From contig NZ_JH660660.1 in assembly GCF_000262545.1 (NCBI RefSeq), positions 1,450,975-1,514,974 of the forward strand: a stretch of 64,000 bases of DNA, written 5' to 3'. The notes beneath the pieces are model-generated. The model searched no databases. It worked only from the letters and a program-made list of their open reading frames with translations, and was not told where the DNA came from. A program made the translations under genes and the position numbers. Shown here in pieces: positions 1 to 64,000 of this stretch. The stretch's first letter is position 1; every line of letters begins with the position of its first letter. This stretch comes from Prevotella bivia DSM 20514. Lineage in GTDB: Bacteria > Bacteroidota > Bacteroidia > Bacteroidales > Bacteroidaceae.

Positions 1-2
1 AT

Positions 3-338
3 GACATTCAGAGCAAAGTACTTGCCTTTGCTTTTGGACTATCTGCAGAGATAGAGCGTAACCTAATCAGCCAGCGTACCAAAGAGGCTTTGGCAAGACT
101 GAAATCAGAAGGAAAACAAATAGGACGAGGTTATGGGAAAAGGAATAATCAACTTAATTCTAAGTGTTTGGCAAAACATGAGTATATATTAAAGAAGTTG
201 TCTGAAGGTGTTAGCATACCAAATATTGCTAAAAAGATAAAGGTTGCAAGAGGAACGTTATACAGGTATCTTGCATATACAGAAATAAGACTGCCGACAA
301 AATCTGTTAATGGTAGATGGAAAAGAGGAATCTATTAA
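3..338 (+). CDS. Serine site-specific recombinase (DNA invertase), C-terminal part
   Basis: The reading frame is open from the left window edge, so the N-terminal catalytic serine part lies outside. The visible part begins DIQSKVLAFAFGLSAEIERN and continues ISQRTKEALARLKSEGK, which is the E-helix of Hin/Gin/resolvase-type recombinases. A C-terminal helix-turn-helix follows (around GVSIPNIAKKIKVARGTLYRYL). The family makes double-strand exchanges at short inverted sites through a serine-DNA intermediate. The gene ends five bases before the 18-bp repeat that is shared with the methyltransferase gene, so it is the natural candidate enzyme for inverting the specificity cassettes to its right. That assignment is inference from position; the family call is firm. 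Confidence 0.88.
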   Translation, partial: DIQSKVLAFAFGLSAEIERNLISQRTKEALARLKSEGKQIGRGYGKRNNQLNSKCLAKHEYILKKLSEGVSIPNIAKKIKVARGTLYRYLAYTEIRLPTKSVNGRWKRGIY

Positions 339-777
339 TAGGGTCCAGTTTTTGAAGACTGACCCTAAAGCTCGATATCAGGGGTATTCGTTCTACTTTA
401 GGGAGGGATTGTGCTGGAGTGATATAAATACTACTTTTTTAAAATGTCGCAAAAAAGAAAAAAGTATTCATGATGTTAAAAGTATGAGTATTTTCGGAGT
501 TTCTGATTTAGTTGAAGAAGACTATATCATCACTCTTATCAATTCCACTTTTATTAGTTATTACGTTGATAATTTTGTAAACAACACTCAGACATTCCAA
601 ATAAACGATGCACGACAATTACCAGTCATTATCCCTCGAAAGGAAGAGAACGAACAGACAGTAAAGTTTGTTACGAAAGCGATACAAATAAAGAAAGGTG
701 CTGCATTAGCTAATGAATCACTTGATACCATTCAAAAAGAAGTTGACTTATATATTGAGAAGTTGTATCATCTTTAA
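310..777 (+). CDS. Silent target-recognition cassette 1 of the methyltransferase
   Basis: This 155-codon frame matches the C-terminal tail of the large methyltransferase at 1179-5018, but on the opposite strand. Shared blocks in order are VQFLKT, FYFREG-CW, a YIITLINSTFISYYVDNF block, NNT-FQINDARQLPVIIP, and a C-terminal helix ending KLYHL. These are features of the TaqI/Eco57I-type specificity domain. Homology starts at VQFLKT (base 343); the first 11 codons overlap the end of the invertase gene and are probably not a real start. There is no convincing promoter. I read it as a stored, unexpressed alternative tail that becomes the methyltransferase C-terminus after inversion at 343-360/1632-1649. 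It could also be translated at a low level as a free domain. Confidence 0.75.
   Translation: MVDGKEESINRVQFLKTDPKARYQGYSFYFREGLCWSDINTTFLKCRKKEKSIHDVKSMSIFGVSDLVEEDYIITLINSTFISYYVDNFVNNTQTFQINDARQLPVIIPRKEENEQTVKFVTKAIQIKKGAALANESLDTIQKEVDLYIEKLYHL
343..360 (+). repeat. Inversion site A, cassette copy (18 bp)
   Basis: These 18 bases, GTCCAGTTTTTGAAGACT, encode VQFLKT in cassette 1. They occur identically and in the same reading frame on the minus strand at 1632-1649. Inversion of the DNA between the two copies would join the methyltransferase body to cassette 1 without a frameshift. One arm (AGTTTTTGAAGA) resembles the half-site of Hin/Gin-type serine invertases. That resemblance is partial. 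Confidence 0.75.
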
Positions 778-779
778 AG

Positions 780-1193
780 ATGGAGGGATTTTGTTGGAAT
801 TTAATTAATGGAACGAGAAGTACTAATGACTTAAAATTCCGTATGGCTCCTATTGGCGTTAATGATGTAGGAGCTATGACTTTGCGTCTATGTAAAAATA
901 GATTCCTTTCAAATAACTTAATTTTAGCGATTGGAAATTCTATAATAACAAATAAATATACTGAAGCATATATCAATTTTACAGTTAACTTTCAAGTAAA
1001 TGATTGTAGACAAATACCGATTGTTATACCTAATGCCGAAGAGTTGCAAAATTTCGAATCACTTGTGAATAAGGCTATTAATTTCAAAAAGTCAGCTTCG
1101 AACCTGTATTCCGAAGCTGACCATATAATTGATGAATTACTACTTATTAAGCAGGAAATAGACAAAGCTGTGCTATCACTATATCGAATATAA
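780..1193 (+). CDS. Silent target-recognition cassette 2 of the methyltransferase
   Basis: This second partial tail begins MEGFCWNLINGT two bases after cassette 1 stops. It aligns with the methyltransferase tail from REGFCW onward: a short variable segment, FTVNFQVNDCRQIPIVIP (compare FQINDARQLPIIIP), then a helical end reading LYRI. It lacks the piece between VQFLKT and EGFCW, as expected if it is exchanged at the second, internal crossover point (782-798/1556-1572). Its last 15 bases are also the last 15 bases of the methyltransferase gene on the other strand. It is probably silent and has no promoter. The sequence between the conserved blocks differs from the other two tails, as expected for alternative DNA-recognition specificities. 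Confidence 0.72.
   Translation: MEGFCWNLINGTRSTNDLKFRMAPIGVNDVGAMTLRLCKNRFLSNNLILAIGNSIITNKYTEAYINFTVNFQVNDCRQIPIVIPNAEELQNFESLVNKAINFKKSASNLYSEADHIIDELLLIKQEIDKAVLSLYRI
782..798 (+). repeat. Inversion site B, cassette 2 copy (17 bp)
   Basis: GGAGGGATTTTGTTGGA encodes EGFCW in cassette 2 and is identical, in frame, to the minus-strand copy at 1556-1572. Cassette 1 carries a version with two changes at 402-418. It is a second possible crossover point for exchanging the tail. Confidence 0.6.
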
Positions 1194-4100
1194 TTTGAAT
1201 ACAACTTTGTCAAGTTCAGATTGTTTGTCAATAAGTTCTTCTCCTGCAAAATCGATAGAAATTGTAGAAGAAAAATAGGCTTTCTTAGCTGCAATGGAGG
1301 CTTCACTAATTTCCTTGAATATCTCTAACTCATGAGATGAAGGTATGATTATTGGCAGTTGACGAGCATCATTGATCTGAAAATGAGAGGTGTTATTGAT
1401 AAAGTTATCTACATACAGGCTTATAAACTCTGAGTTTATCAAGCTAACATAATACCAGTCAGGTAGTTTTGTCATCGTAAAAAGACTCATGCTTAGTACG
1501 TCGAATACTCCATTTGTTTTAATTCTTGCCTTCAAATAGGTTGAGTTGACATCTATCCAACAAAATCCCTCCCTAAAATAGAATTGGGGATTGCGGACAA
1601 CAGGCATACCTTCACCTTTCTTGCCAGAATTAGTCTTCAAAAACTGGACGTTCTCCTTAGACCATGCAATGGCAAATGGTGTTTCAAGATACCAACGGTT
1701 TCCATCTTTGTCTCCTTTATCATAAGGTACATAATAGTTCTTTGAGGTATCGATCCCATTTTCTTTTTCTTCTGTAGTCAACTCATCTACATTAGCCAGT
1801 TCGCTATCTTCGATAATTTTGTAGATATATCCTTGACCAAAGATATCTCTTCCATATTGCTCCTTAAGTGTATCAAACAATGCTGCAATTTCTTTCTCAG
1901 AAAGAGAATCTAGGAATTCCTTTTCATTAGCGAAGTTTGCCATCTTTGGAACACTGACTTTTTTCTTTTTTACAGCTTCGGCTAATTTTTTTGGACGTGA
2001 ATCAATAATATTTTTTGCCCATTTTGTAGAACGACGAACAGCGATATATTTTCCGTTGTTTGCTGTTGCAAGCCCTTGTCCTCCTTCTGTCAAACAGCCA
2101 AGTAGGGCAACGTCACCAGGCTTTAAACTGGCACGATAAGTTTCAAGTTCTTTTTGGTTCTTTGCAATCTTCTTTGATGTTTCTATTTTATCCCACCATT
2201 TATCAAACAACTCTTTTACCTTTTGTCCATATAATTCATATATGCGAAGATTCAAGTCTGTAGGTTTAAAGATAACAGAATTTTGCGTATTAATAAACAC
2301 ACTCTGTTCAATTGGTGTATATTGTAACGGGGTTGCAAGGTCTTTAGTCCCATCGTAGAAACGAACTTTATGTCCTTCTGGCATAGGAAGATTTGTAGTC
2401 TGGGTTATACAAGTATCAACCATTACAGCCTCAAAAGGATTAGCCGTATCAAAGATATAGTCTATTCGCTTTGACAAAATGAGGTCGCGCATGTTGCGTT
2501 TAGTCTGTGTAGTCCAAAAAGTCTTAGGAGTTATATAGCTAAGCGATCCACCTTCCTTACAAAGAGAATGTCCCCTGAAGGTAAACAAGTTATATGTATC
2601 ATCTGAGAAGCCGAACTCTTTCTCATAACATTTTTTATCCTCTTCTTTGACTCCTTTTGTTGAAATATAAGGTGGATTACCTATCACTATGTCAAATTTT
2701 CCCTTGAGACAGAACATCCACTCTGGATCAAAGAATGTTGAAACAGAATTTTGGTCGTATGGATTCCATTCTGTTATTTGTTTTACAGCAGCTTCAAAGC
2801 CTACGATTTCACCTTTGCTCTTCTCTTTTTTGATATTATTTTCTAGAGAGCATATTTGAGCATTAAGTTCTTCACGTTTTTTCTTATTGATGTCTTCACG
2901 GAATATTGCATCTGGCGATTCTACTACACCAAATAGTGTTACCTCGGCAGGGTGAGTTTTGTCAACCCATACTTCTTTTTCATATTCTTTAAGGTTAACT
3001 CGTAAGCGCGCTACTTCATTTTCTAAAACGGAAATCACAGAAGGGTCAGGTTGAGTAGAGTGTTTTACGATGTAATTCATTATCTCTTCTCGCTTTGCCT
3101 CATCCATACGCTGGCTTTGTCTTTTTGCTTTTCTTCCTTTTGCCAAAAAGTGTTCGTTTCGTATGTTGAGAAGTTCCTCCTTAAGTTGAGAAAGCTTCTC
3201 GTCAGCGGTCCAATCATTTTCATAACTTCTGATGTCAGCACTAATAAGAGAGTTTGCTGCGACAAACTTTGTTTCGAGATTAGGTAAAGTATTGATACCG
3301 AAGTTAGTTTCAGGACTATTGAAGTCCACATTAGTCTGTTCACAGATAAGAGAGATGAAGAAACGTAATTTACAAATAAGCATGGCAATAGGCTGAATAT
3401 CCACGCCATATACGCAATTTTCTATAATAGCCAATTTAAGGTTGTATCTGTCTATTTTGCCTTTACAGAGTATTTCTTGCAGTTCAACAATTTGATGGAG
3501 GCAGCCCATAGGAAAGGCTCCTGAACCACATGCAGGGTCAAGTATCTTGATGTTTCTTAGAGCATCAGCAACATCATTGCATGTGCTGGTATTCCAATTA
3601 GTCGGTATATTCTTCTTCACAAACAATTCATTCAGGCTATTTGCATCAATGTCTAAATTATTTTTTCCAAGAAGATAATTTTTTATAGACTCATCCACCA
3701 TATAATCAACTATCTCGCGTGGAGTATAGAATGATCCGGTGGATTTTCGTGCGGATTCATGCGTTTCTTCATTGAAATCTGCCAATAAATTCTCAAAAAC
3801 CCGCCCAAGCAATTCTGGATCAAGTGAAACTACTGCATCTGTAGGAGAATTTTCTTCTATAGTAAAGTTATATTGGTTCAGCAAGTTGATAAGACCGGGG
3901 CGTATTTCATCATCATTAAAGAAAAGAATATTAGGAATAAATGCACGATATTTAAGGTTTCCATTAGGCGACCGCATTCCATTGCGGCTGAAACCATCAT
4001 ATAGCACATCGTACTCCTGCTTTAGATATAACCCTTTTGGTTTATCTAAGCACTCAAACAATCCACCATTGAGAAATGGAACTTTAGCAAACAACTTTAC

Positions 4101-5018
4101 CACATCATCTTCTGAAATGCTAAACATTTCAGCATAACGATACAGATTGCGAGTGTCACGTGCAGATTTTGCTGTCGCAAATTGTCGTTGATTGCCATCT
4201 TCATCTATGATGGCACAATTCAATGTAGCAAAAAATAAGTTCTGCAGTATTGCATTATAATAATTACCCTCATCTTTGGAATATGGATTGAAACCTACCA
4301 AGATATTCTTTAAATATGTTATGTCAAAAATCTTATTGGGTACTAATTCCTTTTGTTTTATAAACCATACAAAGAGCAACCGTGTTATAAGACGTATCAA
4401 CTTTACATTCATATTCTCTCTATCATCCTTTTCCGTATTGGGATTGTTGGGAAAAGTAACATGCACCTCATCAGACAATGCCCATTGATACCAAGAATAC
4501 AATTGGGTGTAGAAATCTTTTGACAAGGCTTCTACTGAGAAAGTATCCTTTAGGTTAGCGAAATTCACCCCCTTACTTTGTAGGTCATAGAAACGGCGGA
4601 CAGCCGTATTATAATAAATTCCACTATCACCAAACACAAATGTGTATCGTTTCGGTGAAGTACGTTCATCTTTAATGTCACACACAAAAGAGAGTCTCCA
4701 ATTGCTTCCGTCATCGAAAACAACTAAAGCAGCATCAACCAAATAGCGAAGATAAGGCTTAACTATCTGTCGTAATCCAACTCGGCGATTTGTGACAGAA
4801 GAATTGGTTTGAATATAGAACAGACCGATTTCGTAATTATCGGTTGTAGTTTTCTGACCAAGGTAATAGCCTTTGCCCTCTGAGGGGTCAAGTTCCAATT
4901 GTTCCGGCACTTGGCGAATGGTCTTAGCCTCTATGAAATTGGTTAAGAACCGTATCCATTCATTCAGATTGAACTTTTTTTGAAATATAGTTCTGAGTTG
5001 TTCCGCTGTGTATGCCAT
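1179..5018 (-). CDS. Eco57I/PglX-like adenine-specific DNA methyltransferase with switchable specificity tail
   Basis: This 1279-residue protein should methylate adenine N6 in a DNA target and supply sequence specificity to the adjacent helicase-nuclease. Landmarks are an N-terminal domain of about 400 residues, the motif X region TGSFYTPREIVDYMV (427-441), the SAM-binding motif DPACGSG (494-500), a charged coiled-coil insertion (about 600-740), the catalytic NPPY motif (781-784) and a TaqI-type recognition domain at the C-terminus. The last 156 residues after VQFLKT are the exchangeable part. I see no clear PD-ExK nuclease in the N-terminus, so cleavage probably depends on the partner. The ATG lies 75 bases after the helicase stop, which suggests an operon. 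Related families are type IIG enzymes, BREX PglX and DISARM DrmMI. Confidence 0.9.
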   Translation of the reverse strand: MAYTAEQLRTIFQKKFNLNEWIRFLTNFIEAKTIRQVPEQLELDPSEGKGYYLGQKTTTDNYEIGLFYIQTNSSVTNRRVGLRQIVKPYLRYLVDAALVVFDDGSNWRLSFVCDIKDERTSPKRYTFVFGDSGIYYNTAVRRFYDLQSKGVNFANLKDTFSVEALSKDFYTQLYSWYQWALSDEVHVTFPNNPNTEKDDRENMNVKLIRLITRLLFVWFIKQKELVPNKIFDITYLKNILVGFNPYSKDEGNYYNAILQNLFFATLNCAIIDEDGNQRQFATAKSARDTRNLYRYAEMFSISEDDVVKLFAKVPFLNGGLFECLDKPKGLYLKQEYDVLYDGFSRNGMRSPNGNLKYRAFIPNILFFNDDEIRPGLINLLNQYNFTIEENSPTDAVVSLDPELLGRVFENLLADFNEETHESARKSTGSFYTPREIVDYMVDESIKNYLLGKNNLDIDANSLNELFVKKNIPTNWNTSTCNDVADALRNIKILDPACGSGAFPMGCLHQIVELQEILCKGKIDRYNLKLAIIENCVYGVDIQPIAMLICKLRFFISLICEQTNVDFNSPETNFGINTLPNLETKFVAANSLISADIRSYENDWTADEKLSQLKEELLNIRNEHFLAKGRKAKRQSQRMDEAKREEIMNYIVKHSTQPDPSVISVLENEVARLRVNLKEYEKEVWVDKTHPAEVTLFGVVESPDAIFREDINKKKREELNAQICSLENNIKKEKSKGEIVGFEAAVKQITEWNPYDQNSVSTFFDPEWMFCLKGKFDIVIGNPPYISTKGVKEEDKKCYEKEFGFSDDTYNLFTFRGHSLCKEGGSLSYITPKTFWTTQTKRNMRDLILSKRIDYIFDTANPFEAVMVDTCITQTTNLPMPEGHKVRFYDGTKDLATPLQYTPIEQSVFINTQNSVIFKPTDLNLRIYELYGQKVKELFDKWWDKIETSKKIAKNQKELETYRASLKPGDVALLGCLTEGGQGLATANNGKYIAVRRSTKWAKNIIDSRPKKLAEAVKKKKVSVPKMANFANEKEFLDSLSEKEIAALFDTLKEQYGRDIFGQGYIYKIIEDSELANVDELTTEEKENGIDTSKNYYVPYDKGDKDGNRWYLETPFAIAWSKENVQFLKTNSGKKGEGMPVVRNPQFYFREGFCWIDVNSTYLKARIKTNGVFDVLSMSLFTMTKLPDWYYVSLINSEFISLYVDNFINNTSHFQINDARQLPIIIPSSHELEIFKEISEASIAAKKAYFSSTISIDFAGEELIDKQSELDKVVFKLYSI
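1556..1572 (-). repeat. Inversion site B, expressed copy (17 bp)
   Basis: This is the inverted partner of 782-798, within the methyltransferase tail at the REGFCW block. Inversion here would replace the tail with cassette 2. Part of the conservation could reflect protein constraint rather than recombinase recognition, so it is less certain than site A. Confidence 0.55.
1632..1649 (-). repeat. Inversion site A, expressed copy (18 bp)
   Basis: This is the inverted partner of 343-360, inside the methyltransferase gene at codons 1124-1129 (VQFLKT). It marks the point where the constant part of the protein ends and the exchangeable tail begins. Flanking bases on both sides of the repeat differ between the two copies. 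Confidence 0.75.
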
Positions 5019-5093
5019 AATTTACTCGAATTTTTAATTTGTCATTGAACATCCTTACGCTCGGCAAAGAAAACCTATTTTCTTTGTACTCGC

Positions 5094-8000
5094 TTACTCG
5101 AATGTTTCGGATGTGATTATTTCTGATTGTTGATATAGACTCTCTATCTCCTTTCTTTCCTCGCTGATATAATAATGGTCATACAAACCCTCCAATCGCA
5201 TTGAAAGTATCGGTTTGAGAGTTGCCAACTGAACCGTTTTCTTTTGTTTGTTTAATTCTCGGCTCAACCTATTCAGGCTTAATGTGAGGTTAGAGAATAT
5301 GCCTTCATTGACATATTCCTCTATCACTTGTATCTTGGCATATATGTCATCTGAATCGAACATACGTTTCATTTCACGTAAGAATGCTAATGCAGTGATA
5401 GCATTTTTGTCTTTCTTTTTCTCAGCAATAGAAATCTCCGTGGTTTCAACTACCGAAGTTGCCTGCTCATAGGCAGCGAGAGCTTTACGTACATGTTTAT
5501 AATGAGCATCTTTAACAGCCTCCATGTTGCCAGTCGGCTCATCTTGTTTTGCACGTAACCATTCAGCTGCTTGCAAGAACTCTATTTGCATAGGGGCTTC
5601 GTTACCCGTTATTCGATAGAACTGTGATCGTTGTCCTGTGGTAATATATACAATGGTTGATAGCGGGGCGACATCATGCGGTCGATGCTTGGGCAAGCGA
5701 ACCGTACGGCTCTTGTAAGGTAAAGTCTTTATCTTGTTGTAAAGTTCTTTGTTCTTTGCATAAAGCTCACGTATTTCACGTAAAAGTTCAAGTTGCTTGT
5801 CAACGTTGTCACGCACTTTATCATCAAAGAGCTGGAATTCACGCAGCATCTCCTCACGTGAATAAACCTGTGCATCTTCGCCAAGTGCAGAATGGAACCC
5901 TTGCAGTTTTATAAGGGCATTGGTATAGAGTTGTATCTGTTTATCACCATCCTTAGACGGATAGAACATGTAATTATAGATATGGTCAGATGTGGATCCA
6001 ATACGATTTACACGACCAATACGCTGCATTAGGCGCGTCGCATTCCATGGAGAATCATAATTGACAATAATATTTGAACGATGTAAATTCACACCCTCAG
6101 CCAGCACATCCGATGAAATAATAATGTTGAACTGATTTTCTTTTTCGCCGGAATAATTGGCATCAAAATTCGCCCGAATACTATTCAAAACAGTTTTTCT
6201 ATTGGAAGCACTAACAACAAGTATGTCAGTCCAGTGCAATTCGTTTTTTAGTCTGTCACCTAAATAGTTAATGGTGTCAACACTTTCTGAGAAAATAACA
6301 AGTTTTCCTTCCTTGTTGAGCTCCACCTCTTTGTCATTTATGACTTTCGTAGGGCTCATCAATTCAGTTTCAAGAAGTCCTTTGAATTTATCGTATTTCG
6401 GGTCTTTTTCAACCTTGTCCCAAAGAGCTGTCAGTCTTTCAAGCTTTTCTACATCCTCACGAAGTTTCTTGATGTATTCAGGGTTAAAGTCTTCCTGAGT
6501 AAAAAGAATATCCTCTTTGTCATAGCCGTGATTCAGAGCTTTCTCGATAATAACATCAATCTCTACATCGTTTGCTAACATTCCTTTCACATCAATATCG
6601 GGTGCAATAAGAATATTGTCTTCATCCCACATTTTAATCATATCATTGGTGATACGCAAGAATGTATGCAGCGACTTTTTGAAAGCATAAAAACTGCTTT
6701 CAAGTCGTTTTACCATGTGAACACGGAAAATACCAGAGAACACACGAGCAAACTGCACTGCATTACGATACTTCGAAGCTTTTTCACCGATAATGTACTC
6801 AATGGCGCGGTATCTCGCGAAATGTAGCCCCACACCACTAGGGTTGTCTTCATCAGGTGTATCGGTAAGTATTGTAATGGTATCGTAGAACAACTCACTC
6901 AGTTCCTCGTCCAACTGATATATACATTCATTTGGCTGCTCAACATTAGGAAAATGGATGTTCTGCAGTTTGAGATCTGCTTTGTAATCATCGTTGTTCC
7001 AAAGATTCTTGCGAGTTCGGCGAACAAGGATTTTATCAAGTACTTTTGTGCGCATTTCTTCATAAATTTTATCAGCAGCAGCGGTTATCTCGCTGTTGTC
7101 TGTCTTGCCACGCTTGCGCATAAGGTCATTATACTGTTTAATCCAGGGCTGAAACAAAGTTGTAATGTTGGTAATGCCATCAAGGGTGGGCTTGCGAGCA
7201 TTTTGGAATAACAGTATCAGGTTACGAAAATCTTCTGGACGATTATTGAGTGGCGTGGCAGACAACAATATAACTTTCTTTTGTATACCCTCTATCAGTC
7301 CCTCATTGATACGTGGAGCTTTACATATACGTTGCAAATCATCATATCGACCAGACGTGTCTGTGCGGAAATTATGTGCTTCATCAACAATTACAAGGTC
7401 AAAAATTTCTGGATCATCGTAATTATCACTCCCTGCGATGATTTTGTTCAAACTTCCGTTTGTAACGAATTGAGTATACTTTGTGAGGCTAAAGTCTTTA
7501 AAAGTGTCACGCCAATTTTCTTTTACAGCAGGTGGATATATTACGAGAATCTTGGTATTCTTGCCATTTTCTTCGACAAAACGTTTAACAATCATGGCTG
7601 CCACAATAGTCTTTCCTGTACCGACCACATCGGCAAGAAAGAAACCATTGTACTCCTTTAGCATCTGAAATCCTTGAATGACTGCATCCTTCTGGTATTT
7701 CAACTGCATATAACCTTTTGGCAAATCGAGTGCAAAATCATCTTCAACCTGATTACCAAAGGCATCTATCAAGATTTTCATAAAGATTTCATATGGAGTA
7801 GGAAGATTTTCGAGGTGGGTCTTTTTACGGATTCGCTCAATATCTTCGGCTGTAATGGCTACTCCCTCGTTCCAGAGAGTTTCAAACTCATTCTTGCAAT
7901 ATGCCACATCGTCATAATCTTTCATGGCAACATTTAACTCGTATCGAGGTGGTTGAGTAATGCCCAACCCTGAATCTGAAATATTAGACGACCCCATCAA

Positions 8001-8453
8001 CACCCATCCGTCTGTGTTGGGACTAAAATTCTGAGGCAGACACAGATAAAACTTGGCATGAAGATTCCTTGACTTGTGAATGCGCATCTGCAACTTGCCC
8101 GAAACTATGTCATCACAAAGTTGAAGAATTCCATCTTCAACATCAGGTGAATATTGAGCATCCTTGACATCTTGTATGAAGTACTTCGTGTAAATTTCTC
8201 TGGCTTCATCGTCACCGTCAAGCATAAGCAATGCCTGATTATGCTTTCTGAAAATACTATCAATATTGATCCCCACAAGAATCTTAATGTCTTGTACATT
8301 TGCCAATTCTTTGCGTAGTTTGAAGTAGCCGGACGAACGAAAATAGCCAACAACTGCAAGGAAAGAATGGAAGTTCGACATTCCATCAGCTATCCCCTTA
8401 AATTTATTAAAGAGAGTATTACCAATGGTATTATTGAAAAATTTAGTACTCAT
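5094..8453 (-). CDS. PLD-nuclease/SNF2-family helicase fusion protein
   Basis: This 1119-residue protein probably serves as the nuclease/translocase effector of the defence operon. The N-terminal 200 residues carry a phospholipase-D-type nuclease half-site: LHAKFYLCLP (His132, Lys134) followed by VLMGSSNISDSGLG. The SNF2 motor follows, with a Walker A motif (GTGKT, 278-282), DEAH (357-360), the LLSATPLNN motif III, and a helicase C domain with SSDVLAEGVNL and LMQRIGRVNRIGS. The remaining 300 residues are helical. PLD nucleases usually act as dimers with two HxK sites. The start is an ATG seven bases after the XRE stop. DISARM splits these activities between DrmC and DrmD; the fusion with only a methyltransferase partner differs from that layout. 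Confidence 0.9.
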   Translation of the reverse strand: MSTKFFNNTIGNTLFNKFKGIADGMSNFHSFLAVVGYFRSSGYFKLRKELANVQDIKILVGINIDSIFRKHNQALLMLDGDDEAREIYTKYFIQDVKDAQYSPDVEDGILQLCDDIVSGKLQMRIHKSRNLHAKFYLCLPQNFSPNTDGWVLMGSSNISDSGLGITQPPRYELNVAMKDYDDVAYCKNEFETLWNEGVAITAEDIERIRKKTHLENLPTPYEIFMKILIDAFGNQVEDDFALDLPKGYMQLKYQKDAVIQGFQMLKEYNGFFLADVVGTGKTIVAAMIVKRFVEENGKNTKILVIYPPAVKENWRDTFKDFSLTKYTQFVTNGSLNKIIAGSDNYDDPEIFDLVIVDEAHNFRTDTSGRYDDLQRICKAPRINEGLIEGIQKKVILLSATPLNNRPEDFRNLILLFQNARKPTLDGITNITTLFQPWIKQYNDLMRKRGKTDNSEITAAADKIYEEMRTKVLDKILVRRTRKNLWNNDDYKADLKLQNIHFPNVEQPNECIYQLDEELSELFYDTITILTDTPDEDNPSGVGLHFARYRAIEYIIGEKASKYRNAVQFARVFSGIFRVHMVKRLESSFYAFKKSLHTFLRITNDMIKMWDEDNILIAPDIDVKGMLANDVEIDVIIEKALNHGYDKEDILFTQEDFNPEYIKKLREDVEKLERLTALWDKVEKDPKYDKFKGLLETELMSPTKVINDKEVELNKEGKLVIFSESVDTINYLGDRLKNELHWTDILVVSASNRKTVLNSIRANFDANYSGEKENQFNIIISSDVLAEGVNLHRSNIIVNYDSPWNATRLMQRIGRVNRIGSTSDHIYNYMFYPSKDGDKQIQLYTNALIKLQGFHSALGEDAQVYSREEMLREFQLFDDKVRDNVDKQLELLREIRELYAKNKELYNKIKTLPYKSRTVRLPKHRPHDVAPLSTIVYITTGQRSQFYRITGNEAPMQIEFLQAAEWLRAKQDEPTGNMEAVKDAHYKHVRKALAAYEQATSVVETTEISIAEKKKDKNAITALAFLREMKRMFDSDDIYAKIQVIEEYVNEGIFSNLTLSLNRLSRELNKQKKTVQLATLKPILSMRLEGLYDHYYISEERKEIESLYQQSEIITSETFE

Positions 8454-8460
8454 AAACTTT

Positions 8461-8664
8461 CTACTTTATTAATTCTTTGGGTGAAACATTGAGCAAGTCT
8501 GCCACTTTGAAGATGGTAGCAAGATTAGGTTGCTTGCGATTGCAAACGTAGGCGTTGGTAATGCTGAAACTCATGCCCAACTCTTTGGCGAGCCACGTTT
8601 GGGTGATACCTCGCTTCTTCAAATGATCCTTGATAAGATTGCTATGCTCTTTCTTCTGTCCCAT
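8461..8664 (-). CDS. Small XRE-family transcription regulator (controller-like)
   Basis: A 67-residue protein that is essentially one helix-turn-helix domain: ITQTWLAKELGMSFSITNAY is the scaffold and recognition helix pair, ending in LLNVSPKELIK. It is the first gene of the minus-strand operon and stops seven bases before the helicase starts. Small XRE proteins commonly act as controller proteins of restriction-modification systems, timing methylase and nuclease expression after entry into a new host. That role is inferred from position and size. No clear C-box palindrome was found upstream. Confidence 0.85.
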   Translation of the reverse strand: MGQKKEHSNLIKDHLKKRGITQTWLAKELGMSFSITNAYVCNRKQPNLATIFKVADLLNVSPKELIK

Positions 8665-8693
8665 CGGATGATTGTTTATCTTGATATTAATTA

Positions 8694-8701
8694 CAAAGTT
8701 A
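8694..8701 (-). promoter_or_regulatory. Probable -7 promoter element of the defence operon
   Basis: On the minus strand this reads TAACTTTG, a match to the Bacteroidetes TAnnTTTG element, about 30 bases upstream of the XRE start codon. The -33 region is T-rich but has no clean TTG at the ideal spacing. Confidence 0.5.
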
Positions 8702-8923
8702 TGAACTTATAATGAATAAAACGAAGAAAAGCGGAACTTTCACGCTACTGGAAATAATTTTTCCTGTGGGAAGACATTAAGGTAATCTCTTAAGTAGTCA
8801 ATGATGATTGGAAACGAATATCATTTTGCCCAAAACTATCCACTTTTTGAATATGTATTTAGCGTTTTTGATAGTTATTGATTTCCTTGTGTTTCCCTAT
8901 ACTTCCTGCTACATCCTTGCCTT

Positions 8924-8954
8924 TTGGAATAACATTAAAAGCCCTCTACTTTTG
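8924..8954 (+). promoter_or_regulatory. Promoter of the mobilizable-element replication genes
   Basis: A TTG (8924-8926) and a TACTTTTG (8947-8954) are separated by 20 bases. This fits the Bacteroidetes housekeeping promoter (TTG, about 19 bases, TAnnTTTG). The gene that follows begins at 9021. The rest of 8702-8920 is A/T-rich and shows no gene. Confidence 0.6.
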
Positions 8955-8970
8955 CACCGTCAGAGCTGAC

Positions 8971-9002
8971 TGAATGCCCTATGCGCAAGGGCGAGTTATT
9001 CA
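8971..9002 (+). promoter_or_regulatory. Structured leader of the DUF3853 gene
   Basis: Nested inverted repeats TGAAT-GCCCT ... AGGGC-gagtt-ATTCA lie between the promoter and the start codon at 9021. The transcript can fold here, close to the ribosome-binding region. It may act as a translational or attenuation control of the element's first gene; the function is not shown by sequence. Confidence 0.4.
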
Positions 9003-9020
9003 TTTCAAAACAATCGAATT

Positions 9021-9332
9021 ATGACGATAAACGAATTACTGGGCAAACCTGTATGGCAGATGACTGGTGAAGAATTACTTTTCCTTGCACAACACAGTAA
9101 TATATTCACGTGCGGGGAATCAACCAAGGCTTCTTCCTCCAAAGAAGAAAAGCGATATGTGTATGGATTGGCTGGCATAGCACGTCTTTTCGGATGCAGC
9201 TTGCCCACAGCCAACCGTATCAAACAAAGTGGCAAAATCAATCGTGCCATTACGCAAGTAGGTCGCAAGATTATTGTTGATGCTGACCTTGCACTTGAAT
9301 TGGCAGGACGAAAGACGGGAGGGCGAAGATGA
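9021..9332 (+). CDS. DUF3853 family protein (excisionase-like DNA-binding protein)
   Basis: This 103-residue protein matches the DUF3853 pattern common at the head of Bacteroidetes mobilizable elements. The middle part, VYGLAGIARLFGCSLPTANR, looks like a MerR/excisionase-type winged helix, followed by KINRAITQVGRKIIVDADLA, the wing-like hairpin typical of such domains. Its stop overlaps the start of the RepA-like gene by four bases, so the two are translationally coupled. A role in excision control or replication initiation is likely but not established for the family. Confidence 0.85.
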   Translation: MTINELLGKPVWQMTGEELLFLAQHSNIFTCGESTKASSSKEEKRYVYGLAGIARLFGCSLPTANRIKQSGKINRAITQVGRKIIVDADLALELAGRKTGGRR

Positions 9333-10378
9333 ACACGACTGATTATGAAAACATTTGGCAAAAGTCGCTCATTCATGTAACGGATGAGTTTGCGCTTCCG
9401 CCCGTTGTGCTGCAAGCAGGTGAAGCCATTATTGGCACATTAGGTAACTTCAGTGTGTCGACAGGTAAGGCAAAAGCAAAGAAGACTTTCAATGTGAGTG
9501 CCATCGTTGCAGCAGCCCTTATCAATGGACAAGTATTGGAATATCGTGCTTCATTTCCAGAATTGAAAAGAAATATTCTCTACTTCGATACAGAGCAAAG
9601 TCCCTATCACTGCCAACTTGTGATGCAACGCATTCTGCGGTTGGCAGGATTGCCGATAGATCGAGAGCCAGAGCATTTGAGGTTCAGCCATCTCAGAGCG
9701 ATTGCAGACCCAAACGAGCGCAGAGAAATCATCCGTTATGCTATTTACAACACACCCAATGTGGGCTTGGTGGTCATTGATGGTATTCGTGACTTGATGC
9801 TTGATATCAACAACTCTACGGAGGCTACCAAGTTAGTGGGCGACCTGATGCAATGGACGAGTGAACAGAATATCCATATTCAGACCGTCTTGCACCTCAA
9901 CAAGGGCGATGACAATGCACGAGGGCATATCGGTACAGAACTTAACAACAAAGCAGAGACCGTCCTCCAAATTACAAGGGATAACACTATGCCCGAGCGC
10001 AGTATCGTTGCTCCTGCTATCATTCGCTCCAAGCCTTTTGAAAAATTTGCCTTTCGACTTAAGGAGGGTGAAGATGAGATTTGCATTCCCCAATTAGATT
10101 TCTCGTATTCCGACAATGAACGGAAGTCGCATCGTTTCTCCTACCAAGAGTTAAGCACTAACGAACATCGAAAGGCGTTAGAACAAGTATTCTCTACAAG
10201 CGAAATTTTGCCATATAGTACACTAATTGTAGCTCTTAAAGAGGCTTATGCTAAGATTGTGGGGCTATCCTATGGGCAAACTAAACTCAAGGAACTTTTG
10301 CAATTCTTGCTCAACAAAGGTATAGTGGTTAAGGAAGAACGAGGAAAATATCGGCTCAGTCATAATTCTCTTCAATAA
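9329..10378 (+). CDS. RepA-like hexameric helicase / AAA ATPase
   Basis: A 349-residue RecA-fold ATPase of the RepA/AAA_25 type found in Bacteroidetes mobilizable elements. A nucleotide-binding loop is expected near GNFSVSTGKAKAKKTF (about 33-49). A Walker B-like strand is VGLVVIDGIRDLM, followed by TEQ-type and H-containing sensor segments (TVLHLNKGDDNARGHIGTEL). The C-terminus is a winged-helix-like region. The N-terminal ATG overlaps the DUF3853 stop. It probably unwinds the element's DNA during replication of the excised or transferred form, together with the primase downstream. Confidence 0.85.
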   Translation: MNTTDYENIWQKSLIHVTDEFALPPVVLQAGEAIIGTLGNFSVSTGKAKAKKTFNVSAIVAAALINGQVLEYRASFPELKRNILYFDTEQSPYHCQLVMQRILRLAGLPIDREPEHLRFSHLRAIADPNERREIIRYAIYNTPNVGLVVIDGIRDLMLDINNSTEATKLVGDLMQWTSEQNIHIQTVLHLNKGDDNARGHIGTELNNKAETVLQITRDNTMPERSIVAPAIIRSKPFEKFAFRLKEGEDEICIPQLDFSYSDNERKSHRFSYQELSTNEHRKALEQVFSTSEILPYSTLIVALKEAYAKIVGLSYGQTKLKELLQFLLNKGIVVKEERGKYRLSHNSLQ

Positions 10379-10381
10379 AAC

Positions 10382-10489
10382 CTTTGGTCGGTCGGACACA
10401 GGCTATATATACCTGAACCGATCCGACCAAAGAGAAACAAACTTGGTCGGACGTAAAGGTGAGCCTATAGTGAACGACCGTCCGACCAA
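10382..10489 (+). repeat. Origin-like block of four TTGGTCGG repeats in two palindromes
   Basis: Two inverted repeat pairs lie back to back in the 182-base gap between the helicase and primase genes. The first is CTTTGGTCGG (10382-10391) with CCGACCAAAG (10423-10432). The second is TTGGTCGGACG (10443-10453) with CGTCCGACCAA (10479-10489). The four arms share one core, TTGGTCGG, like iterons. The position next to replication genes suggests an origin of replication or an operator for the primase gene. Both readings are inference. Confidence 0.7.
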
Positions 10490-10560
10490 TACTAAAACCT
10501 TCAGCCTCCAAAAGAAAAAGGCTGAGATTTATTCATTTCAAACATCAAAACAAAATCACA

Positions 10561-11451
10561 ATGGAGATACAAAATATCAAGCAAATCTCTATCACAGATT
10601 ATTTGCAGCAACAGGGTTATTCACCTGCACGAATACAAGGTATTCATTTTTGGTACTGCTCCCCACTACGCAACGAAAGTACACCATCATTCAAAGTAAA
10701 TACAGAGCGCAACCAATGGTATGACTTTGGAACTGGCGAACATGGAGATATTATTGACCTTGTACGTACTTTACAGCATTGTACTATGTACGAAGCCATT
10801 GACTTTCTAATCGGTTCAAAACAAATAGTGCATCAAGATTTTTCTTTTGGCGGTGAAAGAAAAACCTCTAAGCACAAATTAGAGATCATATCTGTGCAAT
10901 CACTTACCAATCCTTATTTGTTACGATACATTGCAGAGCGAGGAATATCTCTCAGCATCGCTAATAGATTCTGTTCTGAAATTCGATACAATAATACCAA
11001 TCGGACATACTATGCCATTGGATTTGCAAACGATGCTGACGGTTGGGAAATTCGTAGTCCTTATTTCAAAGGCTGCATTGCTCCAAAAGCGATTACAACT
11101 ATTAGTAAAGGCACAGACGTATTACAAATCTTTGAAGGGTTTATGGATTTTCTTTCGTGGCAAACGCTAAATCCTTCTTCAACTTGCGACACCATAGTTC
11201 TTAATTCTCTGACTCTTTTGCCACGCATTCAAGAGAAGATAAAAGGCTACAAACAAGTGGAGAGTTTTCTGGACAGTGACGATGCGGGGCGAAAATCGTT
11301 TGAAATTTTGAAGCAGTTTTGTCCACACATTATAGACGGTTCTGTACGCTACCGAGAGCATAAAGACCTCAACGAATGGCTCGTTGCTCAATCCAAAATC
11401 AAAAAGAAGCTGACATTATTACCGACCACGAAGCGTGGTATCAGAAGATAG
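10561..11451 (+). CDS. CHC2 zinc-finger/Toprim DNA primase of the mobile element
   Basis: A 296-residue DnaG-like primase. The N-terminal half resembles the CHC2 zinc-ribbon domain (IHFWYCSPLRNESTPSFKVN, then WYDFGTGEHGDIIDLV), although the Cys/His set looks incomplete. The Toprim domain contains TDVLQIFEGFMDFLS with the catalytic Glu and VESFLDSDDAGRKS with the DxD metal site. It would lay down primers for replication of the element, working with the RepA-like helicase. Its start lies after the palindrome block, so it probably has separate control. Toprim motifs make the call solid. Confidence 0.88.
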   Translation: MEIQNIKQISITDYLQQQGYSPARIQGIHFWYCSPLRNESTPSFKVNTERNQWYDFGTGEHGDIIDLVRTLQHCTMYEAIDFLIGSKQIVHQDFSFGGERKTSKHKLEIISVQSLTNPYLLRYIAERGISLSIANRFCSEIRYNNTNRTYYAIGFANDADGWEIRSPYFKGCIAPKAITTISKGTDVLQIFEGFMDFLSWQTLNPSSTCDTIVLNSLTLLPRIQEKIKGYKQVESFLDSDDAGRKSFEILKQFCPHIIDGSVRYREHKDLNEWLVAQSKIKKKLTLLPTTKRGIRR

Positions 11452-11501
11452 AGTTTATCAGGGAAGCAAGTTTGTGTTTTGAGTATCTCAAAACCTACTT
11501 G

Positions 11502-11520
11502 CTCCCACCTTTGGGAGGTG
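11502..11520 (+). other. Overlapping hairpins upstream of mobA (candidate oriT component)
   Basis: CTCCCA-cctt-TGGGAG (11502-11517) and the alternative CACCT-ttggg-AGGTG (11506-11520) can form two mutually exclusive stems, 34-50 bases before the mobilization operon. Transfer origins of mobilizable elements often contain such inverted repeats next to the relaxosome genes. No nic site could be assigned by eye. Confidence 0.35.
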
Positions 11521-11553
11521 AAAATCCCGTTGGTCTCATCAAAAAAATAAAAA

Positions 11554-11901
11554 ATGGAACAGAAAAATAAAGGTGGACGACCCACTAAGACTTTATCAGA
11601 GAAACGGAAATATCAAGTGCTTCTTCGACTTAATACAATGGAGTATTACACCTTGTTGGGAAAAGCACGTGAAGCCTCCATTTCTCGAACAGAATTTTTA
11701 CGACTGCTCATTATAAATGCAGAAGTAAAGAGCCGAATCAAGCCAGAGGAAATGCGACTCATCCGTACGGTTTCGGGCATGGCAAACAATCTCAATCAGA
11801 TAGCCCATCGACTCAATGCTTTCGGAATCTCTGCACTCAATGAAGATTTGAATGCTCTGAAACAACTTATTAACGAACTTATGAAACGCTTGAAACCATG
11901 A
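11554..11901 (+). CDS. MobA/MobC-type relaxosome accessory protein
   Basis: A 115-residue basic protein starting MEQKNKGGRPTKTLSEKRKY. It has a ribbon-helix-helix fold (KYQVLLRLNTMEYYTLLGKA, SISRTEFLRLLI) and the family's typical end, RTVSGMANNLNQIAHRLN followed by a helix. Such proteins bind the transfer origin and help the relaxase nick it. The stop overlaps the relaxase start by four bases, indicating coupled translation. Confidence 0.88.
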   Translation: MEQKNKGGRPTKTLSEKRKYQVLLRLNTMEYYTLLGKAREASISRTEFLRLLIINAEVKSRIKPEEMRLIRTVSGMANNLNQIAHRLNAFGISALNEDLNALKQLINELMKRLKP

Positions 11902-12824
11902 TTGCAAAAATTATCAAAGGAACAAACTTCAGTGGAGTTGTCAATTATATGCTTAGCAAACGTGAAGATGAAGCCAAGGTTTTACAAGCCATAGGTGTAC
12001 GCAGTTCTTTGCCAAATGACATTGCACACGACTTCAACTTGCAAGCCTCTATGCGTCCAAGTGTACAGAAGCCTGTTTGTCATACGATACTCTCGTTCTC
12101 TGCTAGAGATGCCGAGCGATTGACAGATGATGTGATGGTCAAGATTGCCAATGAATATATAGAGAAAATGGGCTACGGAGATACGCAGAGCCTTATCGTA
12201 AGGCACAGCGATTGCCAGCATCCGCATCTTCACATTTGTATCAACCGCATTGGTAATAAAAGCAAGACCATTAGCGACCGCAATGAGAAGTATCGTTCAA
12301 CGAAGATTTGCCGTGAACTGACAGAGCGTTATGGTTTGACCATTGGAGAAGGTAAGCGAGCCGTAAATCGCCACCGATTGCGAGGCGAAGACAAGTTACG
12401 CTATGAGATATTTGATGCTATCAACTCTATATTACCTCAATCTAAGACTTGGAAAGATTTTGTTGCAGAATTAGAGCAACAAGATATTACAACTTGTTTC
12501 AAAACAAAAGGTAATACCGATGATGTACAAGGAATCATCTTTGAAAAAGACGGATGTAGTTTCAGTGGCTCAAAGATAGACCGCTCATGCTCTTTCTCTC
12601 GCCTCAATGCTGAGATAGAACAAAATTCTCACAAACAAGAGAAAATTCATCTACAAAATGAGCCTATGGCAGATTCTGTAGATGAAAGCAATTTCATTAC
12701 CGACCTATCCGAAGCAATTAGTGAAGTGTTTTCTATGCCAACACCAAGTAATGGCGTAGATGTTGATGAACTTCGATTTCAAAAGAAACTCCGTAATAGA
12801 GCTAATCGCAAACGTAGAATTTAA
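11898..12824 (+). CDS. Relaxase / mobilization nuclease (MobB-type)
   Basis: A 308-residue MobP-like relaxase. It begins MIAKIIKGTNFSGVVNYMLS, the standard relaxase N-terminus. It carries CHTILSFSARDAERLTD, the metal-binding HPHLHICINRI motif (around residue 111) and the RSTKICRELTERYGL region. It should nick the transfer origin and lead the DNA into a helper conjugation system. The C-terminal 80 residues are variable. It lies in the mobilization operon with the RHH protein before it and a membrane protein 21 bases after it. Confidence 0.92.
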   Translation: MIAKIIKGTNFSGVVNYMLSKREDEAKVLQAIGVRSSLPNDIAHDFNLQASMRPSVQKPVCHTILSFSARDAERLTDDVMVKIANEYIEKMGYGDTQSLIVRHSDCQHPHLHICINRIGNKSKTISDRNEKYRSTKICRELTERYGLTIGEGKRAVNRHRLRGEDKLRYEIFDAINSILPQSKTWKDFVAELEQQDITTCFKTKGNTDDVQGIIFEKDGCSFSGSKIDRSCSFSRLNAEIEQNSHKQEKIHLQNEPMADSVDESNFITDLSEAISEVFSMPTPSNGVDVDELRFQKKLRNRANRKRRI

Positions 12825-12845
12825 TCACATCAAATTTATATCAGT

Positions 12846-13505
12846 ATGAATAACGAAATAGCACCTGTTCTCGATATGCTCGAAGAACTCAAACAAGACT
12901 GCAAAGCCATCAGTAAAGCACAAGCAGAACTGCGCACTACTATTGCTGAACAGCTATCTAATCCAAAGGGAGATAGCATTAAAACACAAGAAACCGTGCA
13001 AATCCATCTCTCGAAAGAAACCCAAACCAAAATCAAAGAACATCAACTTTTTATTTTGGAGGCACTATCAGAGTCGAATAAGAAGCTCGACCCAAAGTTT
13101 GAAACGTTGCAACAGCTTATCAGCAAACAACAAAAGCCCATAGTATTTAAGAATTACTCGCTCTTTGCAAGCGTGCAATTAGCCGAGCGTATGCTGCTCT
13201 TATTGGTTTGTGGGCTGGTTATTGTAAGTTGTTGGTTCTTCGGTATGGGAGCCAACAAGCTACAAACAGCCTCCGATTACGACCTACGTTACCGCTACCT
13301 GCGTATGCAAGGCAAAGCAACAAGTAAAGACTTCGCCCATCTCGACAGCCTTTTTATCACGCACCGCAATCCCAAAGCCATTCAACAGGTGCAGCAGAAA
13401 GTTGTTGATTACGAACAAGCCCTGCAAAGGCAAGCGGAATTGTTGCTACAACAGAAGAGTATTACGGAAGAACAAGCGGGGCTTCAGAAACACTTGAAAC
13501 AATAA
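12846..13505 (+). CDS. Coiled-coil membrane protein of the mobilization operon (MbpC-like)
   Basis: This 219-residue protein has a long N-terminal coiled coil (MLEELKQDCKAISKAQAEL and onward), one strongly hydrophobic segment near residues 115-135 (AERMLLLLVCGLVIVSCWFF), and a helical, glutamine-rich C-terminal tail. No enzymatic motif was recognised. Similar third genes follow MobA/MobB in Bacteroidetes elements, where they are thought to assist mobilization. The one-TM layout would let it tether the relaxosome to the membrane or coupling protein; that is a guess. Confidence 0.7.
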   Translation: MNNEIAPVLDMLEELKQDCKAISKAQAELRTTIAEQLSNPKGDSIKTQETVQIHLSKETQTKIKEHQLFILEALSESNKKLDPKFETLQQLISKQQKPIVFKNYSLFASVQLAERMLLLLVCGLVIVSCWFFGMGANKLQTASDYDLRYRYLRMQGKATSKDFAHLDSLFITHRNPKAIQQVQQKVVDYEQALQRQAELLLQQKSITEEQAGLQKHLKQ

Positions 13506-13511
13506 AATACG

Positions 13512-13541
13512 CCCCTAAGTAGCGTTCATGCTATTTAGGGG
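13512..13541. terminator. Bidirectional hairpin between mobilization operon and DUF1016 gene
   Basis: CCCCTAAGTAGC (13512-13523) pairs with GCTATTTAGGGG (13530-13541) with one mismatch. It sits between two convergent genes, so it can end transcription from both sides. Confidence 0.7.
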
Positions 13542-13549
13542 AGATTATC

Positions 13550-14647
13550 CTATTTGCTTGCAGATTTATTAGACACATCTACCTTATTGAGTCCTTGTTC
13601 CACCTCTTCTATTGTGGGCAATTTTGAAACAATTTCTTTCGGTATGATATTATTCAATTCATAAGCAGCTACACCTAATGGCTTATTGATGCCATTGAAT
13701 GCCCACTCAACTTTTGTTTCATCTTTTGTTTTACAAATAAGAAGTCCTATCGTAGAATTATCTTCTTCCTGCTTGAGCAGTTTGTCCACTGCAGTAACGT
13801 AAAAGTTGAGTTTGCCTGCATATTCTGGCTGAAAAGCATGCGTCTTTAACTCTACAACCACATAGCATTTAAGGCGAATATGGTAAAAGAGCATATCAAT
13901 TCGATAAGACGTTCCTGATACCACAAGTTCTACCTGCCTGCCACAAAACGAAAAGCCTTTGCCCAGCTCCAAAAGTAACTGGGTAATGTGTTTTGTCAAT
14001 TCATCTTCCAAATCCCTTTCGTCATAGTCCTCTCGCATTGTAAGGAAATCAAAGTTGTAGGGGTCTTTTAGTGTCTCCTGAGCAAGTTTGCTCTGTGGGG
14101 CAGGTAAGTGTTCCTTAAAATTGGTAATAGCCTTTCCTTTTTGTTGATAGAAGTTTGCCGTCAGTGCATTTTCTAAAGCGGAGCGGCTCCAACCATTGTT
14201 TACAGTTTCTTGTAAATAGAAGTTTGCCTCCTCTATAGTTTTGCATTTGGTGATGATTTCACAATGGTGCCTCCATGGGACCTGAAAGAGTAAATCTTCT
14301 AATTCTCCACCAGCTTGGTGGAGAATTGTATCAGACAGAGAATAAAAGGCATACCATTTCTTAATGTACCACAAGTTTGTTTTTGAAAAACCACTTTGTC
14401 GAGGAAAAGCCTCTTTGAAATCAAGGCTTATACGCTCTATAATTCCTGCACCCCAACGCTCTTCCGCTTTTAGGGTGACCAAGTCATGGCCTAACTTCCA
14501 ATAAAAGCGCAATAACTCAGAATTTATCTTAACAGCAGCCTTGAGTTGTGCATTACGATATTGCGATTTGATATTCTCCAACCATTCAGCATATTCTGAT
14601 AGTTGGCCCTGAGGGTTATTCGCAGAGAGTATTATTTCATTATCCAT
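13550..14647 (-). CDS. DUF1016/YhcG-type PD-(D/E)XK nuclease family protein
   Basis: A 365-residue protein with the two-part YhcG layout. The N-terminal DUF1016 domain has INSELLRFYWKLGHDLVT and FSKTNLWYIKKWY. The C-terminal nuclease-like domain has RIDMLFYHIRLKCYVVVELKTH, where D and the E-L-K triad form the PD-(D/E)XK core. Family members occur near mobile elements and in defence or DNA-processing contexts, but their substrate is not settled. Here it is cargo between the mobilization genes and the integrase, on the integrase strand. It may protect the element or process its DNA. Confidence 0.85.
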   Translation of the reverse strand: MDNEIILSANNPQGQLSEYAEWLENIKSQYRNAQLKAAVKINSELLRFYWKLGHDLVTLKAEERWGAGIIERISLDFKEAFPRQSGFSKTNLWYIKKWYAFYSLSDTILHQAGGELEDLLFQVPWRHHCEIITKCKTIEEANFYLQETVNNGWSRSALENALTANFYQQKGKAITNFKEHLPAPQSKLAQETLKDPYNFDFLTMREDYDERDLEDELTKHITQLLLELGKGFSFCGRQVELVVSGTSYRIDMLFYHIRLKCYVVVELKTHAFQPEYAGKLNFYVTAVDKLLKQEEDNSTIGLLICKTKDETKVEWAFNGINKPLGVAAYELNNIIPKEIVSKLPTIEEVEQGLNKVDVSNKSASK

Positions 14648-14667
14648 ACTTTTGTCTTTATGATTTT

Positions 14668-14686
14668 ACGCAAGAGGCTCTTGCGT
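14668..14686. other. Short perfect hairpin between DUF1016 gene and integrase
   Basis: ACGCAAGA-ggc-TCTTGCGT is a perfect 8-bp stem in the 85-base gap before the DUF1016 start codon. There is no T-run, so it may be an operator or leader structure rather than a terminator. Confidence 0.4.
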
Positions 14687-14732
14687 GAATGTTCTTGTTG
14701 AATTTATGACCAGCCAAACTGCTCCAAATATA

Positions 14733-16025
14733 TTATAATTGATTGAATTTACTCATGGCATTTGCCTTAATATCGTCCGCAATATCTATGTAAGGTTTCA
14801 TAGCCTTGTAATCGCTGTGCCCTGTCCACTTCATCACAACTTGAGGAGGAATACCCAATGCAAGCGCATTGCAGATAAAAGTGCGGCGACCTGCATGTGT
14901 GCCAAGCAGGGCATATTTAGGTGTAACTTCGTCAATACGCTCATTACCTTTGTAATAAGTTTGGCGAATGGGTTCGTCAATTCCTGCCAATTTTGCCAAT
15001 TCTTTAAGATAATCATTCATTTTCTGATTGGTAATCACAGGCAAGACCTTATCATTTTCAAACGCCACATCCTTGTATTTGTCAAGAATCGCTTTACTGT
15101 GATTGTTCAGCTCGATAATCAAGCTATCGGAAGTCTTGACCGTTGTAACTTCAATATGGTCGCCTTTAATATCACTCCTGCGGAGGTTGAATACATCTGA
15201 ATAACGCAAGCCAGTGAAGCATTGGAAGAGAAATACATCACGCACACGTTCGAGAGCCTGCTTGTTGGAGGGGATTTTGAACTCTCGGAGACGATTGAGT
15301 TCGTCCCAAGTGAGAAAGATGATTTTCTTCTGCGTACTCTTGAGTTTCGGCTTATAGTTGTCGTAGGCGTTGTTTTGATGCACACCTTTCTTGAAAGCCC
15401 AGCGCAAAAACCACTTCAAGAAACTCAGTTGCTTGCCAATGGTCGAATTGCGCATTTCCTTTACGTCACGGAGATAACCCACATAGTCATTCAAGCCTCG
15501 CTCATCAAAGAACTCAAAGGTAAGTCCTTCACGAAAGTTGGTCAAATGATTTTTCACGGCTGCAAATTTCTCAAAAGTGGAGTCCGTCCAATTGTTCTGA
15601 CGTCCACAATCCTCGACAAAATTATCAAACACCTGAAAGAAGTCGCAAGGCAATGCTTCTTTTTGGGACTTAGGCTCTTTGCTCGCAGTTTTGTGCAAAG
15701 CATTGAAAGCCTCCTTAATCTGTTCGGGTGTTGGCATTACGTCCTCTACCTCAAACTTCTTAAAGATTGCCTGTATTTCTGTATAATACTCCAAGAGCGA
15801 AGCGTTGATTTCGGAAGCTGATTGTTTCAACTTGTTACTACAACCATTCTTCACACGTTGCTTATCTGCATCCCATTTGGTAGCATCGATGCGGTAGCCA
15901 GTGGTAAACTCAATCCGCTTGGACGCAAAATTAACACGCATACGAATCGGCACGTTCTCTGTGATAAGAACTCCGTCCTTCTTCCTGCTCTCCAACGTGA
16001 AGATGATGTTCCGTTTGATATTCAT
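14733..16025 (-). CDS. Tyrosine recombinase (integrase) of the mobilizable element
   Basis: A 430-residue integrase. It has an N-terminal arm-binding domain (IPIRMRVNFASKRIEFTTGY, a Bacteroidetes-type DUF5906/arm pattern), a SAM-like core-binding domain (about 140-240) and the catalytic domain with FTGLRYSDVFNLRRSD (first Arg), GTHAGRRTF (His/Arg box), TGHSDYKAMKPYI (final His and Tyr). All four catalytic positions appear present. It would integrate and excise the element at its attachment site. It is the last gene of the element and reads inward, with the presumed att site to its right. Confidence 0.93.
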   Translation of the reverse strand: MNIKRNIIFTLESRKKDGVLITENVPIRMRVNFASKRIEFTTGYRIDATKWDADKQRVKNGCSNKLKQSASEINASLLEYYTEIQAIFKKFEVEDVMPTPEQIKEAFNALHKTASKEPKSQKEALPCDFFQVFDNFVEDCGRQNNWTDSTFEKFAAVKNHLTNFREGLTFEFFDERGLNDYVGYLRDVKEMRNSTIGKQLSFLKWFLRWAFKKGVHQNNAYDNYKPKLKSTQKKIIFLTWDELNRLREFKIPSNKQALERVRDVFLFQCFTGLRYSDVFNLRRSDIKGDHIEVTTVKTSDSLIIELNNHSKAILDKYKDVAFENDKVLPVITNQKMNDYLKELAKLAGIDEPIRQTYYKGNERIDEVTPKYALLGTHAGRRTFICNALALGIPPQVVMKWTGHSDYKAMKPYIDIADDIKANAMSKFNQL

Positions 16026-16496
16026 ACCTTCGGGTGTATTGATTTATGCACCCAAAGTTACACCCTAAAAATGATATAACCAAAGATTTTCCGTGAAATC
16101 TCATTTTAATAACACTTTACGTAAACGACTATATTACAATAGATTGATGCGATTTGATAGGTTGTGATAGTTCAAGAGAAAGAGCCTCTCTCTCCGCTTT
16201 AAGTACTCTGGCAGCACCGCCAGAGAGCACTACTAGAAAAGCCTAAGTATCGTAATTCTAACGAGTTACGATACTTTTGTTTTATAAGCCTCTACCTCTT
16301 CAGAGTAGTTACAGAGATAGCCGAAACGCCCAAAATACTCTCCAATGGCTACAATCTGGCTACACTTTTTTCTCGCAAAAAATAATTGTAGCCAAGAGTA
16401 CGTAGAGAGTCTGTTTAGAGTACTTGTACATTGCTGTAGTTCAAATAATTATGTGCAACTTTGTAGGCGAGTTGTAGAGAGTTATTAGCACCGTAA
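16026..16496. other. Gene-free segment containing the probable right end of the element
   Basis: No convincing gene is seen. It holds a 7-bp GC hairpin (16206-16225, CTCTGGC/GCCAGAG), the strong terminator described separately, and an A/T-rich stretch upstream of the broken second integrase. The attachment core is expected here but could not be identified without the left end. Confidence 0.4.
16245..16283. terminator. Perfect 11-bp hairpin followed by a T-run
   Basis: AAGTATCGTAA (16245-16255) pairs exactly with TTACGATACTT (16266-16276), followed by TTGTTTT. It reads as a plus-strand intrinsic terminator, and the A-rich left side allows some minus-strand function. It may insulate the integrated element from the chromosome. 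Confidence 0.7.
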
Positions 16497-16556
16497 ATGT
16501 GTAGCTTTTCTGGTAGCAAACTTTCTATGCTTGTCTACAATAAAAACAGACAATGT

Positions 16557-16770
16557 ATGCAATCAATTTTCAGAACAGCATTCTACCTTCGCAGCAACTA
16601 TGTGAACAAGGAAGGAAAAACGCCAGTAATGCTACGCATCTATCTCAACAATGAGCGGATGTCACTAGGCTCCACTGGCATCACCATCGTGCAGTCCCAA
16701 TGGGATCACGAAAAAGAGCGAGTAAAAGGTCGTCACACCGAAGCTCTGAATACGAACTTGCATAAACTTC
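16557..16770 (+). pseudogene. N-terminal fragment of a second tyrosine integrase
   Basis: From the ATG at 16557 the frame reads MQSIFRTAFYLRSNYVNKEG, KTPVMLRIYLNNERMSLGST and WDHEKERVKGRHTEALNTNL. This is the arm-type DNA-binding domain of Bacteroidetes conjugative-element integrases. Homology stops at about 16760-16770, where transposase sequence begins in another frame. No catalytic domain is present, so the gene is dead. It is a scar of another integrated element at the same place. Confidence 0.8.
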
Positions 16771-16776
16771 ACACAG

Positions 16777-17837
16777 ATGGCTCGCTACGGCGAGCAGACC
16801 TATCGTCAGAATTTCAACCGAAAGAAGAAAGACTGCACCGATTGGCTTCTGTTGAACCTGTCTCTTGCAAGGCGTGTGTTGGACATGGATGGCTTACTTG
16901 CCATTGCCATAGACCTATGCTATATCAGCAAGGTCGGGAAGAAGACTCCTCATATCGGACGGTTCTGGTCGGGATGTGCAGGGGCGGTGAAGCACGGACT
17001 TGAAATCATAGGCATCGGCTTGCTGGATGTTGCCAACAACAAGTGCATGATGCTGCGTGCCCATCAGACAATAGGGAGCTCGCGCTGAAGATGAGGAACA
17101 AGACACTCGTCGAATATTACATCAATGTTATGAAGCGGTATTCAAAGAAACTGCTGAGTATCACTGATATAGTAGTGGCTGACGCATTCTTCTCCACATC
17201 CACGTTCGAGAAGGGTATGTCGGAGCTTGGCTTCTATCTGGTCAGCCGCTTCCGTGACAACGCTTGCCTGCATTACATTTCCAAGAGGGAAAAGAGGCGT
17301 GGACGACCAAGAGTCAAGGGAGACAAGATTGACTTGGCAAACCTCAACCTCTCATGTATGGAAGAACTGCACATTGATGGACTGGACGGAAAGGCGTACA
17401 CCCTCGAGGTTTATGCCAAGGCTCTAAAGAAGAGGGTGCGACTTGTCATCTGGCGAATGCCAGGTGGAAAGTGCAAGTTGTTCTTCTCGACAAAACTCTC
17501 AATGACGGGTGAGGAAGTATTGAAGACATACCGCACTCGTTTCCAGATAGAGTTCTGCTATCGCGACAGCAAGCAGTTTACGGGACTTATGGATTGTCAG
17601 GCAAGACACAAGAGACAGTTGGACTTTGCGTTCAACGCATCGTTCGCCTCACTGAATGCCGCCAAGGTCTTTATGAAAGACAATGGTATGTACAATTCCA
17701 TAGCAAAAGTTAAGTCGTTGATGTTCAATGCGAACTATACAAAATTAATTTTCGACATGTCCCGATGCCGACCGAACCGAACTTTAATTAGTAAGATTGT
17801 CAAAGAACTCATTGGCTGGCAGCCTAAGGCTGCGTAG
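16777..17837 (+). pseudogene. Frameshifted IS4-family transposase remnant
   Basis: The left part (frame from 16777) reads ARYGEQTYRQNFNRKKKDCT and then AIDLCYISKVGKKT, which fits the first catalytic Asp region. It ends in a frameshift near 17070-17085. The right part (17043-17837 frame) has DIVVADAFFSTSTFEKGM with the second Asp, and the IS4 signature YRTRFQIEFCYRDSK, that is Y-2-R-3-E-6-K. The 5' end of the transposase is missing at the junction with the integrase fragment. No terminal inverted repeats were recognised. It is probably inactive unless programmed frameshifting restores it, which I think unlikely. Confidence 0.8.
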
Positions 17838-17925
17838 CCATATCCTCAAATTTTAACGAACTATTGCTATAAATGCCGCTGTCAAAAATAAGGTGAAATA
17901 TCCGAAGATAGATAAATTTTCTTGC

Positions 17926-19623
17926 TTACATCGAATCTAAAGTTACAATAAAGCAACTTCCCTTTCCGATTTCGCTCTCCACTCGAATGTTTCCTCCATG
18001 CGCTTCCACAAAATCTTTCGAGATGGCCAATCCCAAGCCAGATCCTTGCACCTTGGTGCCTGGTACACGAAAATAACGTTCGAAGATAGTGTCATGGTAA
18101 CGAGGATCAATACCTTTTCCAAAGTCACGTACATAGATTTCAATGCGATTCTCTGTTTGGCGGGCACCGATTATGATACGCCCATGTTGTGGTGAATAGT
18201 GAATGGCATTGCCGAGCAGATTTGTGATTACCCAAGCAATCTTCTCTGAATCCACAAAAAGTTTGGGCATCTTCTCGGTAGGATATTCTACTTCAATATT
18301 GCATTCGAATCGCTCGGCCAGCACATGGGTAGCCTTGATAGCATATTCAATAAGCTCAATAGGTTTGGTCACCTTGGGGCTAAGTTGCAAGGAGCCACTC
18401 TCTACTTGAGTCATTTTGAGCAGTTCACCAGTGATTTTGAGCAGACGGTCACTGTTGTCACCTATGCTTTTGGCAAGTTCCTGCTGCTCGTCGCTCAGCG
18501 TGCCTATGCGTTTGTCTTCGAGCAATTGCAGACTCATCAGAATGGCTGATATAGGAGTCTTCAATTCATGGGAAATCACAGAGATGAAGTTGGTCTTGGC
18601 ATTGTCGAGTTCCTTGAACTTCGTCACATCGTTGAGCATCACCACGGTGCCATATTCGTCGGCCAACTTCAGATAATGTACCTCAAAATAGCTCTCCTTG
18701 TTATCCGCATAAATCTTGAGAGGTTCCTTTTCAGAGCCTCCATTTTCAGGCATTCCTTTCACCAACCTGCGCAATAAATCATTGTTTACGGAGAGAGCCA
18801 AAGCGGACTGACCTACTAACTTATCTTCAGGCAGATTGATCAGATTACTTAGAGCCGTATTGGCAAAAAGTATCTCTTGCTGTTGGTTCAAGCCCAAAAT
18901 TGGCTTGTTGATGGCACGTACCACGGTCTCCAGATACTGCTTGGCGGCAATAATACGAGCCATGTTGCTCTCTTCATAGAGTGCCAGCTGCTCGGTCATG
19001 TGATTGAAGGAAGTAGCTACAGGAGCAAACTCAGCGTCTTCGGCAAACTCCAATCTCTTGCCATAATGGCCATTGGCAATTTCGGTGATGCCTTCTATTA
19101 ACTTTTGGATAGGCGAAGATAATGATTTGGGAAAATGAATCTGCATGAATGTTGCTACACCAGCACAAAGCAATGCCATCAATATGGTCCATAACAAGGC
19201 GGTTTTAGCACTATCTGAGGCCTGTTCCGATTTGTAATAAATAGCATTTGTATTGAGACGAATAATGGTGTTGATAGCTTCGTGTAGTTGCAGCATGTTG
19301 GTAGTGGTAGGTTGCGCCAAAAAAGCATTAAAACGAGATTCGAGTCGTTCGGTCATCATCCGTTCTTCTTGCTCCGTGACATTCTTTTTCTGCAGAGCCA
19401 GATTTTCTCGAAAGTTCTTGAGCGAGTTGACACTATCTGTATAATAGATATTGGTGGCACTCAGCATCTGCTGCGCATAAGTCACCGAGTGATAGTTGTC
19501 CTTGAGAATACGCTCCGTGCTCACTTTCTGCTGATACACAGTGATGCAAGCAAAGGCACCCATCAACAGAATGGTGCCCAGCAGCAAACCAAAGAGAGAG
19601 GATATTTTGGTCTTGATTTTCAT
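17926..19623 (-). CDS. HAMP/PAS sensor histidine kinase of the kdp locus
   Basis: A 565-residue membrane kinase. TM segments lie near 8-28 and 142-162 with a periplasmic sensor part between them. A HAMP segment follows (about 162-215), then a PAS domain (about 230-340), a HisKA domain with phosphorylatable His352 in VISHELKTPISA, and an HATPase domain with NLLGNAIHYSP, DFGKGID and GSGLGLAISKDF boxes. It lies 12 bases after the NtrC-type regulator gene and is the third gene of the operon. It most likely phosphorylates that regulator, replacing the kinase half absent from the short KdpD. Confidence 0.93.
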   Translation of the reverse strand: MKIKTKISSLFGLLLGTILLMGAFACITVYQQKVSTERILKDNYHSVTYAQQMLSATNIYYTDSVNSLKNFRENLALQKKNVTEQEERMMTERLESRFNAFLAQPTTTNMLQLHEAINTIIRLNTNAIYYKSEQASDSAKTALLWTILMALLCAGVATFMQIHFPKSLSSPIQKLIEGITEIANGHYGKRLEFAEDAEFAPVATSFNHMTEQLALYEESNMARIIAAKQYLETVVRAINKPILGLNQQQEILFANTALSNLINLPEDKLVGQSALALSVNNDLLRRLVKGMPENGGSEKEPLKIYADNKESYFEVHYLKLADEYGTVVMLNDVTKFKELDNAKTNFISVISHELKTPISAILMSLQLLEDKRIGTLSDEQQELAKSIGDNSDRLLKITGELLKMTQVESGSLQLSPKVTKPIELIEYAIKATHVLAERFECNIEVEYPTEKMPKLFVDSEKIAWVITNLLGNAIHYSPQHGRIIIGARQTENRIEIYVRDFGKGIDPRYHDTIFERYFRVPGTKVQGSGLGLAISKDFVEAHGGNIRVESEIGKGSCFIVTLDSM

Positions 19624-19635
19624 ATTCGCTCAGAT

Positions 19636-20976
19636 TTATTTGAGACCATAGTCTTCGATTTTCCGATAGAGAGTAGTCAGCCCAATCTTCATCAGTCGAG
19701 CCGCCTCTGTCTTGTTGCCCCCTGTATAAGCTAACATTTTGATGATGTGATGTCTTTCGATTGTGGCTAATTCCAATCCACTTCCACTTTCACCTTCATT
19801 CCATTGCACCTCCAAGGGAAGATCTTGAGCCGTCAGCTTGTCTCCTGAGGCAAGAATCACGCTCCGTTCCATCACATTGCGAAGTTCGCGGATATTTCCT
19901 TTCCACGGATATCGTCTAATCAATGCGATGAAAGAATCATCCATGCCATCAATCGGCTTGTTTTGCTTATGGGCAAAAGCCTGCATGAAGTTTTCAGCCA
20001 ATAGACGGATATCTTCACCACGCTCTCTAAGAGGAGGTAAGTCGATGGAAAAGATAGAGAGGCGGTAGTATAAATCTTCGCGGAAGTTGCCCTGCGCAAT
20101 TTCTTCTTTTAGATGACGGTTGGTAGCGGCAATCACACGCACATCGGCATGGTGGCTTACCATATCGCCCACTGGGATGTAATCGCCTGTTTCTAGCACA
20201 CGCAGCATCTTCACCTGTAGCGATAGGGGCATTTCGCCAATTTCATCGAGAAAGAGTGTACCATTTTTGGCTTGGTCAAACAAGCCTCGTTTGTCCTTTG
20301 TAGCCCCCGTAAAGGCGCCAGCCTTGTAACCAAAGAGCTCGCTTTCGAGCAGTTCCGGGCTTAACGCACCGCAGTTGACGGCCACAAAAGAGCCACCACG
20401 ACGGTTACTCAGTTGATGTATAGCCCCTGCAAAGACTTCCTTACCCGTACCGGTTTCCCCCGTAAGTAAGATGGTCGTATCGGTAGGAGCTACTTTGCGA
20501 GCCATATCAATAGCCCCCAATAAGGGTTTGGACTTCCCGATGATGGTGTCGAACGAATACTCCTTGTCGATGATTTTTTCCAGTTGAGTCACCTTGCGGC
20601 GCAGTCCGATTTCCTCGCACGCACGGCCAATCATCGGGATGATGCGAATGTTGTCATCTCCTTTCACTAAGTAATCGTAAGCCCCATTTTTGATGGCACT
20701 TACTCCGTCCTGGATGTTTCCATGGGCGGTCAAGAGGATAATTTTCCCCTCGGGTAGCAGTTTATTCCATTCGGACACTACTTCCACCCCATTGCCATCG
20801 GGCAGGAATACGTCGAGCAGCACTACATCAGGCGCCTCCTTCTGCAACATCTTCTTACCAGTAGTCAATGAGTCAGCCTCGACTACCGTATATCCTTCGA
20901 GCGAGATGAGACGTGCCATTAGTTTACGCAGGCTCGGTTCATCATCTACTATCAATACTTTCTTATTTTGATTCAT
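19636..20976 (-). CDS. NtrC-family sigma-54-dependent response regulator
   Basis: A 446-residue activator with three domains. The receiver has phospho-acceptor Asp55 in [13 protein letters not shown]. The AAA+ domain has GETGTGKE, the sigma-54-contact loop GAFTGA, and [14 protein letters not shown]. The C-terminal Fis-type helix-turn-helix is [20 protein letters not shown]. The GAFTGA loop shows that it works with sigma-54 RNA polymerase. The only good sigma-54 promoter I see nearby is in front of the kdp structural operon, so it is inferred to control potassium-pump expression. Confidence 0.94.
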
Positions 20977-21045
20977 AAATTATATTCTTCTTTCATTTTG
21001 TACCTACAAAAGCACGCTTATTCTTCTATTAATGCTCCCTGTTTT

Positions 21046-22182
21046 TCAGGATAATATGATTAAATCAGTATTCAGTTGCTTCAGAGCGTCCAAAAACGTG
21101 CGATATTTTTTGATATCCCATAAAATTCTGGGCATTCGGAAAGCAGGCTGTCCCAAGCAGACGGTGGAGATAGGTTGCTCATGACATAAATCGATGATGG
21201 CTTCCAACACATGAGGCGAAGTGCGCTCCACCACCTTTCCACCCAACTCTGCCACTAGCTTGAAATGATCCAACAGGTGACGTTGGTCAGCTAAAGGAAT
21301 ATTATCTGTATTTTCATGTGGAGTTTGTACATAGAGCACTAGAAAACTACAGTCGTATTGTTCGGCCAACCTCGATACCCGTCGGATGATATGTCGTGGT
21401 GAGGTGGGATGGCTGCTGATACAAGCCAAGAGAGGCCCCCGTTTGGTAGGCGATTGTTGAGTCTCAGCACTAGACTCACTCAGCACCTTCTTTTCCACTC
21501 GAAAAGCCACCTCTTTCAGCGCCAGTTCACGCAGACGGAGGATATGGTCGGTTTGGAAGAAGTGGTCCAAGGCCTGCTGGATATTTTCCTTCCGGTATAT
21601 TTTTCCGGCTTTCAGGCGGTCAAGAAGTTCCTCGGCGGTAAGATCGATATTGACCACTTCATCCGCTTCGCGCAACACGGTGTCGGGGATGCGCTCCCCT
21701 ACATCAATACCAACGATATGGTGCACCTCTTCGTTCAGGCTTTCGATGTGCTGGATATTGACCGCACTGATGACGTTGATACCTGCATCCAGCAGATTCA
21801 TCACATCTTGCCAGCGTTTGGCGTTTCGACTTCCATCGATGTTGGAGTGAGCCAGTTCATCTACTATAACAACTTCAGGATGTCTGGCCACGATGGCATC
21901 CACATCCATCTCCTCTACCAGCTTGCCTTTATAGTAAACCTGTTTGCGGGGGATGACAGTCAGTCCGTCGATTAGAGCCTTCGTTCCTGGTCGGCCATGT
22001 GTTTCGATATAACCAATCTGCACATCCACTCCCTGCTGCTGCATTTCGTGCGCATCGCACAGCATCCGATAGCTCTTGCCCACACCGGCAATCATTCCGA
22101 TGTAGATCTTGAACTTCCCCCTGCGCTGGCGTTTGATGAGTTGCAGAAAGTATTCGGCACTATGCGTATCTGTTTTATTCAT
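21046..22182 (-). CDS. kdpD: Kinase-less KdpD (KdpD sensor domain plus universal-stress-protein domain)
   Basis: A 378-residue protein that matches only the cytoplasmic N-terminal part of classical KdpD. It has the P-loop GMIAGVGKS (29-37), GYIETHGRPGTKALIDGL, VVIVDELAHSNIDGSRN, then a USP-like domain (about 250-375, starting LLACISSHPTSPR). The four TM helices and the kinase core of E. coli KdpD (about 890 residues) are absent. This short form is common in Bacteroidetes kdp loci. It is the first gene of the regulatory operon and probably senses ATP, potassium or cyclic-di-AMP and modulates the separate kinase downstream. Confidence 0.93.
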   Translation of the reverse strand: MNKTDTHSAEYFLQLIKRQRRGKFKIYIGMIAGVGKSYRMLCDAHEMQQQGVDVQIGYIETHGRPGTKALIDGLTVIPRKQVYYKGKLVEEMDVDAIVARHPEVVIVDELAHSNIDGSRNAKRWQDVMNLLDAGINVISAVNIQHIESLNEEVHHIVGIDVGERIPDTVLREADEVVNIDLTAEELLDRLKAGKIYRKENIQQALDHFFQTDHILRLRELALKEVAFRVEKKVLSESSAETQQSPTKRGPLLACISSHPTSPRHIIRRVSRLAEQYDCSFLVLYVQTPHENTDNIPLADQRHLLDHFKLVAELGGKVVERTSPHVLEAIIDLCHEQPISTVCLGQPAFRMPRILWDIKKYRTFLDALKQLNTDLIILS

Positions 22183-22283
22183 GAAGTTTATTCCTTTTTA
22201 CTATCGTTAATAAGTCGTGCAAATTATATGCCAGCATCGTAATGTGTTATATTTGAGTATATTTCTTTCTTTTCCCGGCTTAT

Positions 22284-22402
22284 ACCCTTCTATTTTGGAA
22301 GGGTCGTTTTTCAAAATGAAAAAATGATTGTCTCAGATAGTTGAAAGTCCACTTCAGACAGGTCTTATTATTCCGAAAATACACCTTTCCATTTTGGGAA
22401 GG
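22284..22402 (+). promoter_or_regulatory. Two palindromes, candidate enhancer sites for the kdp activator
   Basis: ACCCTTC-7-GAAGGGT (22284-22304) and CCTTTCC-attttg-GGAAGG (22384-22402) share the pattern CCTT-C-attttGG-GAAGG. They lie about 100 and 200 bases upstream of the sigma-54 promoter, the usual distance for NtrC-type enhancer sites. They may also control the divergent kdpD operon. A third weak palindrome, CGAGA/TCTCG, lies near 22420-22441. Confidence 0.6.
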
Positions 22403-22477
22403 ATAAAATAACTCAATTTCGAGAGATAAAATTATTTCTCGTTGGTTATGAGCTCCTTACGGAGTGTCTGTCTCATC

Positions 22478-22492
22478 TGGCATGTGCATTGC
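22478..22492 (+). promoter_or_regulatory. Sigma-54 promoter of the kdp operon
   Basis: TGGCATGTGCATTGC has the invariant GG and GC dinucleotides exactly ten bases apart and matches TGGCAC-N5-TTGC in nearly every position. Transcription would start near 22504. The first small reading frame starts at 22545. The adjacent NtrC-type activator supports it. Confidence 0.8.
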
Positions 22493-22544
22493 CCATAGAG
22501 AAGTAGAATTTTATAACAGAAGTTTAACTCTAAAAAAGTATGAA

Positions 22545-22646
22545 ATGACGGAATTATTTTCAGTAGGTTTTGCAGTCTGTATGCTCAGTGGCATCGGCTG
22601 CTTTGTGATGTTCAACAAATGTATCGACTGGTTCGAGAAAATCTAA
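22545..22646 (+). CDS. 33-residue single-membrane-span microprotein ahead of kdpF
   Basis: The frame begins MTELFSVGFAVCMLSGIG, with one membrane segment, and ends CIDWFEKI. It starts about 40 bases after the predicted sigma-54 transcription start and stops 12 bases before kdpF. Size and topology resemble KdpF, so it may be another small stabilising subunit of the Kdp pump. I do not know a named family for it. Longer upstream starts in this frame would lie at or before the promoter and are unlikely. Confidence 0.6.
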   Translation: MTELFSVGFAVCMLSGIGCFVMFNKCIDWFEKI

Positions 22647-22658
22647 AAAACTCAAAAA

Positions 22659-22742
22659 ATGATGTACACAGCTTTATTTATCGTAGGCATCCTCCTGTTC
22701 GGCTATATGATGTATGTACTTCTGAAGCCGGAAAGGTTCTAA
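22659..22742 (+). CDS. kdpF: KdpF-like potassium-transporting ATPase small subunit
   Basis: This 27-residue hydrophobic peptide begins MMYTALFIVGILLFGYMM and ends in the KdpF-like tail LLKPERF. Classical KdpF is 29 residues with one transmembrane helix and a similar KPE(R/K)F end. It lies 19 bases before kdpA, in the position of kdpF in E. coli. It stabilises the KdpFABC complex in the membrane. The second Met could also be the start. Confidence 0.85.
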   Translation: MMYTALFIVGILLFGYMMYVLLKPERF

Positions 22743-22761
22743 ACTAAAAAACAATTTAGGT

Positions 22762-24468
22762 ATGAATACAGAATTAGTAGGCGTTGCGGCGCAAATCGTA
22801 CTCATGGTGGGGCTCAGCTATCCCTTGGGTAAATACATAGCGAGAGTTTATAAAGGAGAGAAAACGTGGCTCGACTTCTTGCGTCCCGTAGAACGGATGA
22901 TATTCCGCTTGAGTGGAATCAATCCTGGGGAAGAAATGAACTGGAAACAGTTTCTTCGTGCCTTGCTCACGGTGAACCTCTTCTGGTTTGTATGGGGCAT
23001 GGTGCTGCTGGTACTTCAAGGTAGCCTGCCGCTCAATCCTGACGGCAACTTAGGACAGACTGCCCATCAGGCGTTCAACACCTGCATCAGTTTCATGGTC
23101 AACTGCAACCTACAGCACTATAGCGGCGAGAGTGGCTTGACCTATTTCACTCAGCTCTTCGTCATCATGCTCTTCCAGTTTATCACCGCTGCTTGTGGTA
23201 TGGCAGCTATGGCGGGCATCATGAAAGCATTGGCGGCCAAGACTACCCAGACTATTGGCAACTTCTGGAACTACCTAGTGCTGAGTGTCACCCGCATCCT
23301 TCTACCACTCTCCCTTATCGTAGGTTTCATCCTCATTGTAGAAGGTGTACCTATGGGTTTCGATGGCAAGATGGAAGTCACTACCTTGGAAGGAACCGTT
23401 CAGCAGATTTCACAAGGTCCTGCGGCCGCTATTATTCCCATCAAGCAACTGGGTACCAATGGTGGTGGCTACTTTGGTGTGAACTCCTCTCATCCCCTTG
23501 AGAACCCCACTTACCTGACCAATATGGTAGAGTGCATCTCCATCCTGCTTATCCCCATGGCCATGGCTTTCGCTTTTGGTTTCTATCTGAAACGTAAGCG
23601 TTTGGGTTCTGTGATTTATGGTGTGATGCTGGTGGGTTTCTTAATGGGTGTGGGCATCAATGTTAGCCAGGAGATGGGTGGCAACTCGCGTATTGATGCT
23701 ATGGGCATCGCCCAAAACGGAGGCTCCATGGAAGGCAAGGAAGTGCGCTTTGGTTCAGCTGCTACCGGTTTGTGGAGCGTAGTGACCACTGTCACTTCCA
23801 ACGGTTCAGTCAATGGTATGCACGACTCTACCATGCCACTTTCTGGTATGATGGAGATGCTAAATATGCAGATTAACACTTGGTTTGGAGGCGTGGGTGT
23901 AGGCTGGATGAATTACTTCACATTCATCATCATGGCTGTATTCATCAGCGGATTGATGGTGGGTCGTACGCCTGAGTTCTTAGGGCATAAGGTAGAAGCG
24001 CGTGAGATGAAGATTGCCTCTATCGTAGCCCTGCTTCATCCCTTTATTATCTTGGTGGGAACAGCTTTGGCTGCCTATCTCTTTGTCTATGCCCCCGACT
24101 TTGTAGCGAGTGAAGGCGGATGGCTCAACAATCCTGGCTATCATGGACTGGGTGAGATACTCTATGAATATACCTCTTCGGCAGCCAACAATGGTTCTGG
24201 TTTTGAGGGTTTGGGAGATAATACTTGGTTTTGGAACTTCTCTTGTGGATTGGTGTTGATATTAGGCCGTTTCGTCCCCATCATCGGACAAGTAGCCATA
24301 GCAGGTTTGTTGGCCGAGAAGCGTTATGTGCCTGAGAGTGCAGGCACGCTGCGCACCGATACCGCTACCTTCGGTGTGATGACCTTTGCCGTGATCCTCA
24401 TCATAGCCGCCTTGTCGTTCTTCCCTGCACAAGCACTGAGTACAATCGCCGAACATTTTAGTCTCTAA
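22762..24468 (+). CDS. kdpA: Potassium-transporting ATPase subunit A
   Basis: A 568-residue membrane protein and the potassium-selective channel-like subunit of the KdpFABC pump. It has the family's pore-loop segments, for example [36 protein letters not shown] and [14 protein letters not shown], the GG- and SN-containing filter regions, with about ten hydrophobic helices. Length is normal for the family. It is followed by kdpB after 22 bases, in the order F-A-B-C. It should be expressed under potassium limitation from the sigma-54 promoter upstream. Confidence 0.97.
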
Positions 24469-24490
24469 TCATTTAGCAATAACAAGAAGT

Positions 24491-26524
24491 ATGAAAGATA
24501 ATAAATCAGCCTCTCTGTTTCAGAGAGACCAAGTCAAAGAAAGTATCAAGCAATCTTTTGTAAAGCTCAATCCTCGCTTGATGATCAAGAATCCGGTAAT
24601 GTTCACCGTAGAGGTATGCACAGTATTCATGATGTTAGTCACCGGCTATTCGCTTTTTAGTCCTGCTCAAGACTCGTTTACCTACAATTTGTTGGTTTTC
24701 ATTATTCTACTGGTCACCTTGCTGTTTGCAAACTTTGCCGAAGCCATTGCCGAGGCTCGCGGCAAGGCCCAAGCCGATAGCCTGCGTAAGACGCGAGAAG
24801 AGACACCAGCCAAGCAATTGATAGATGGTAAGGTAAAGCATGTAAGTAGTTCGATGCTCCGTAAAGGCGATCTGTTCACTTGCGAGGCTGGCGATGTGAT
24901 TCCAGCCGATGGTGAGATTATCGAAGGTTTGGCATCCATCGACGAGAGTGCCATCACCGGTGAATCAGCCCCCGTAATTCGTGAGGCAGGTGGTGATAAG
25001 AGTTCCGTAACAGGTGGAACGAAGGTGCTGTCCGACCACATCGTAGCCCGCGTCACCACCAGTCCGGGTGAGAGTTTCCTCGACAAGATGATTGCCTTGG
25101 TCGAAGGGGCCTCGCGTCAGAAGACTCCCAATGAGATAGCGCTGACCATCCTCCTATCCGCCTTTACCTTGGTGTTCATCATCGTGTGCATCACCTTAAA
25201 GCCTATGGCCGACTATTCGGGCGCTACCATTAGCATCGCAGCTTTCCTCTCGCTCTTCGTCTGCCTCATTCCCACTACCATCGGAGGGCTGCTCTCAGCC
25301 ATAGGCATTGCTGGTATGAACCGTGCCTTGCGTGCCAATGTCATCACCAAGAGCGGTAAGGCAGTGGAAACGGCTGGCGATGTCGATACCCTCTTGCTCG
25401 ACAAGACAGGAACCATCACCATCGGCAACCGCAAAGCTACTGGGTTTTATCTGGTGAAAGGTATGGATCCGCAACGTTTTGTATCAGCCTGTCTGCTCTC
25501 GTCCGTGTCCGATGATACCCCTGAAGGAAAATCAATCATCGACTTGGGCCGCCAACAAGGAGCCCACATGCGGCAGCTCTGCATAGAGGGTTCACACATG
25601 ATCAAGTTCTCGGCCGAAACCAAATGCTCGGGCATCGACCTGCAAGACGGTACCGAAATCCGTAAAGGCGCTTATCAAGCTATCCGTCACATCGTAGAGG
25701 CGGCAGGCAATACCTTCCCCACGGAGATTGAGGTGCGCATTGATCAGATAACCAGCAATGGTGGCACTCCGTTGGTAGTCAGCATCAACAAAGAGGTGGC
25801 CGGAGTTATCGAATTGCAAGATATTATCAAACCGGGCATTCAAGAGCGTTTCAGCCGTCTGCGCAAGATGGGAGTGAAAACGGTGATGGTGACAGGCGAT
25901 AATCCGCTCACCGCCAAATATATTGCCGAGCAAGCCGGCGTGGACGACTTCATTGCCGAAGCCAAACCCGAGGATAAGATGGAGTATATCAAGCGCGAAC
26001 AGCAAGCAGGCAAGCTGGTGGCTATGATGGGCGATGGCACCAACGATGCTCCTGCCTTGGCACAAGCCAATGTGGGTGTGGCAATGAATAGCGGTACACA
26101 GGCAGCCAAGGAAGCCGGTAATATGGTAGATCTCGACAACGATCCTACCAAACTGATAGAAATTGTAGAGATCGGTAAGCAGCTGCTCATGACTCGCGGC
26201 ACTCTGACCACCTTCTCTATTGCCAACGATGTAGCCAAATACTTTGCCATCGTTCCGGCCTTGTTTATGGTGTCCATTCCTCAGTTACAAGCTCTAAATA
26301 TTATGCAACTGCATAGCCCCGAGAGTGCGATACTATCTGCTGTCATCTTCAATGCCATTATCATTCCTATCCTGATTCCATTGGCCTTGCGAGGAGTACA
26401 GTATAAGCCTATAGGTGCATCGGCCCTGCTCCGTCGCAACTTGCTTATCTATGGATTAGGTGGAGTCATCGCCCCCTTTGTAGGCATCAAACTCATCGAT
26501 CTGCTAGTAGGTCTTTTCTTTTAA
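24491..26524 (+). CDS. kdpB: Potassium-transporting ATPase ATP-binding subunit B
   Basis: A 677-residue P-type ATPase. It shows the actuator motif ITGESAPV (TGES), the phosphorylation loop [11 protein letters not shown] with the catalytic Asp, the nucleotide-binding part [13 protein letters not shown], and the hinge [11 protein letters not shown] with [15 protein letters not shown]. Membrane helices are at both ends. It hydrolyses ATP to drive potassium through KdpA. Length and motif set are complete. Confidence 0.98.
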
Positions 26525-26545
26525 TCTCTAAAAACTATCATAACA

Positions 26546-27118
26546 ATGAAAAATTTAATCAAGTCGGCACGAATTACAATCGCATTCTGCCTTGTTCTTA
26601 GTATAGGATACATATTTGTATTATGGCTCTTTGCACGTATCGCTTCTCCGGGTGATGGAAATGCAGAAACGATAACGCTGAATGGACAAACTGTTGGAGC
26701 TGCCAATGTGGGACAGCTCTTTACCCAAGACATATACTTCTGGGGACGTCCATCGTGTGCGGGCGATAGCTATGATGCGACCTCGTCGTGCGGAAGCAAC
26801 AAGGGTGTGACGAATGAGGAGTATCTAGCTGAAGTCGAAGCACACATTGATACATTCTTGGTACATCACCCCTACTTGAAGCGTAGCGAAGTCCCCGCCG
26901 AAATGGTCACAGCCAGTGGTTCTGGACTCGATCCTGATATCACGCCCGAATGTGCATACGTACAAGTGAAACGTGTGGCCCATGCTCGCGGATGGCGTGA
27001 GGAGGATGTCAAGAAGATTGTCGATGAGCAAGTACAAGGTTCTCTCTTTGGACTCTTCGGACCTGAGAAAGTAAATGTATTGAAGCTTAATGTAGCACTA
27101 AATAATATAACCAAATAG
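26546..27118 (+). CDS. kdpC: Potassium-transporting ATPase subunit C
   Basis: A 190-residue protein with one N-terminal membrane helix (FCLVLSIGYIFVLWLFA), the conserved segment LFTQDIYFWGRPSCAGDSYDA, then SGSGLDPDITPECAYVQVKRVAHARG and a C-terminal helix. KdpC assists ATP binding and assembly of the pump. The SGSGLDP segment is characteristic. It is the fourth gene of the operon, 21 bases after kdpB. Confidence 0.96.
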   Translation: MKNLIKSARITIAFCLVLSIGYIFVLWLFARIASPGDGNAETITLNGQTVGAANVGQLFTQDIYFWGRPSCAGDSYDATSSCGSNKGVTNEEYLAEVEAHIDTFLVHHPYLKRSEVPAEMVTASGSGLDPDITPECAYVQVKRVAHARGWREEDVKKIVDEQVQGSLFGLFGPEKVNVLKLNVALNNITK

Positions 27119-27128
27119 TAAGGATCTT

Positions 27129-27827
27129 ATGAAAAAAATATTGTCAGTATTCCTGCTAAGCACTCTTATTGTGTCGCCTAAACTTCAAGCACATGATTTC
27201 AAAGTGAATGGGAAAATAGATCTGGTAAGCGATTATGTGTGGCGTGGTGCCTATCAGAATTCAGGATTTTCAGTACAACCTACTTTGGCGCTTTCCTACC
27301 GCAATCTATCCTTATCGGCATGGGGCAGTCAAAGTTTAACTAAGTCAGATGGTGCACAGGAGTTTGACTTGATTTTGAACTATTCCATTGGTCGGTTTGG
27401 TATAACATTATTAGACTATTGGTGGAATGGTATTGCCGCACCCTATGGTGACTACAAACATGATCACCATTTCGAAGCATCATTGAGCTATACCATTAGC
27501 GAACGAATCCCACTTACATTAAGTTGGTCAACAATGTTTGCAGGGGGAGATGACAATCAATCGGGCAACCGTGCTTATTCAACCTACATCAATGCCTCAT
27601 ACAATATTCAATGCCCTTATGAGGTAACTCTTACTCCGTCAATTGGTTTTACGCCTTGGAAAGGTATGTATAATGCAGATGGAGCTACTGTTGCAGATAT
27701 TGCACTCAAGGCAAGCAAGGATATAAAAATTACAGAGCGATTTTCAATTCCGCTATTTGTGCAAGCTATTGTGGCACCTTCCTCCGACAAGACCTATTTG
27801 CTCGGTGGAGTTAGTCTAGGTTTTTAA
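27129..27827 (+). CDS. Outer-membrane beta-barrel protein (TorF/porin-like) after kdpC
   Basis: A 232-residue protein with a signal peptide (MKKILSVFLLSTLIVSPKLQA) and alternating strands typical of a small barrel. It begins with KVNGKIDLVSDYVWRGAYQN, the start seen in TorF-like proteins, and ends with Phe (GGVSLGF), the outer-membrane insertion signal. It starts ten bases after kdpC, so it is in the kdp operon. It may aid ion entry through the outer membrane under potassium stress, which is a guess from context. Confidence 0.75.
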   Translation: MKKILSVFLLSTLIVSPKLQAHDFKVNGKIDLVSDYVWRGAYQNSGFSVQPTLALSYRNLSLSAWGSQSLTKSDGAQEFDLILNYSIGRFGITLLDYWWNGIAAPYGDYKHDHHFEASLSYTISERIPLTLSWSTMFAGGDDNQSGNRAYSTYINASYNIQCPYEVTLTPSIGFTPWKGMYNADGATVADIALKASKDIKITERFSIPLFVQAIVAPSSDKTYLLGGVSLGF

Positions 27828-28059
27828 GGATCAGGACATCAAGGCGGTATGTGCTGAATATCTATACCTGTAATAATGCTTACGCAGATGTATTCCAGAC
27901 TGATTTTGGACAATGCCTACAACTTATGGGTATGATACAGCGTATTGCCTCAAGTCGCATTGTGGGGTAAGGGGATATTGTAGGCCGCAAGTGGGTGCTT
28001 CAAGTTCAAATTATCTGCTAATTCAGTAATGAGAGGACATGTACACGCAATAAGGACGT

Positions 28060-28503
28060 TCAAGGGCTTAGTTGCGGATTTGAGGATAATAAAAAAAACA
28101 ATAATTCTATGACTATTATTATAACGCTTATAAGCATACTGTAGAAGAATTTCTTTTTATAAATCTTCACTTCCTTCAATGAGAGTTTATTGAAGTGTGT
28201 CTGTAGTTTTTCATATTTGTTTTCATTGTATATTTTCATATTGATAAGAATTAAAAATACAAATAATATGAACAATGGGCTACTCAATAGTTCAAAACTA
28301 TCGGCAATACTTCTCTCTATTACTATATTTAGTAAAATTAATAGCATTATTACAAAGAACACTATATAAGAAAATTGAAGAACTGCTATTATAGCAAAAG
28401 TACGATCAGGAAAACCTCTTTTGGGTGTATTGTGCCAAAGCCAATAAAATATATTATCACAAAATGATATCTTGTCTTTTTGTGGAATAAAGTATGTTTT
28501 CAT
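28060..28503 (-). CDS. Hypothetical membrane protein with three hydrophobic segments
   Basis: A 147-residue protein with no family that I recognise. It begins MKTYFIPQKDKISFCDNIFY. Hydrophobic stretches lie around residues 37-63 (IIAVLQFSYIVFFVIMLLIL), 74-90 and 120-142. A charged loop (KLSLKEVKIYKKK) lies between the last two. It is A/T-rich, unlike the kdp genes next to it, and stands alone. About 230 bases between it and the barrel gene hold no recognisable gene. Confidence 0.55.
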   Translation of the reverse strand: MKTYFIPQKDKISFCDNIFYWLWHNTPKRGFPDRTFAIIAVLQFSYIVFFVIMLLILLNIVIERSIADSFELLSSPLFILFVFLILINMKIYNENKYEKLQTHFNKLSLKEVKIYKKKFFYSMLISVIIIVIELLFFLLSSNPQLSP

Positions 28504-28621
28504 TTATGTGATTTTACTTGAGATAGTGATCATCTTAATTTCCCTTGCCGAAATTCTGGATAGTGAGGATTATATTTAACCTTAATTCCGCAACACTATT
28601 ATAAATTAAACTTTTTAAGTA

Positions 28622-28836
28622 CCTGAGCAACAAAAAGTTGCTCAGGATTTTGCCATGTCAGAATTTTTACTTATCTTAGTGTTGCAAAAAAAACAAGAGA
28701 ATCCGACGATAGATATGGCGAAGATACAAATTAAATCTGAGAGACTCACTCCTTTTGGGGGATTATTTTCAATCATGGAGCAATTTGACTCCACATTATC
28801 ATCTGTAATCGACTCAACCCACGGTCTAGGGTGTAG
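28622..28836 (+). pseudogene. 5' remnant of an IS1380-type transposase gene with its left end
   Basis: From the ATG at 28715 the frame reads MAKIQIKSERLTPFGGLFSI, then MEQFDSTLSSVIDSTHGLGC. This is the N-terminus of IS1380-family transposases of Bacteroidetes. It breaks off after about 40 codons at the border of the next repeat element. A perfect 10-bp hairpin (28622-28631 with 28637-28646, loop AAAAA) sits at the left and may be a terminator near the element end. No catalytic region remains. Confidence 0.75.
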
Positions 28837-29030
28837 AGGTGGGTTCTATTAATTCCTACGGTTATTAATATCATTGATGAGCTACTTACCTTTTTATGTC
28901 TTTTCGTTTCTTATCGGCTCATTTTGTAAGTTTCTTCAGTCGTTATGCCCGCATAACTTCTTCATTAACTTTCAAACTGATCTCGATAATAATTCAAAAA
29001 TCCATAAAAGCTCATTTATAGAACCCACCT
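28837..29030. mobile_element. 194-bp MITE-like element with terminal inverted repeats
   Basis: The ends are AGGTGGGTTCTATTAAT (28837-28853) and its inverse at 29014-29030, matching in 16 of 17 positions. The inside has no transposase frame. It interrupts the IS1380 remnant directly at its left end. No obvious target duplication was seen. It could be a non-autonomous transposon or an internally deleted insertion sequence. Confidence 0.5.
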
Positions 29031-29062
29031 TAAATAATTCTTATCCCGAACAGGAGCATTTA

Positions 29063-30253
29063 CTAATTTGATATCACTCGTTTTTGCCAATCAGTATGAT
29101 TATGAGCTTTATTGAGAGCTGGATTATAGGGATTATCGATATATACAGACAACCCAGAATGCTGAATAATTGGTAGGGAAATAAGATGAGATGTATTATT
29201 CTTATAAATCACAAGATGGTTCATCACCCTAGCTATCTCTTTACGCTGCTCTGTTGTTAGAGCTAAATAGTTAAGATATTGGCTAAAGTCAAAAAATAGA
29301 TGCGTAGAATACCGATCATAAGGTTGAAACAAACTCCTTTGGCTAGACAAATCCTTATACAAGGAACTCTTAAAAAGGATATGCCTACTTAATTCTGCCA
29401 TTTCCTCAAACGCACTAGCTCTAATAACACTAATAGTGGCAGAACGATAAATACCCTCCTGCTTATTCCAATAGTCAAAATAAGCTGTTGCAAAAGCTAT
29501 TAGAGGACGAGGCTGATTGCATCGAGTACAAAAGAGTTTACTCAAATGGGTACGATAAATAGGGGTAAACCCTGGACTGAGAATTTCTGTAGCAGAGGCA
29601 ATAAAATAATCGGCTTTATTACGCAACGAATAAAGTGCTTCAACATTTGCCATAAAACACATATCAAAAGCTATAAATGTAAATCGATGATCGGGTATTG
29701 CTCCTGCAAAATCGTCGATATTCATATAGTGTGTGCCATCTTTAATGAGCGCACGTGTTACAATCCCTTCACCTTGCACCTTGGGGATACCTTGCATATG
29801 AGCTTCCTGTATGTTAGTAGCAGCAGAAGTATTTCTTTCTGCAGGTAGCCATCCCGTAGCATGACTAAAAACAATGAAACCATAAGTATCTGCTGGAGCA
29901 AAATGAGACATATCAGCAATAACGGTTGTGAGTAGCACGCGGTCAGCCATATTATCTTGAGTATAAACGCGAAGCGTATCCCATTGCTTTTGACCATTGC
30001 TCATAGTAGCTTGCAATAACAAGGGGGGATGCTTCCCATCATCTGTAACCACTAAGAGCTTACCCATACTAGCATTCCAACCTGTTAACAATGCTTCACA
30101 CTTACTTTTAGCTTCTGCCGATAGGTCATTATCGGCTGCAATATAAGCCAAAACTGTACGGGTCTTATACTGCTGTTGATAGATATTTTCCTCTTTCGAA
30201 CAAGAAAAAAGAATAAAGAAACTAAAGACAAAACATAAACTTATTATACGCAT
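29063..30253 (-). CDS. Clostripain-family (C11) cysteine peptidase lipoprotein
   Basis: A 396-residue secreted peptidase. The lipoprotein signal ends at Cys18 (MRIISLCFVFSFFILFSC). The C11 signature is present: an N-terminal strand TVLAYIAADNDLS, the catalytic His in YGFIVFSHATGWLP, and the catalytic Cys in FTFIAFDMCFMANVEAL followed by ADYFIASATEILSPG. Clostripain-type peptidases cleave after basic residues. A lipid anchor suggests placement in the periplasm or on the cell surface. It is near fimbrillin-like genes but apparently separately expressed, with the promoter almost touching the start codon. Confidence 0.88.
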   Translation of the reverse strand: MRIISLCFVFSFFILFSCSKEENIYQQQYKTRTVLAYIAADNDLSAEAKSKCEALLTGWNASMGKLLVVTDDGKHPPLLLQATMSNGQKQWDTLRVYTQDNMADRVLLTTVIADMSHFAPADTYGFIVFSHATGWLPAERNTSAATNIQEAHMQGIPKVQGEGIVTRALIKDGTHYMNIDDFAGAIPDHRFTFIAFDMCFMANVEALYSLRNKADYFIASATEILSPGFTPIYRTHLSKLFCTRCNQPRPLIAFATAYFDYWNKQEGIYRSATISVIRASAFEEMAELSRHILFKSSLYKDLSSQRSLFQPYDRYSTHLFFDFSQYLNYLALTTEQRKEIARVMNHLVIYKNNTSHLISLPIIQHSGLSVYIDNPYNPALNKAHNHTDWQKRVISN

Positions 30254-30258
30254 AAAAG

Positions 30259-30266
30259 CAAAGATA
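30259..30266 (-). promoter_or_regulatory. -7 promoter element five bases before the C11 peptidase start
   Basis: On the minus strand the sequence reads TATCTTTG, then CTTTT, then the ATG of the peptidase. With the usual start distance of a Bacteroidetes promoter, the transcript would begin at or next to the ATG, giving an essentially leaderless mRNA. If the real start is a later Met, the signal peptide would be lost, so the first ATG is preferred. Confidence 0.6.
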
Positions 30267-30357
30267 AGACGATATAATCAATTAGGTAATCCTCTACAGT
30301 ATAGCTTGTTCTAACGCTACTGCAAAAAGAATATATAGAAATCTTACTTAAAATATA

Positions 30358-30399
30358 TTAGGCGTGCGCTTTCGGGAGCCCGAGTGCTAACACGCCTAA
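30358..30399 (-). terminator. Hairpin after the fimbrillin-like gene
   Basis: TTAGGCGTG (30358-30366) pairs with CACGCCTAA (30391-30399), with an inner CGGG/CCCG stem. It lies 20 bases after the stop of the minus-strand gene at 30421 and is flanked by A/T-rich sequence. Confidence 0.6.
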
Positions 30400-30420
30400 A
30401 AAAAACTAATTACTTAAACC

Positions 30421-32115
30421 TTAATTGCGGAAAGGAAGAATGAAAGAGAGATAATTTTGATTGGGATAATAATATACATATAATAAAGTACCCAACTTAG
30501 TACCTACTGAACCTATTGTAGTTCCCAACTCTTTATCACCAGTCCACAAATCTCCTATTATATATCTAACAACATCACTACCAGCAGATTGGTTCCAATA
30601 ATTCTCGTTAGCTATATCCTGCACTTTTACAGAGGCACCTTTCTCACCTAAATAACGCGTTTGTACAACAACGCCTGGATAACGAGACGTAAATTTAAAA
30701 GCTGTAAGATACTTATTATTAGCCCCCTTAAATCTAAGAGCATAAGCTACATTTTTCTCAGTAGAATAATAATCAGAAGTGATGGATAAAGGAGCCTTCT
30801 CTCCATGAAATTTCACAGTTTCTTTAACATTCTGTGCATTTACTGCACCAGAAAAGAAAGTTTGAGCACCATCAAAAGTCCACACATAATACGTTATAAC
30901 CATAGCTTCTTCCCATTTAGGAAGATGCCATCCTTTAGGCGAAGGATCTCCATCATTGTTACCTTTATAGGACGCTGGCGCATTGGTAGACTTTGCAATA
31001 GCTTCCTTCCAACTTTTAACAGAAGGCAAAGCGGAATTATACATATTAATATTATCACCTAAAAAAACTTTATTGCTACTCCACAAACGAGCATCTGTTG
31101 CTTGCATAGAAGCCTTCTCATTTCCGCCTGTTAAGTCTGTTTTATTACGTCCCCATTGATAGAGCTTTCCAAGATTTTTTTGACCGAAATTATCGTCTGT
31201 TACAACAGGACCAAAAGTATTTAGATCTGTAACATAAGCCTTTGCTATCCATGCAACAGGATTTAACGATGTAGTAGCAGCTTTCTGGGTCAAAGTAATC
31301 AATTTGGGTGCAACCTTATTAGGAGCGTAAGCATTCTGCACTTCCAATACTGCTGAGCGGTCATATAAATCCACATTTTTGCCAATCTTCACCAAAAAAG
31401 TCTGTTGTAATTTGCCACCGCTAATATTAGCCGTACCCAATTCACTAACAGAAATCCAAGGGTATTCTGCCTTATTTATCAAGATACGGCTTTCCATAGC
31501 AGGGCTTTCCACATTCACCTTCAAATAGTAAGCTTCAGGAGTGGTGACGTTAATGCTTGTTACCTTATTAGCCTCTGCATTGTTGGCAGTATGGTGTGCA
31601 GTAGCAGCAGTACCTTTGTCATTAGAAGCTGCAATCGATTTTACTGTAGGCATCGCAGCATCTGTTCCAGGCTTCAGTGTCGATACACCTCCTTCATCCC
31701 AATCTTTTACTTCTACAATATTAAAAGTCACATGAGAAATATCATCTGCATTGCGAAGCTGAACGATATAACGTGTATTACGCTTTACTTTTCTGCCAGT
31801 AAAAGGAATTGCAAATTGAGCTTTCTGCCCTTTGTAGAGACCTTGCACCTCAACAATTAATTCGTCAGCCTTATTTTCATAAGTGTAGAGCTGCATATGC
31901 ATCTTTTTCATATCGCCACTAACACCCTTATTAGGAACAAATGGTCCAATAGCTAAAGCAACACTTCCTAAATTATCCTTACAATAAAGCTCAGGAGTTT
32001 GTCCCTTAACGAGATAGGACTGATTAATACTCTGACGAAGTTGGAAAAGCCACACTAATTTGACCCACGCTGGCAAGTATTTTAGACCCAGTAAGGTTAA
32101 AATAACCAGCCCCAC
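30421..32115 (-). CDS. Fimbrillin-like/FISUMP-domain surface protein, 5' end replaced by insertion sequence
   Basis: The 564-residue frame has two parts. The first 25 residues (MGLVILTLLGLKYLPAWVKL and on to WLFQ) are encoded by the end of the IS21 element. The rest begins LRQSINQSYLVKGQTPELYC. It has fimbrillin-like beta segments, repeated BACON-like strands (YLKVNVESPAMESRILIN, PWISVSEL), and a C-terminal FISUMP-like domain with GDPSPKGWHLPKWEEA. The native signal peptide is missing, so secretion is doubtful and the gene is probably a remnant of a longer one. Without the IS part it ends at about 32039. Confidence 0.75.
   Translation of the reverse strand: MGLVILTLLGLKYLPAWVKLVWLFQLRQSINQSYLVKGQTPELYCKDNLGSVALAIGPFVPNKGVSGDMKKMHMQLYTYENKADELIVEVQGLYKGQKAQFAIPFTGRKVKRNTRYIVQLRNADDISHVTFNIVEVKDWDEGGVSTLKPGTDAAMPTVKSIAASNDKGTAATAHHTANNAEANKVTSINVTTPEAYYLKVNVESPAMESRILINKAEYPWISVSELGTANISGGKLQQTFLVKIGKNVDLYDRSAVLEVQNAYAPNKVAPKLITLTQKAATTSLNPVAWIAKAYVTDLNTFGPVVTDDNFGQKNLGKLYQWGRNKTDLTGGNEKASMQATDARLWSSNKVFLGDNINMYNSALPSVKSWKEAIAKSTNAPASYKGNNDGDPSPKGWHLPKWEEAMVITYYVWTFDGAQTFFSGAVNAQNVKETVKFHGEKAPLSITSDYYSTEKNVAYALRFKGANNKYLTAFKFTSRYPGVVVQTRYLGEKGASVKVQDIANENYWNQSAGSDVVRYIIGDLWTGDKELGTTIGSVGTKLGTLLYVYYYPNQNYLSFILPFRN
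32040..32094 (+). repeat. Left inverted repeat of the IS21 element
   Basis: Begins GTTGGAAAAGCCACACTAAT and ends GACCCAGTAA. It encodes the extra N-terminal residues of the neighbouring minus-strand frame. Confidence 0.8.
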
Positions 32116-32221
32116 CTTGCCAAAATAAGAATGACCCTTTGAAACGCTAGTTTTTTAGGGTCATTTTGTAGTTTTGTGTTACTGTCCTGGTCGGCATTAA
32201 AAACATAAAACTATTATTTAT

Positions 32222-33811
32222 ATGACAAAATTAAAGAATTTATTGCGCTGTTACGCATCTGGTATGGGAATAAGAAGTATTTCTAGTACTTTCCATATAT
32301 CTCGTAACACCCTCCGCAAGTATGTCCGTAAATTCCAAGAAAGTGGCTTGTCTATGGAGCAAATTCTGTCGCTTTCAGATGATAAGCTAGCGGACTTGTT
32401 TTCAGATGGGCATTCTCGTAACCGTCCGCCTTCTGCTCGTAAGTTGGAGTTAGAGGCACTTGTTCCTGATTATGTGAAACGGCTTAGCAAGAAGGGTGTT
32501 TCTATCTTATCTCTTCACACGGAGTATCTCAAAACTCATCCTAATGGTTACCAGTATTCTACTTTCAAACACGCAATCCATGCCTACAGATGTCAAACAC
32601 GAGCCGTAGGACATGTAGAGCACCTTGCTGGCGATCAGATGTATATTGATTATGCGGGTGATAAACTAGAGATAGTCGAAGAACAGACGGGTGAGGTGCG
32701 GAAGGTAGAGGTTTTTGTGGCTACCCTTCCATGCAGTCATTACACCTATTGCGAGGCAGTGTGGTCGCAGAAGAAGGAAGACCTTATCGTTGCTTGCGAG
32801 AATGCTCTTCATTTCTTTGGTGGTGTACCCAAGGCTGTTGTGCCTGACAACTTAAAATCAGCCGTTATCCGCAGTGATCGTAATGAGCCTGTTATCAATG
32901 ACGACTTCGCTGCTATGGCTGAATTTTATGACATGGCTGTTTATCCAGCTAGGGTGCGCCGTCCCAAGGACAAGGCACTGGTTGAGAATGCTGTAAAGCT
33001 AATGTATCGGTCGGTATATGTAGATATTGAAGGGCAAATTTTCCATAATCTAGAATCACTTAATATTGCTATACGCACATCTTTAGAAGCATTTAATAGC
33101 CGTAGATTGAGTGGACGTAAGGAATCCCGCCAAGAACTATTTGAGGAAATGGAAAAAGATTTTCTTCGTCCTCTTCCTACCGCTCGCTATCAGATGAAGT
33201 CTAGAAAGTCTGCTACTGTCATGGCTAATAGCTTCGTTATGCTAAGAAAGCATAGTTATAGTGTTCCAACAGAGTATATCGGCAAACGTATGGAGCTTAT
33301 TTACGATAATGACAATGTTCAAATCTACTATGGGTTAAAGTTAGTTACCATCCATCAGCGAGATGATACTCCCTATACCTACTCACAGAAAGATGCACAT
33401 AATCTTCCTGGTCATCATGGTAGCTTTGAAAAGGATTTGGAGGAAATATATCAACGGGCAGGGCAAATAGACAACATCCTTCTGCTTTATCTCAAGGAAG
33501 TCGCTACGCAGATGAAATATCCACCAAAAGCCTTCCGCTCTTGCCGTGGTATCATGTCGCTGGAGAAGAAGTATGGCATGGCTCGTCTAGTAGCAGCTTG
33601 TAACTGTGCTTCGGAAGGACGACGCTATGGCTATAATGAGATAAAGGATATACTACAGAAGGGTGATGATGCTTCCTATATATCTATGGATGAAGATAAT
33701 ATGGAGCTATCTCCTGAATATAAATCAAAAACGCATAAGAACATACGAGGCAAGGATTATTTCTCAAAGCAATTATCCAATAATAACAATAATAGCAAAC
33801 AATTAAAGTAA
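32222..33811 (+). CDS. istA: IS21-family transposase IstA
   Basis: A 529-residue transposase with an N-terminal helix-turn-helix (GMGIRSISSTFHISRNTLRKYV). Its DDE integrase core starts at GDQMYIDYAGDKLEI (first Asp), continues AVVPDNLKSAV (second Asp) and ends KDKALVENAVKLMY (Glu). A C-terminal Mu-type domain follows (SFVMLRKHSYSVPTEYIGK). It cuts and joins the element's ends. It stops six bases before istB, the normal two-gene arrangement. No truncation is visible. Confidence 0.96.
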   Translation: MTKLKNLLRCYASGMGIRSISSTFHISRNTLRKYVRKFQESGLSMEQILSLSDDKLADLFSDGHSRNRPPSARKLELEALVPDYVKRLSKKGVSILSLHTEYLKTHPNGYQYSTFKHAIHAYRCQTRAVGHVEHLAGDQMYIDYAGDKLEIVEEQTGEVRKVEVFVATLPCSHYTYCEAVWSQKKEDLIVACENALHFFGGVPKAVVPDNLKSAVIRSDRNEPVINDDFAAMAEFYDMAVYPARVRRPKDKALVENAVKLMYRSVYVDIEGQIFHNLESLNIAIRTSLEAFNSRRLSGRKESRQELFEEMEKDFLRPLPTARYQMKSRKSATVMANSFVMLRKHSYSVPTEYIGKRMELIYDNDNVQIYYGLKLVTIHQRDDTPYTYSQKDAHNLPGHHGSFEKDLEEIYQRAGQIDNILLLYLKEVATQMKYPPKAFRSCRGIMSLEKKYGMARLVAACNCASEGRRYGYNEIKDILQKGDDASYISMDEDNMELSPEYKSKTHKNIRGKDYFSKQLSNNNNNSKQLK

Positions 33812-33817
33812 ACAACT

Positions 33818-34606
33818 ATGGAACTAAATAATAATAAGACAGCACCTATTGTGCAAGAAATGGATAAGAATCAGTTATCTCTTGATTTAATGCATAGAAT
33901 GAGGCTTACGGGTATGGCAACTGCCTTTGAAGAAAGTCTAACAACTACAATTGCAGATACGATGACACCAGATGCCTTTTTATCATGGCTCTTATCTCGA
34001 GAATGGGACTATCGTTCCGCAGCTGCTATTGAAAGACTCATAAAATCAGCAGGGTTTAGATATAAAGCCTATCCTGAGCAAATAGATTATAATATCAATC
34101 GCAACCTTAGCCAAAACAAAATGGAGAGAATACTCTCACTTGATTTTATCAAGCAAGGACGCAATATATTTATTACTGGTTCATCAGGAACTGGTAAAAG
34201 TTTTATCGCTACAGCTATAGGCTATCATGCTTGTAAAAATGGTATTAGAACGATGTATGCTAATATGTCAAAATTACTAGGGATACTTAAAGTCGCCAAG
34301 AATAAAGGAACGTTAGAAACAGAGCTAAAGAAGATAGAGCGATGTCGCTTGTTAATCCTCGACGATGCCTTCCTTGTACCTGTAGATGCAAAAGAGCGTC
34401 CTATATTACTTGATATTATAGAAGATAGGCATGAAAGGAAGTCGATTATCATATCTTCTCAACTTCCTGTGGACAACTGGTACGATGCAATAGGCGACCC
34501 TACCGTGGCAGATGCTGTACTAGATAGAATCGTGCATAGCTCATATCAAATAGAACTAACTGGAGAGAGTCTTAGAAAGATAAAAGCAAAGAATATTGGT
34601 AGGTAA
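33818..34606 (+). CDS. istB: IS21-family helper ATPase IstB
   Basis: A 262-residue AAA+ ATPase similar to DnaC. It has the Walker A motif FITGSSGTGKSFIATAI and the Walker B motif RCRLLILDDAFL, where most relatives have DD(F/L)G. An arginine region lies at SQLPVDNWYDAIGDPTVADA and VLDRIVHSSYQIELTGESLR. It helps IstA choose targets. Complete length for the family. Confidence 0.96.
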   Translation: MELNNNKTAPIVQEMDKNQLSLDLMHRMRLTGMATAFEESLTTTIADTMTPDAFLSWLLSREWDYRSAAAIERLIKSAGFRYKAYPEQIDYNINRNLSQNKMERILSLDFIKQGRNIFITGSSGTGKSFIATAIGYHACKNGIRTMYANMSKLLGILKVAKNKGTLETELKKIERCRLLILDDAFLVPVDAKERPILLDIIEDRHERKSIIISSQLPVDNWYDAIGDPTVADAVLDRIVHSSYQIELTGESLRKIKAKNIGR

Positions 34607-34664
34607 TAGCGAAATAAAATGACCCACCCGACCAGGGCATTTAGTGGGTCAATAATAAATCGTT

Positions 34665-34720
34665 TTACTGGGTCTAAAATACTTTGCCAGCGTGGGTCAA
34701 ATTAGTGTGGCTTTTCCAAC
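34665..34720 (-). repeat. Right inverted repeat of the IS21 element
   Basis: This is the inverse of 32040-32094, with one extra A (GGCAAAGTATT instead of GGCAAGTATT). The sequence beyond it is GC-rich and unrelated to the left flank. Confidence 0.8.
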
Positions 34721-35824
34721 ATCTACACCGACAAGCAAACCTCCAACGAAATCGTCTCCGCTGGAGCCGAACCGGCGACCGTAGGCAACAACGCCGACGC
34801 CTTCGTGCGCAACGCCGCTGGCACCCCATCCCAGTTCACCGTGAGCAAGGATGGCAAGAAGGTAAACTTCACCGACGGCAACCTGCAGTACATGATGCCT
34901 AAGCAGGTATATTCACTCACCGTGCGCAAGCACATCGACTCCAACACCCTCTACCGCAAGGGCAAGGACCAACCACTAGCGCTGGAAGCCAAGTACAACG
35001 TGCTGAAGGGATACTACCGACTCGCCCCCGAGCAGTGGATCATAGTGCCCCCCACCAACACAACGACCGAAAACGGCTACTTCGGTGAGTACACCTGTGT
35101 GCAGGACGTCGACGGCGCATGGAACGTGAGCTGCACCGACAACCCCGTGTTCGACATGTTCTTCTTCGGACGCCCAAAGTACCCCACCCTCATCGAAAAG
35201 AACAAGGGCAAATACTTCCTGCCCATAAAAAACACAGAGTACCAGGGCACGGACCAAGACTGGACCAAATACGCAAAGCTGGCCGACAGCCCCGACCCAT
35301 TAGTAACCCCCAGCAATAGCGATTGGCAGTACCTATTCGACGTGCGCCGTTTTCCTGACGACGCCAGCACGCCTGCTTTCGCCCTCGCGTTCCTCGACCT
35401 CAACGGCAACGGTACTGTGGAGAGAAAAGTGGACCAGGCTGGAATCGTGATATTCCCCGATGGAATGAACAAGTCGACTGCAATGTCGCTCTTCACCGCA
35501 CCGAATGGCTCTACTTTCGGCAAGCATACCCTCGACACCAACGGGCCGAGCGGCAATAAGGGCAAGATCCTCAAGATGGAAGCCGTCACCGAGAAGGGCT
35601 GCCTCTTCTTGCCCTTTGCCGGATGGAACACAGGCTTTAACAAAGGCAAATGCAAGATAGATCAGATAGGCCGCCACTTCAACTACTGGACCTCCACGTC
35701 CGACGGTAAGGCGATACCGGAGAACGTGTCAATGATCCACTACAACATTACGATCGGCGCGGTGTTCGGCTCGAAAGGCGAACTCGGCGGCAACTCCGTG
35801 CGCTTGGTGCGCGTCGTAAAATAA
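34712..35824 (+). pseudogene. GC-rich surface-protein gene truncated at its 5' end by the IS21 element
   Basis: The frame is open from the end of the IS (FSNIYTDKQTSNEIVSAG), with no native start. The first usable codon, GTG at 34805, lies well inside. The body reads FTVSKDGKKVNFTDGNLQY, then a FISUMP-like domain ending NSVRLVRVVK, a pattern of Prevotella surface lipoproteins. The signal peptide and lipobox are lost. The codon usage is strongly G/C-ended, unlike the A/T-rich left flank. It reads away from the IS, as does the minus-strand surface gene on the other side. Confidence 0.75.
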
Positions 35825-35909
35825 CACCAACCCCCAGGGGAACAACACTTCCGCGAGAAAAGAAGTTCTGAACCCCGAGGGGGGGGACATCGCCGGCACC
35901 GCTCAATAG

Positions 35910-36077
35910 GTGTACCAGCTGTTCAGAAAGTACGGCGACCTTACCGACCCGCACGCCGAGGAGCTGGCGAGGCTCAAGACATTGATTGCCGAGTACGAGC
36001 AGAGCTCGCACTTCACCGTTGGGGCGGTCAAATTCACCGTACTGGCGGCAGGCACAGACACGGAGCGGATAGCGTAA
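35910..36077 (+). pseudogene. Remnant coding tail behind an in-frame TAG
   Basis: A 55-codon frame beginning VYQLFRKYGDLTDPHAEELA and ending AAGTDTERIA, with the same G/C-rich codon style as the gene before it. It is preceded directly by an in-frame TAG and upstream codons that also look coding (DIAGTAQ). This suggests a longer gene broken by a stop. It is followed 28 bases later by a strong terminator. The product is unknown. Confidence 0.45.
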
Positions 36078-36104
36078 GCGGCGACTACATAGACATCGGA
36101 ATTT

Positions 36105-36135
36105 GGCGAGGGCTCGCAAGCCCTCGCCATTTTTT
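36105..36135 (+). terminator. Strong GC-rich intrinsic terminator
   Basis: GGCGAGGGCT (36105-36114) pairs perfectly with AGCCCTCGCC (36119-36128), loop CGCA, followed by ATTTTTT. It ends the GC-rich segment. The gene-free stretch to 36300 shows nothing else. Confidence 0.88.
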
Positions 36136-36276
36136 CGCTCACGGCACGAAAAACCAGGCAAAACTCCACCTTTCTTCGTTTGACGAGTCCACGCAGGACT
36201 TTGCCTTTGTAATTCCGACAACGGGTGTACGGTAGTGATTATATGTCCTTAAAGGAAATATTAATGCGGAAATGAT

Positions 36277-36284
36277 TAACTTTG
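36277..36284 (+). promoter_or_regulatory. -7 promoter element of the PepSY gene
   Basis: TAACTTTG, 25 bases before the ATG at 36310; matches TAnnTTTG. Confidence 0.5.
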
Positions 36285-36309
36285 CTGTTGCAAAATTTTA
36301 GAATACATC

Positions 36310-37773
36310 ATGAAGAAAGCAACTTGGCGAAAACATCATAAATGGTTGGGATTGGTATTGGGATTTTTCCTTATTATGTTCTGCATTTCTGGCGTAATGC
36401 TCAATCATCCTTCTCTTATCACACAATATAGCATCAGTCGCGCTTATCTCCCAAAGGACTATGAATATAAGAAATGGGATAAGGGATTGTTGCGCGGTAC
36501 GCTGAAATGGAACAACCATGTTATCGCTTATGGCTATAATGGATTGTGGCTCACTGATAGCTTGGGACAACATTTCTCCGACTTCAATCGTGGATTACCC
36601 ACTGATGCCGACGCTAGAAATATCCGTGGGATAGCAGAAACGCCTTCGCATCAGCTATTCATGGTAAGCCAATATGAGCTTTATACCTTAACAAGTCATC
36701 ATACTTGGAAGAAAATACCTCTTTCAAACGGTGAAGAAGAACGCCTGAGCGATATTACGACAAAGGGCGATAGCCTTATCGTAACAAGCAGATCCTACAT
36801 TTACTTATTGGTAAAACCTTATCAAACTTACCAGAAGATAACGCTTGAAAAGCCCACCAACTACGATGGAAAGGTATCGTTATTCAGCACCGTATGGCAG
36901 TTGCATAGCGGTGCGCTGTTTGGTTTTGTGGGCAAACTGATAGCCGACGGCATCGGTCTTGCACTCTTCTTTTTGACTATTTCAGGTTTTGTCTTTTGGT
37001 TTATACTCAAACGCAAGCGACAAGGTAGTAGCAAATTGGCTAGTCGCTGGTTACGCTGGCATAACTATATCGGACGAATATCTATCGCTTTAACCCTCTT
37101 TTTATGCTTTACGGGATGGCTACTTCGCCCTCCTGCCCTCATCGCTATCGCCTCTGCTAGAGTATCTGCCGTCCCCTTCTCTACAATGGATACTGACAAT
37201 TCTTGGAACGATGGCTTAAGAGCCTTGCGTTATGATCGTGTGAAAAAAGATTGGCTCCTCTATACTTCTGAGGGATTTTATGCGATAAAAGACCTTATGG
37301 CTGCGCCTACCCCCGTGCTACATCACCCCCCCGTTAGCGTTATGGGGGTGAATGTGATGCAACAAACAGCCCATGGGGTTTGGCTTATAGGCTCATTTAG
37401 TGGTATGTATGAGTGGGATCGCCAACATGGTACACTTATCGATCACTTCACTCATCAACCAGCACAACCTATTAAAGGAATACCTTTTGGGACACATGCA
37501 GTGGCGGGTTATAGCCATGATTTTACATGTGGAGAAGTGATTGCCGACTATAAAACAGGGTGCGATAATCTCCCACAACCCCACTGGATGGCAACGCTCC
37601 CCATGTCTTTACGCAATGTTTGCATAGAAATTCACACAGGACGCATTTATACTTTCCTTGGAATGGGTACTATCGTCTATATTTTTATCATAGGTTTAGG
37701 TATTGCATGGTGCTTATGGAGTGGTTGGAAAATATCTAAAAGCGGCAATCGTCGTAGCGTTAAGAGGACTTGA
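36310..37773 (+). CDS. PepSY-domain membrane protein
   Basis: A 487-residue inner-membrane protein of the PepSY-associated TM family. It begins with the family signature KKATWRKHHKWLGLVLGFFL, and later has GLALFFLTISGFVFWFILKR, RWLRWHNYIGRISIALTLFL and a final helix at TIVYIFIIGLGIAWCLW. The large periplasmic parts contain beta-rich segments. Members often accompany iron or siderophore uptake and act as reductase-like partners; no such neighbour is seen here, so the role stays open. Confidence 0.85.
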   Translation: MKKATWRKHHKWLGLVLGFFLIMFCISGVMLNHPSLITQYSISRAYLPKDYEYKKWDKGLLRGTLKWNNHVIAYGYNGLWLTDSLGQHFSDFNRGLPTDADARNIRGIAETPSHQLFMVSQYELYTLTSHHTWKKIPLSNGEEERLSDITTKGDSLIVTSRSYIYLLVKPYQTYQKITLEKPTNYDGKVSLFSTVWQLHSGALFGFVGKLIADGIGLALFFLTISGFVFWFILKRKRQGSSKLASRWLRWHNYIGRISIALTLFLCFTGWLLRPPALIAIASARVSAVPFSTMDTDNSWNDGLRALRYDRVKKDWLLYTSEGFYAIKDLMAAPTPVLHHPPVSVMGVNVMQQTAHGVWLIGSFSGMYEWDRQHGTLIDHFTHQPAQPIKGIPFGTHAVAGYSHDFTCGEVIADYKTGCDNLPQPHWMATLPMSLRNVCIEIHTGRIYTFLGMGTIVYIFIIGLGIAWCLWSGWKISKSGNRRSVKRT

Positions 37774-37816
37774 TAAGAGCTTCGTCCATAACGAGAACAT
37801 ATAGGAATGGGAAAAA

Positions 37817-39370
<1,554 letters not shown>

Positions 39371-39400
39371 GCACGAAATATTTTGGTTTTTATCTGATAG

Positions 39401-39408
39401 CAAATATA
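39401..39408 (-). promoter_or_regulatory. -7 promoter element of the DUF4301 gene
   Basis: On the minus strand TATATTTG lies about 30 bases before ATG 39370. This placement decides against the more upstream TTG start. Confidence 0.6.
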
Positions 39409-39576
39409 CTCACTTTATATTAGATAAAGGCATTATTTAAAGACAAAAAGACTTTCCTATATAGTTTTTCTTAACTTTAAGGCGAAAGGGAAAGGAAAAA
39501 GAAATATTCTTACAAACAATATTGCTTAGTATTCTGAAAAAATGCTTACTTAACTATCTGTTTTTCAACATCTTGA

Positions 39577-39635
39577 AAAAGGTGATGTTTTACGTAGTAA
39601 AAGGTAACCTTTTATGCCGTAAAACATCACCTTTT
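39577..39635. repeat. Large interspersed palindrome, nested hairpins
   Basis: AAAAGGTGATGTTTTACG (39577-39594) is exactly repeated in inverse at 39618-39635. An inner stem AAAAGGT/ACCTTTT is within the loop. It lies alone in the 500-base gap between DUF4301 and glyA. A partial echo of its arm (ATCATGTTTTGCA) follows at about 39647. The shape is that of dispersed palindromic repeats. The remainder of the gap holds only A/T-rich sequence. Confidence 0.75.
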
Positions 39636-39834
39636 CATTGAAAAAAGATCATGTTTTGCAATGTAATAGCTTATGTCTTACTTTTTATTCTTGAATATAA
39701 TTTACACTTTTGTACATCATATCCCCCCACTTCATACTACTTCAAAGCTGTTTTTTAACAAACATATACGAAAGGGTTGAAACAGAAGCCTATTATATAT
39801 CGTCCTATAACAAGGCTATGAGATATAAAAAAAA

Positions 39835-39863
39835 CTCCCGCAACCAACAAAGGGCTGCGGGAG
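39835..39863 (-). terminator. glyA terminator
   Basis: CTCCCGCA (39835-39842) pairs with TGCGGGAG (39856-39863). On the minus strand a run of eight T follows (39827-39834). It is 26 bases after the glyA stop. Confidence 0.9.
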
Positions 39864-39889
39864 CAAAAACTTATTTCTTATGAAAAATT

Positions 39890-41170
39890 TTAATAAGCAA
39901 ATAAAGGATAAGCCTTCATTGTTTCATTAACCTTTTCACGAACTTCTGCGATAACCTTCTCATCGTCTGGAGCAGAAAGCACCTTGTCGATAAGTTCAGC
40001 AACAAGAACCATCAAATCTTCCTTAGCACCACGAGTAGTGATAGCAGCAGTACCTAGACGAATACCTGACGTTTGGAAAGCAGAACGTGTATCGAATGGT
40101 ACCATATTCTTATTAACAGTGATGTCGGCTGCAACGAGCGCATTTTCAGCTACCTTACCCGTAAGTTCTGGGAACTTAGTACGAAGGTCTAGCAACATTG
40201 AGTGGTTGTCCGTACCACCAGAAACGATACCGTAACCACGCTTAACCAACTCCTCTGCCAAAACAGCAGCATTCTTCTTTACCTGTGTAGCATATTCTTT
40301 CCAACTTGGCTCAAGAATTTCGCCAAAAGCAACAGCCTTAGCAGCAATAACATGCTCTAATGGGCCACCTTGGTTGCCAGGGAATACAGAAGAGTCTAAC
40401 AGTTGAGACATCTTCTTAACCACGCCCTTAGGAGTAGTATAGCCCCATGGGTTATCGAAGTCTTTGCCCATCATGATCACACCACCACGAGGCCCACGAA
40501 GTGTCTTATGAGTAGTTGTAGTAACGATGTGAGCATGCTTAACAGGATTTTCTAGCAAACCAGCTGCTATCAAACCAGCAGGGTGAGCCATATCTACCAT
40601 AAAGATAGCACCAATTTCATCGGCTACCTTGCGGATACGAGCATAATCCCACTCACGGCTATAGGCAGAAGCACCAGCAATGATTAGCTTTGGCTTATGT
40701 TCACGAGCAAGCTGCTCTAAGTTGTCATAGTCAACACGACCCGTCTCTTTGTTCAATTGATAACCTATTGGACGATAAAGAATACCAGAATTGTTTACAG
40801 GGCTACCATGAGAAAGATGACCACCATGGTTCAAGTCAAGACCCATAAAACAATCGCCGGGTTTCAAAATAGCTTGAAGCACAGCTTGATTAGCTTGAGC
40901 ACCAGAGTGTGGCTGAACGTTAGCCCAGCATGCACCGAATACCTTCTTAACACGCTCAATACAGAGAGTTTCTACCTCGTCAACAACCTGACAACCACCA
41001 TAATAGCGCTTACCAGGATAGCCTTCAGCATACTTATTGGTAAGGTATGAACCCATAGCTGCCATAACCTCGTCGCTGACAAAGTTTTCAGATGCGATTA
41101 GCTCAATGCCTTTTAACTGGCGTTGATGTTCTTTTTCGATTAAATCGAAAACAGTATTATCTTTTCTCAT
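39890..41170 (-). CDS. glyA: Serine hydroxymethyltransferase
   Basis: A 426-residue PLP enzyme that converts serine and tetrahydrofolate to glycine and 5,10-methylene-THF, the main source of one-carbon units. It shows [67 protein letters not shown] and the PLP-lysine motif [14 protein letters not shown]. Length and all catalytic segments are complete. It is a monocistronic unit with its own promoter and terminator. Confidence 0.98.
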
Positions 41171-41248
41171 AAGTTATAAAAAATGTTTAGATAAAGCCAC
41201 CATTTGTAAGGTTACCATTGAATGGCTTCATAAGTTATAGATCTGCTG

Positions 41249-41256
41249 CAAATATA
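41249..41256 (-). promoter_or_regulatory. -7 promoter element of glyA
   Basis: On the minus strand TATATTTG, about 80 bases before the ATG; matches TAnnTTTG. Confidence 0.5.
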
Positions 41257-41333
41257 CAAAAACTACTTTAAGTAACCACAATTCTTTTCAAATAAAAAAG
41301 TACCTTTTAATAGTTTTTTATACAAATAGGTCT

Positions 41334-41341
41334 TACCTTTG
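41334..41341 (+). promoter_or_regulatory. -7 promoter element of the flavoprotein gene
   Basis: TACCTTTG, 25 bases before the ATG at 41366. The upstream T-run takes the place of a clear TTG. Confidence 0.55.
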
Positions 41342-41365
41342 CGGTAGATAAAAAGATTGACGCCA

Positions 41366-42607
41366 ATGAATAATATTCTCAATATAGCCATTATTGGTGG
41401 TGGAGCTGCGGGCTTCTTTGCAGCCATCACAGCAAAGAAAACTTACCCCAAAGCTAACATAACCATTTTTGAAAGAGGCAACAAAGTGCTGGCAAAGGTC
41501 GAAGTAACAGGAGGTGGGCGCTGCAACCTTACCAACACATTTGCTAATATCACCGATCTGAAACAGGCGTATCCACGTGGTAGCAAACTGATGAAGCGCC
41601 TTTTCAAATCGTTTGACAACGAGGCATGTATGCAATGGTTTCGTTCTCATGGGGTTCCACTCATTATTCAGGAAGACCAATGTGTGTTTCCCAAGGCACA
41701 AGACTCCCATGCTGTAATAAATGCACTTACAAAGGAGGCAAAACGACTCGGAATAAACATCATTGTGTGTAAACAACTCATCGCACTAGAACAACCTATG
41801 GAGGGCTATTTCCGCCTTACCTTTAAAGATGGCACCGACAGACTCTTTCATAGGGTGGCTATAACCACTGGTGGAGCACCTTTGCAGAAACAACTGGCAT
41901 ACCTTCAAACATTAAATCACAAGGTAGAAGCACCCGTACCTTCGCTCTTCACCTTTAACATAGATGATAAAAAAATACTGAAACTCATGGGAACGGTAAT
42001 AGATCCTGTAGTAGCCACCATGCTAGGAACAAAACTACGTACAGTAGGACCGCTACTTATAACGCACTGGGGTATGAGCGGTCCTGCCATATTGAAGCTA
42101 TCTTCCCACGCTGCTCGCATACTAGGAGAAAACGATTATAAGGGACAAGTTGCTATTAACTGGGTGGGCGAACGAACACGAACAGAAGTAGAAACAGCCA
42201 TCAATAGAATAATAAGCGAGAATCCTAAAAAGCAGCTAGGCAATGTCCGACCTTTTAATCTCACTACTAAGCTTTGGCTCTACCTTATAGATAAGGTGGA
42301 ACTTGAAGAAACAAAGCCATGGGGAGAGCTTGGGAAAAAGGGCTTCAACCGTATGGTAGAAGTACTTGTAAATGATGTTTACGGCATTTCGGGTAAAGGA
42401 TCATACAAGGAAGAATTTGTTACTTGTGGTGGTATCAGCTTAAAGTCTATTAACCAAAACACACTTGAAAGCAAAACCTGTTCAGGACTTTTCTTTGCTG
42501 GCGAGATTCTCGATGTAGATGGCATCACAGGCGGTTTCAATTTGCAAGCCGCATGGACAATGGGCTATACCGTAGGATTATGGATAGGTAAGACAAAGGA
42601 AGAATAG
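41366..42607 (+). CDS. Flavoprotein of the HI0933/YhiN (aminoacetone oxidase-like) family
   Basis: A 413-residue FAD/NAD(P)-binding protein. The N-terminal Rossmann motif is NIAIIGGGAAGFFAAITAKK, followed by KVEVTGGGRCNLTNTF, the family signature. The C-terminus has GISLKSINQNTLESKTC, LFFAGEILDVDGITGGFNLQ and AAWTMGYTVG. I start at ATG 41366 rather than the TTG at 41357. Family members have no firmly assigned reaction; a link to aminoacetone or tRNA chemistry has been proposed. It stands alone between glyA and the metal transporter. Confidence 0.92.
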   Translation: MNNILNIAIIGGGAAGFFAAITAKKTYPKANITIFERGNKVLAKVEVTGGGRCNLTNTFANITDLKQAYPRGSKLMKRLFKSFDNEACMQWFRSHGVPLIIQEDQCVFPKAQDSHAVINALTKEAKRLGINIIVCKQLIALEQPMEGYFRLTFKDGTDRLFHRVAITTGGAPLQKQLAYLQTLNHKVEAPVPSLFTFNIDDKKILKLMGTVIDPVVATMLGTKLRTVGPLLITHWGMSGPAILKLSSHAARILGENDYKGQVAINWVGERTRTEVETAINRIISENPKKQLGNVRPFNLTTKLWLYLIDKVELEETKPWGELGKKGFNRMVEVLVNDVYGISGKGSYKEEFVTCGGISLKSINQNTLESKTCSGLFFAGEILDVDGITGGFNLQAAWTMGYTVGLWIGKTKEE

Positions 42608-42688
42608 CTAGAGACAAATTATTCTAACAAAGGATAGAATTATAAGGAAATAGTATCTCATAGTATGGCTTAAATTCTAGTTTTTTCT

Positions 42689-42696
42689 TACCTTTG
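42689..42696 (+). promoter_or_regulatory. -7 promoter element of the Nramp transporter gene
   Basis: TACCTTTG, 32 bases before the ATG at 42729. Confidence 0.5.
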
Positions 42697-42728
42697 TTGT
42701 AACAATTAAAGTTTTCCATAAACACAGA

Positions 42729-43988
42729 ATGAGTATTTTAAAAGAATTAAAACGTAGCGATCATCCACGTGTGTTGGGTGCTATTGACATCTTCAAATAT
42801 ATTGGTCCGGGATTACTCGTAACAGTAGGATTTATCGACCCTGGCAATTGGGCTAGCAATTTTGCTGCTGGTTCCGACTTTGGATATAGCTTGCTTTGGG
42901 TAGTAACGCTATCTACCATTATGCTTATCATTTTACAACACAACGTTGCCCACTTAGGTATCGTTACAGGTTTATGTTTGAGCGAAGCTGCTGTGAAATA
43001 TTCACCGAAATGGCTAGGACGTCCTATCATCGTGAGTGGCTTTCTTGCAAGTATATCTACCTCTTTAGCGGAGATCCTTGGTGGAGCTATTGCTTTACAA
43101 ATGCTTTTTGGCATTAGCATCCCAAATGGAGCATTATTGACCACAGCAGCCGTACTTATTATGCTTTTTACCAATAGTTATAAACGTATGGAAAAAGCTA
43201 TTATAGGCTTTGTATCAATGATAGGTTTAGCCTTCTTATACGAATTGATCTTAGTGGATATTCCTTGGGAAACAGCCCTTAAAGGAGCTTTTATCCCTTC
43301 TGTACCACAAGGCTCTTTAATGATAGTTATGAGCGTACTGGGTGCTGTCGTGATGCCTCACAACTTGTTCCTTCATTCGGAGATTGTGCAAAGTCGTGAA
43401 ATTTATTTAAAAGGAGAAGAACGTATAAAGAAAATGCTAAAATATGAATTCGTTGATACGCTATTTTCGATGATCATTGGTTGGGCTATTAACTCAGCTA
43501 TGATCCTCCTAGCTGCTAGCACTTTCTTTGCACATGGTGAGCATGTAAGCGAATTAGCACAAGCACAAGCAATGCTTACCCCACTTCTTGGCAACAATGC
43601 TGCCAACATTTTCGCTATAGCCTTGCTCTTAGCTGGAATATCTAGTACTATAACAAGTGGTATGGCAGCAGGTAGTATCTTCGCAGGACTATTCAACGAG
43701 GCATATAATGTAAAAGACGCACACTCTATCATTGGAATTGTGCTTTCTTTAGGTATAGCCCTCTTAGTAATATTTTTTCTTGGCGATCCCTTTAAGGGAC
43801 TGATAGTATCACAAATGGTACTATCTATTCAACTCCCGTTTACAGTATTCTTGCAAGTAAGCCTTACCTCATCAAAACGAGTCATGGGAAGATATGTCAA
43901 CCGAAAAAGTACCACTACCCTACTATATTTCTTAGCTGCACTTGTGTCTGGGCTAAACATTTGGTTGCTGATAGAGTTGATTAAATAA
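42729..43988 (+). CDS. Nramp family divalent metal transporter (MntH-like)
   Basis: A 419-residue membrane protein with about eleven helices. The metal-binding TM1 motif is GFIDPGNWASNFAAGSD (DPGN), and TM6 carries VVMPHNLFLHSEIVQSR (MPH), both diagnostic of Nramp proteins. It imports Mn(II) or Fe(II) with protons. The Met in MPH favours transition metals over Mg or Al. Whether Mn or Fe is preferred cannot be told. No MntR/Fur box was recognised by eye. Confidence 0.93.
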   Translation: MSILKELKRSDHPRVLGAIDIFKYIGPGLLVTVGFIDPGNWASNFAAGSDFGYSLLWVVTLSTIMLIILQHNVAHLGIVTGLCLSEAAVKYSPKWLGRPIIVSGFLASISTSLAEILGGAIALQMLFGISIPNGALLTTAAVLIMLFTNSYKRMEKAIIGFVSMIGLAFLYELILVDIPWETALKGAFIPSVPQGSLMIVMSVLGAVVMPHNLFLHSEIVQSREIYLKGEERIKKMLKYEFVDTLFSMIIGWAINSAMILLAASTFFAHGEHVSELAQAQAMLTPLLGNNAANIFAIALLLAGISSTITSGMAAGSIFAGLFNEAYNVKDAHSIIGIVLSLGIALLVIFFLGDPFKGLIVSQMVLSIQLPFTVFLQVSLTSSKRVMGRYVNRKSTTTLLYFLAALVSGLNIWLLIELIK

Positions 43989-44007
43989 AAAAAATATTGT
44001 AAGTTTG
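43977..44007 (+). promoter_or_regulatory. Promoter of the phosphatase-kinase operon
   Basis: TTG (43977-43979), 20 bases, TAAGTTTG (44000-44007). It overlaps the end of the Nramp gene. The next start codon is at 44031. Confidence 0.6.
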
Positions 44008-44030
44008 CATTATAATCAATAACTAGAACA

Positions 44031-45524
44031 ATGAGAAAACTATTTATTATTCTCGTGCTTGGACTATTCCTACAGACCAACGCATTTGCTGCTAAGGTGC
44101 AGAGACCTAAACTTGTAATAGGATTAGTAGTCGATCAAATGAGGTGGGATTACCTCTACTACTATTACAACGATTATAGCTCCAACGGATTAAGACGATT
44201 ACTAGACGGAGGCTATAGCTTTGCCAACACACAAATAAGCTATGCTCCTGCAGTTACAGCAGTAGGGCATACCTCAATATTTACAGGAACTGTTCCTGCC
44301 ATTCACGGCATTGCAGGCAACGACTTTTGGCAAAACGATCAAGCTGTATATTGTTGTGAAGATGATAATGTGCAAGGAGTAGGTAGCGATGAAAAAGGAG
44401 CAAAGATGAGTCCACACCGCATGCTTAGCACCACTATTGGAGACCAATTGCGCATTTCTACCGATTTCCGTTCACGTGTTTTTGGCGTATCATTAAAGGA
44501 TCGTGCAGCTATTCTTCCTGCTGGTCATTCGGCTAATGCAGCCTTTTGGTGGGGTGCTAAAGCAGGACACTTTATTTCTTCTTCGTATTATATGAACACA
44601 TTACCTGAGTGGCTTATCAACTTTAATTCTACACATCACAAGCCATCTGGTTATAATATCAAGACTTCAAACGAAGGAGTTACTATGACTTTTGATATGG
44701 CTAAAGCAGTGATTGATAATTATAATCTAGGCGGCGAGGATGCTACCGATATGCTTACAATAAGTATATCGTCAACCGATGCGATAGGACATACTTATGG
44801 AACACGTGGAACAGAAAACAAACAAGTATATATGCAGCTAGATAAGGATCTTGCCGACTTCCTTTCTACACTCGATAAGCGCTTTGGATATGGTAACTAT
44901 CTTATCTTTCTTACAGCCGATCATGGTGCCGCACATAACTTCAACTACCTACGCAAACATAAAATACCAGCAGGTGGATGGGATTGGGAAGAAAGTACTA
45001 AGAAGCTAAATGCACATTTACAAAGTAAGTTTGGTATAGCTCCTGTAATGGGAGAAGACAATTATCAATTTTACTTTAACGACTCTATCATTGCTAAAGC
45101 TGGCATAGCAAAGCAAACAGTAATAGATGAATCGGTGGACTTTTTAAAGCATGATCCGCTTATGATGTATGTTTTCGATTACGAACATTTGGCTCAAACC
45201 ACGATGCCAGCATTGATAAAGGAGCGCCTTACTAATGGATATTTTCGTAACCGTTCGGGTGAAATAGGCTTTATAACACGTCCACAGGTATTCGGGGCTA
45301 AAGACGTTCCTACTTATAAAGGCACACAGCATGGTCAGCCTTTTCCTTATGACACCCACATTCCTTTCCTACTCTATGGCAAAAACATTCCACAAGGAGA
45401 GGATTTTGAGGCTGTAAACATTGAGGATATAGCACCTACCATTTGTGCTTTGCTTCACATACAAATGCCAAATGGAAGCATAGGAAAACCTAGAATATTA
45501 AAACAGCAGAAAGTAACACAGTAA
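44031..45524 (+). CDS. PafA-like alkaline phosphatase family protein
   Basis: A 497-residue periplasmic phosphatase. A signal peptide (MRKLFIILVLGLFLQTNAFA) is followed by KLVIGLVVDQMRWDYL, the metal-binding Asp region. The catalytic Thr is in YAPAVTAVGHTSIFTGTVPA, and further metal ligands lie in STDAIGHTYG and FLTADHGAAHNF. The length and these motifs fit the Bacteroidetes phosphatase PafA, which releases phosphate from many monoesters. It is the first gene of an operon with two deoxynucleoside kinases starting two bases after its stop. Confidence 0.92.
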   Translation: MRKLFIILVLGLFLQTNAFAAKVQRPKLVIGLVVDQMRWDYLYYYYNDYSSNGLRRLLDGGYSFANTQISYAPAVTAVGHTSIFTGTVPAIHGIAGNDFWQNDQAVYCCEDDNVQGVGSDEKGAKMSPHRMLSTTIGDQLRISTDFRSRVFGVSLKDRAAILPAGHSANAAFWWGAKAGHFISSSYYMNTLPEWLINFNSTHHKPSGYNIKTSNEGVTMTFDMAKAVIDNYNLGGEDATDMLTISISSTDAIGHTYGTRGTENKQVYMQLDKDLADFLSTLDKRFGYGNYLIFLTADHGAAHNFNYLRKHKIPAGGWDWEESTKKLNAHLQSKFGIAPVMGEDNYQFYFNDSIIAKAGIAKQTVIDESVDFLKHDPLMMYVFDYEHLAQTTMPALIKERLTNGYFRNRSGEIGFITRPQVFGAKDVPTYKGTQHGQPFPYDTHIPFLLYGKNIPQGEDFEAVNIEDIAPTICALLHIQMPNGSIGKPRILKQQKVTQ

Positions 45525-45526
45525 AA

Positions 45527-46141
45527 ATGCATATTGCAATAGCAGGAAATATAGGAAGTGGAAAAACTACCCTAACCACGATGCTTGCCAAACGGTACGA
45601 CTGGGAGCCTCGCTTTGAATCGGTAGATTATAACCCTTACCTTGACGATTATTACAAAGATCTTAAACGATGGTCATTCCCTATGGAGGTGTTCTTCTTA
45701 AAAGAACGCTTTAAAGACCTATTAGAGATAAACCAATGTGGTAAACCTGTGGTGCAAGATCGGTCTATCTATGAAGGCGTATATGTTTTCACAGAGAACA
45801 ATTATGCTATGGGAAATCTTGATACGCGTGATTACGAAACGTATATGGAGTTGTTTGAGGACTTGACAGACATCGTAAAATTACCCGACTTGATGATCTA
45901 TCTTCGCTCATCGGTGAGCCATCTTGTAGCAAATATTGAGAAACGTGGACGAAGTTACGAACAGAAAATGCCTTTAGGTTATCTGGAAAATATCAATAAA
46001 CGCTATGAGGACTTTATTCTAAATAAGTATAAAGGCAGAGTATTAATCGTCGATGTAGATGAACTTGACTACCAGCATAATCCCAAAGACTTTGGAATGA
46101 TCACCGATAAAATAGATAGAGAACTGTTTGGACTATTCTAG
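45527..46141 (+). CDS. Deoxynucleoside kinase, copy 1
   Basis: A 204-residue dNK-family kinase that phosphorylates deoxynucleosides for salvage. Motifs are the P-loop IAIAGNIGSGKTTLTTML, the substrate-binding VQDRSIYEGVYVF (DRS) and the LID arginines in LVANIEKRGRSYEQ. It is immediately followed by a paralogue of about the same length. In lactobacilli the two tandem dNK genes make a deoxyadenosine/deoxyguanosine kinase heterodimer; the same is likely here but the specificity of each subunit is not readable. Confidence 0.93.
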   Translation: MHIAIAGNIGSGKTTLTTMLAKRYDWEPRFESVDYNPYLDDYYKDLKRWSFPMEVFFLKERFKDLLEINQCGKPVVQDRSIYEGVYVFTENNYAMGNLDTRDYETYMELFEDLTDIVKLPDLMIYLRSSVSHLVANIEKRGRSYEQKMPLGYLENINKRYEDFILNKYKGRVLIVDVDELDYQHNPKDFGMITDKIDRELFGLF

Positions 46142-46175
46142 GAATAGAAATAAAGAAATAAAAGAAATACATACT

Positions 46176-46802
46176 ATGCATATAGCTATAGCTGGAAATA
46201 TTGGTGCGGGGAAGACAACACTCACCAAAATGCTCTCAAAACGTTACGGATGGAAAGCTCATTTTGAGCCAGTAGATAATAATCCTTATCTTGAAGATTA
46301 CTATGGAGATATGGATCGTTGGGCTTTCAACCTCCAAATCTATTTTCTCAACAAGCGCTTTCGTGACGTTGTAGAAATATCTAAGAGCAATGATACGATT
46401 ATTCAAGATCGTACTATCTTTGAAGATGCACGCATCTTTGCACCTAATCTTCACGAGATGGGACTTATGAGCGATCGCGATTTTAACAATTATACCGACC
46501 TCTTCGACCTTATGATGTCGCTAGTAAAATTGCCCGACCTACTTATCTATATCCGTTGCTCTATCCCTCGCTTGATAGATCATATCCAACAACGTGGTCG
46601 TGATTACGAGCAAACGATGCGCATTGATTATCTAAAGGGATTAAACCAGCGCTATGAAGATTGGATAAAAACCTACAAAGGACACTTAATGATTGTAGAT
46701 GGAGATGCTACTGATTTCCAAAATAATCCTCAAGACTTCAAGCGTATCACAGATATGATCGACGACCGCCTATTTGGATTATTCCCTATGGAAGAAGAGT
46801 AG
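46176..46802 (+). CDS. Deoxynucleoside kinase, copy 2
   Basis: A 208-residue paralogue of the preceding gene. It has the P-loop IAIAGNIGAGKTTLTKML, IIQDRTIFEDARIFA (DRT in place of DRS) and LIDHIQQRGRDYEQ. I start it at ATG 46176, since the N-terminus MHIAIAGNIGAGKT then aligns exactly with copy 1; the longer frame from 46128 overlaps copy 1. Differences at DRS/DRT and in the substrate pocket suggest that the two copies prefer different bases. It is the last gene of the operon. Confidence 0.93.
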   Translation: MHIAIAGNIGAGKTTLTKMLSKRYGWKAHFEPVDNNPYLEDYYGDMDRWAFNLQIYFLNKRFRDVVEISKSNDTIIQDRTIFEDARIFAPNLHEMGLMSDRDFNNYTDLFDLMMSLVKLPDLLIYIRCSIPRLIDHIQQRGRDYEQTMRIDYLKGLNQRYEDWIKTYKGHLMIVDGDATDFQNNPQDFKRITDMIDDRLFGLFPMEEE

Positions 46803-46858
46803 GCTCACGCTGGTATAGGTACCTTTTTAGTTGATCTATTATATCTCATAAGAGTAAC

Positions 46859-46891
46859 ATCCCAACTGTCTGCGAAGATAGTTGGGATTTT
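46859..46891 (+). terminator. Terminator of the phosphatase-kinase operon
   Basis: ATCCCAACT (46859-46867) pairs with AGTTGGGAT (46880-46888), followed by TTTTC. Confidence 0.8.
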
Positions 46892-46975
46892 CACTAATAA
46901 GCTCTATGCTAGCAGCTAAATATCCTTTAAAATTCTATTATTACTTAATATAGACCAATAAAAAATCTATAACAA

Positions 46976-47239
46976 TTACCATTCTCTACCATCCAAATTG
47001 CTTTGAGGAGCACCTTCGTTTGGATTTCTATATTTTTTTGTAGCGTTATTTGTTGGCTTAATCCTATAAAAAGGATTTAAGTCCTCTTCATTCTGATCAG
47101 TCTCATCATGATAAATTACCCTAACAGAATCTTTTAAAGAAACATTTTTTACATACCTCCTCAATCGGTTACATGAATAGGTTAACATTAATATAAGAAA
47201 AAGTATGATAATATATTTGCTTCGTTGAAGAATTGTCAT
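46976..47239 (-). CDS. Small hypothetical lipoprotein
   Basis: An 87-residue protein with a lipoprotein signal (YIIILFLILMLTYSC, lipobox LTYSC). The mature part is short and polar and ends SNLDGREW. No family was recognised. It lies alone on the minus strand, facing the kinase operon terminator. The start could be the first Met. Existence is supported mainly by the good lipobox. Confidence 0.6.
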   Translation of the reverse strand: MTILQRSKYIIILFLILMLTYSCNRLRRYVKNVSLKDSVRVIYHDETDQNEEDLNPFYRIKPTNNATKKYRNPNEGAPQSNLDGREW

Positions 47240-47441
47240 TGTTTTTCGTATTTATTTCTGAGCTATCATATTTCTATATATACAAAGATAGTCATTTCCT
47301 TATAATAGAACAAATCGCTACTACCTCTCTAAATGATAATTAACTAAATATAGAGTTATACAGCATTTTATAAAGGAAATACTCCATTCACTTCATACAA
47401 ACAACTTATTACTCTGTCTATACTCATCTCTAAAATTTTAG

Positions 47442-47481
47442 CTATCTTTGCATAAGATAGGCTGCACTCGGCAATATTCAA
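47442..47481 (+). repeat. 40-bp direct repeat, copy 1 (hairpin plus promoter-like motif)
   Basis: CTATCTT-tgcat-AAGATAG is a perfect stem that contains TATCTTTG, the -7 promoter consensus. It is followed by GGCTGCACTCGGCAATATTC. A second copy at 47508-47547 matches in 39 of 40 bases. A short piece of the same type, CGCTCGGCAAAGA, occurs at 5054-5066. Confidence 0.8.
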
Positions 47482-47507
47482 ACAAGCTTGTATTGCGCTC
47501 GCTTGCA

Positions 47508-47547
47508 CTATCTTTGCATAAGATAGGCTGCGCTCGGCAATATTCAA
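47508..47547 (+). repeat. 40-bp direct repeat, copy 2, likely also the sirtuin promoter
   Basis: Differs from copy 1 only at one base (GCGCTC instead of GCACTC). A TTG at 47488-47490, 18 bases before TATCTTTG (47509-47516), makes it a plausible promoter for the gene at 47613. The remaining gap 47240-47612 holds no gene. Confidence 0.7.
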
Positions 47548-47612
47548 CACGATTATTCCCTACTCACTTTACACTATCATTACTATACAACTAATCTAAA
47601 AAAGAGATAGAC

Positions 47613-48359
47613 ATGAATAAAAAAACAATCCTACCCAAACAGCAATCACTACCCCACCGTCAAAAAATAGTAGTATTTACAGGTGCTGGCATTAGTAAAG
47701 AAAGCGGTATGGAAACTTTCCGCGACCTTGATGGCTTATGGAAACGCTATGATCCTGCACAAATTGCAACTCCAGAAGGCTTTGCTGCTGACACAGAATT
47801 TGTACTCAACTTTTATAACGAGATGCGCAAAATGCTTATAGACATTGAGCCAAATCATGCGCACAAAATAGTAGCAGCACTTGAAGAATGGCACGATGTA
47901 ACGGTTATCACACAAAATATTGATGACCTACACGAGCGTGCTGGCAGCTCACATGTTATCCATGTTCATGGCGAACTTACAAAAGTAACTTCTTCGTACG
48001 ATTATCTTAATCCACGATATATTCAACCCTATCCACTAGACAAAGCTATTAAAGTGGGCGACAAAGCACTTGATGGTTCTCAACTTCGCCCTTATATTGT
48101 ATGGTTTGGCGAAAGCCTACCCGATCTTGGAGCGTGTGTACAGCGTATGCAACAAGCCGATTATCTCCTCATTATTGGCACATCGCTCACTGTTATGCCT
48201 GCAGCAGGATTAATCAATTATGCCCCTTTCAATATTCCTAAGTTTTGTATTGATCCTAACAATCTTATGTTACCATCAAACATTGAACATATTAAGGAAC
48301 CTGCCACACGAGGCATTGACATCTTCATAAAAAGACTACAAGCACTGCAACAAAAGTAG
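47613..48359 (+). CDS. SIR2-family NAD-dependent deacylase without zinc-binding cysteines
   Basis: A 248-residue sirtuin. The NAD-binding motifs are VFTGAGISKESGMETFRD (22-38) and TQNIDDLHERAGS (100-112). The catalytic His is His119 in HVHGEL, and WFGESLP and IIGTSLTVMPAAGLI complete the fold. The small zinc module normally has two CxxC pairs between the His and the WFGE part; here only LTKVTSSYDYLNP and following sequence are found, with no cysteines. This fits the atypical sirtuins of Bacteroidetes. The substrate, acetyl or longer acyl lysine, is not readable. Confidence 0.9.
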   Translation: MNKKTILPKQQSLPHRQKIVVFTGAGISKESGMETFRDLDGLWKRYDPAQIATPEGFAADTEFVLNFYNEMRKMLIDIEPNHAHKIVAALEEWHDVTVITQNIDDLHERAGSSHVIHVHGELTKVTSSYDYLNPRYIQPYPLDKAIKVGDKALDGSQLRPYIVWFGESLPDLGACVQRMQQADYLLIIGTSLTVMPAAGLINYAPFNIPKFCIDPNNLMLPSNIEHIKEPATRGIDIFIKRLQALQQK

Positions 48360-48367
48360 CACAAAAA

Positions 48368-48396
48368 AACCGCTAGCCTTTATAGGCGTAGCGGTT
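48368..48396. terminator. Bidirectional terminator between sirtuin and lipoprotein genes
   Basis: AACCGCTA (48368-48375) pairs with TAGCGGTT (48389-48396), with an inner GCCT/AGGC stem. An A-run is on the left and TTTTT on the right, so it can work in both directions. Confidence 0.85.
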
Positions 48397-48420
48397 GTCC
48401 TTTTTAGTTCGTCTACTAAA

Positions 48421-48603
48421 TTACTTAGCAGAGTCAGCAGCTGTAGTATCAGCAACAGCAGCAGTAGAGTCTGACTGTGTAGAGTCTGACATTGTAGTGT
48501 CAGTCTGTGTAGAGTCAGCGTTAGCAGCTGGCTTAGCGTTGTTACCACATGATGCGAAAGAGATAGCTGCGATAGCTACGAACATTAAAACTAATTTCTT
48601 CAT
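48421..48603 (-). CDS. Small Ser/Thr/Asp-rich lipoprotein
   Basis: A 60-residue protein starting MKKLVLMFVAIAAISFASCG, a clean lipoprotein signal. The mature part of about 40 residues is built from repeats like ADSTQTDTTMSDSTQ and ends TTAADSAK. I use ATG 48603 and not the upstream ATG at 48660, because the signal peptide then is N-terminal. It is probably a surface or periplasmic lipoprotein of unknown role; low complexity prevents family assignment. The gap from 48604 to 48993 holds no clear gene. Confidence 0.7.
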   Translation of the reverse strand: MKKLVLMFVAIAAISFASCGNNAKPAANADSTQTDTTMSDSTQSDSTAAVADTTAADSAK

Positions 48604-48993
48604 TTTTCTTTGCTTTTTAAATTCTGTAAAACAATCAATTTGTTTATTAAAACGTTGCAAAGTTAGATATTATTTTGATATGCCAAAAATATTTTAATAG
48701 TTTTTTTTACTTTCTAATGTAACATTTCCATAAAGTGCTGATATTCTGATAAATACAAACAACAAATAAATGTTAAAAATTAAGGAGATATCAAGAGAAG
48801 GAAGCATTATAGCCTCATCAGAAGTATTTGAGGTTACTGCTTACCCCACTTTTCACGGGTTAAAACTAAGTGCATCGTACCCTTTCTACATTATATATAT
48901 AAACAACATACCCAGCTTTAAACCACCAAAAGAAGCAAGCCTCCCTCTAATTCTTCCAAATCTTTATAACAACGTTATCTAGTATCTCCTTTT

Positions 48994-49023
48994 TTGCACT
49001 CTCCACTTTTTCCACTACCTTTG
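48994..49023 (+). promoter_or_regulatory. Textbook Bacteroidetes promoter before mtaB
   Basis: TTG (48994-48996), exactly 19 bases, TACCTTTG (49016-49023). The ATG at 49033 is only nine bases after the -7 element, so the mRNA leader would be a few bases at most. Confidence 0.8.
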
Positions 49024-49032
49024 CAAACAATT

Positions 49033-50388
49033 ATGATAGATTCAGCAGCATTTCAAGGCAAAACTGCCAAATTTTATACATTAGGGTGCAAACTCAACTT
49101 TTCTGAAACGAGTACTTTCGCACGTACATTATATAATATGGGCGTACATGAAGCAAAGAAAAGTGAGGTTGCCGACATCGTGTTGATCAATACTTGCTCC
49201 GTTACCGAAGTTGCCGACCATAAGTGTAGGCAAATTATCAACCGTATGGTACGCCAAAATCCTGGTGCTTTTGTGATCGTAACGGGGTGCTACGCACAAT
49301 TAGAGAGCGAAACTGTAGCAAATATAGAGGGTGTAAACCTAGTTTTAGGTAGCAACGAAAAGGCTAATCTTGTGCAATATCTTAGCGATGCATGGAATAA
49401 AGTAGAGGAAGTATCAACAGCAAATGGCGAAGAAAACAAGAAATATCACACCGTAAAAACAAAGGATATTACGACATTCCAAGCCAGTTGCTCGCGTGGT
49501 AATCGCACACGTTACTTCCTTAAAGTGCAAGACGGCTGCAACTATTTTTGCACTTACTGCACTATTCCATACGCACGTGGCTTCTCACGCAACCCCTCCA
49601 TAGCCTCACTCGTGAAGCAAGCAGAAGAAGCTGTGGCTGAAGGTGGACGCGAAATAGTACTAACAGGAGTAAACATTGGCGACTTTGGTAGAACCACAAG
49701 CGAGTCGTTTCTCGATCTTGTGAAAGCACTAGATAAGGTGGAAGGCATTGAGCGTTACCGCATCAGTTCCCTAGAACCCGACCTCATTGACGACGAGCTT
49801 ATAGCATATTGTGCCACCTCCAAACACTTTATGCCTCACTTTCATATTCCGCTACAAAGCGGATCAGACGAGGTTCTGAAGCTTATGCACCGCCATTACG
49901 ACCGTGCCTTATTTGCCAACAAGATAAATTTGATTAAGGAATATATGCCCAACGCTTTCATTGGCGTTGATGTGATGGTGGGTAGTCGTGGTGAGAAACC
50001 AGAATATTTTGAGGATTGTTACAACTTCCTCGATGCCCTTCCTGTTACCCAACTCCATGTATTCCCTTATTCTGAGCGACCCGGCACTAGTGCCTTGTCG
50101 ATACCATACGTTGTCGATCCACGCGAAAAGAAGCATCGTGCCAATCGTCTTTTGAAACTTTCCGACCAAAAAACGCAAGCTTTCTATGCACAACACATAG
50201 GACAAGAGGCTGATATTCTCTTTGAAAAAGCTGTACGTGGCAAGGCTATGCACGGCTTCACCGACAACTATATTCGTGTGGAGCTATCGCCAGCCGAAGC
50301 AAAGGACGAATACGATAACAAAATAGTACGTGTGCGCTTGGGCGATTTCAACTTTGACAAGACAGCACTTAAAGCCGAAATTATCTGA
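49033..50388 (+). CDS. mtaB: tRNA t6A37 methylthiotransferase MtaB
   Basis: A 451-residue radical-SAM enzyme that adds a methylthio group to t6A37 of tRNAs reading ANN codons. The N-terminal UPF0004 domain has TLGCKLNFSETST, LINTCSVTEVADHKCRQ and IVTGCYAQLE with three Cys for the second [4Fe-4S] cluster. The radical-SAM motif is VQDGCNYFCTYCTIPYARG (CxxxCxxC). HIPLQSGSDEVLKLMHRHY and a TRAM-like end follow. Start ATG 49033 lies just after the promoter; the TTG at 48994 is the -33 element. The stop overlaps the next gene's ATG by one base. Confidence 0.95.
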   Translation: MIDSAAFQGKTAKFYTLGCKLNFSETSTFARTLYNMGVHEAKKSEVADIVLINTCSVTEVADHKCRQIINRMVRQNPGAFVIVTGCYAQLESETVANIEGVNLVLGSNEKANLVQYLSDAWNKVEEVSTANGEENKKYHTVKTKDITTFQASCSRGNRTRYFLKVQDGCNYFCTYCTIPYARGFSRNPSIASLVKQAEEAVAEGGREIVLTGVNIGDFGRTTSESFLDLVKALDKVEGIERYRISSLEPDLIDDELIAYCATSKHFMPHFHIPLQSGSDEVLKLMHRHYDRALFANKINLIKEYMPNAFIGVDVMVGSRGEKPEYFEDCYNFLDALPVTQLHVFPYSERPGTSALSIPYVVDPREKKHRANRLLKLSDQKTQAFYAQHIGQEADILFEKAVRGKAMHGFTDNYIRVELSPAEAKDEYDNKIVRVRLGDFNFDKTALKAEII

Positions 50389-51449
50389 TGAAACGTATTG
50401 CTGTAGTAATCCTCAATTGGAATGGAAGGAAGATGCTCGAAGAGTTTCTCCCTTCGGTGGTAGAATATTCGCGCGAAGAAGCCGAAGTGATCATTGCCGA
50501 TAACGCATCGACCGACGACTCGTTAGCGTGGCTTGCTACCCATTATCCCCACCTTCGCACAATTGTACTCGACCAAAACTACGGCTTTGCCGATGGTTAT
50601 AATAAAGCGTTGGAGCAGGTTACAGACACTGATTATTATGTGCTGCTCAATAGTGATGTAGAGGTTACCCACCACTGGCTCACACCGCTACTTGAAGCTA
50701 TGGACACACATAAGGACATTGCAGCCTGCCAACCTAAGCTCCTTTCTTATCTTAACAAAGATGCCTTTGAATACGCGGGAGCTTGCGGAGGTTATATGGA
50801 TAAATACGGATACCCTTACTGCCGTGGAAGAGTGTTCGACACGGTAGAGGACGATAACGGACAGTATGACCATGCGCAAGAAATACTTTGGGCTACAGGG
50901 GCTTGCCTAATGATACGCCGTGAATACTATTGGAAGGCAGGCGGACTAGATGGTAGGTTCTTTGCACACAACGAGGAGATAGATCTTTGCTGGCGATTGC
51001 ATAACATGGGTAAGAAGATTTACTGTTTACCTGAAAGCACTGTGTATCACCTTGGTGGTGGAACCTTGCCTAAATCGAACCCCCGCAAAACTTTCCTTAA
51101 TTTCCGCAACAACCTCACAATGCTTTGGAAAAACTTGCCTGAACCCGATTTAAAGTCGGTTATGCGTATGCGTTTAATACTCGACTATGTAGCAGCCTTT
51201 CAGTTTTTGCTATTAAAACGCAGTTGGAAAGAGTGTAAAGCCATAATAGATGGGCGCAGAGCCTTTAAGCAATGGCGCCACGAGTTTCCACGCAACACAC
51301 AACAACGCATAAAGCCGCAGAAAGGAAACCGCATAGAAGGTCAAGACGATGAGCAGCTTGCTAACTTGCTACCTGATGGCAGAACCAACCTTTTCCTCCT
51401 AAAAGAATATTATTGGGGTAATCGCAAGCGGTTTAGCGATTTACCATAA
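50388..51449 (+). CDS. Family 2 glycosyltransferase (rhamnosyltransferase-like)
   Basis: A 353-residue GT-A enzyme. It has VVILNWNGRKMLEEFLPSV, the nucleotide-sugar Asp in VIIADNASTDDSLAWL, YYVLLNSDVEV (the DxD-like position) and GRFFAHNEEIDLCWRLHNMG, the C-terminal acceptor motif of WbbL-like transferases. Its start overlaps the mtaB stop (TGATG), so it is cotranslated. It probably builds a surface polysaccharide, but there is no polysaccharide cluster here. Confidence 0.92.
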   Translation: MKRIAVVILNWNGRKMLEEFLPSVVEYSREEAEVIIADNASTDDSLAWLATHYPHLRTIVLDQNYGFADGYNKALEQVTDTDYYVLLNSDVEVTHHWLTPLLEAMDTHKDIAACQPKLLSYLNKDAFEYAGACGGYMDKYGYPYCRGRVFDTVEDDNGQYDHAQEILWATGACLMIRREYYWKAGGLDGRFFAHNEEIDLCWRLHNMGKKIYCLPESTVYHLGGGTLPKSNPRKTFLNFRNNLTMLWKNLPEPDLKSVMRMRLILDYVAAFQFLLLKRSWKECKAIIDGRRAFKQWRHEFPRNTQQRIKPQKGNRIEGQDDEQLANLLPDGRTNLFLLKEYYWGNRKRFSDLP

Positions 51450-51476
51450 TGTGAACTACTCTTGAAAGGTAACAAA

Positions 51477-51534
51477 GGCTCTGTAGGAAAAAGTTGGGTA
51501 ATTCTCAATTGAATCATCTATTTCCTACTGAGCC
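51477..51534. other. Imperfect long inverted repeat after the glycosyltransferase gene
   Basis: GGCTCTGTAGGAAA (51477-51490) pairs with TTTCCTACTGAGCC (51521-51534) with one mismatch across a 30-base loop. Together with the hairpin at 51540 it forms a tandem structured segment between convergent genes. Confidence 0.5.
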
Positions 51535-51539
51535 GTAAC

Positions 51540-51590
51540 AAATAACGAAAGATGCTCTTTTATCTTTTAAAAGGGCATCTTTCGCTATTT
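51540..51590. terminator. 23-bp-arm bidirectional terminator
   Basis: The arms 51540-51562 and 51568-51590 pair nearly perfectly (one mismatch and one G-T pair) with a loop of five bases. A T-rich and an A-rich side serve both the glycosyltransferase and manA. Confidence 0.85.
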
Positions 51591-51627
51591 GATAGCCAAG
51601 AAACTAATTACTAATCAGCTCTTTACC

Positions 51628-52590
51628 TTATACAAAAGTTTCCAAGAACTTAATAGTTCCCTCTATTTTAAGATTTTTTACAGTAGCAGGTATCAAGATC
51701 GATTCGCCAGCCGAGAAAGAAATATGCTCACCATTTTCATCGGTAATTACTGCTCCACCCTTTAAGCCTACGAGGATCACAAACGAATCTAACTCGCTAT
51801 AATCGAGCTGCATTGGCTCGGTGAGATCGTAAACAGAGGTTGTAAAATAAGGACAAGACACTATCTCTACCCCCTCATCTTTCTTAGGCGTATAGCGTGT
51901 TTGATAGTCAGGATAAACGGTATAGTCTATACACTCAGCAGCCTGTTCGGTATGCAACTCACGCGTATGCCCTAAATCGTCCACACGCTTAAAGTCGTAA
52001 ATGCGATAAGTAATATCGCTAGTTTCCTGAATTTCAGCCAAGAAACAACCAGTACCAATAGAGTGGATACGACCAGCAGGCAAGAAGAAAACATCGCCTT
52101 CCTTTACCTTATATTCTGATAAAGCATCGGTAATAGTGTCGTTCTCCACCATTTCTTTATACTCTTCAGGGGTGATCTGCTGCTTTAGTCCTGTGCGAAG
52201 TGAGGCATTTGGATCGCTCTTCATCACATACCACATCTCTGTTTTACCACGCAGCTCGCCCTTAGCTTGTGCTTGTTCGTCGGTAGGATGTACCTGAATA
52301 GAAAGCTGTTCGCGCGCATCAATAAATTTTACTAGCAATGGGAAATCGTTACCAAAACGTGTATAATTAGCCTTTCCCACTAGGTCGGCCTTAAGATCGG
52401 CAACTAGTTCGTTTAGCTTTCTACCCTTATACTCGCCATTCGATACAACACTCTCATTGCCACGAACGCCAGATACTTCCCAACTCTCACCTACTCCGCT
52501 AGGAGCATTGTCTACATCCTTGAAAGGTGCAATCTTATTACCACCCCAAATAGTTTGCTTAAGGAGTGGCTGAAACTTTAATAATGTCAT
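51628..52590 (-). CDS. manA: Type I mannose-6-phosphate isomerase
   Basis: A 320-residue cupin that interconverts mannose-6-phosphate and fructose-6-phosphate. It has TIWGGNKIAPFK, VGESWEVSGVRGNES, QLSIQVHPTDEQA (zinc-binding Gln and His), GKTEMWYVM (zinc Glu) and FFLPAGRIHSIGTGCFLAEIQ with the third His. The short length is normal for the Bacillus/Bacteroidetes type. It is monocistronic and divergent from the TlpA-like gene. Confidence 0.95.
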   Translation of the reverse strand: MTLLKFQPLLKQTIWGGNKIAPFKDVDNAPSGVGESWEVSGVRGNESVVSNGEYKGRKLNELVADLKADLVGKANYTRFGNDFPLLVKFIDAREQLSIQVHPTDEQAQAKGELRGKTEMWYVMKSDPNASLRTGLKQQITPEEYKEMVENDTITDALSEYKVKEGDVFFLPAGRIHSIGTGCFLAEIQETSDITYRIYDFKRVDDLGHTRELHTEQAAECIDYTVYPDYQTRYTPKKDEGVEIVSCPYFTTSVYDLTEPMQLDYSELDSFVILVGLKGGAVITDENGEHISFSAGESILIPATVKNLKIEGTIKFLETFV

Positions 52591-52721
52591 TTCTTCTTAT
52601 TTATTTAGGCACTTATTCTTTTACCAAAATACGTATTTTATATAGATGCAAAGTTACAAAAATAAGCTATAAGATAGATGTACAACCCTACTAAATATTT
52701 TATAAAAGAATATAGGGGTAG

Positions 52722-52752
52722 TTGCATAAAAGCAGAAAAATGGGTAAATTTG
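52722..52752 (+). promoter_or_regulatory. Promoter of the TlpA-like gene
   Basis: TTG (52722-52724), 20 bases, TAAATTTG (52745-52752). The start codon is at 52859, leaving a leader of about 100 bases. Confidence 0.6.
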
Positions 52753-52858
52753 CATTTAATGTAGGTTGGAACTATTTCAAAAGCTACAATGCTCAAAATA
52801 CAATCCATCACAAAAACATGCAATTATTATAGGAATTAAAGCTGAGAAAGTTCGATAA

Positions 52859-54019
52859 ATGAATAATAAAACTACAATAAAGAAAATACTATATATCCCT
52901 TTATTCACCTTATTACTATTTATAAGTAATACTATCCAAGCGCAACATAACTTCAAGCTATCAGGAACTTTTACCGATGTTAAGAATGGCACTTTAATAT
53001 ATGAATATATCGTGCGAGGAAAAGAGCAAGAGGTTGTTACCAAAGAAACCCCTATTAAGGAAGGAAAATTTACGCTATTTGCCCAGCTCGATGAGGCTTG
53101 TGCTGCTACTTTACAAATAAAAGACCGACACCTATCTATCCTAAGCACCCTATTTGTACCAAACGAGGAGGCTGTGGTACATGGCGCAATTTCAAAGGAC
53201 TACAGCTTGACATGGAATGGTACTACCTTTTACCAACAATATGGTAAGGCAAAAACCTTTATGAAGGAATACGAAGAAGAGTTTGCACAAGCCGACCGAA
53301 CGATGTATAAAGGTATTAAAGCGGGTGGAGATGCTAATAAGTTGCGCAGAAAGAACATAGAGGCGCGCCGTGAGATAAACTATGCGAGAGGCATTGCTGC
53401 TGTGAAATATATTCGAGAACACATTAACGAAGAAGGTACGTTGGGCATCATAGCAAGTGCCAATGTAGATAGTATCCCAAAGCTACTTGCCATGTATCCA
53501 AAGGAAGTGAGAGAGGGAAGATTAAAAAAGGAAATAGCCTTGGGTATGGAATACTATAACGTCTTTGTAAAGGAACGTAATGCTGCTTACTATGCCAAGA
53601 ACCGCATAGAGATGCGACGACCAGCGTTGGAATTTAACCTGAAAGGACTTGATGGCAACCTTGTTACGCTTAATCAGTATAAAGGCAAGTTTCTCATCAT
53701 CGACTTTTGGGGATCATGGTGTACATGGTGTATAAAAGGGCTTCCTAAACTCAAGACATGGTACGAGCAACACAAAGAACAGGTGGAAATTATTGGTGTG
53801 GCTTGTAAAGACAATGATAACCAATGGCGACAGTCTATTCAGAAATATAGGCTTCCATGGCAGCATGTACGTAGCGAAGATGGGATCGCCGAACAAATAT
53901 ACAAAGTATATGGTTATCCATACAAAGTAGTGATCGACAGAAAAGGAACTGTTTTAAAAGCGTTTGCGGGCAATGATGCTGAATTTTTCTCCTATATGGA
54001 GAAGCTGCTGAAGAAGTAA
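52859..54019 (+). CDS. TlpA-type thiol-disulfide oxidoreductase with DUF4369 domain
   Basis: A 386-residue periplasmic protein. It has a signal peptide (YIPLFTLLLFISNTIQAQ), a DUF4369-like domain (FKLSGTFTDVKNGTLIYEYI, about 30-130), a helical middle part and a C-terminal thioredoxin fold (about 250-386) with the redox motif DFWGSWCTWCIKGLP (CTWC) and the cis-Pro region YGYPYKVVIDRKG. It should reduce or handle disulfides outside the cytoplasm. The spacer Cys-Thr-Trp-Cys differs from the usual CxPC. Confidence 0.92.
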   Translation: MNNKTTIKKILYIPLFTLLLFISNTIQAQHNFKLSGTFTDVKNGTLIYEYIVRGKEQEVVTKETPIKEGKFTLFAQLDEACAATLQIKDRHLSILSTLFVPNEEAVVHGAISKDYSLTWNGTTFYQQYGKAKTFMKEYEEEFAQADRTMYKGIKAGGDANKLRRKNIEARREINYARGIAAVKYIREHINEEGTLGIIASANVDSIPKLLAMYPKEVREGRLKKEIALGMEYYNVFVKERNAAYYAKNRIEMRRPALEFNLKGLDGNLVTLNQYKGKFLIIDFWGSWCTWCIKGLPKLKTWYEQHKEQVEIIGVACKDNDNQWRQSIQKYRLPWQHVRSEDGIAEQIYKVYGYPYKVVIDRKGTVLKAFAGNDAEFFSYMEKLLKK

Positions 54020-54093
54020 TATCGTTACGCCTAACTTCATCTTCGCCAACGGATAAACTCCACTTTATCCACCATTATCTCGCATTTATTTCT

Positions 54094-54101
54094 TATCTTT
54101 G
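54094..54101 (+). promoter_or_regulatory. -7 promoter element before holB
   Basis: TATCTTTG, 33 bases before the ATG at 54135. Confidence 0.5.
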
Positions 54102-54134
54102 TACCCTATCTAGTAGATAAAAACAGCAAGAAGA

Positions 54135-55289
54135 ATGATGAACTTCAACAGCGTAATAGGGCAAACTACCACAATACAACGACTGAAATCGCTCGTTGAG
54201 GAAGATCGTGTGCCTCATGCAATCTTATTCTCTGGACCAGAGGGAGCTGGCAAAATGGCACTTGCGATGGATTTTGCGTGCTATCTGCTCACAGAAGGAA
54301 AGCCAAAAGACGAAACCTCAATGTTTGGCGATAATGATACTTCACGCGATGAGGCTATGCTCCGTAAATGGGAACACCCTGACCTTCACTTCTCCTACCC
54401 TACGATTAAGTCGGCAGCTATGAGCAGCGAGCATCAGCCCATTAGTACCGATTATATAAAAGAGTGGCGTGAGCTGATCCTACAAGGCTCTTATTTCACT
54501 ATGGAACAATGGATGAAACTTATGAAAGCCACTACCCAGCAAGCCATTATCACAGGAGCAGAGGCTGACGAATTATCAAGAAAGCTAGCTTTAAAGTCGA
54601 GCCAAGGCGGCTTTAAGGTGGCTATAATATGGCGCCCAGAACGTATGAATCTCACCTCGGCAAACAAGTTTTTAAAACTTTTAGAAGAACCTCCATCGGG
54701 TACTATCTTCCTCCTAGTGAGCGAAGCACCAGAAGCACTGCTAGAAACCATACGCAGCCGAACACAGCGTATTGATGTAAAGCGCATTGACAACGCTGCC
54801 ATTGAACAAGCACTTGTAGAGCAACGAGGCATTGACGAGGAGATGGCGCATCGCATAGCGCGCCTTGCAAATGGTAATTGGCTAAAAGCATTAGAGACAA
54901 TGGATGTCGATAATGAGAATAAAAGCTTTTTAGCTCAGTTTCAAACATTGATGCGCCTTGTTTATCTGCGAAATCTAAAAGAGCTAAAAACATGGTCGGA
55001 CACGGTAAGTGGCTATGGTAGAGAGAAGCAGCGTCGTATGCTCGCTTACTTTATGCAGCAGGTGAGAGAAAATTTCATCTACAACTTTCGCCAACCTGAC
55101 CTCATCTATATGACCCTAGAAGAGGAGCAGTTTGCAAAAAACTTTGCACGCTTTATCAACGAAGCTAACGTAATAGAAATAAACGAGCTATTGGAGCGTG
55201 CCTACAGAGACATTCATCAGAATGCGAATGCTAAAATTGTTTTCTACGATTTGGCTTTAAAGATGATTGTACTCATTTTGAGAAAATAA
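54135..55289 (+). CDS. holB: DNA polymerase III delta-prime subunit
   Basis: A 384-residue clamp-loader subunit. It begins FNSVIGQTTTIQRLKSLVEE, then VPHAILFSGPEGAGKMALAM, a P-loop with Met in place of Ser/Thr, as is common in ATP-inactive delta-prime subunits. MNLTSANKFLKLLEEPPSGT and the SRC-like arginine region IRSRTQRIDV follow. The zinc module Cys residues of the E. coli type are not evident. It loads the sliding clamp. It heads a string with ricT and gldH, 52 bases from ricT. Confidence 0.92.
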   Translation: MMNFNSVIGQTTTIQRLKSLVEEDRVPHAILFSGPEGAGKMALAMDFACYLLTEGKPKDETSMFGDNDTSRDEAMLRKWEHPDLHFSYPTIKSAAMSSEHQPISTDYIKEWRELILQGSYFTMEQWMKLMKATTQQAIITGAEADELSRKLALKSSQGGFKVAIIWRPERMNLTSANKFLKLLEEPPSGTIFLLVSEAPEALLETIRSRTQRIDVKRIDNAAIEQALVEQRGIDEEMAHRIARLANGNWLKALETMDVDNENKSFLAQFQTLMRLVYLRNLKELKTWSDTVSGYGREKQRRMLAYFMQQVRENFIYNFRQPDLIYMTLEEEQFAKNFARFINEANVIEINELLERAYRDIHQNANAKIVFYDLALKMIVLILRK

Positions 55290-55341
55290 CAGATACAGAT
55301 TTACAATTATATATATATTCAAAACTCAGAAGAATTCATTG

Positions 55342-56595
55342 ATGGATTACAATAATATGAAATTTAAGGTTTGGCATGGCTGTTCTCGAGGACTCTGTAA
55401 AGAGGGCTGCGGACGCCAAGACAAACAACTTAACACTTATGACTGGCTTGCCGATGTTCCCGGCAATAGTTATAGCACCGACCTTGTGGAAGTGCAATTC
55501 AAAAATACGCGTAAGGGATATTACCATAATGTCAATCGCCTCGATTTGAAGAAAGGCGATATAGTAGCAGTGGAGTCGAATCCGGGACATGATATAGGTG
55601 TAGTTACGCTTACAGGCAGACTGGTTACCCTTCAGATAAAAAAGAATTCGGGTATCAAATCGCCTGAGGACATCAAACGTGTGTATCGTCTTGCTAAAGA
55701 TGTGGATATGGAGAAATACCATGAAGCAAAGGCACGCGAACACAACACTATGATAGAGAGTCGCCAAATAGCAAAAAGTCTAGGACTAAAAATGAAAATT
55801 GGTGATGTAGAATATCAAGGCGATGGCAACAAAGCTATTTTTTATTATATCGCAGATGAGCGTGTCGACTTCCGACAACTCATAAAAGACCTCGCTGCAG
55901 CCTTCCATGTTCGTATTGAGATGAAGCAAATTGGTGCACGCCAAGAAGCAGGGCGCATTGGTGGAACAGGACCTTGTGGCAGAGAACTTTGTTGTGCTAC
56001 ATGGATGAAGAACTTCTCTAGTGTTTCGACAACAGCAGCACGCTTTCAAGACATCTCCCCCAATCCTACTAAATTAGCTGGTATGTGTGCTAAGCTAAAA
56101 TGCTGTCTTAACTATGAAGTAGACACTTATATGGAAGCAGCCCGCAAACTTCCTAGCAAAGAAGTAGTATTACAGACAAAGGATACAGACTTCTATCTCT
56201 TCAAAGCTGATATTCTGAGCGGACAGTGCGCATATTCTACCGACAAAAACTTTCCTGCTAACCTCGAATACATCAGTGCTGAACGTGCTAAGGAAATTAT
56301 TGAGCTTAATCGTCGTGGAGAGCGCCCACTCTCATTATTAGAAAATGGTAAGGTAAAGCCTAAGAAGCCATCTTCCGACTTGCTAGCAGGTGCTGATATT
56401 AGCCGTTTCGACAAAGCAAAGAAAAAGAAACGACCTAACAATTCTCGAAATGAGAATCGTGGAGGCGAGAGCAAAGAGAGACAAAATGCACCGCAACGCA
56501 GAGAAAACCGTCCCTACCGCAATCAGCAACAACAAGGTCAGCGCAGAAACAATTATAATAACACTCCAAAGCAAGAAAATAGAGATGAGAAGTAA
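55342..56595 (+). CDS. ricT: RicT/PSP1-domain protein
   Basis: A 417-residue protein of the RicT (YaaT) family. The PSP1 domain covers VEVQFKNTRKGYYHNVNRLD to about 260, with the hallmark cysteines in GPCGRELCCATWMKNFSSVS and KLAGMCAKLKCCLNYE. An N-terminal CSRGLCKEGCG adds more Cys. The C-terminal 100 residues are charged, KKKRPNNSRNENRGG, and low in complexity. In Firmicutes RicT is part of an Fe-S complex stimulating mRNA processing; the function in Bacteroidetes is inferred. ATG 55342 is preferred over TTG 55339. The holB-ricT-gldH order is typical of Bacteroidetes. Confidence 0.93.
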   Translation: MDYNNMKFKVWHGCSRGLCKEGCGRQDKQLNTYDWLADVPGNSYSTDLVEVQFKNTRKGYYHNVNRLDLKKGDIVAVESNPGHDIGVVTLTGRLVTLQIKKNSGIKSPEDIKRVYRLAKDVDMEKYHEAKAREHNTMIESRQIAKSLGLKMKIGDVEYQGDGNKAIFYYIADERVDFRQLIKDLAAAFHVRIEMKQIGARQEAGRIGGTGPCGRELCCATWMKNFSSVSTTAARFQDISPNPTKLAGMCAKLKCCLNYEVDTYMEAARKLPSKEVVLQTKDTDFYLFKADILSGQCAYSTDKNFPANLEYISAERAKEIIELNRRGERPLSLLENGKVKPKKPSSDLLAGADISRFDKAKKKKRPNNSRNENRGGESKERQNAPQRRENRPYRNQQQQGQRRNNYNNTPKQENRDEK

Positions 56596-57085
56596 GGTTT
56601 ACACCTTATTATATTATATAGCGTTTATAACCCTAGTTATAAACGCTACTTCTTGTGATGATCCTCGCACTTACGATAAATACCAAACTGTTTCTACACG
56701 TGCATGGTATCGTAACGACACACTAAAATTTGATATTCCTCGACAGTGGGAGGGTAAATATATGCTTGACATAGGTGTTCGGACTGCAAAGACCTTTCCT
56801 TATCGTGGTATTACGTTCTTAATCAATCGCAAACTTATTTCCATAAAGGGCAAAAAGAAAACGACCCAAAACTACCGTGATACTATTCGATGCCAACTTA
56901 TTGATAATGAGGGACAAGTAATTGGGCGTGATGGTATCAGCAATAACGTCTTTCGCAGCCATATCATCTTGCTCCACCTCCAACGCAACGACTCCATGCA
57001 CATCACTATTCAACATAATATGAGCAAAGATGCGCTACAAGGTGTTAACAATATTGGTGTGAGACTCACAAAAGCTATAAAATAA
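56585..57085 (+). CDS. gldH: Gliding-motility lipoprotein GldH family
   Basis: A 166-residue lipoprotein with signal and lipobox (ITLVINATSC), then CDDPRTYDKYQTV and the conserved ND-LKFDIP and GITFLINRKL segments of GldH. The ATG overlaps the ricT stop by 11 bases, so translation is coupled. GldH is required for gliding in Flavobacterium. In non-gliding Bacteroidales it is kept for another, unknown role. I start at ATG 56585 and not at the long upstream frame, which is a shadow of ricT. Confidence 0.88.
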   Translation: MRSKVYTLLYYIAFITLVINATSCDDPRTYDKYQTVSTRAWYRNDTLKFDIPRQWEGKYMLDIGVRTAKTFPYRGITFLINRKLISIKGKKKTTQNYRDTIRCQLIDNEGQVIGRDGISNNVFRSHIILLHLQRNDSMHITIQHNMSKDALQGVNNIGVRLTKAIK

Positions 57086-57137
57086 AAAAAGAGGAGAAGT
57101 AAACCTGCCCATAAGGTCAATAATCGAAAAAAAACAA

Positions 57138-57806
57138 ATGAATACACCTCCCCATAATATGTCTTACACCCATTCCGAAGAAATATGGAACGCTTGGAGT
57201 CATGCCCTTGGTATTATTCTAGGTTGCATTACTGGTGCTATTTTTCTAAGTTGGTGTATAAGTGCGCATAATGTGTGGGCTACAATAGGTGTAGTTCTCT
57301 ATCTCTTTGGCATGCTAGGATCATATATTGCGAGTACAATCTACCACGCTACAAATCCTACTAGTATTTGGAAGGAACGTTTTCGCAAATGGGATCATGC
57401 TGCTATCTATTGGCATATAGCTGGTTCTTACTCACCCATTACCCTATTGCCACTTATGAAGCAAGGCTATTGGGGCTGGTCGCTCTTCTTATTTGTTTGG
57501 CTATGTGCAATAGTAGGAAGTATCTTCTCTTTTAGAAAACTGAAGAAACACAGCAATCTAAAAACCCTCTGTTATATTGGCATGGGACTTTGCATTCTAA
57601 TAGCTTTTAAACCACTATTAGCAACTGTTTCCACAACGACTATATTATGGATTATAGCAGAAGGTGTATCTTACATTTCTGGGGCAGCCTTTTACAGCTT
57701 GCATAAGCGGAGATATATGCACACAGTGTTCCATTTTTTCGTGCTAGCTGGCTCTATCTGCCATATTATTGCTGTGTGGAATATTCTTGTGCAATATCTC
57801 TTTTAG
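57138..57806 (+). CDS. Hemolysin III family (PAQR) membrane protein
   Basis: A 222-residue protein with seven hydrophobic segments. It carries EEIWNAWSHALGIILGC (first His/Asn motif), IASTIYHATNPTSIWKERF with the S-x-x-x-H metal site, KWDHAAIYWHIAGSYSPIT, and MHTVFHFFVLAGSICH, whose two His complete the metal site. The PAQR/TrhA family is linked to membrane energetics and fluidity. It lies alone, facing the fumarase gene. Confidence 0.93.
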   Translation: MNTPPHNMSYTHSEEIWNAWSHALGIILGCITGAIFLSWCISAHNVWATIGVVLYLFGMLGSYIASTIYHATNPTSIWKERFRKWDHAAIYWHIAGSYSPITLLPLMKQGYWGWSLFLFVWLCAIVGSIFSFRKLKKHSNLKTLCYIGMGLCILIAFKPLLATVSTTTILWIIAEGVSYISGAAFYSLHKRRYMHTVFHFFVLAGSICHIIAVWNILVQYLF

Positions 57807-57922
57807 AATATTGATCTAGTTCAAACGCCTATTCGCAGTAAATGGTTTCTCCTATAATTACATATCAAGGAATATTATTGCAAGCCGCCATTATAATCTC
57901 TCTTGCAATAAGTTATAAAAAG

Positions 57923-57961
57923 AAAAAGTCATATTTTTCAGGCTGAAAAATATGACTTTTT
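57923..57961. terminator. Perfect 18-bp hairpin terminator between convergent genes
   Basis: AAAAAGTCATATTTTTCA (57923-57940) pairs exactly with its inverse at 57944-57961, loop GGC. It has a run of A at one end and T at the other and serves both genes. Confidence 0.92.
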
Positions 57962-57980
57962 TATTGATTATATTAACTGC

Positions 57981-59621
57981 TTAGCAGCTACAACCTTTCC
58001 ATGGTTTTAGTTCTTTGAAGAAATCGTGTCCTTTATCATCTACAAGAATGAAGGCAGGGAAATCCTCAACATCTATTTTCCAAACAGCTTCCATACCAAG
58101 TTCAGGATATTCTACACACTCTATACTCTTGATGCTGCTTTGTGAAAGTACTGCTGCCACACCACCAATAGTGCCAAGATAGAAACCACCGTGTTTCTGA
58201 CAAGCATCAGTAACTACCTGTGTACGGTTTCCCTTAGCAATCATCACGAGCGAACCACCATGTGCCATAAACTCGTCTACGTATGGATCCATACGGTTGG
58301 CAGTAGTTGGTCCCATTGAACCGCATGGCAAACCATTAGGTGTCTTAGCAGGACCAGCGTACAATACAGGGTAATCCTTGAAATATTGTGGCAACTCTTC
58401 GCCAGCATCCAAACGAGCCTTGAGCTTAGCGTGAGCAATGTCGCGAGCCACAATAATAGTACCCTTTAGATTGATACGAGTAGAAACAGGATACTTTGTA
58501 AGTTCCTTACGAACAGCATCCATACCTTGGTTCAAATCTATCTCAATACCCTTAGCGCCCTCACCCGGCTTACTATATTCAGCAGGAATCAATTCACCTG
58601 GATTGGTATCCATCTTCTCTATCCAAATACCGTCTTTATTAATCTTAGCCTTGATGTTACGATCGGCAGAACAGCTAACACCCATACCGATAGGACAACT
58701 AGCACCGTGGCGTGGAAGACGAATGATGCGAATGTCATGAGCAAGATACTTTCCACCAAACTGCGCACCCAAACCTATCTTATAAGCTTCCTTCAAGATT
58801 TTCTTTTCAAGATCAGTATCGCGGAAAGCACGACCAGTTTCGTCGCCAGTAGTTGGCAAATTATCATAATACTTAATACTACCTAGCTTCACTGTTAGCA
58901 GGTTCTTTTCAGCAGAAGTACCACCAATAACAAAACAAATATGATAAGGAGGACAAGCAGCAGTACCTAGGCTCTTCATCTTCTCTACCAAGAAAGGAAC
59001 CAAAGTGCCTTCATTCTGAATTGTAGCCTTTGTCATTGGGTAGAAATAAGTTTTGTTAGCAGAGCCACCACCCTTAGCAACCATAACAAATTTGTATTCA
59101 GCACCCTCTGTAGCCTCAATATCTATCTGTGCAGGAAGATTACACTTTGTGTTTACTTCATCGTACATATTTAAAGGAGCATTCTGAGAATAGCGTAAGT
59201 TTTCTTCTGTAAAGGTATTGAATACACCACGAGATAGAGCCTCTTCATCATCGAAACCAGTCCACACCTGCTGACCTTTTTCTCCGTGTATGATAGCAGT
59301 ACCTGTGTCTTGGCAGAATGGTAGCACACCCTTTACTGCTGTTTCGGCATTGCGTAGAAACTGAAGTGCTACATACTTATCATTTTCAGAAGCTTCAGGA
59401 TCACTTAAAATCTTGGCTACTTGCTCGTTATGCGCACGACGCAACATAAACTCACAATCGTGGAAACCTTGTTGTGCTAATAAAGTAAGCGCCTCCTTGC
59501 TTACTTTCAAAATCTCGTTACCTTCGAAGTTAGCTACACTAACTCCTTCTTTTGATAATAGGCGATACTCGGTATCGTCCTTGCCCAATTGGAACATTGG
59601 AGCATACTTAAATTCTGCCAT
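57981..59621 (-). CDS. Class I (iron-sulfur) fumarate hydratase
   Basis: A 546-residue enzyme that interconverts fumarate and malate in the reductive branch leading to succinate. It has [17 protein letters not shown] (first cluster Cys), [16 protein letters not shown], the second region [17 protein letters not shown] with a Cys, and [17 protein letters not shown]. The C-terminal domain has [25 protein letters not shown]. The [4Fe-4S] cluster makes it oxygen-sensitive, fitting an anaerobe. N- and C-terminal domains are fused, as in E. coli FumA. Confidence 0.96.
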
Positions 59622-59647
59622 AATGTTTTTAAAAAGTTTTTAAGGAA

Positions 59648-59682
59648 GCGCATCAATGCCTATTTATCAAGCATTGATGCGC
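59648..59682 (-). terminator. Terminator of the M16 protease gene
   Basis: GCGCATCAATGC (59648-59659) pairs perfectly with GCATTGATGCGC (59671-59682). On the minus strand it is followed by a T-rich stretch. It lies between the protease and fumarase genes, which read the same way. Confidence 0.85.
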
Positions 59683-59708
59683 AAAATATATTAGTTATTC
59701 TTATTCTT

Positions 59709-62648
59709 TTACTTTGTCTCACCAAAGATCTGTTCGGTAGAAAGACGCTGAATAGGAGCTATCTTCTCTAGCGACTTCACATCAAGCTCCTTCTCATTAC
59801 CTAGGATAATATAACGATAAGGCTTGTTGGCAATGTGTTCCTTAGCAAACTTTACCACATCTTGTAGTCCAAGACTTGGAATAGTGTTATAGATAAGTTC
59901 GTTAATATCTTTCGTCAATCCCATACGCTTTGCCCATAAGTAATTAGTCAACACATTAAACTTAGTAACACGGCGAGAAGCTATACTCTTCATAATACTT
60001 TGCTTAGCCACCTCAATATTTGCAGCACGCTCAGGAATATTATTCAACAAAACATTAAACTGTTTAATACAATCGTTCATCTTATCATTTTGTGTGATGA
60101 TATAAGTATAGAACTTTTCTGTTTCGAATGGACGACTTGGCTCACCATAGTTTGCACTAGCTGAATAAGCCAAACCACGTGCTTCGCGCATCTCTTGGAA
60201 AACAATAGCATTCATGCTACCACCAAAATACTCATTGAAAAGGCTGATAATAGGAGCATGTTCTGCTTGCCACTTAACACCTTCGTTATGATATTGCACC
60301 ATATAGGTGTTCTTTGCATCGTAAGGAGCTATCATTACCTCATTCTTTGTAGTAGGTTGTGTGAGGTAATGCTTAGCAACTGGCACCTTAGCAAAGTGCT
60401 TAGCATCTGCACAAGTATAATTTTTTACAATGATCTTTTCTAGTTCTGTTAATGTAGAAGCACCATAATAAGCTATGGTGTGTTCGTAATTCTTGAGGTT
60501 CTTTATCTCATTGATGAGCTGTTGAGGATCATAACTGCGAAGCTGAGCCACTGTAGGACGATTAGTATAGCTATTGTATTTACCATACTGTCCATACGCA
60601 AACAAAGCTCTGAAATTGCTGCGCTGGCTCTTCTTAGCATCTTGGCGACCTTTTTCTATTGATGCTACATAACGATCGTAAGCCGCTTTATCAACCTTGG
60701 CATTGCTCATTATGTCATTAACAAGTTTCAATGCAGCAGGCAAGTTTTCATTCAAACCAGTCAAAGTGATGTAAGTACGGTCTGCATCCACAGAGATACT
60801 TGTTTCGCAAGCTAGACTATAGAATTTTTGCTTCATTTGCTCATTGGTAAGCTTATCGGTGCCTAGGAATTCTATATAATCGGCTGCTGTAGGAAGCTTA
60901 GCATTATTTTCTGAGCCAATAGGCAATATAAAATAGAGTGTAAAGAGTCCGTCTTGAGTGTTCTGCTTATACAATAAAGGTAAGCCTTTCTTGGTCTTAG
61001 TTACTGTTAAGTCCTTCTTATAATCGACAAACACAGGCTTAATCTCGTCAACATGCATATTAACAAGCTCCTTCATAAAATCGCTACGCTTGTCGTTGTT
61101 AGTAGGAATTGGAGTGATAGCAGGCTTTTCTACCTTCTGAACGGCAGCAGCTTCGCCCACTTCTTTGAACACTGTTACGTAATTATTGGTGAAGAACTTG
61201 TTAGCAAAAGCAACAACATCTGTCTTAGTGATCTTAGAAAGACGGTCAATAGTACCCACTTTCTGTTCCCATGGAATATTATTGATGAACGCATCTACAA
61301 ACATATCGCCACGTACATCATTCTTATCAAGACTCTTATAGAGATCGCGCTTCATGTTGTTAATGATAGACGACAAAAGCTCATCTGAAAATTCGCCCTT
61401 CTTTAGCTTGTCAATTTCTGCTAACATGATGCTTCTTACTTCCTTTAAAGATTGCCCCTGATTAGGCACACCGATCAATTCGAAGCTACCATATTCGCTC
61501 AAACCATTATAGAAAGCATAAGCACCTTGTACCTTGAACTTACTGTTTAGATCAAGGTCGAACATACCAGCAGTACCATTTGCTAATACTTCTGAAATGA
61601 GATTTAAAGTATCTGCCTGCAAACTGTTATTACGCTCAGCTCTCCAACCCATGCGCACCATAGCTGCTTCTTTACCCACTACAGTGGTTTCCATAGGTGC
61701 TGTAATCGGTGCTAGTGCAGGATATTGTGGAGTCTGTACCTCTCCATAGCTCTTCCAATTACCAAAATACTTCTCTATTGTAGCCATTGCCTTATCAGGA
61801 TCTAGATCGCCAGCCAAACAAATAGCTACATTATTTGGAACATAATACTTTTTGAAGTAATTCTTAATATTAGTAATGGAAGGATTTTTCAAGTGATCAC
61901 CCACACCAATAGTGGTCTGTGTGCCGTATGGATGGGTAGGGAACAGCATCTTATTCATTGCAGCCGATACCTTATGAGAATCGCTTGCCAAACTGATATT
62001 ATACTCTTCATACACCGATTCTAGCTCGGTATGGAAGCCACGAACCACCATATTTTGAAAACGATCGCTCTCTATCTTTGCCCAAGCTTCTAACTCATTA
62101 GCAGGGAAATTAAGGTGATAGCAGGTAACATCATTTGAAGTATAGGCATTAACTCCTTCACCTCCGATGTTTGCCATCATCTTATCATACTCGTTAGGAA
62201 TGTTGTATTGAGCAGCAAGCTGTGAAACGGAGTCGATCTCATGATAAAGCTTCTTACGCATAGCAGGATCGGTTACCTTGCGATATGCCTCATAACGAGC
62301 CTCTATATCATCAAGATAAGGCTTTTCAGCAGCATAGTTTGAGGTTCCAAAATGGTTAGTACCTTTAAACATAATGTGCTCTAAATAATGAGCCAAACCC
62401 GTTGTTTCAGCAGGGTCATTACGGCTACCTGTGTGCACAGCAATATAGGCTTGCACACGTGGCTTTTCTTTATTAACACTGATAAATACTTTCAAGCCGT
62501 TCTTCAAAGTGTAAATACGACTTTGCATAGGGTCGCCCTTCACACTTTCATAAGCATAAGATTGGGCTTGAACACCTGTTGCCGCGCAGAGCACTGCTAC
62601 GCCAAGTACAATTCCTTTTAAATAGGATAGCATGTGATTTTGTATCAT
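59709..62648 (-). CDS. M16 family zinc metalloprotease (insulinase-like), two-repeat form
   Basis: A 979-residue secreted protease. The signal peptide ends near VQAQS. The first M16 domain has the inverted zinc motif GLAHYLEHIMFKGT (HxxEH) with the third ligand Glu in the later EYNISLAS region. A second, inactive M16 half follows and includes VFQEMREARGLAYSASAN. These enzymes degrade peptides in the periplasm. It starts 21 bases after the stop of the DUF4954 gene, so the two are probably cotranscribed. Confidence 0.94.
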   Translation of the reverse strand: MIQNHMLSYLKGIVLGVAVLCAATGVQAQSYAYESVKGDPMQSRIYTLKNGLKVFISVNKEKPRVQAYIAVHTGSRNDPAETTGLAHYLEHIMFKGTNHFGTSNYAAEKPYLDDIEARYEAYRKVTDPAMRKKLYHEIDSVSQLAAQYNIPNEYDKMMANIGGEGVNAYTSNDVTCYHLNFPANELEAWAKIESDRFQNMVVRGFHTELESVYEEYNISLASDSHKVSAAMNKMLFPTHPYGTQTTIGVGDHLKNPSITNIKNYFKKYYVPNNVAICLAGDLDPDKAMATIEKYFGNWKSYGEVQTPQYPALAPITAPMETTVVGKEAAMVRMGWRAERNNSLQADTLNLISEVLANGTAGMFDLDLNSKFKVQGAYAFYNGLSEYGSFELIGVPNQGQSLKEVRSIMLAEIDKLKKGEFSDELLSSIINNMKRDLYKSLDKNDVRGDMFVDAFINNIPWEQKVGTIDRLSKITKTDVVAFANKFFTNNYVTVFKEVGEAAAVQKVEKPAITPIPTNNDKRSDFMKELVNMHVDEIKPVFVDYKKDLTVTKTKKGLPLLYKQNTQDGLFTLYFILPIGSENNAKLPTAADYIEFLGTDKLTNEQMKQKFYSLACETSISVDADRTYITLTGLNENLPAALKLVNDIMSNAKVDKAAYDRYVASIEKGRQDAKKSQRSNFRALFAYGQYGKYNSYTNRPTVAQLRSYDPQQLINEIKNLKNYEHTIAYYGASTLTELEKIIVKNYTCADAKHFAKVPVAKHYLTQPTTKNEVMIAPYDAKNTYMVQYHNEGVKWQAEHAPIISLFNEYFGGSMNAIVFQEMREARGLAYSASANYGEPSRPFETEKFYTYIITQNDKMNDCIKQFNVLLNNIPERAANIEVAKQSIMKSIASRRVTKFNVLTNYLWAKRMGLTKDINELIYNTIPSLGLQDVVKFAKEHIANKPYRYIILGNEKELDVKSLEKIAPIQRLSTEQIFGETK

Positions 62649-62669
62649 ATTGTTAAATATTAAGTAACA

Positions 62670-64000
62670 TTATTCTTCGTAATCTGTTTCACGATCGAGA
62701 CTATTAACAAATTCTTCGAACACTTCCCGATCAACATCCCCCATCTTGTATTCCTTCTCAGCATCCTTCTTTATCTCTGCAATCCATGCACGGCGAGCAG
62801 TGATATAGTCGGCTTTGATCTTAGCATCCACCTCGGCTGTTATTTCGTCCACACCGTAATAGTTTTGTATCATCTTGTAAGTCCATGCCCATTGATAGGT
62901 GCGATAATTGTGATTGATTTCCTCAAAACGATCAATCACCTCTTGAATGGTTTCCAAGTTACCACTCTTTATATCCTCTATCAAGCGATCTTCTTCGCTC
63001 GCTGGAAGTAGCAATCCTGAAAGATCTCGCCACTCCCCTATACCAACATCAGTAGTAGGCTTACCAAAGAACCCCCACTTATGGGCTCGTTTCAATACTG
63101 CCCCCATATAAATACGGAGAGCAATATCATAATATTTTATACCCTTTCGCAAGCTAGAGGCGTTAATGGTGTATTCGTGGAAATTATAACTAGACACATT
63201 GTCGCCACTAGCCTGACGAAGATTCTCAAGGATAAACTTGCCGCGAAGAATCTCGCCTACAGAAAAAGGTGATAGCCAATCGAAATTAACAATACTCTTC
63301 TTAGGAGCATTTTGTGGGCGCATATCACGCTTAGGCCACTTGTGAATATCACGATACAAACCCACAGTGGTAATATTACGCCCGGGTACAAGGAACATTT
63401 TATCAGCCTCAGCAATGAGGTAAGAGAAAGGCAACGCTGTAGTATTAGGGTGGTGCATCAGTTTTCCAAAACACACAGAGAATGTACCAATGGTAGCTGG
63501 CATCAAAAGATAACTGCCACTAGCTGTCTTTGATCCACGTTCGAGCGTTCCCCAGTGCATAGGACCCATCTTATAGGCGTGGTTAGAAAAGTTGGTGCCT
63601 GACCCAGCATTATAGAATGAGAACATACCACCGATGAGCAGCGAACTCTTGTGATGAGAAGCACTAAAAGGACCACAGAAAGCTGCACAAGCCTCGCCAT
63701 TAGCCATATACGAATTGGCAAAGAACACGCTTTGCGAAGCTGTGAAGCCATTCGATACATGACAAGCCTCGCCCACAAAGCAGTCTTGCATCTTCACACT
63801 GTTCACGATACTACTACCTTCGGAAATGATAGAGTTTTCGCAAATAACACCTGTACCAATATAAACACTAGCCTTATCCGAGCTAAGAATGGTACAATCG
63901 CTAAGCCTACTAGCTCCTGATATTTCACAATCGTCTTGAATAACGGTATTGGTGATCTCGCGGGTATTGATGATTTTCACACGATTGCCCACCACACCAC
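62670..64000 (-). CDS. DUF4954 family protein, 3' part
   Basis: The frame runs out of the window on the right, so the start is missing. At least 440 residues are visible. The first half has hexapeptide-like turns (IINTREITNTVIQDDCEI, CVYIGTG-like segments), suggesting a left-handed beta helix as in sugar-nucleotide acyl- or nucleotidyl-transferases. The second half is helical. This protein family (about 650-700 residues) is conserved in Bacteroidetes with no proven reaction. It probably precedes the M16 protease in an operon. Confidence 0.85.
   Translation of the reverse strand, partial: GVVGNRVKIINTREITNTVIQDDCEISGASRLSDCTILSSDKASVYIGTGVICENSIISEGSSIVNSVKMQDCFVGEACHVSNGFTASQSVFFANSYMANGEACAAFCGPFSASHHKSSLLIGGMFSFYNAGSGTNFSNHAYKMGPMHWGTLERGSKTASGSYLLMPATIGTFSVCFGKLMHHPNTTALPFSYLIAEADKMFLVPGRNITTVGLYRDIHKWPKRDMRPQNAPKKSIVNFDWLSPFSVGEILRGKFILENLRQASGDNVSSYNFHEYTINASSLRKGIKYYDIALRIYMGAVLKRAHKWGFFGKPTTDVGIGEWRDLSGLLLPASEEDRLIEDIKSGNLETIQEVIDRFEEINHNYRTYQWAWTYKMIQNYYGVDEITAEVDAKIKADYITARRAWIAEIKKDAEKEYKMGDVDREVFEEFVNSLDRETDYEE

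What the first reader, a model, noticed from the sequence alone, without database searches (positions are those of the whole stretch)
1..5018. Invertible specificity switch in an Eco57I/PglX-type methyltransferase driven by a neighbouring serine recombinase
The expressed methyltransferase tail on the minus strand is matched by two silent, diverged tails on the plus strand. The 18-bp repeat at 343-360 is identical and inverted at 1632-1649, and the 17-bp repeat at 782-798 is identical and inverted at 1556-1572. Both pairs keep the reading frame (VQFLKT, EGFCW). The tails differ between the conserved blocks, where a recognition domain would contact DNA. A serine invertase gene ends five bases from the first repeat. 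Inversion of either segment would produce at least three methyltransferase versions with different targets.
Basis: partly seen in the sequence, partly recalled or inferred. Interest (0 to 1): 0.9.

Follow-up and report, generated by a model that had tools for sequence, protein, structure and literature searches.

The report
Invertible target switch in DNA methyltransferase
This bacterium carries a DNA-marking enzyme whose target-reading end can apparently be swapped, by flipping DNA segments next to a dedicated flipping enzyme, among three versions predicted to read different sequences, so that sister cells could carry different DNA marks and different phage defences.

Summary
Two nested pairs of perfect inverted repeats (18 bp and 17 bp) link the expressed C-terminus of a PglX-like N6-adenine methyltransferase to two silent, opposite-strand C-termini. 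In-silico inversion gives three intact enzymes (1279, 1267 and 1285 aa). The adjacent recombinase is an Mpi-family serine invertase, the only one found in the genome. The swapped part is the target recognition domain; at the two positions that PglX work ties to the base before the methylated A, the three tails carry H, K and N, predicting G, C and A. Among 80 relatives, 79 keep the helicase-methyltransferase pair. All 26 complete loci with an Mpi-like invertase have inverted repeats of at least 17 bp in the tail, against 3 of 19 without. Two loci 98.4% identical diverge exactly at the 18-bp site: one expresses the tail that the other keeps silent and inverted. Silent tails show the same purifying selection as expressed ones (dN/dS about 0.1). 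The model may explain multiple m6A motifs left unexplained in Prevotella intermedia 17F and Rikenella microfusus. Inversion itself and the motifs were not observed here. New variant of a known kind.

The parts
3..338 (+). C-terminal 111 aa of an Mpi-family serine invertase; the whole 226-aa gene is L002:9633-10313 and starts upstream of the window
   Evidence: ORF and upstream DNA; NCBIfam NF009949/PRK13413 330.5 bits, cut-off 272; Pfam Resolvase and HTH_7
343..360 (+). Site a, left arm, GTCCAGTTTTTGAAGACT (VQFLKT)
   Evidence: Perfect inverted repeat; only two copies in the genome even with 2 mismatches allowed
1632..1649 (-). Site a, right arm, inside the expressed gene
782..798 (+). Site b, left arm, GGAGGGATTTTGTTGGA (EGFCW)
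   Evidence: Perfect inverted repeat; same site in relatives
1556..1572 (-). Site b, right arm, inside the expressed gene
402..418 (+). Imperfect third copy of site b inside silent tail B (GGAGGGATTGTGCTGGA, 2 mismatches)
343..777 (+). Silent cassette B: short leader (DPKARYQGYSFYFRE) plus TRD tail; predicted C before the methylated A
   Evidence: Open frame; PglX-family matches; residues K/T at the 802/838 positions
780..1193 (+). Silent cassette C: TRD tail only; predicted A before the methylated A
   Evidence: Open frame; PglX-family match; residues G/N
1179..1572 (-). Expressed tail A, the variable part of the TRD; predicted G before the methylated A
   Evidence: Conservation falls right after site b; residues L/H; TRD fold
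1573..1631 (-). Leader L1 (NSGKKGEGMPVVRNPQFYFR) between sites a and b in the expressed gene
1179..5018 (-). PglX/Eco57I-like N6-adenine DNA methyltransferase, 1279 aa
   Evidence: Pfam Eco57I 4.9e-30 and N6_Mtase; PglX/type IIG models in PADLOC
5094..8453 (-). Partner PLD-Snf2 helicase, 1119 aa
   Evidence: Pfam Helicase_C, ResIII, SNF2, PLDc_2; PADLOC HKD+Snf2; a homologue in 79 of 80 related loci
8461..8664 (-). Small HTH protein upstream of the helicase, likely regulator
   Evidence: 96% identical homologue beside the same pair in L067 and L073

Best explanation
A site-specific DNA-inversion switch for the target specificity of a two-gene (PLD-Snf2 helicase plus PglX-like N6-adenine methyltransferase) modification system. 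The catalytic part of the methyltransferase stays fixed. Its C-terminal target recognition domain is exchanged by an adjacent Mpi-family serine invertase acting on two nested inverted site pairs, a (18 bp; flips 343-1649) and b (17 bp; flips 782-1572). The + strand order is a-B-b-C-(A-b-L1-a, all reversed); two inversions give four DNA states and three proteins: L1+A (as sequenced), L2+B and L1+C. If the imperfect b copy also works, up to six leader-tail combinations are possible. The three tails are predicted to differ at least in the base before the methylated A (G, C, A). Shown: sites, frames, homology, alternative arrangements in relatives, purifying selection on silent tails. Inferred: that this invertase acts on both site pairs, that inversion happens in living cells of this strain, that each tail has its own motif, and that the helicase uses the marks to restrict foreign DNA.
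For: Perfect inverted sites in frame and full-length products. Mpi-family invertase 4 bp from site a, the only such gene found in the genome; site a occurs only twice in the genome. The same two sites recur at the same codons in relatives, with third codon positions conserved inside site a and variable outside. Of 45 complete related loci, 26 of 26 with an Mpi-like invertase have tail inverted repeats of 17 bp or more, 3 of 19 without. L008 and L009, 98.4% identical over 7.2 kb, diverge at the last base of site a; the expressed tail of L009 (99 bp to contig end) is 100% identical to the silent inverted tail of L008. L067/L073 and L040/L045 carry segments inverted relative to each other. L004 has a direct-orientation silent tail behind its expressed one, as the a-flipped state predicts. 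Silent tails are open and under the same selection as expressed ones: L008 vs L018 dN/dS 0.109 and 0.095 silent, 0.109 expressed. Swapped part = TRD. Tail residues fit the PglX rule for position -1 in 24 of 25 tails where it could be read (rule from PMC11341690). 28 of 78 related contigs end within 1 kb 3' of the core against 1 of 78 within 1 kb 5'. Published: one homologous locus in P. intermedia 17F lies with a convergent second gene and three non-palindromic m6A motifs, of which the cloned gene makes one (PMC5608340).
Against: No inverted molecule was seen in this strain; only one assembly is held and no reads. L008 and L009 differ also in their leader, so they are not one inversion apart. 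Sites a and b share little sequence, so one recombinase acting on both is not proven. The -1 rule rests on covariation among BREX enzymes transferred at low identity, and Salmonella PglX itself reads C at -1 with T, not K, at 802. The AlphaFold model is weak over the catalytic part (mean pLDDT 59.7). Long repeats in some relatives could break assemblies without any inversion. The related loci are not independent of each other, so the P values are rough.
Confidence: 0.88

Rival explanations
1. Dead remnants: the silent tails are leftovers of past gene exchange and the repeats are simply conserved protein motifs; nothing flips now.
For: The repeats lie on conserved peptides, and tail B has a degenerate b site.
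Against: Silent tails are open and as constrained as expressed ones; the invertase is intact; inverted repeats go with the invertase gene; alternative orders exist in near-identical loci. Site a is conserved at third codon positions with sharp edges.
Confidence: 0.05
2. Tail exchange happens, but rarely and by homologous recombination or horizontal transfer between strains; the invertase serves another site.
For: Tails and leaders are shared across distant species; L008 and L009 differ in leader too; the locus lies among mobilisation genes.
Against: Repeats of 17-18 bp are short for RecA-dependent exchange (general knowledge); invertase and tail repeats go together; the invertase lies next to the sites in nearly every case.
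Confidence: 0.07
3. Inversion happens but works as an on/off or stability switch: only tail A makes an active enzyme.
For: No motif has been measured for any tail of this subfamily. One homologue, in L076, looks frameshifted in its assembled orientation.
Against: All silent tails keep the TRD core and are under purifying selection. In P. intermedia 17F three motifs were seen in the genome although the cloned orientation gives one (PMC5608340).
Confidence: 0.1

Closest known systems
Inverting type I restriction-modification loci (hsdS shufflons; e.g. Streptococcus pneumoniae SpnD39III, Mycoplasma pulmonis hsd, Bacteroides)
   Same: Recombination between inverted repeats exchanges target recognition domains with silent copies on the other strand, changing specificity in a population (PMC4190663, PMC4948785).
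   Different: There the TRD sits in a separate HsdS subunit. Here it is the C-terminus of the methyltransferase, the partner is a PLD-Snf2 helicase, and the recombinase is an Mpi-family serine invertase.
BREX pglX with a truncated second copy beside a recombinase (Lactobacillus rhamnosus GG and relatives)
   Same: A PglX-like methyltransferase gene lies with a partial second copy and a site-specific recombinase; phase variation of pglX is reported (PMC7513527; PMC11341690).
   Different: That is a six-gene BREX system with a site-specific integrase. Here no BREX partner was seen among the neighbouring genes examined, the recombinase is of the serine type, and two nested site pairs serve three tails.
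Pin17FIII / Pin17FORF9595 of Prevotella intermedia 17F and its homologue in Rikenella microfusus DSM 15922
   Same: Same kind of methyltransferase beside a SNF2 helicase and a convergent second gene, with three unpaired m6A motifs in each strain (PMC5608340). In R. microfusus (L076) the convergent ORF is a TaqI-like specificity domain flanked by a 310-bp perfect inverted repeat and an Mpi-like invertase.
   Different: Their tails belong to the TaqI_C subfamily, not the BrxX-like TRD of the window. The authors did not propose inversion.
Type IIG enzymes switched by simple repeats (Campylobacter jejuni) and type III mod genes
   Same: Phase-variable methylation.
   Different: On/off switching by repeat slippage, not exchange of specificity (PMC13076061; PMC5903667).

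Membership tests
Mpi-family serine DNA invertase | Full-length match above the curated cut-off | tested here: met
   NF009949/PRK13413 330.5 bits, cut-off 272, residues 11-211; Resolvase 114.9 bits and HTH_7
Mpi-family serine DNA invertase | Catalyses inversion at these sites | not testable with these tools
   Needs an experiment; supported by genomic association
DNA-inversion specificity switch (functional class) | Inverted sites in frame with intact alternative products | tested here: met
DNA-inversion specificity switch (functional class) | Alternative orders exist in nature | tested here: met
   L008/L009, L067/L073, L040/L045, in relatives, not in the window's own species
DNA-inversion specificity switch (functional class) | Both orders within one clonal population | not testable with these tools
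   No reads; contig breaks at the tail are indirect only
DNA-inversion specificity switch (functional class) | Exchanged part sets the DNA target | tested here: inconclusive
   It is the TRD by homology and fold and the -1 residues differ; no motif measured
BREX PglX/BrxX | NCBIfam BREX-1 MTaseX cut-off of 500 bits | tested here: not met
   140.5 bits; homologous but not a member
BREX PglX/BrxX | pglZ, brxC and other BREX genes nearby | tested here: inconclusive
   None among the neighbouring genes examined, which are a PLD-Snf2 helicase, an HTH protein and mobilisation genes; no dedicated pglZ search was run
Type IIG restriction-modification enzyme | Gamma-class N6-adenine methyltransferase with fused TRD | tested here: met
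   Eco57I and N6_Mtase matches; TRD fold
Type IIG restriction-modification enzyme | Own nuclease domain in the same chain | tested here: inconclusive
   N-terminal model (pLDDT 79.4) gives only weak matches, some to PD-(D/E)XK folds and DrdV (Z 5.7 and below); no conserved (D/E)xK motif among columns conserved in 75% of relatives
DISARM class 1 | DrmD helicase above cut-off | tested here: not met
   144.9 bits against a cut-off of 610
Type I restriction-modification | Separate HsdS, HsdM and HsdR | tested here: not met
   TRD is fused to the methyltransferase; partner is a PLD-Snf2 helicase

The most novel reading that the evidence does not exclude
A widespread class of two-gene helicase-methyltransferase defence systems, mostly in Bacteroidota, in which an Mpi-family invertase acts on two nested site pairs to shuffle two modules of a fused recognition domain combinatorially. 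In the window this could give up to six leader-tail combinations. In the TaqI_C-type relatives each module would set one half of the target: the P. intermedia motifs GGNYAG, CCNYAG and GGYGAB read as {GG, CC} x {NYAG, YGAB}, which predicts a fourth, CCYGAB. One locus per cell would then explain the unassigned multi-motif methylomes.
Probability: 0.45. Interest if true: 0.85.

Novelty: new variant of a known kind. Interest (0 to 1): 0.74.

Why it matters
Inversion-driven specificity switching is best known from type I systems; a 2026 review gives change of specificity only for hsdS recombination in type I and on/off switching for types II and III (PMC13076061). Here the same trick acts on a recognition domain fused to the methyltransferase, in a helicase-methyltransferase pair found in Bacteroidota and, more rarely, in MAGs labelled Treponema, Kiritimatiellae, Victivallales and others. 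It gives a simple, testable account of methylation motifs that could not be assigned to genes, warns that one assembly shows only one of several specificities, and predicts the base before the methylated A for each tail.

Tried and rejected
Viral contigs: four distant relatives only, none close enough for orientation comparison. Plasmids: no record covers 80% of the enzyme; P. intermedia 17F is not among the listed hits, so its locus could not be inspected. An L. plantarum plasmid has the SNF2-methyltransferase pair with no annotated silent tail, so the pair can exist without the switch. A shared recombinase motif between site b (GAGGGATTTTGT) and the outer sites of the TaqI_C subfamily (GAGCGATTTTGT in some loci, another reading frame) was tried: the best match to the consensus is 10 of 14, reached by 0.5% of all 14-mers of the gene; suggestive only. 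Site a did not fit that motif. Fold of the N-terminal domain: inconclusive. Promoter and terminator scans did not exceed shuffles. No profile match of the N-terminus to solved structures. Goldfarb 2015 (BREX) is not held. My first in-silico double inversion used untransformed coordinates and gave a truncated protein; redone properly.

Full report
Observation. The expressed gene is a 1279-aa ORF on the minus strand, 1179-5018; the silent ORFs are 310-777 and 780-1193 on the plus strand. The tails are 50-55% identical in DNA from the 17-bp site to their ends. In random sequences of the same make-up an inverted repeat of 17 bp or more appears in 0.8% of 1.7-kb stretches. The whole recombinase gene lies just upstream of the window's start (L002:9633-10313) and its stop is 4 bases before the first repeat.

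Anatomy. Naming the 18-bp site a, the 17-bp site b, the long leader L1 and the three tails A, B and C, the plus strand reads a-B-b-C-(A-b-L1-a, all reversed). Simulated inversion at the two perfect pairs gives four DNA states and three proteins of 1279, 1267 and 1285 aa. If the imperfect b copy inside tail B (402-418) can also recombine there would be eight states and six proteins (approximate). Two leader types recur in relatives: NSGKKGEGMPVVRNPQF and the shorter DPKARYQGY. The catalytic region keeps the Eco57I and N6_Mtase signatures.

The recombinase. It matches the NCBIfam model of Mpi-family serine DNA invertases with 330.5 bits (cut-off 272). No other gene in the genome matches it at E 1e-10. 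Site a occurs only twice in the genome, allowing two mismatches.

What is swapped. The tail aligns to Salmonella BrxX/PglX residues 708-890 (phmmer 1.3e-5); a profile of 27 tails finds E. coli BrxX 752-861 (4.7e-7). The PglX paper places the TRD at residues 662-849 (PMC11341690). The AlphaFold model is weak overall (mean pLDDT 59.7) but good at the end (77-93); its residues 752-890, that is enzyme residues 1141-1279, match the TRDs of CamA (Z 12.8, rmsd 3.0, 129 residues), M.BseCI (Z 11.6) and MmeI (Z 8.5). Conservation among relatives is 0.86-0.93 over 1081-1160 and drops to 0.5-0.65 after it, so variation begins at site b.

Predicted targets. Went et al. report that K at PglX position 802 goes with C, H at 838 with G, and N at 838 with A, at the base before the methylated A (PMC11341690). 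At the aligned columns tail A has L/H, tail B K/T and tail C G/N; 24 of the 25 tails where the code can be read carry one of the three signatures, the exception being the expressed tail of L026. This is an inference by alignment. Salmonella PglX itself reads C at -1 with T at 802, so the rule is not strict.

Relatives. A scan of 84,980 species genomes gave 80 loci. In 79 of them a homologue of the PLD-Snf2 helicase lies beside the methyltransferase, so the unit is the helicase-methyltransferase pair. The closest loci (L004-L010, L013, L018, L026-L028) share the BrxX-like tail, and most show silent inverted tails; where the contig reaches further, an Mpi-like invertase follows. Other loci, including P. 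amnii (L003; helicase 90% and methyltransferase core 84% identical), carry a different specificity module with its own inverted repeats and invertase; in R. microfusus (L076) the silent ORF is a TaqI-like specificity domain. Among 45 loci long enough to judge, all 26 with an Mpi-like invertase within 5 kb have tail inverted repeats of 17 bp or more, against 3 of 19 without (Fisher 1.5e-9, not corrected for relatedness).

Evidence that order changes. L008 and L009 are 98.4% identical over 7.2 kb up to the last base of site a and then diverge; 99 bp of the expressed tail of L009, up to its contig end, equal the silent inverted tail of L008 at 12261-12163 without a mismatch. They differ in leader as well, so more than one event separates them. 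P. multiformis (L067) and P. vespertina (L073) share a 497-bp module, silent in one and at the expressed position in the other, and Pedobacter (L040) and Sphingobacterium (L045) share a 1.4-kb segment in opposite orientations. L004 has a silent tail in direct orientation behind its expressed tail, as the a-flipped state predicts. Of 78 related contigs, 28 end within 1 kb downstream of the fixed core and one within 1 kb upstream of the gene. In the window's subfamily, where repeats are under 30 bp, L018 ends inside site a and L004 ten bases beyond site b. I read this as assembly graphs broken by mixed orientations, which is indirect.

Selection on the silent copies. Silent tails are open to their ends. 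Between L008 and L018 dN/dS is 0.109 and 0.095 for two silent tails and 0.109 for the expressed one. DNA that is never expressed would not be kept so. Site a is conserved at third codon positions (GTC, TTG, AAG) while neighbouring codons vary, which speaks for a function at the DNA level.

A published puzzle. In P. intermedia 17F a homologous pair (Pin17FIII at 22231-25584 and the convergent Pin17FORF9595 at 25608-26525) was linked to three non-palindromic m6A motifs; the cloned first gene gave only GGYGAB, the second gene alone nothing. R. microfusus DSM 15922 has a homologous pair and three unassigned motifs (PMC5608340). L076 is that R. microfusus strain, and its second ORF is an inverted TaqI-like specificity cassette between a 310-bp perfect inverted repeat and an Mpi-like invertase. 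Invertible specificity would explain both sets.

What is not shown. No read-level inversion, no motif for any tail of this subfamily, no restriction. The N-terminal domain gave no clear nuclease, so I do not call the enzyme type IIG with confidence; restriction, if any, may need the PLD-Snf2 helicase. How cells survive a change of target with an active restriction partner is open.

Novelty. In ten searches of the held papers I found none describing this switch. The kind is known from type I hsdS loci, and from pglX in BREX with a partial second copy and an integrase. The fused TRD, the helicase partner, the serine invertase and the nested double site pairs make it a new variant.

Noticed in passing
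window 9021-12824 and L002 5897-8642: The switch locus lies between mobilisation modules: DUF3853, AAA_25, primase-like and relaxase genes downstream, and AAA_25/Toprim and helix-turn-helix-like genes upstream. It is probably cargo of mobilisable elements.
   Followed up: partly
L002 3093-3698 versus 6190-8250: Truncated second copy of the upstream AAA_25/Toprim gene, in two pieces, suggesting a decayed neighbouring element.
   Followed up: no
window 13550-14647, minus strand: YhcG/DUF1016 PD-(D/E)XK nuclease gene, matching PADLOC candidate defence family PDC-S02.
   Followed up: no
L003 and window 1179-8453: P. amnii has nearly the same helicase (90%) and methyltransferase core (84% identical) but a different specificity module from about residue 871 on: whole specificity modules are exchanged between species.
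   Followed up: partly
L076 10544-10609: In R. microfusus the methyltransferase frame ends at 10544 and continues in another frame at 10609; the assembled orientation may be a defective one or an assembly error.
   Followed up: no
window 310-777; L013 around 12103: Silent tail B has its own ATG overlapping the end of the invertase gene, and the P. macacae silent tail also has an ATG upstream of its site a; a free TRD-only protein could be made.
   Followed up: no
L043 rel. 72-172, 1642-1741 and 1742-1842: P. canoris has two tandem copies of the same 100-bp inverted-repeat arm.
   Followed up: no
L110 (B. finegoldii 15.5-kb circular record): The record is called a plasmid but holds a related methyltransferase and a recombinase across its start point; it may be a circularised assembly fragment of such a locus.
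   Followed up: no
L109 (L. plantarum plasmid NZ_CP113421.1): Same SNF2-methyltransferase pair on a Firmicute plasmid, with no silent tail annotated.
   Followed up: partly

Follow-up and report, generated by a model that had tools for sequence, protein, structure and literature searches.

The kdp genes encode an emergency potassium pump. In Escherichia coli, kdp is controlled by the OmpR-type regulator KdpE and sigma-70, and KdpD is a single kinase protein. For the Bacteroidota, a dominant phylum in the gut and in the environment, we know of little work on the role of sigma-54. A different kind of kdp control has been described in Desulfovibrio vulgaris where, according to the available parts of two publications, DVU3334 regulates kdpFABC and KdpD is split in two (PMC3333781), while DVU3334, which carries GAFTGA, is listed in the sigma-54 regulome, its target being kdp (PMC4641369). 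The window analyzed here, 64,000 nucleotides of Prevotella bivia DSM 20514 (contig NZ_JH660660.1, positions 1,450,975 to 1,514,974), contains a kdp locus that has its pump and a KdpD-type sensor domain in common with the KdpD/KdpE-kdpFABC system of E. coli, but carries an AAA+/Fis regulator and a kinase on a separate gene where E. coli has the OmpR-type KdpE, sigma-70 and a KdpD with its own kinase. With the DVU3334-DVU3339.1 region of D. vulgaris, compared through the available part of its published description, the locus shares a GAFTGA regulator and a divided KdpD, there consisting of a sensor/UspA protein and a kinase protein; D. vulgaris belongs to another phylum, however, its regulator lies inside the kdp operon, and two further regulators target kdp. 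The locus also resembles the systems of NtrC/AtoC-class enhancer-binding proteins in the receiver-AAA-Fis architecture, the GAFTGA loop and a palindrome upstream of a -24/-12 promoter, but kdp loci differ in a tightly kept spacing of 92-98 bases, and the regulator of the window scores below every NCBIfam equivalog cut-off among the matches shown.

Our reading is that kdp in this organism is transcribed from a sigma-54 promoter under a divergently encoded NtrC-type activator acting at a conserved site about 95 bases upstream, to which we assign a probability of about 0.86 from sequence comparison. This would provide one sharply defined sigma-54 target in the Bacteroidota, with activator, predicted binding site and promoter. 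An earlier note, made from the letters of this stretch, had presented the arrangement as a different logic from that of E. coli for the same transporter: the contrast is supported by the way in which motif and promoter track the NtrC-type regulator, but it is not new, given the precedent of DVU3334 in the available literature on D. vulgaris. Since this kind of control is already known, what is added here is the lineage, the motif, the geometry and the reach across the phylum. A literature search that took in few subscription papers turned up no account of kdp being under sigma-54 control in Bacteroidota; the available part of a survey of sigma-54 regulons (PMC12316311) mentions neither kdp nor potassium, and kdp is not mentioned in the main text, as far as available, of a flavobacterial start-site map (PMC9723704).

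The plus strand of the window carries all of the kdp operon; facing away from it across a gap of 361 bases is a regulator operon of three genes on the minus strand. The gene kdpF (22659-22742; TIGR02115, 29.5 bits, above cut-off) is followed by kdpA (22762-24468), kdpB (24491-26524) and kdpC (26546-27118), the latter three recognized with both Pfam and NCBIfam; the KdpFABC pump is complete, with KdpF, KdpA and KdpB passing their NCBIfam cut-offs and KdpC passing one of several. The opposite operon encodes a KdpD N-terminal sensor domain protein devoid of a kinase domain (21046-22182), an NtrC-type response regulator, the presumed activator (19636-20976; assigned from Pfam, orthologues beside kdp and a tree), and a sensor histidine kinase with HAMP, PAS, HisKA and HATPase domains by Pfam (17926-19623), presumably the partner of the regulator. 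The KdpD-like protein, of 378 residues, has PF02702 as its sole Pfam domain match (304.7 bits), while its best NCBIfam match, KdpD_non_kinase, reaches 354 bits, under the cut-off of 550; with the kinase on a separate gene, it is not a sensor-kinase fusion.

The regulator combines Response_reg (PF00072), Sigma54_activat (PF00158, 231.5 bits) and the Fis-type HTH_8 (PF02954) in Pfam searches, and GAFTGA is read in the translation of its AAA+ domain, in agreement with the earlier claim that the divergent operon encodes an NtrC-type activator with this loop. Receiver, AAA+ domain with GAFTGA and Fis-type helix-turn-helix place it among the NtrC-class sigma-54 enhancer-binding proteins and not among OmpR-type regulators such as KdpE. 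Among 70 listed regulators of kdp loci, the loop reads GAFTGA in 50, GSFTGA in 15 and GAYTGA in one, the remaining four being unmatched by the search expression. A tree of 121 relatives places 70 of the 72 kdp-linked regulators in one clade with support of 0.94 (the 72 include that of L135, where a kdpA fragment did not pass the start filter); the same clade holds eight sequences without kdpA in the fetched locus, two of which come from short contigs (L096 and L111) while another has KdpD and a kinase adjoining (L100). The genome has one rpoN match, which we count in favor of the sigma-54 reading, and six matches to NtrC-type AAA domains, three of them strong, including that of the kdp regulator.

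In front of the kdp operon a -24/-12 promoter of the sigma-54 type, TGGCATGTGCATTGC, is read directly at 22478-22492 on the plus strand, with GG at 22479-22480, ten intervening bases and GC at 22491-22492, and a start predicted near 22504. The earlier note had called this GG-N10-GC promoter perfect, which is correct for the window but not as a general form: among 18 Bacteroidaceae loci the GC of the -12 element is kept in 7, while in 11 the G is kept and the C lost, a loss that counts against the sigma-54 reading. When the 361-base intergenic region is shuffled by mononucleotides, TGGC-N7-TTGC arises on the plus strand in 0.24% of cases. Of 45 regions upstream of kdp, 22, mostly from Bacteroidales, contain TGGCAY-N5-T-N-G, where shuffles predict 0.8. 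Just 5' of the promoter lies an inverted repeat, CGAGAGATAAAATTATTTCTCG (22420-22441).

The two palindromes previously placed about 100 and 200 bases upstream are indeed there. Site B, ACCTTTCCATTTTGGGAAGGA (22383-22403; weight-matrix score 26.7), the conserved putative activator site, begins 95 bases upstream of the kdp -24 element, counted to the T of TGGCAT. Site A, ACCCTTCTATTTTGGAAGGGT (22284-22304; score 28.7), begins 194 bases upstream of the same element; from the divergent -24 element it is 71 bases away. Adjoining A is a weak third enhancer-like site, A' (22305-22325; score 9.0), which was absent from the earlier note and retains the core TTTCATTTTGAAA without the outer CC/GG. When the whole genome is searched with the enhancer model, sites A and B are the best and second-best matches (E values of 0.012 and 0.014; the next, unrelated match has 0.15) and A' ranks fifth; the model was built from 17 sequences with both window sites among them, which makes held-out loci the better test. 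The pairing of palindromes was borne out only in part, for the nearer site, at about 95 bases, keeps its position among loci, but a second copy 100 bases from the first, such as that at 194, was seen in none of the other kdp loci compared; site A may serve the divergent promoter.

The kdp system is patchy, since a search for KdpA succeeded in 18 of the 201 family genomes, in 113 of 392 from the phylum (112 above cut-off) and in 8 of 398 from the genus. For comparison we fetched 18 stretches from the family, of which one did not extend far enough for the upstream test, 80 loci by similarity to the regulator and 40 phylum hits hand-picked to spread over families. Among loci retrieved with kdpA, an AAA regulator lies upstream on the same strand in 18 of 20 from the class of the window, while 20 from other classes have an AAA regulator in eight cases, a receiver without AAA in nine and an undecided type in three; KdpE is the best NCBIfam match of all nine receiver-without-AAA regulators, each below cut-off. 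A 21-base weight matrix with consensus ACCTTTTCATTTTGATAGGGT, built from 18 Bacteroidaceae kdp loci (17 of the family plus the window), was applied with a threshold score of at least 14 within 800 bases upstream of kdpA. The motif was found in 22 of 27 held-out loci retrieved with the regulator (0.1 in shuffles) and in 17 of 24 held-out kdpA-query loci with an NtrC-type regulator (0.35 in shuffles), counts which do not represent independent events because the loci are related; its absence at threshold from five and seven of these loci, respectively, is counted against the sigma-54 reading. With the same threshold and range, the motif is absent from all nine KdpE-type loci (0.05 in shuffles), which belong to other classes of the same phylum, and present in one of the seven other kdpA-query loci. 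A single phylum would thus run this pump in two ways, through an NtrC-type or through a KdpE-type regulator, and the promoter anatomy would differ between them. Strong sites are, moreover, specific to kdp, with 67 lying at most 1.1 kb upstream of kdpA versus 4 elsewhere in 84 loci (1.61 Mb). Comparing the palindromes upstream of kdp in other Bacteroidetes was the check suggested in the earlier note, which named a lack of conservation as evidence against its proposal; the near site recurs across the phylum.

The conserved sites that co-occur with the NtrC-type regulator also stand at a fixed distance from the promoter. In 42 of 62 site-bearing loci the distance between the starts of the site and of the best GG-N10-G promoter is 92-98 bases, against 1.6 loci by shuffling, a result that is partly fitted because the scoring was written after those sequences had been seen; the 18 Bacteroidaceae loci and five further loci of the same genus are independent of that choice. 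The five same-genus loci with complete upstream sequence (another was too short to judge) have spacings of 97-98, including two whose sites score below 14. A first count, which put the -24 box 106-108 bases from the site in many non-Bacteroidales loci, was dropped after inspection; since TTTTGGCAT fits the -12 element and has GG about 12-13 bases upstream, the -24 element of these loci lies at 94-96. Helical phasing of the spacings was rejected, the Rayleigh measure being no better at 10.5 than at 12. In two Flavobacterium loci, inspection by eye revealed a reading frame of about 90 codons between the sigma-54-like site and kdpF.

These observations raise a question: Could a TAnnTTTG box and the vegetative sigma factor instead account for kdp transcription, TGGC-N7-TTGC being incidental? 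A perfect -7 box, TATATTTG, does lie upstream of kdp on the plus strand (22248-22255), and TGGC-N7-TTGC is not by itself specific to kdp, since it occurs 111 times in the genome, including repeated copies whose TATCTTTG half fits TAnnTTTG. Yet about 0.24 boxes of this kind are expected by chance in the region, as estimated from base frequencies, a start from the box at 22248-22255 would mean a leader of about 280 bases, and the sigma-54 site at a fixed enhancer distance recurs across the phylum, which leaves vegetative transcription unlikely. In the genome, copies of TGGCACTATCTTTGC are found 66 bases apart at several places; they are perhaps a vegetative promoter element present in copies.

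In many relatives the palindrome stands 3' of the stop codon of the regulator, with a run of T behind it, and a prediction tool scored 22284-22304 as terminator-like, so the palindromes, instead of binding the regulator, might serve as intrinsic terminators of its gene. Those of the window, however, lie between divergent operons where there is nothing to terminate, the core CATTTTG is conserved beyond the needs of a loop, the spacing from the promoter is fixed, and the site remains at kdp in loci where the regulator gene is at least 2 kb away (L075, L077 and L198) or convergent (L095). Given the divergent setting and the loci with a distant regulator gene, we reject this explanation as barely credible, while a double use of the palindrome in relatives, as terminator and site, is possible. 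The regulator could also be a repressor, or act jointly with another factor, rather than being the sole activator, as three response regulators target kdp in D. vulgaris according to the available part of PMC3333781; this is very unlikely here because the GAFTGA loop, together with the fixed distance of the sigma-54 promoter, implies activation.

Under sigma-54 control by the NtrC-type activator, the kdp promoter at 22478-22492 would be silent until the regulator is phosphorylated, and activation of the regulator, when potassium runs low or turgor stress sets in, would be the task of the KdpD-like protein together with the separate histidine kinase. A regulator dimer would then bind the palindrome at 22383-22403 through its Fis-type helix-turn-helix and, once bound, oligomerize, with ATP hydrolysis and the GAFTGA loop opening the sigma-54 complex; signal, phosphorylation, binding, direction of control and start sites are all predicted here from domains and motifs. 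The copies at 22284-22325 probably increase local occupancy and may also drive a mirror-image promoter, leading to more expression of the regulator operon. This candidate second sigma-54 promoter, TGGCATATAATTTGC, faces the kdpD-regulator-kinase operon on the minus strand (22219-22233) and is an addition to the earlier note; it shows the GG-N10-GC pattern and emerged from an unsupervised repeat search, in which the kdp-facing and regulator-facing promoters form an inverted repeat of each other. It stays a candidate because a strong site lies directly upstream of the regulator in only 1 of 84 loci, the count on which a general rule of autoregulation was rejected; the divergent three-gene arrangement of the window was not seen in the other loci compared. 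There is also a likeness between this candidate site and a vegetative -7 box, apart from one additional base.

Another new feature is a small open reading frame of 33 codons, ORF X (22544-22645, plus strand), which the earlier note did not contain and which would be the first gene of the kdp operon, 5' of kdpF. Its product shows one membrane helix by eye and has no match in Pfam or NCBIfam. Outside the KdpE set, 47 of 76 loci have a frame of 25-33 residues with a DWFEKI-like ending 5' of kdpF; none of the nine KdpE-type loci does. Ten Bacteroidales copies differ by 0.27, 0.16 and 0.53 at the three codon positions, a coding-like pattern that is favored by the choice of copies according to their protein ending. 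It is conceivable, if rather doubtful, that the whole phylum inherited one sigma-54 kdp switch, with an unusually rigid 92-98-base geometry, a relaxed -12 element and, in ORF X, a second membrane peptide of the operon that tracks this type of regulator rather than KdpE and perhaps connects the pump with the split sensor. At the other end of the operon, directly 3' of kdpC, lies the gene of an outer-membrane-barrel-like protein (27129-27827; TorF/Gcw_chp, below cut-off), whose homologues occupy the same position in four other loci (L072, L075, L077 and L083) and which is possibly an outer-membrane partner of the pump.
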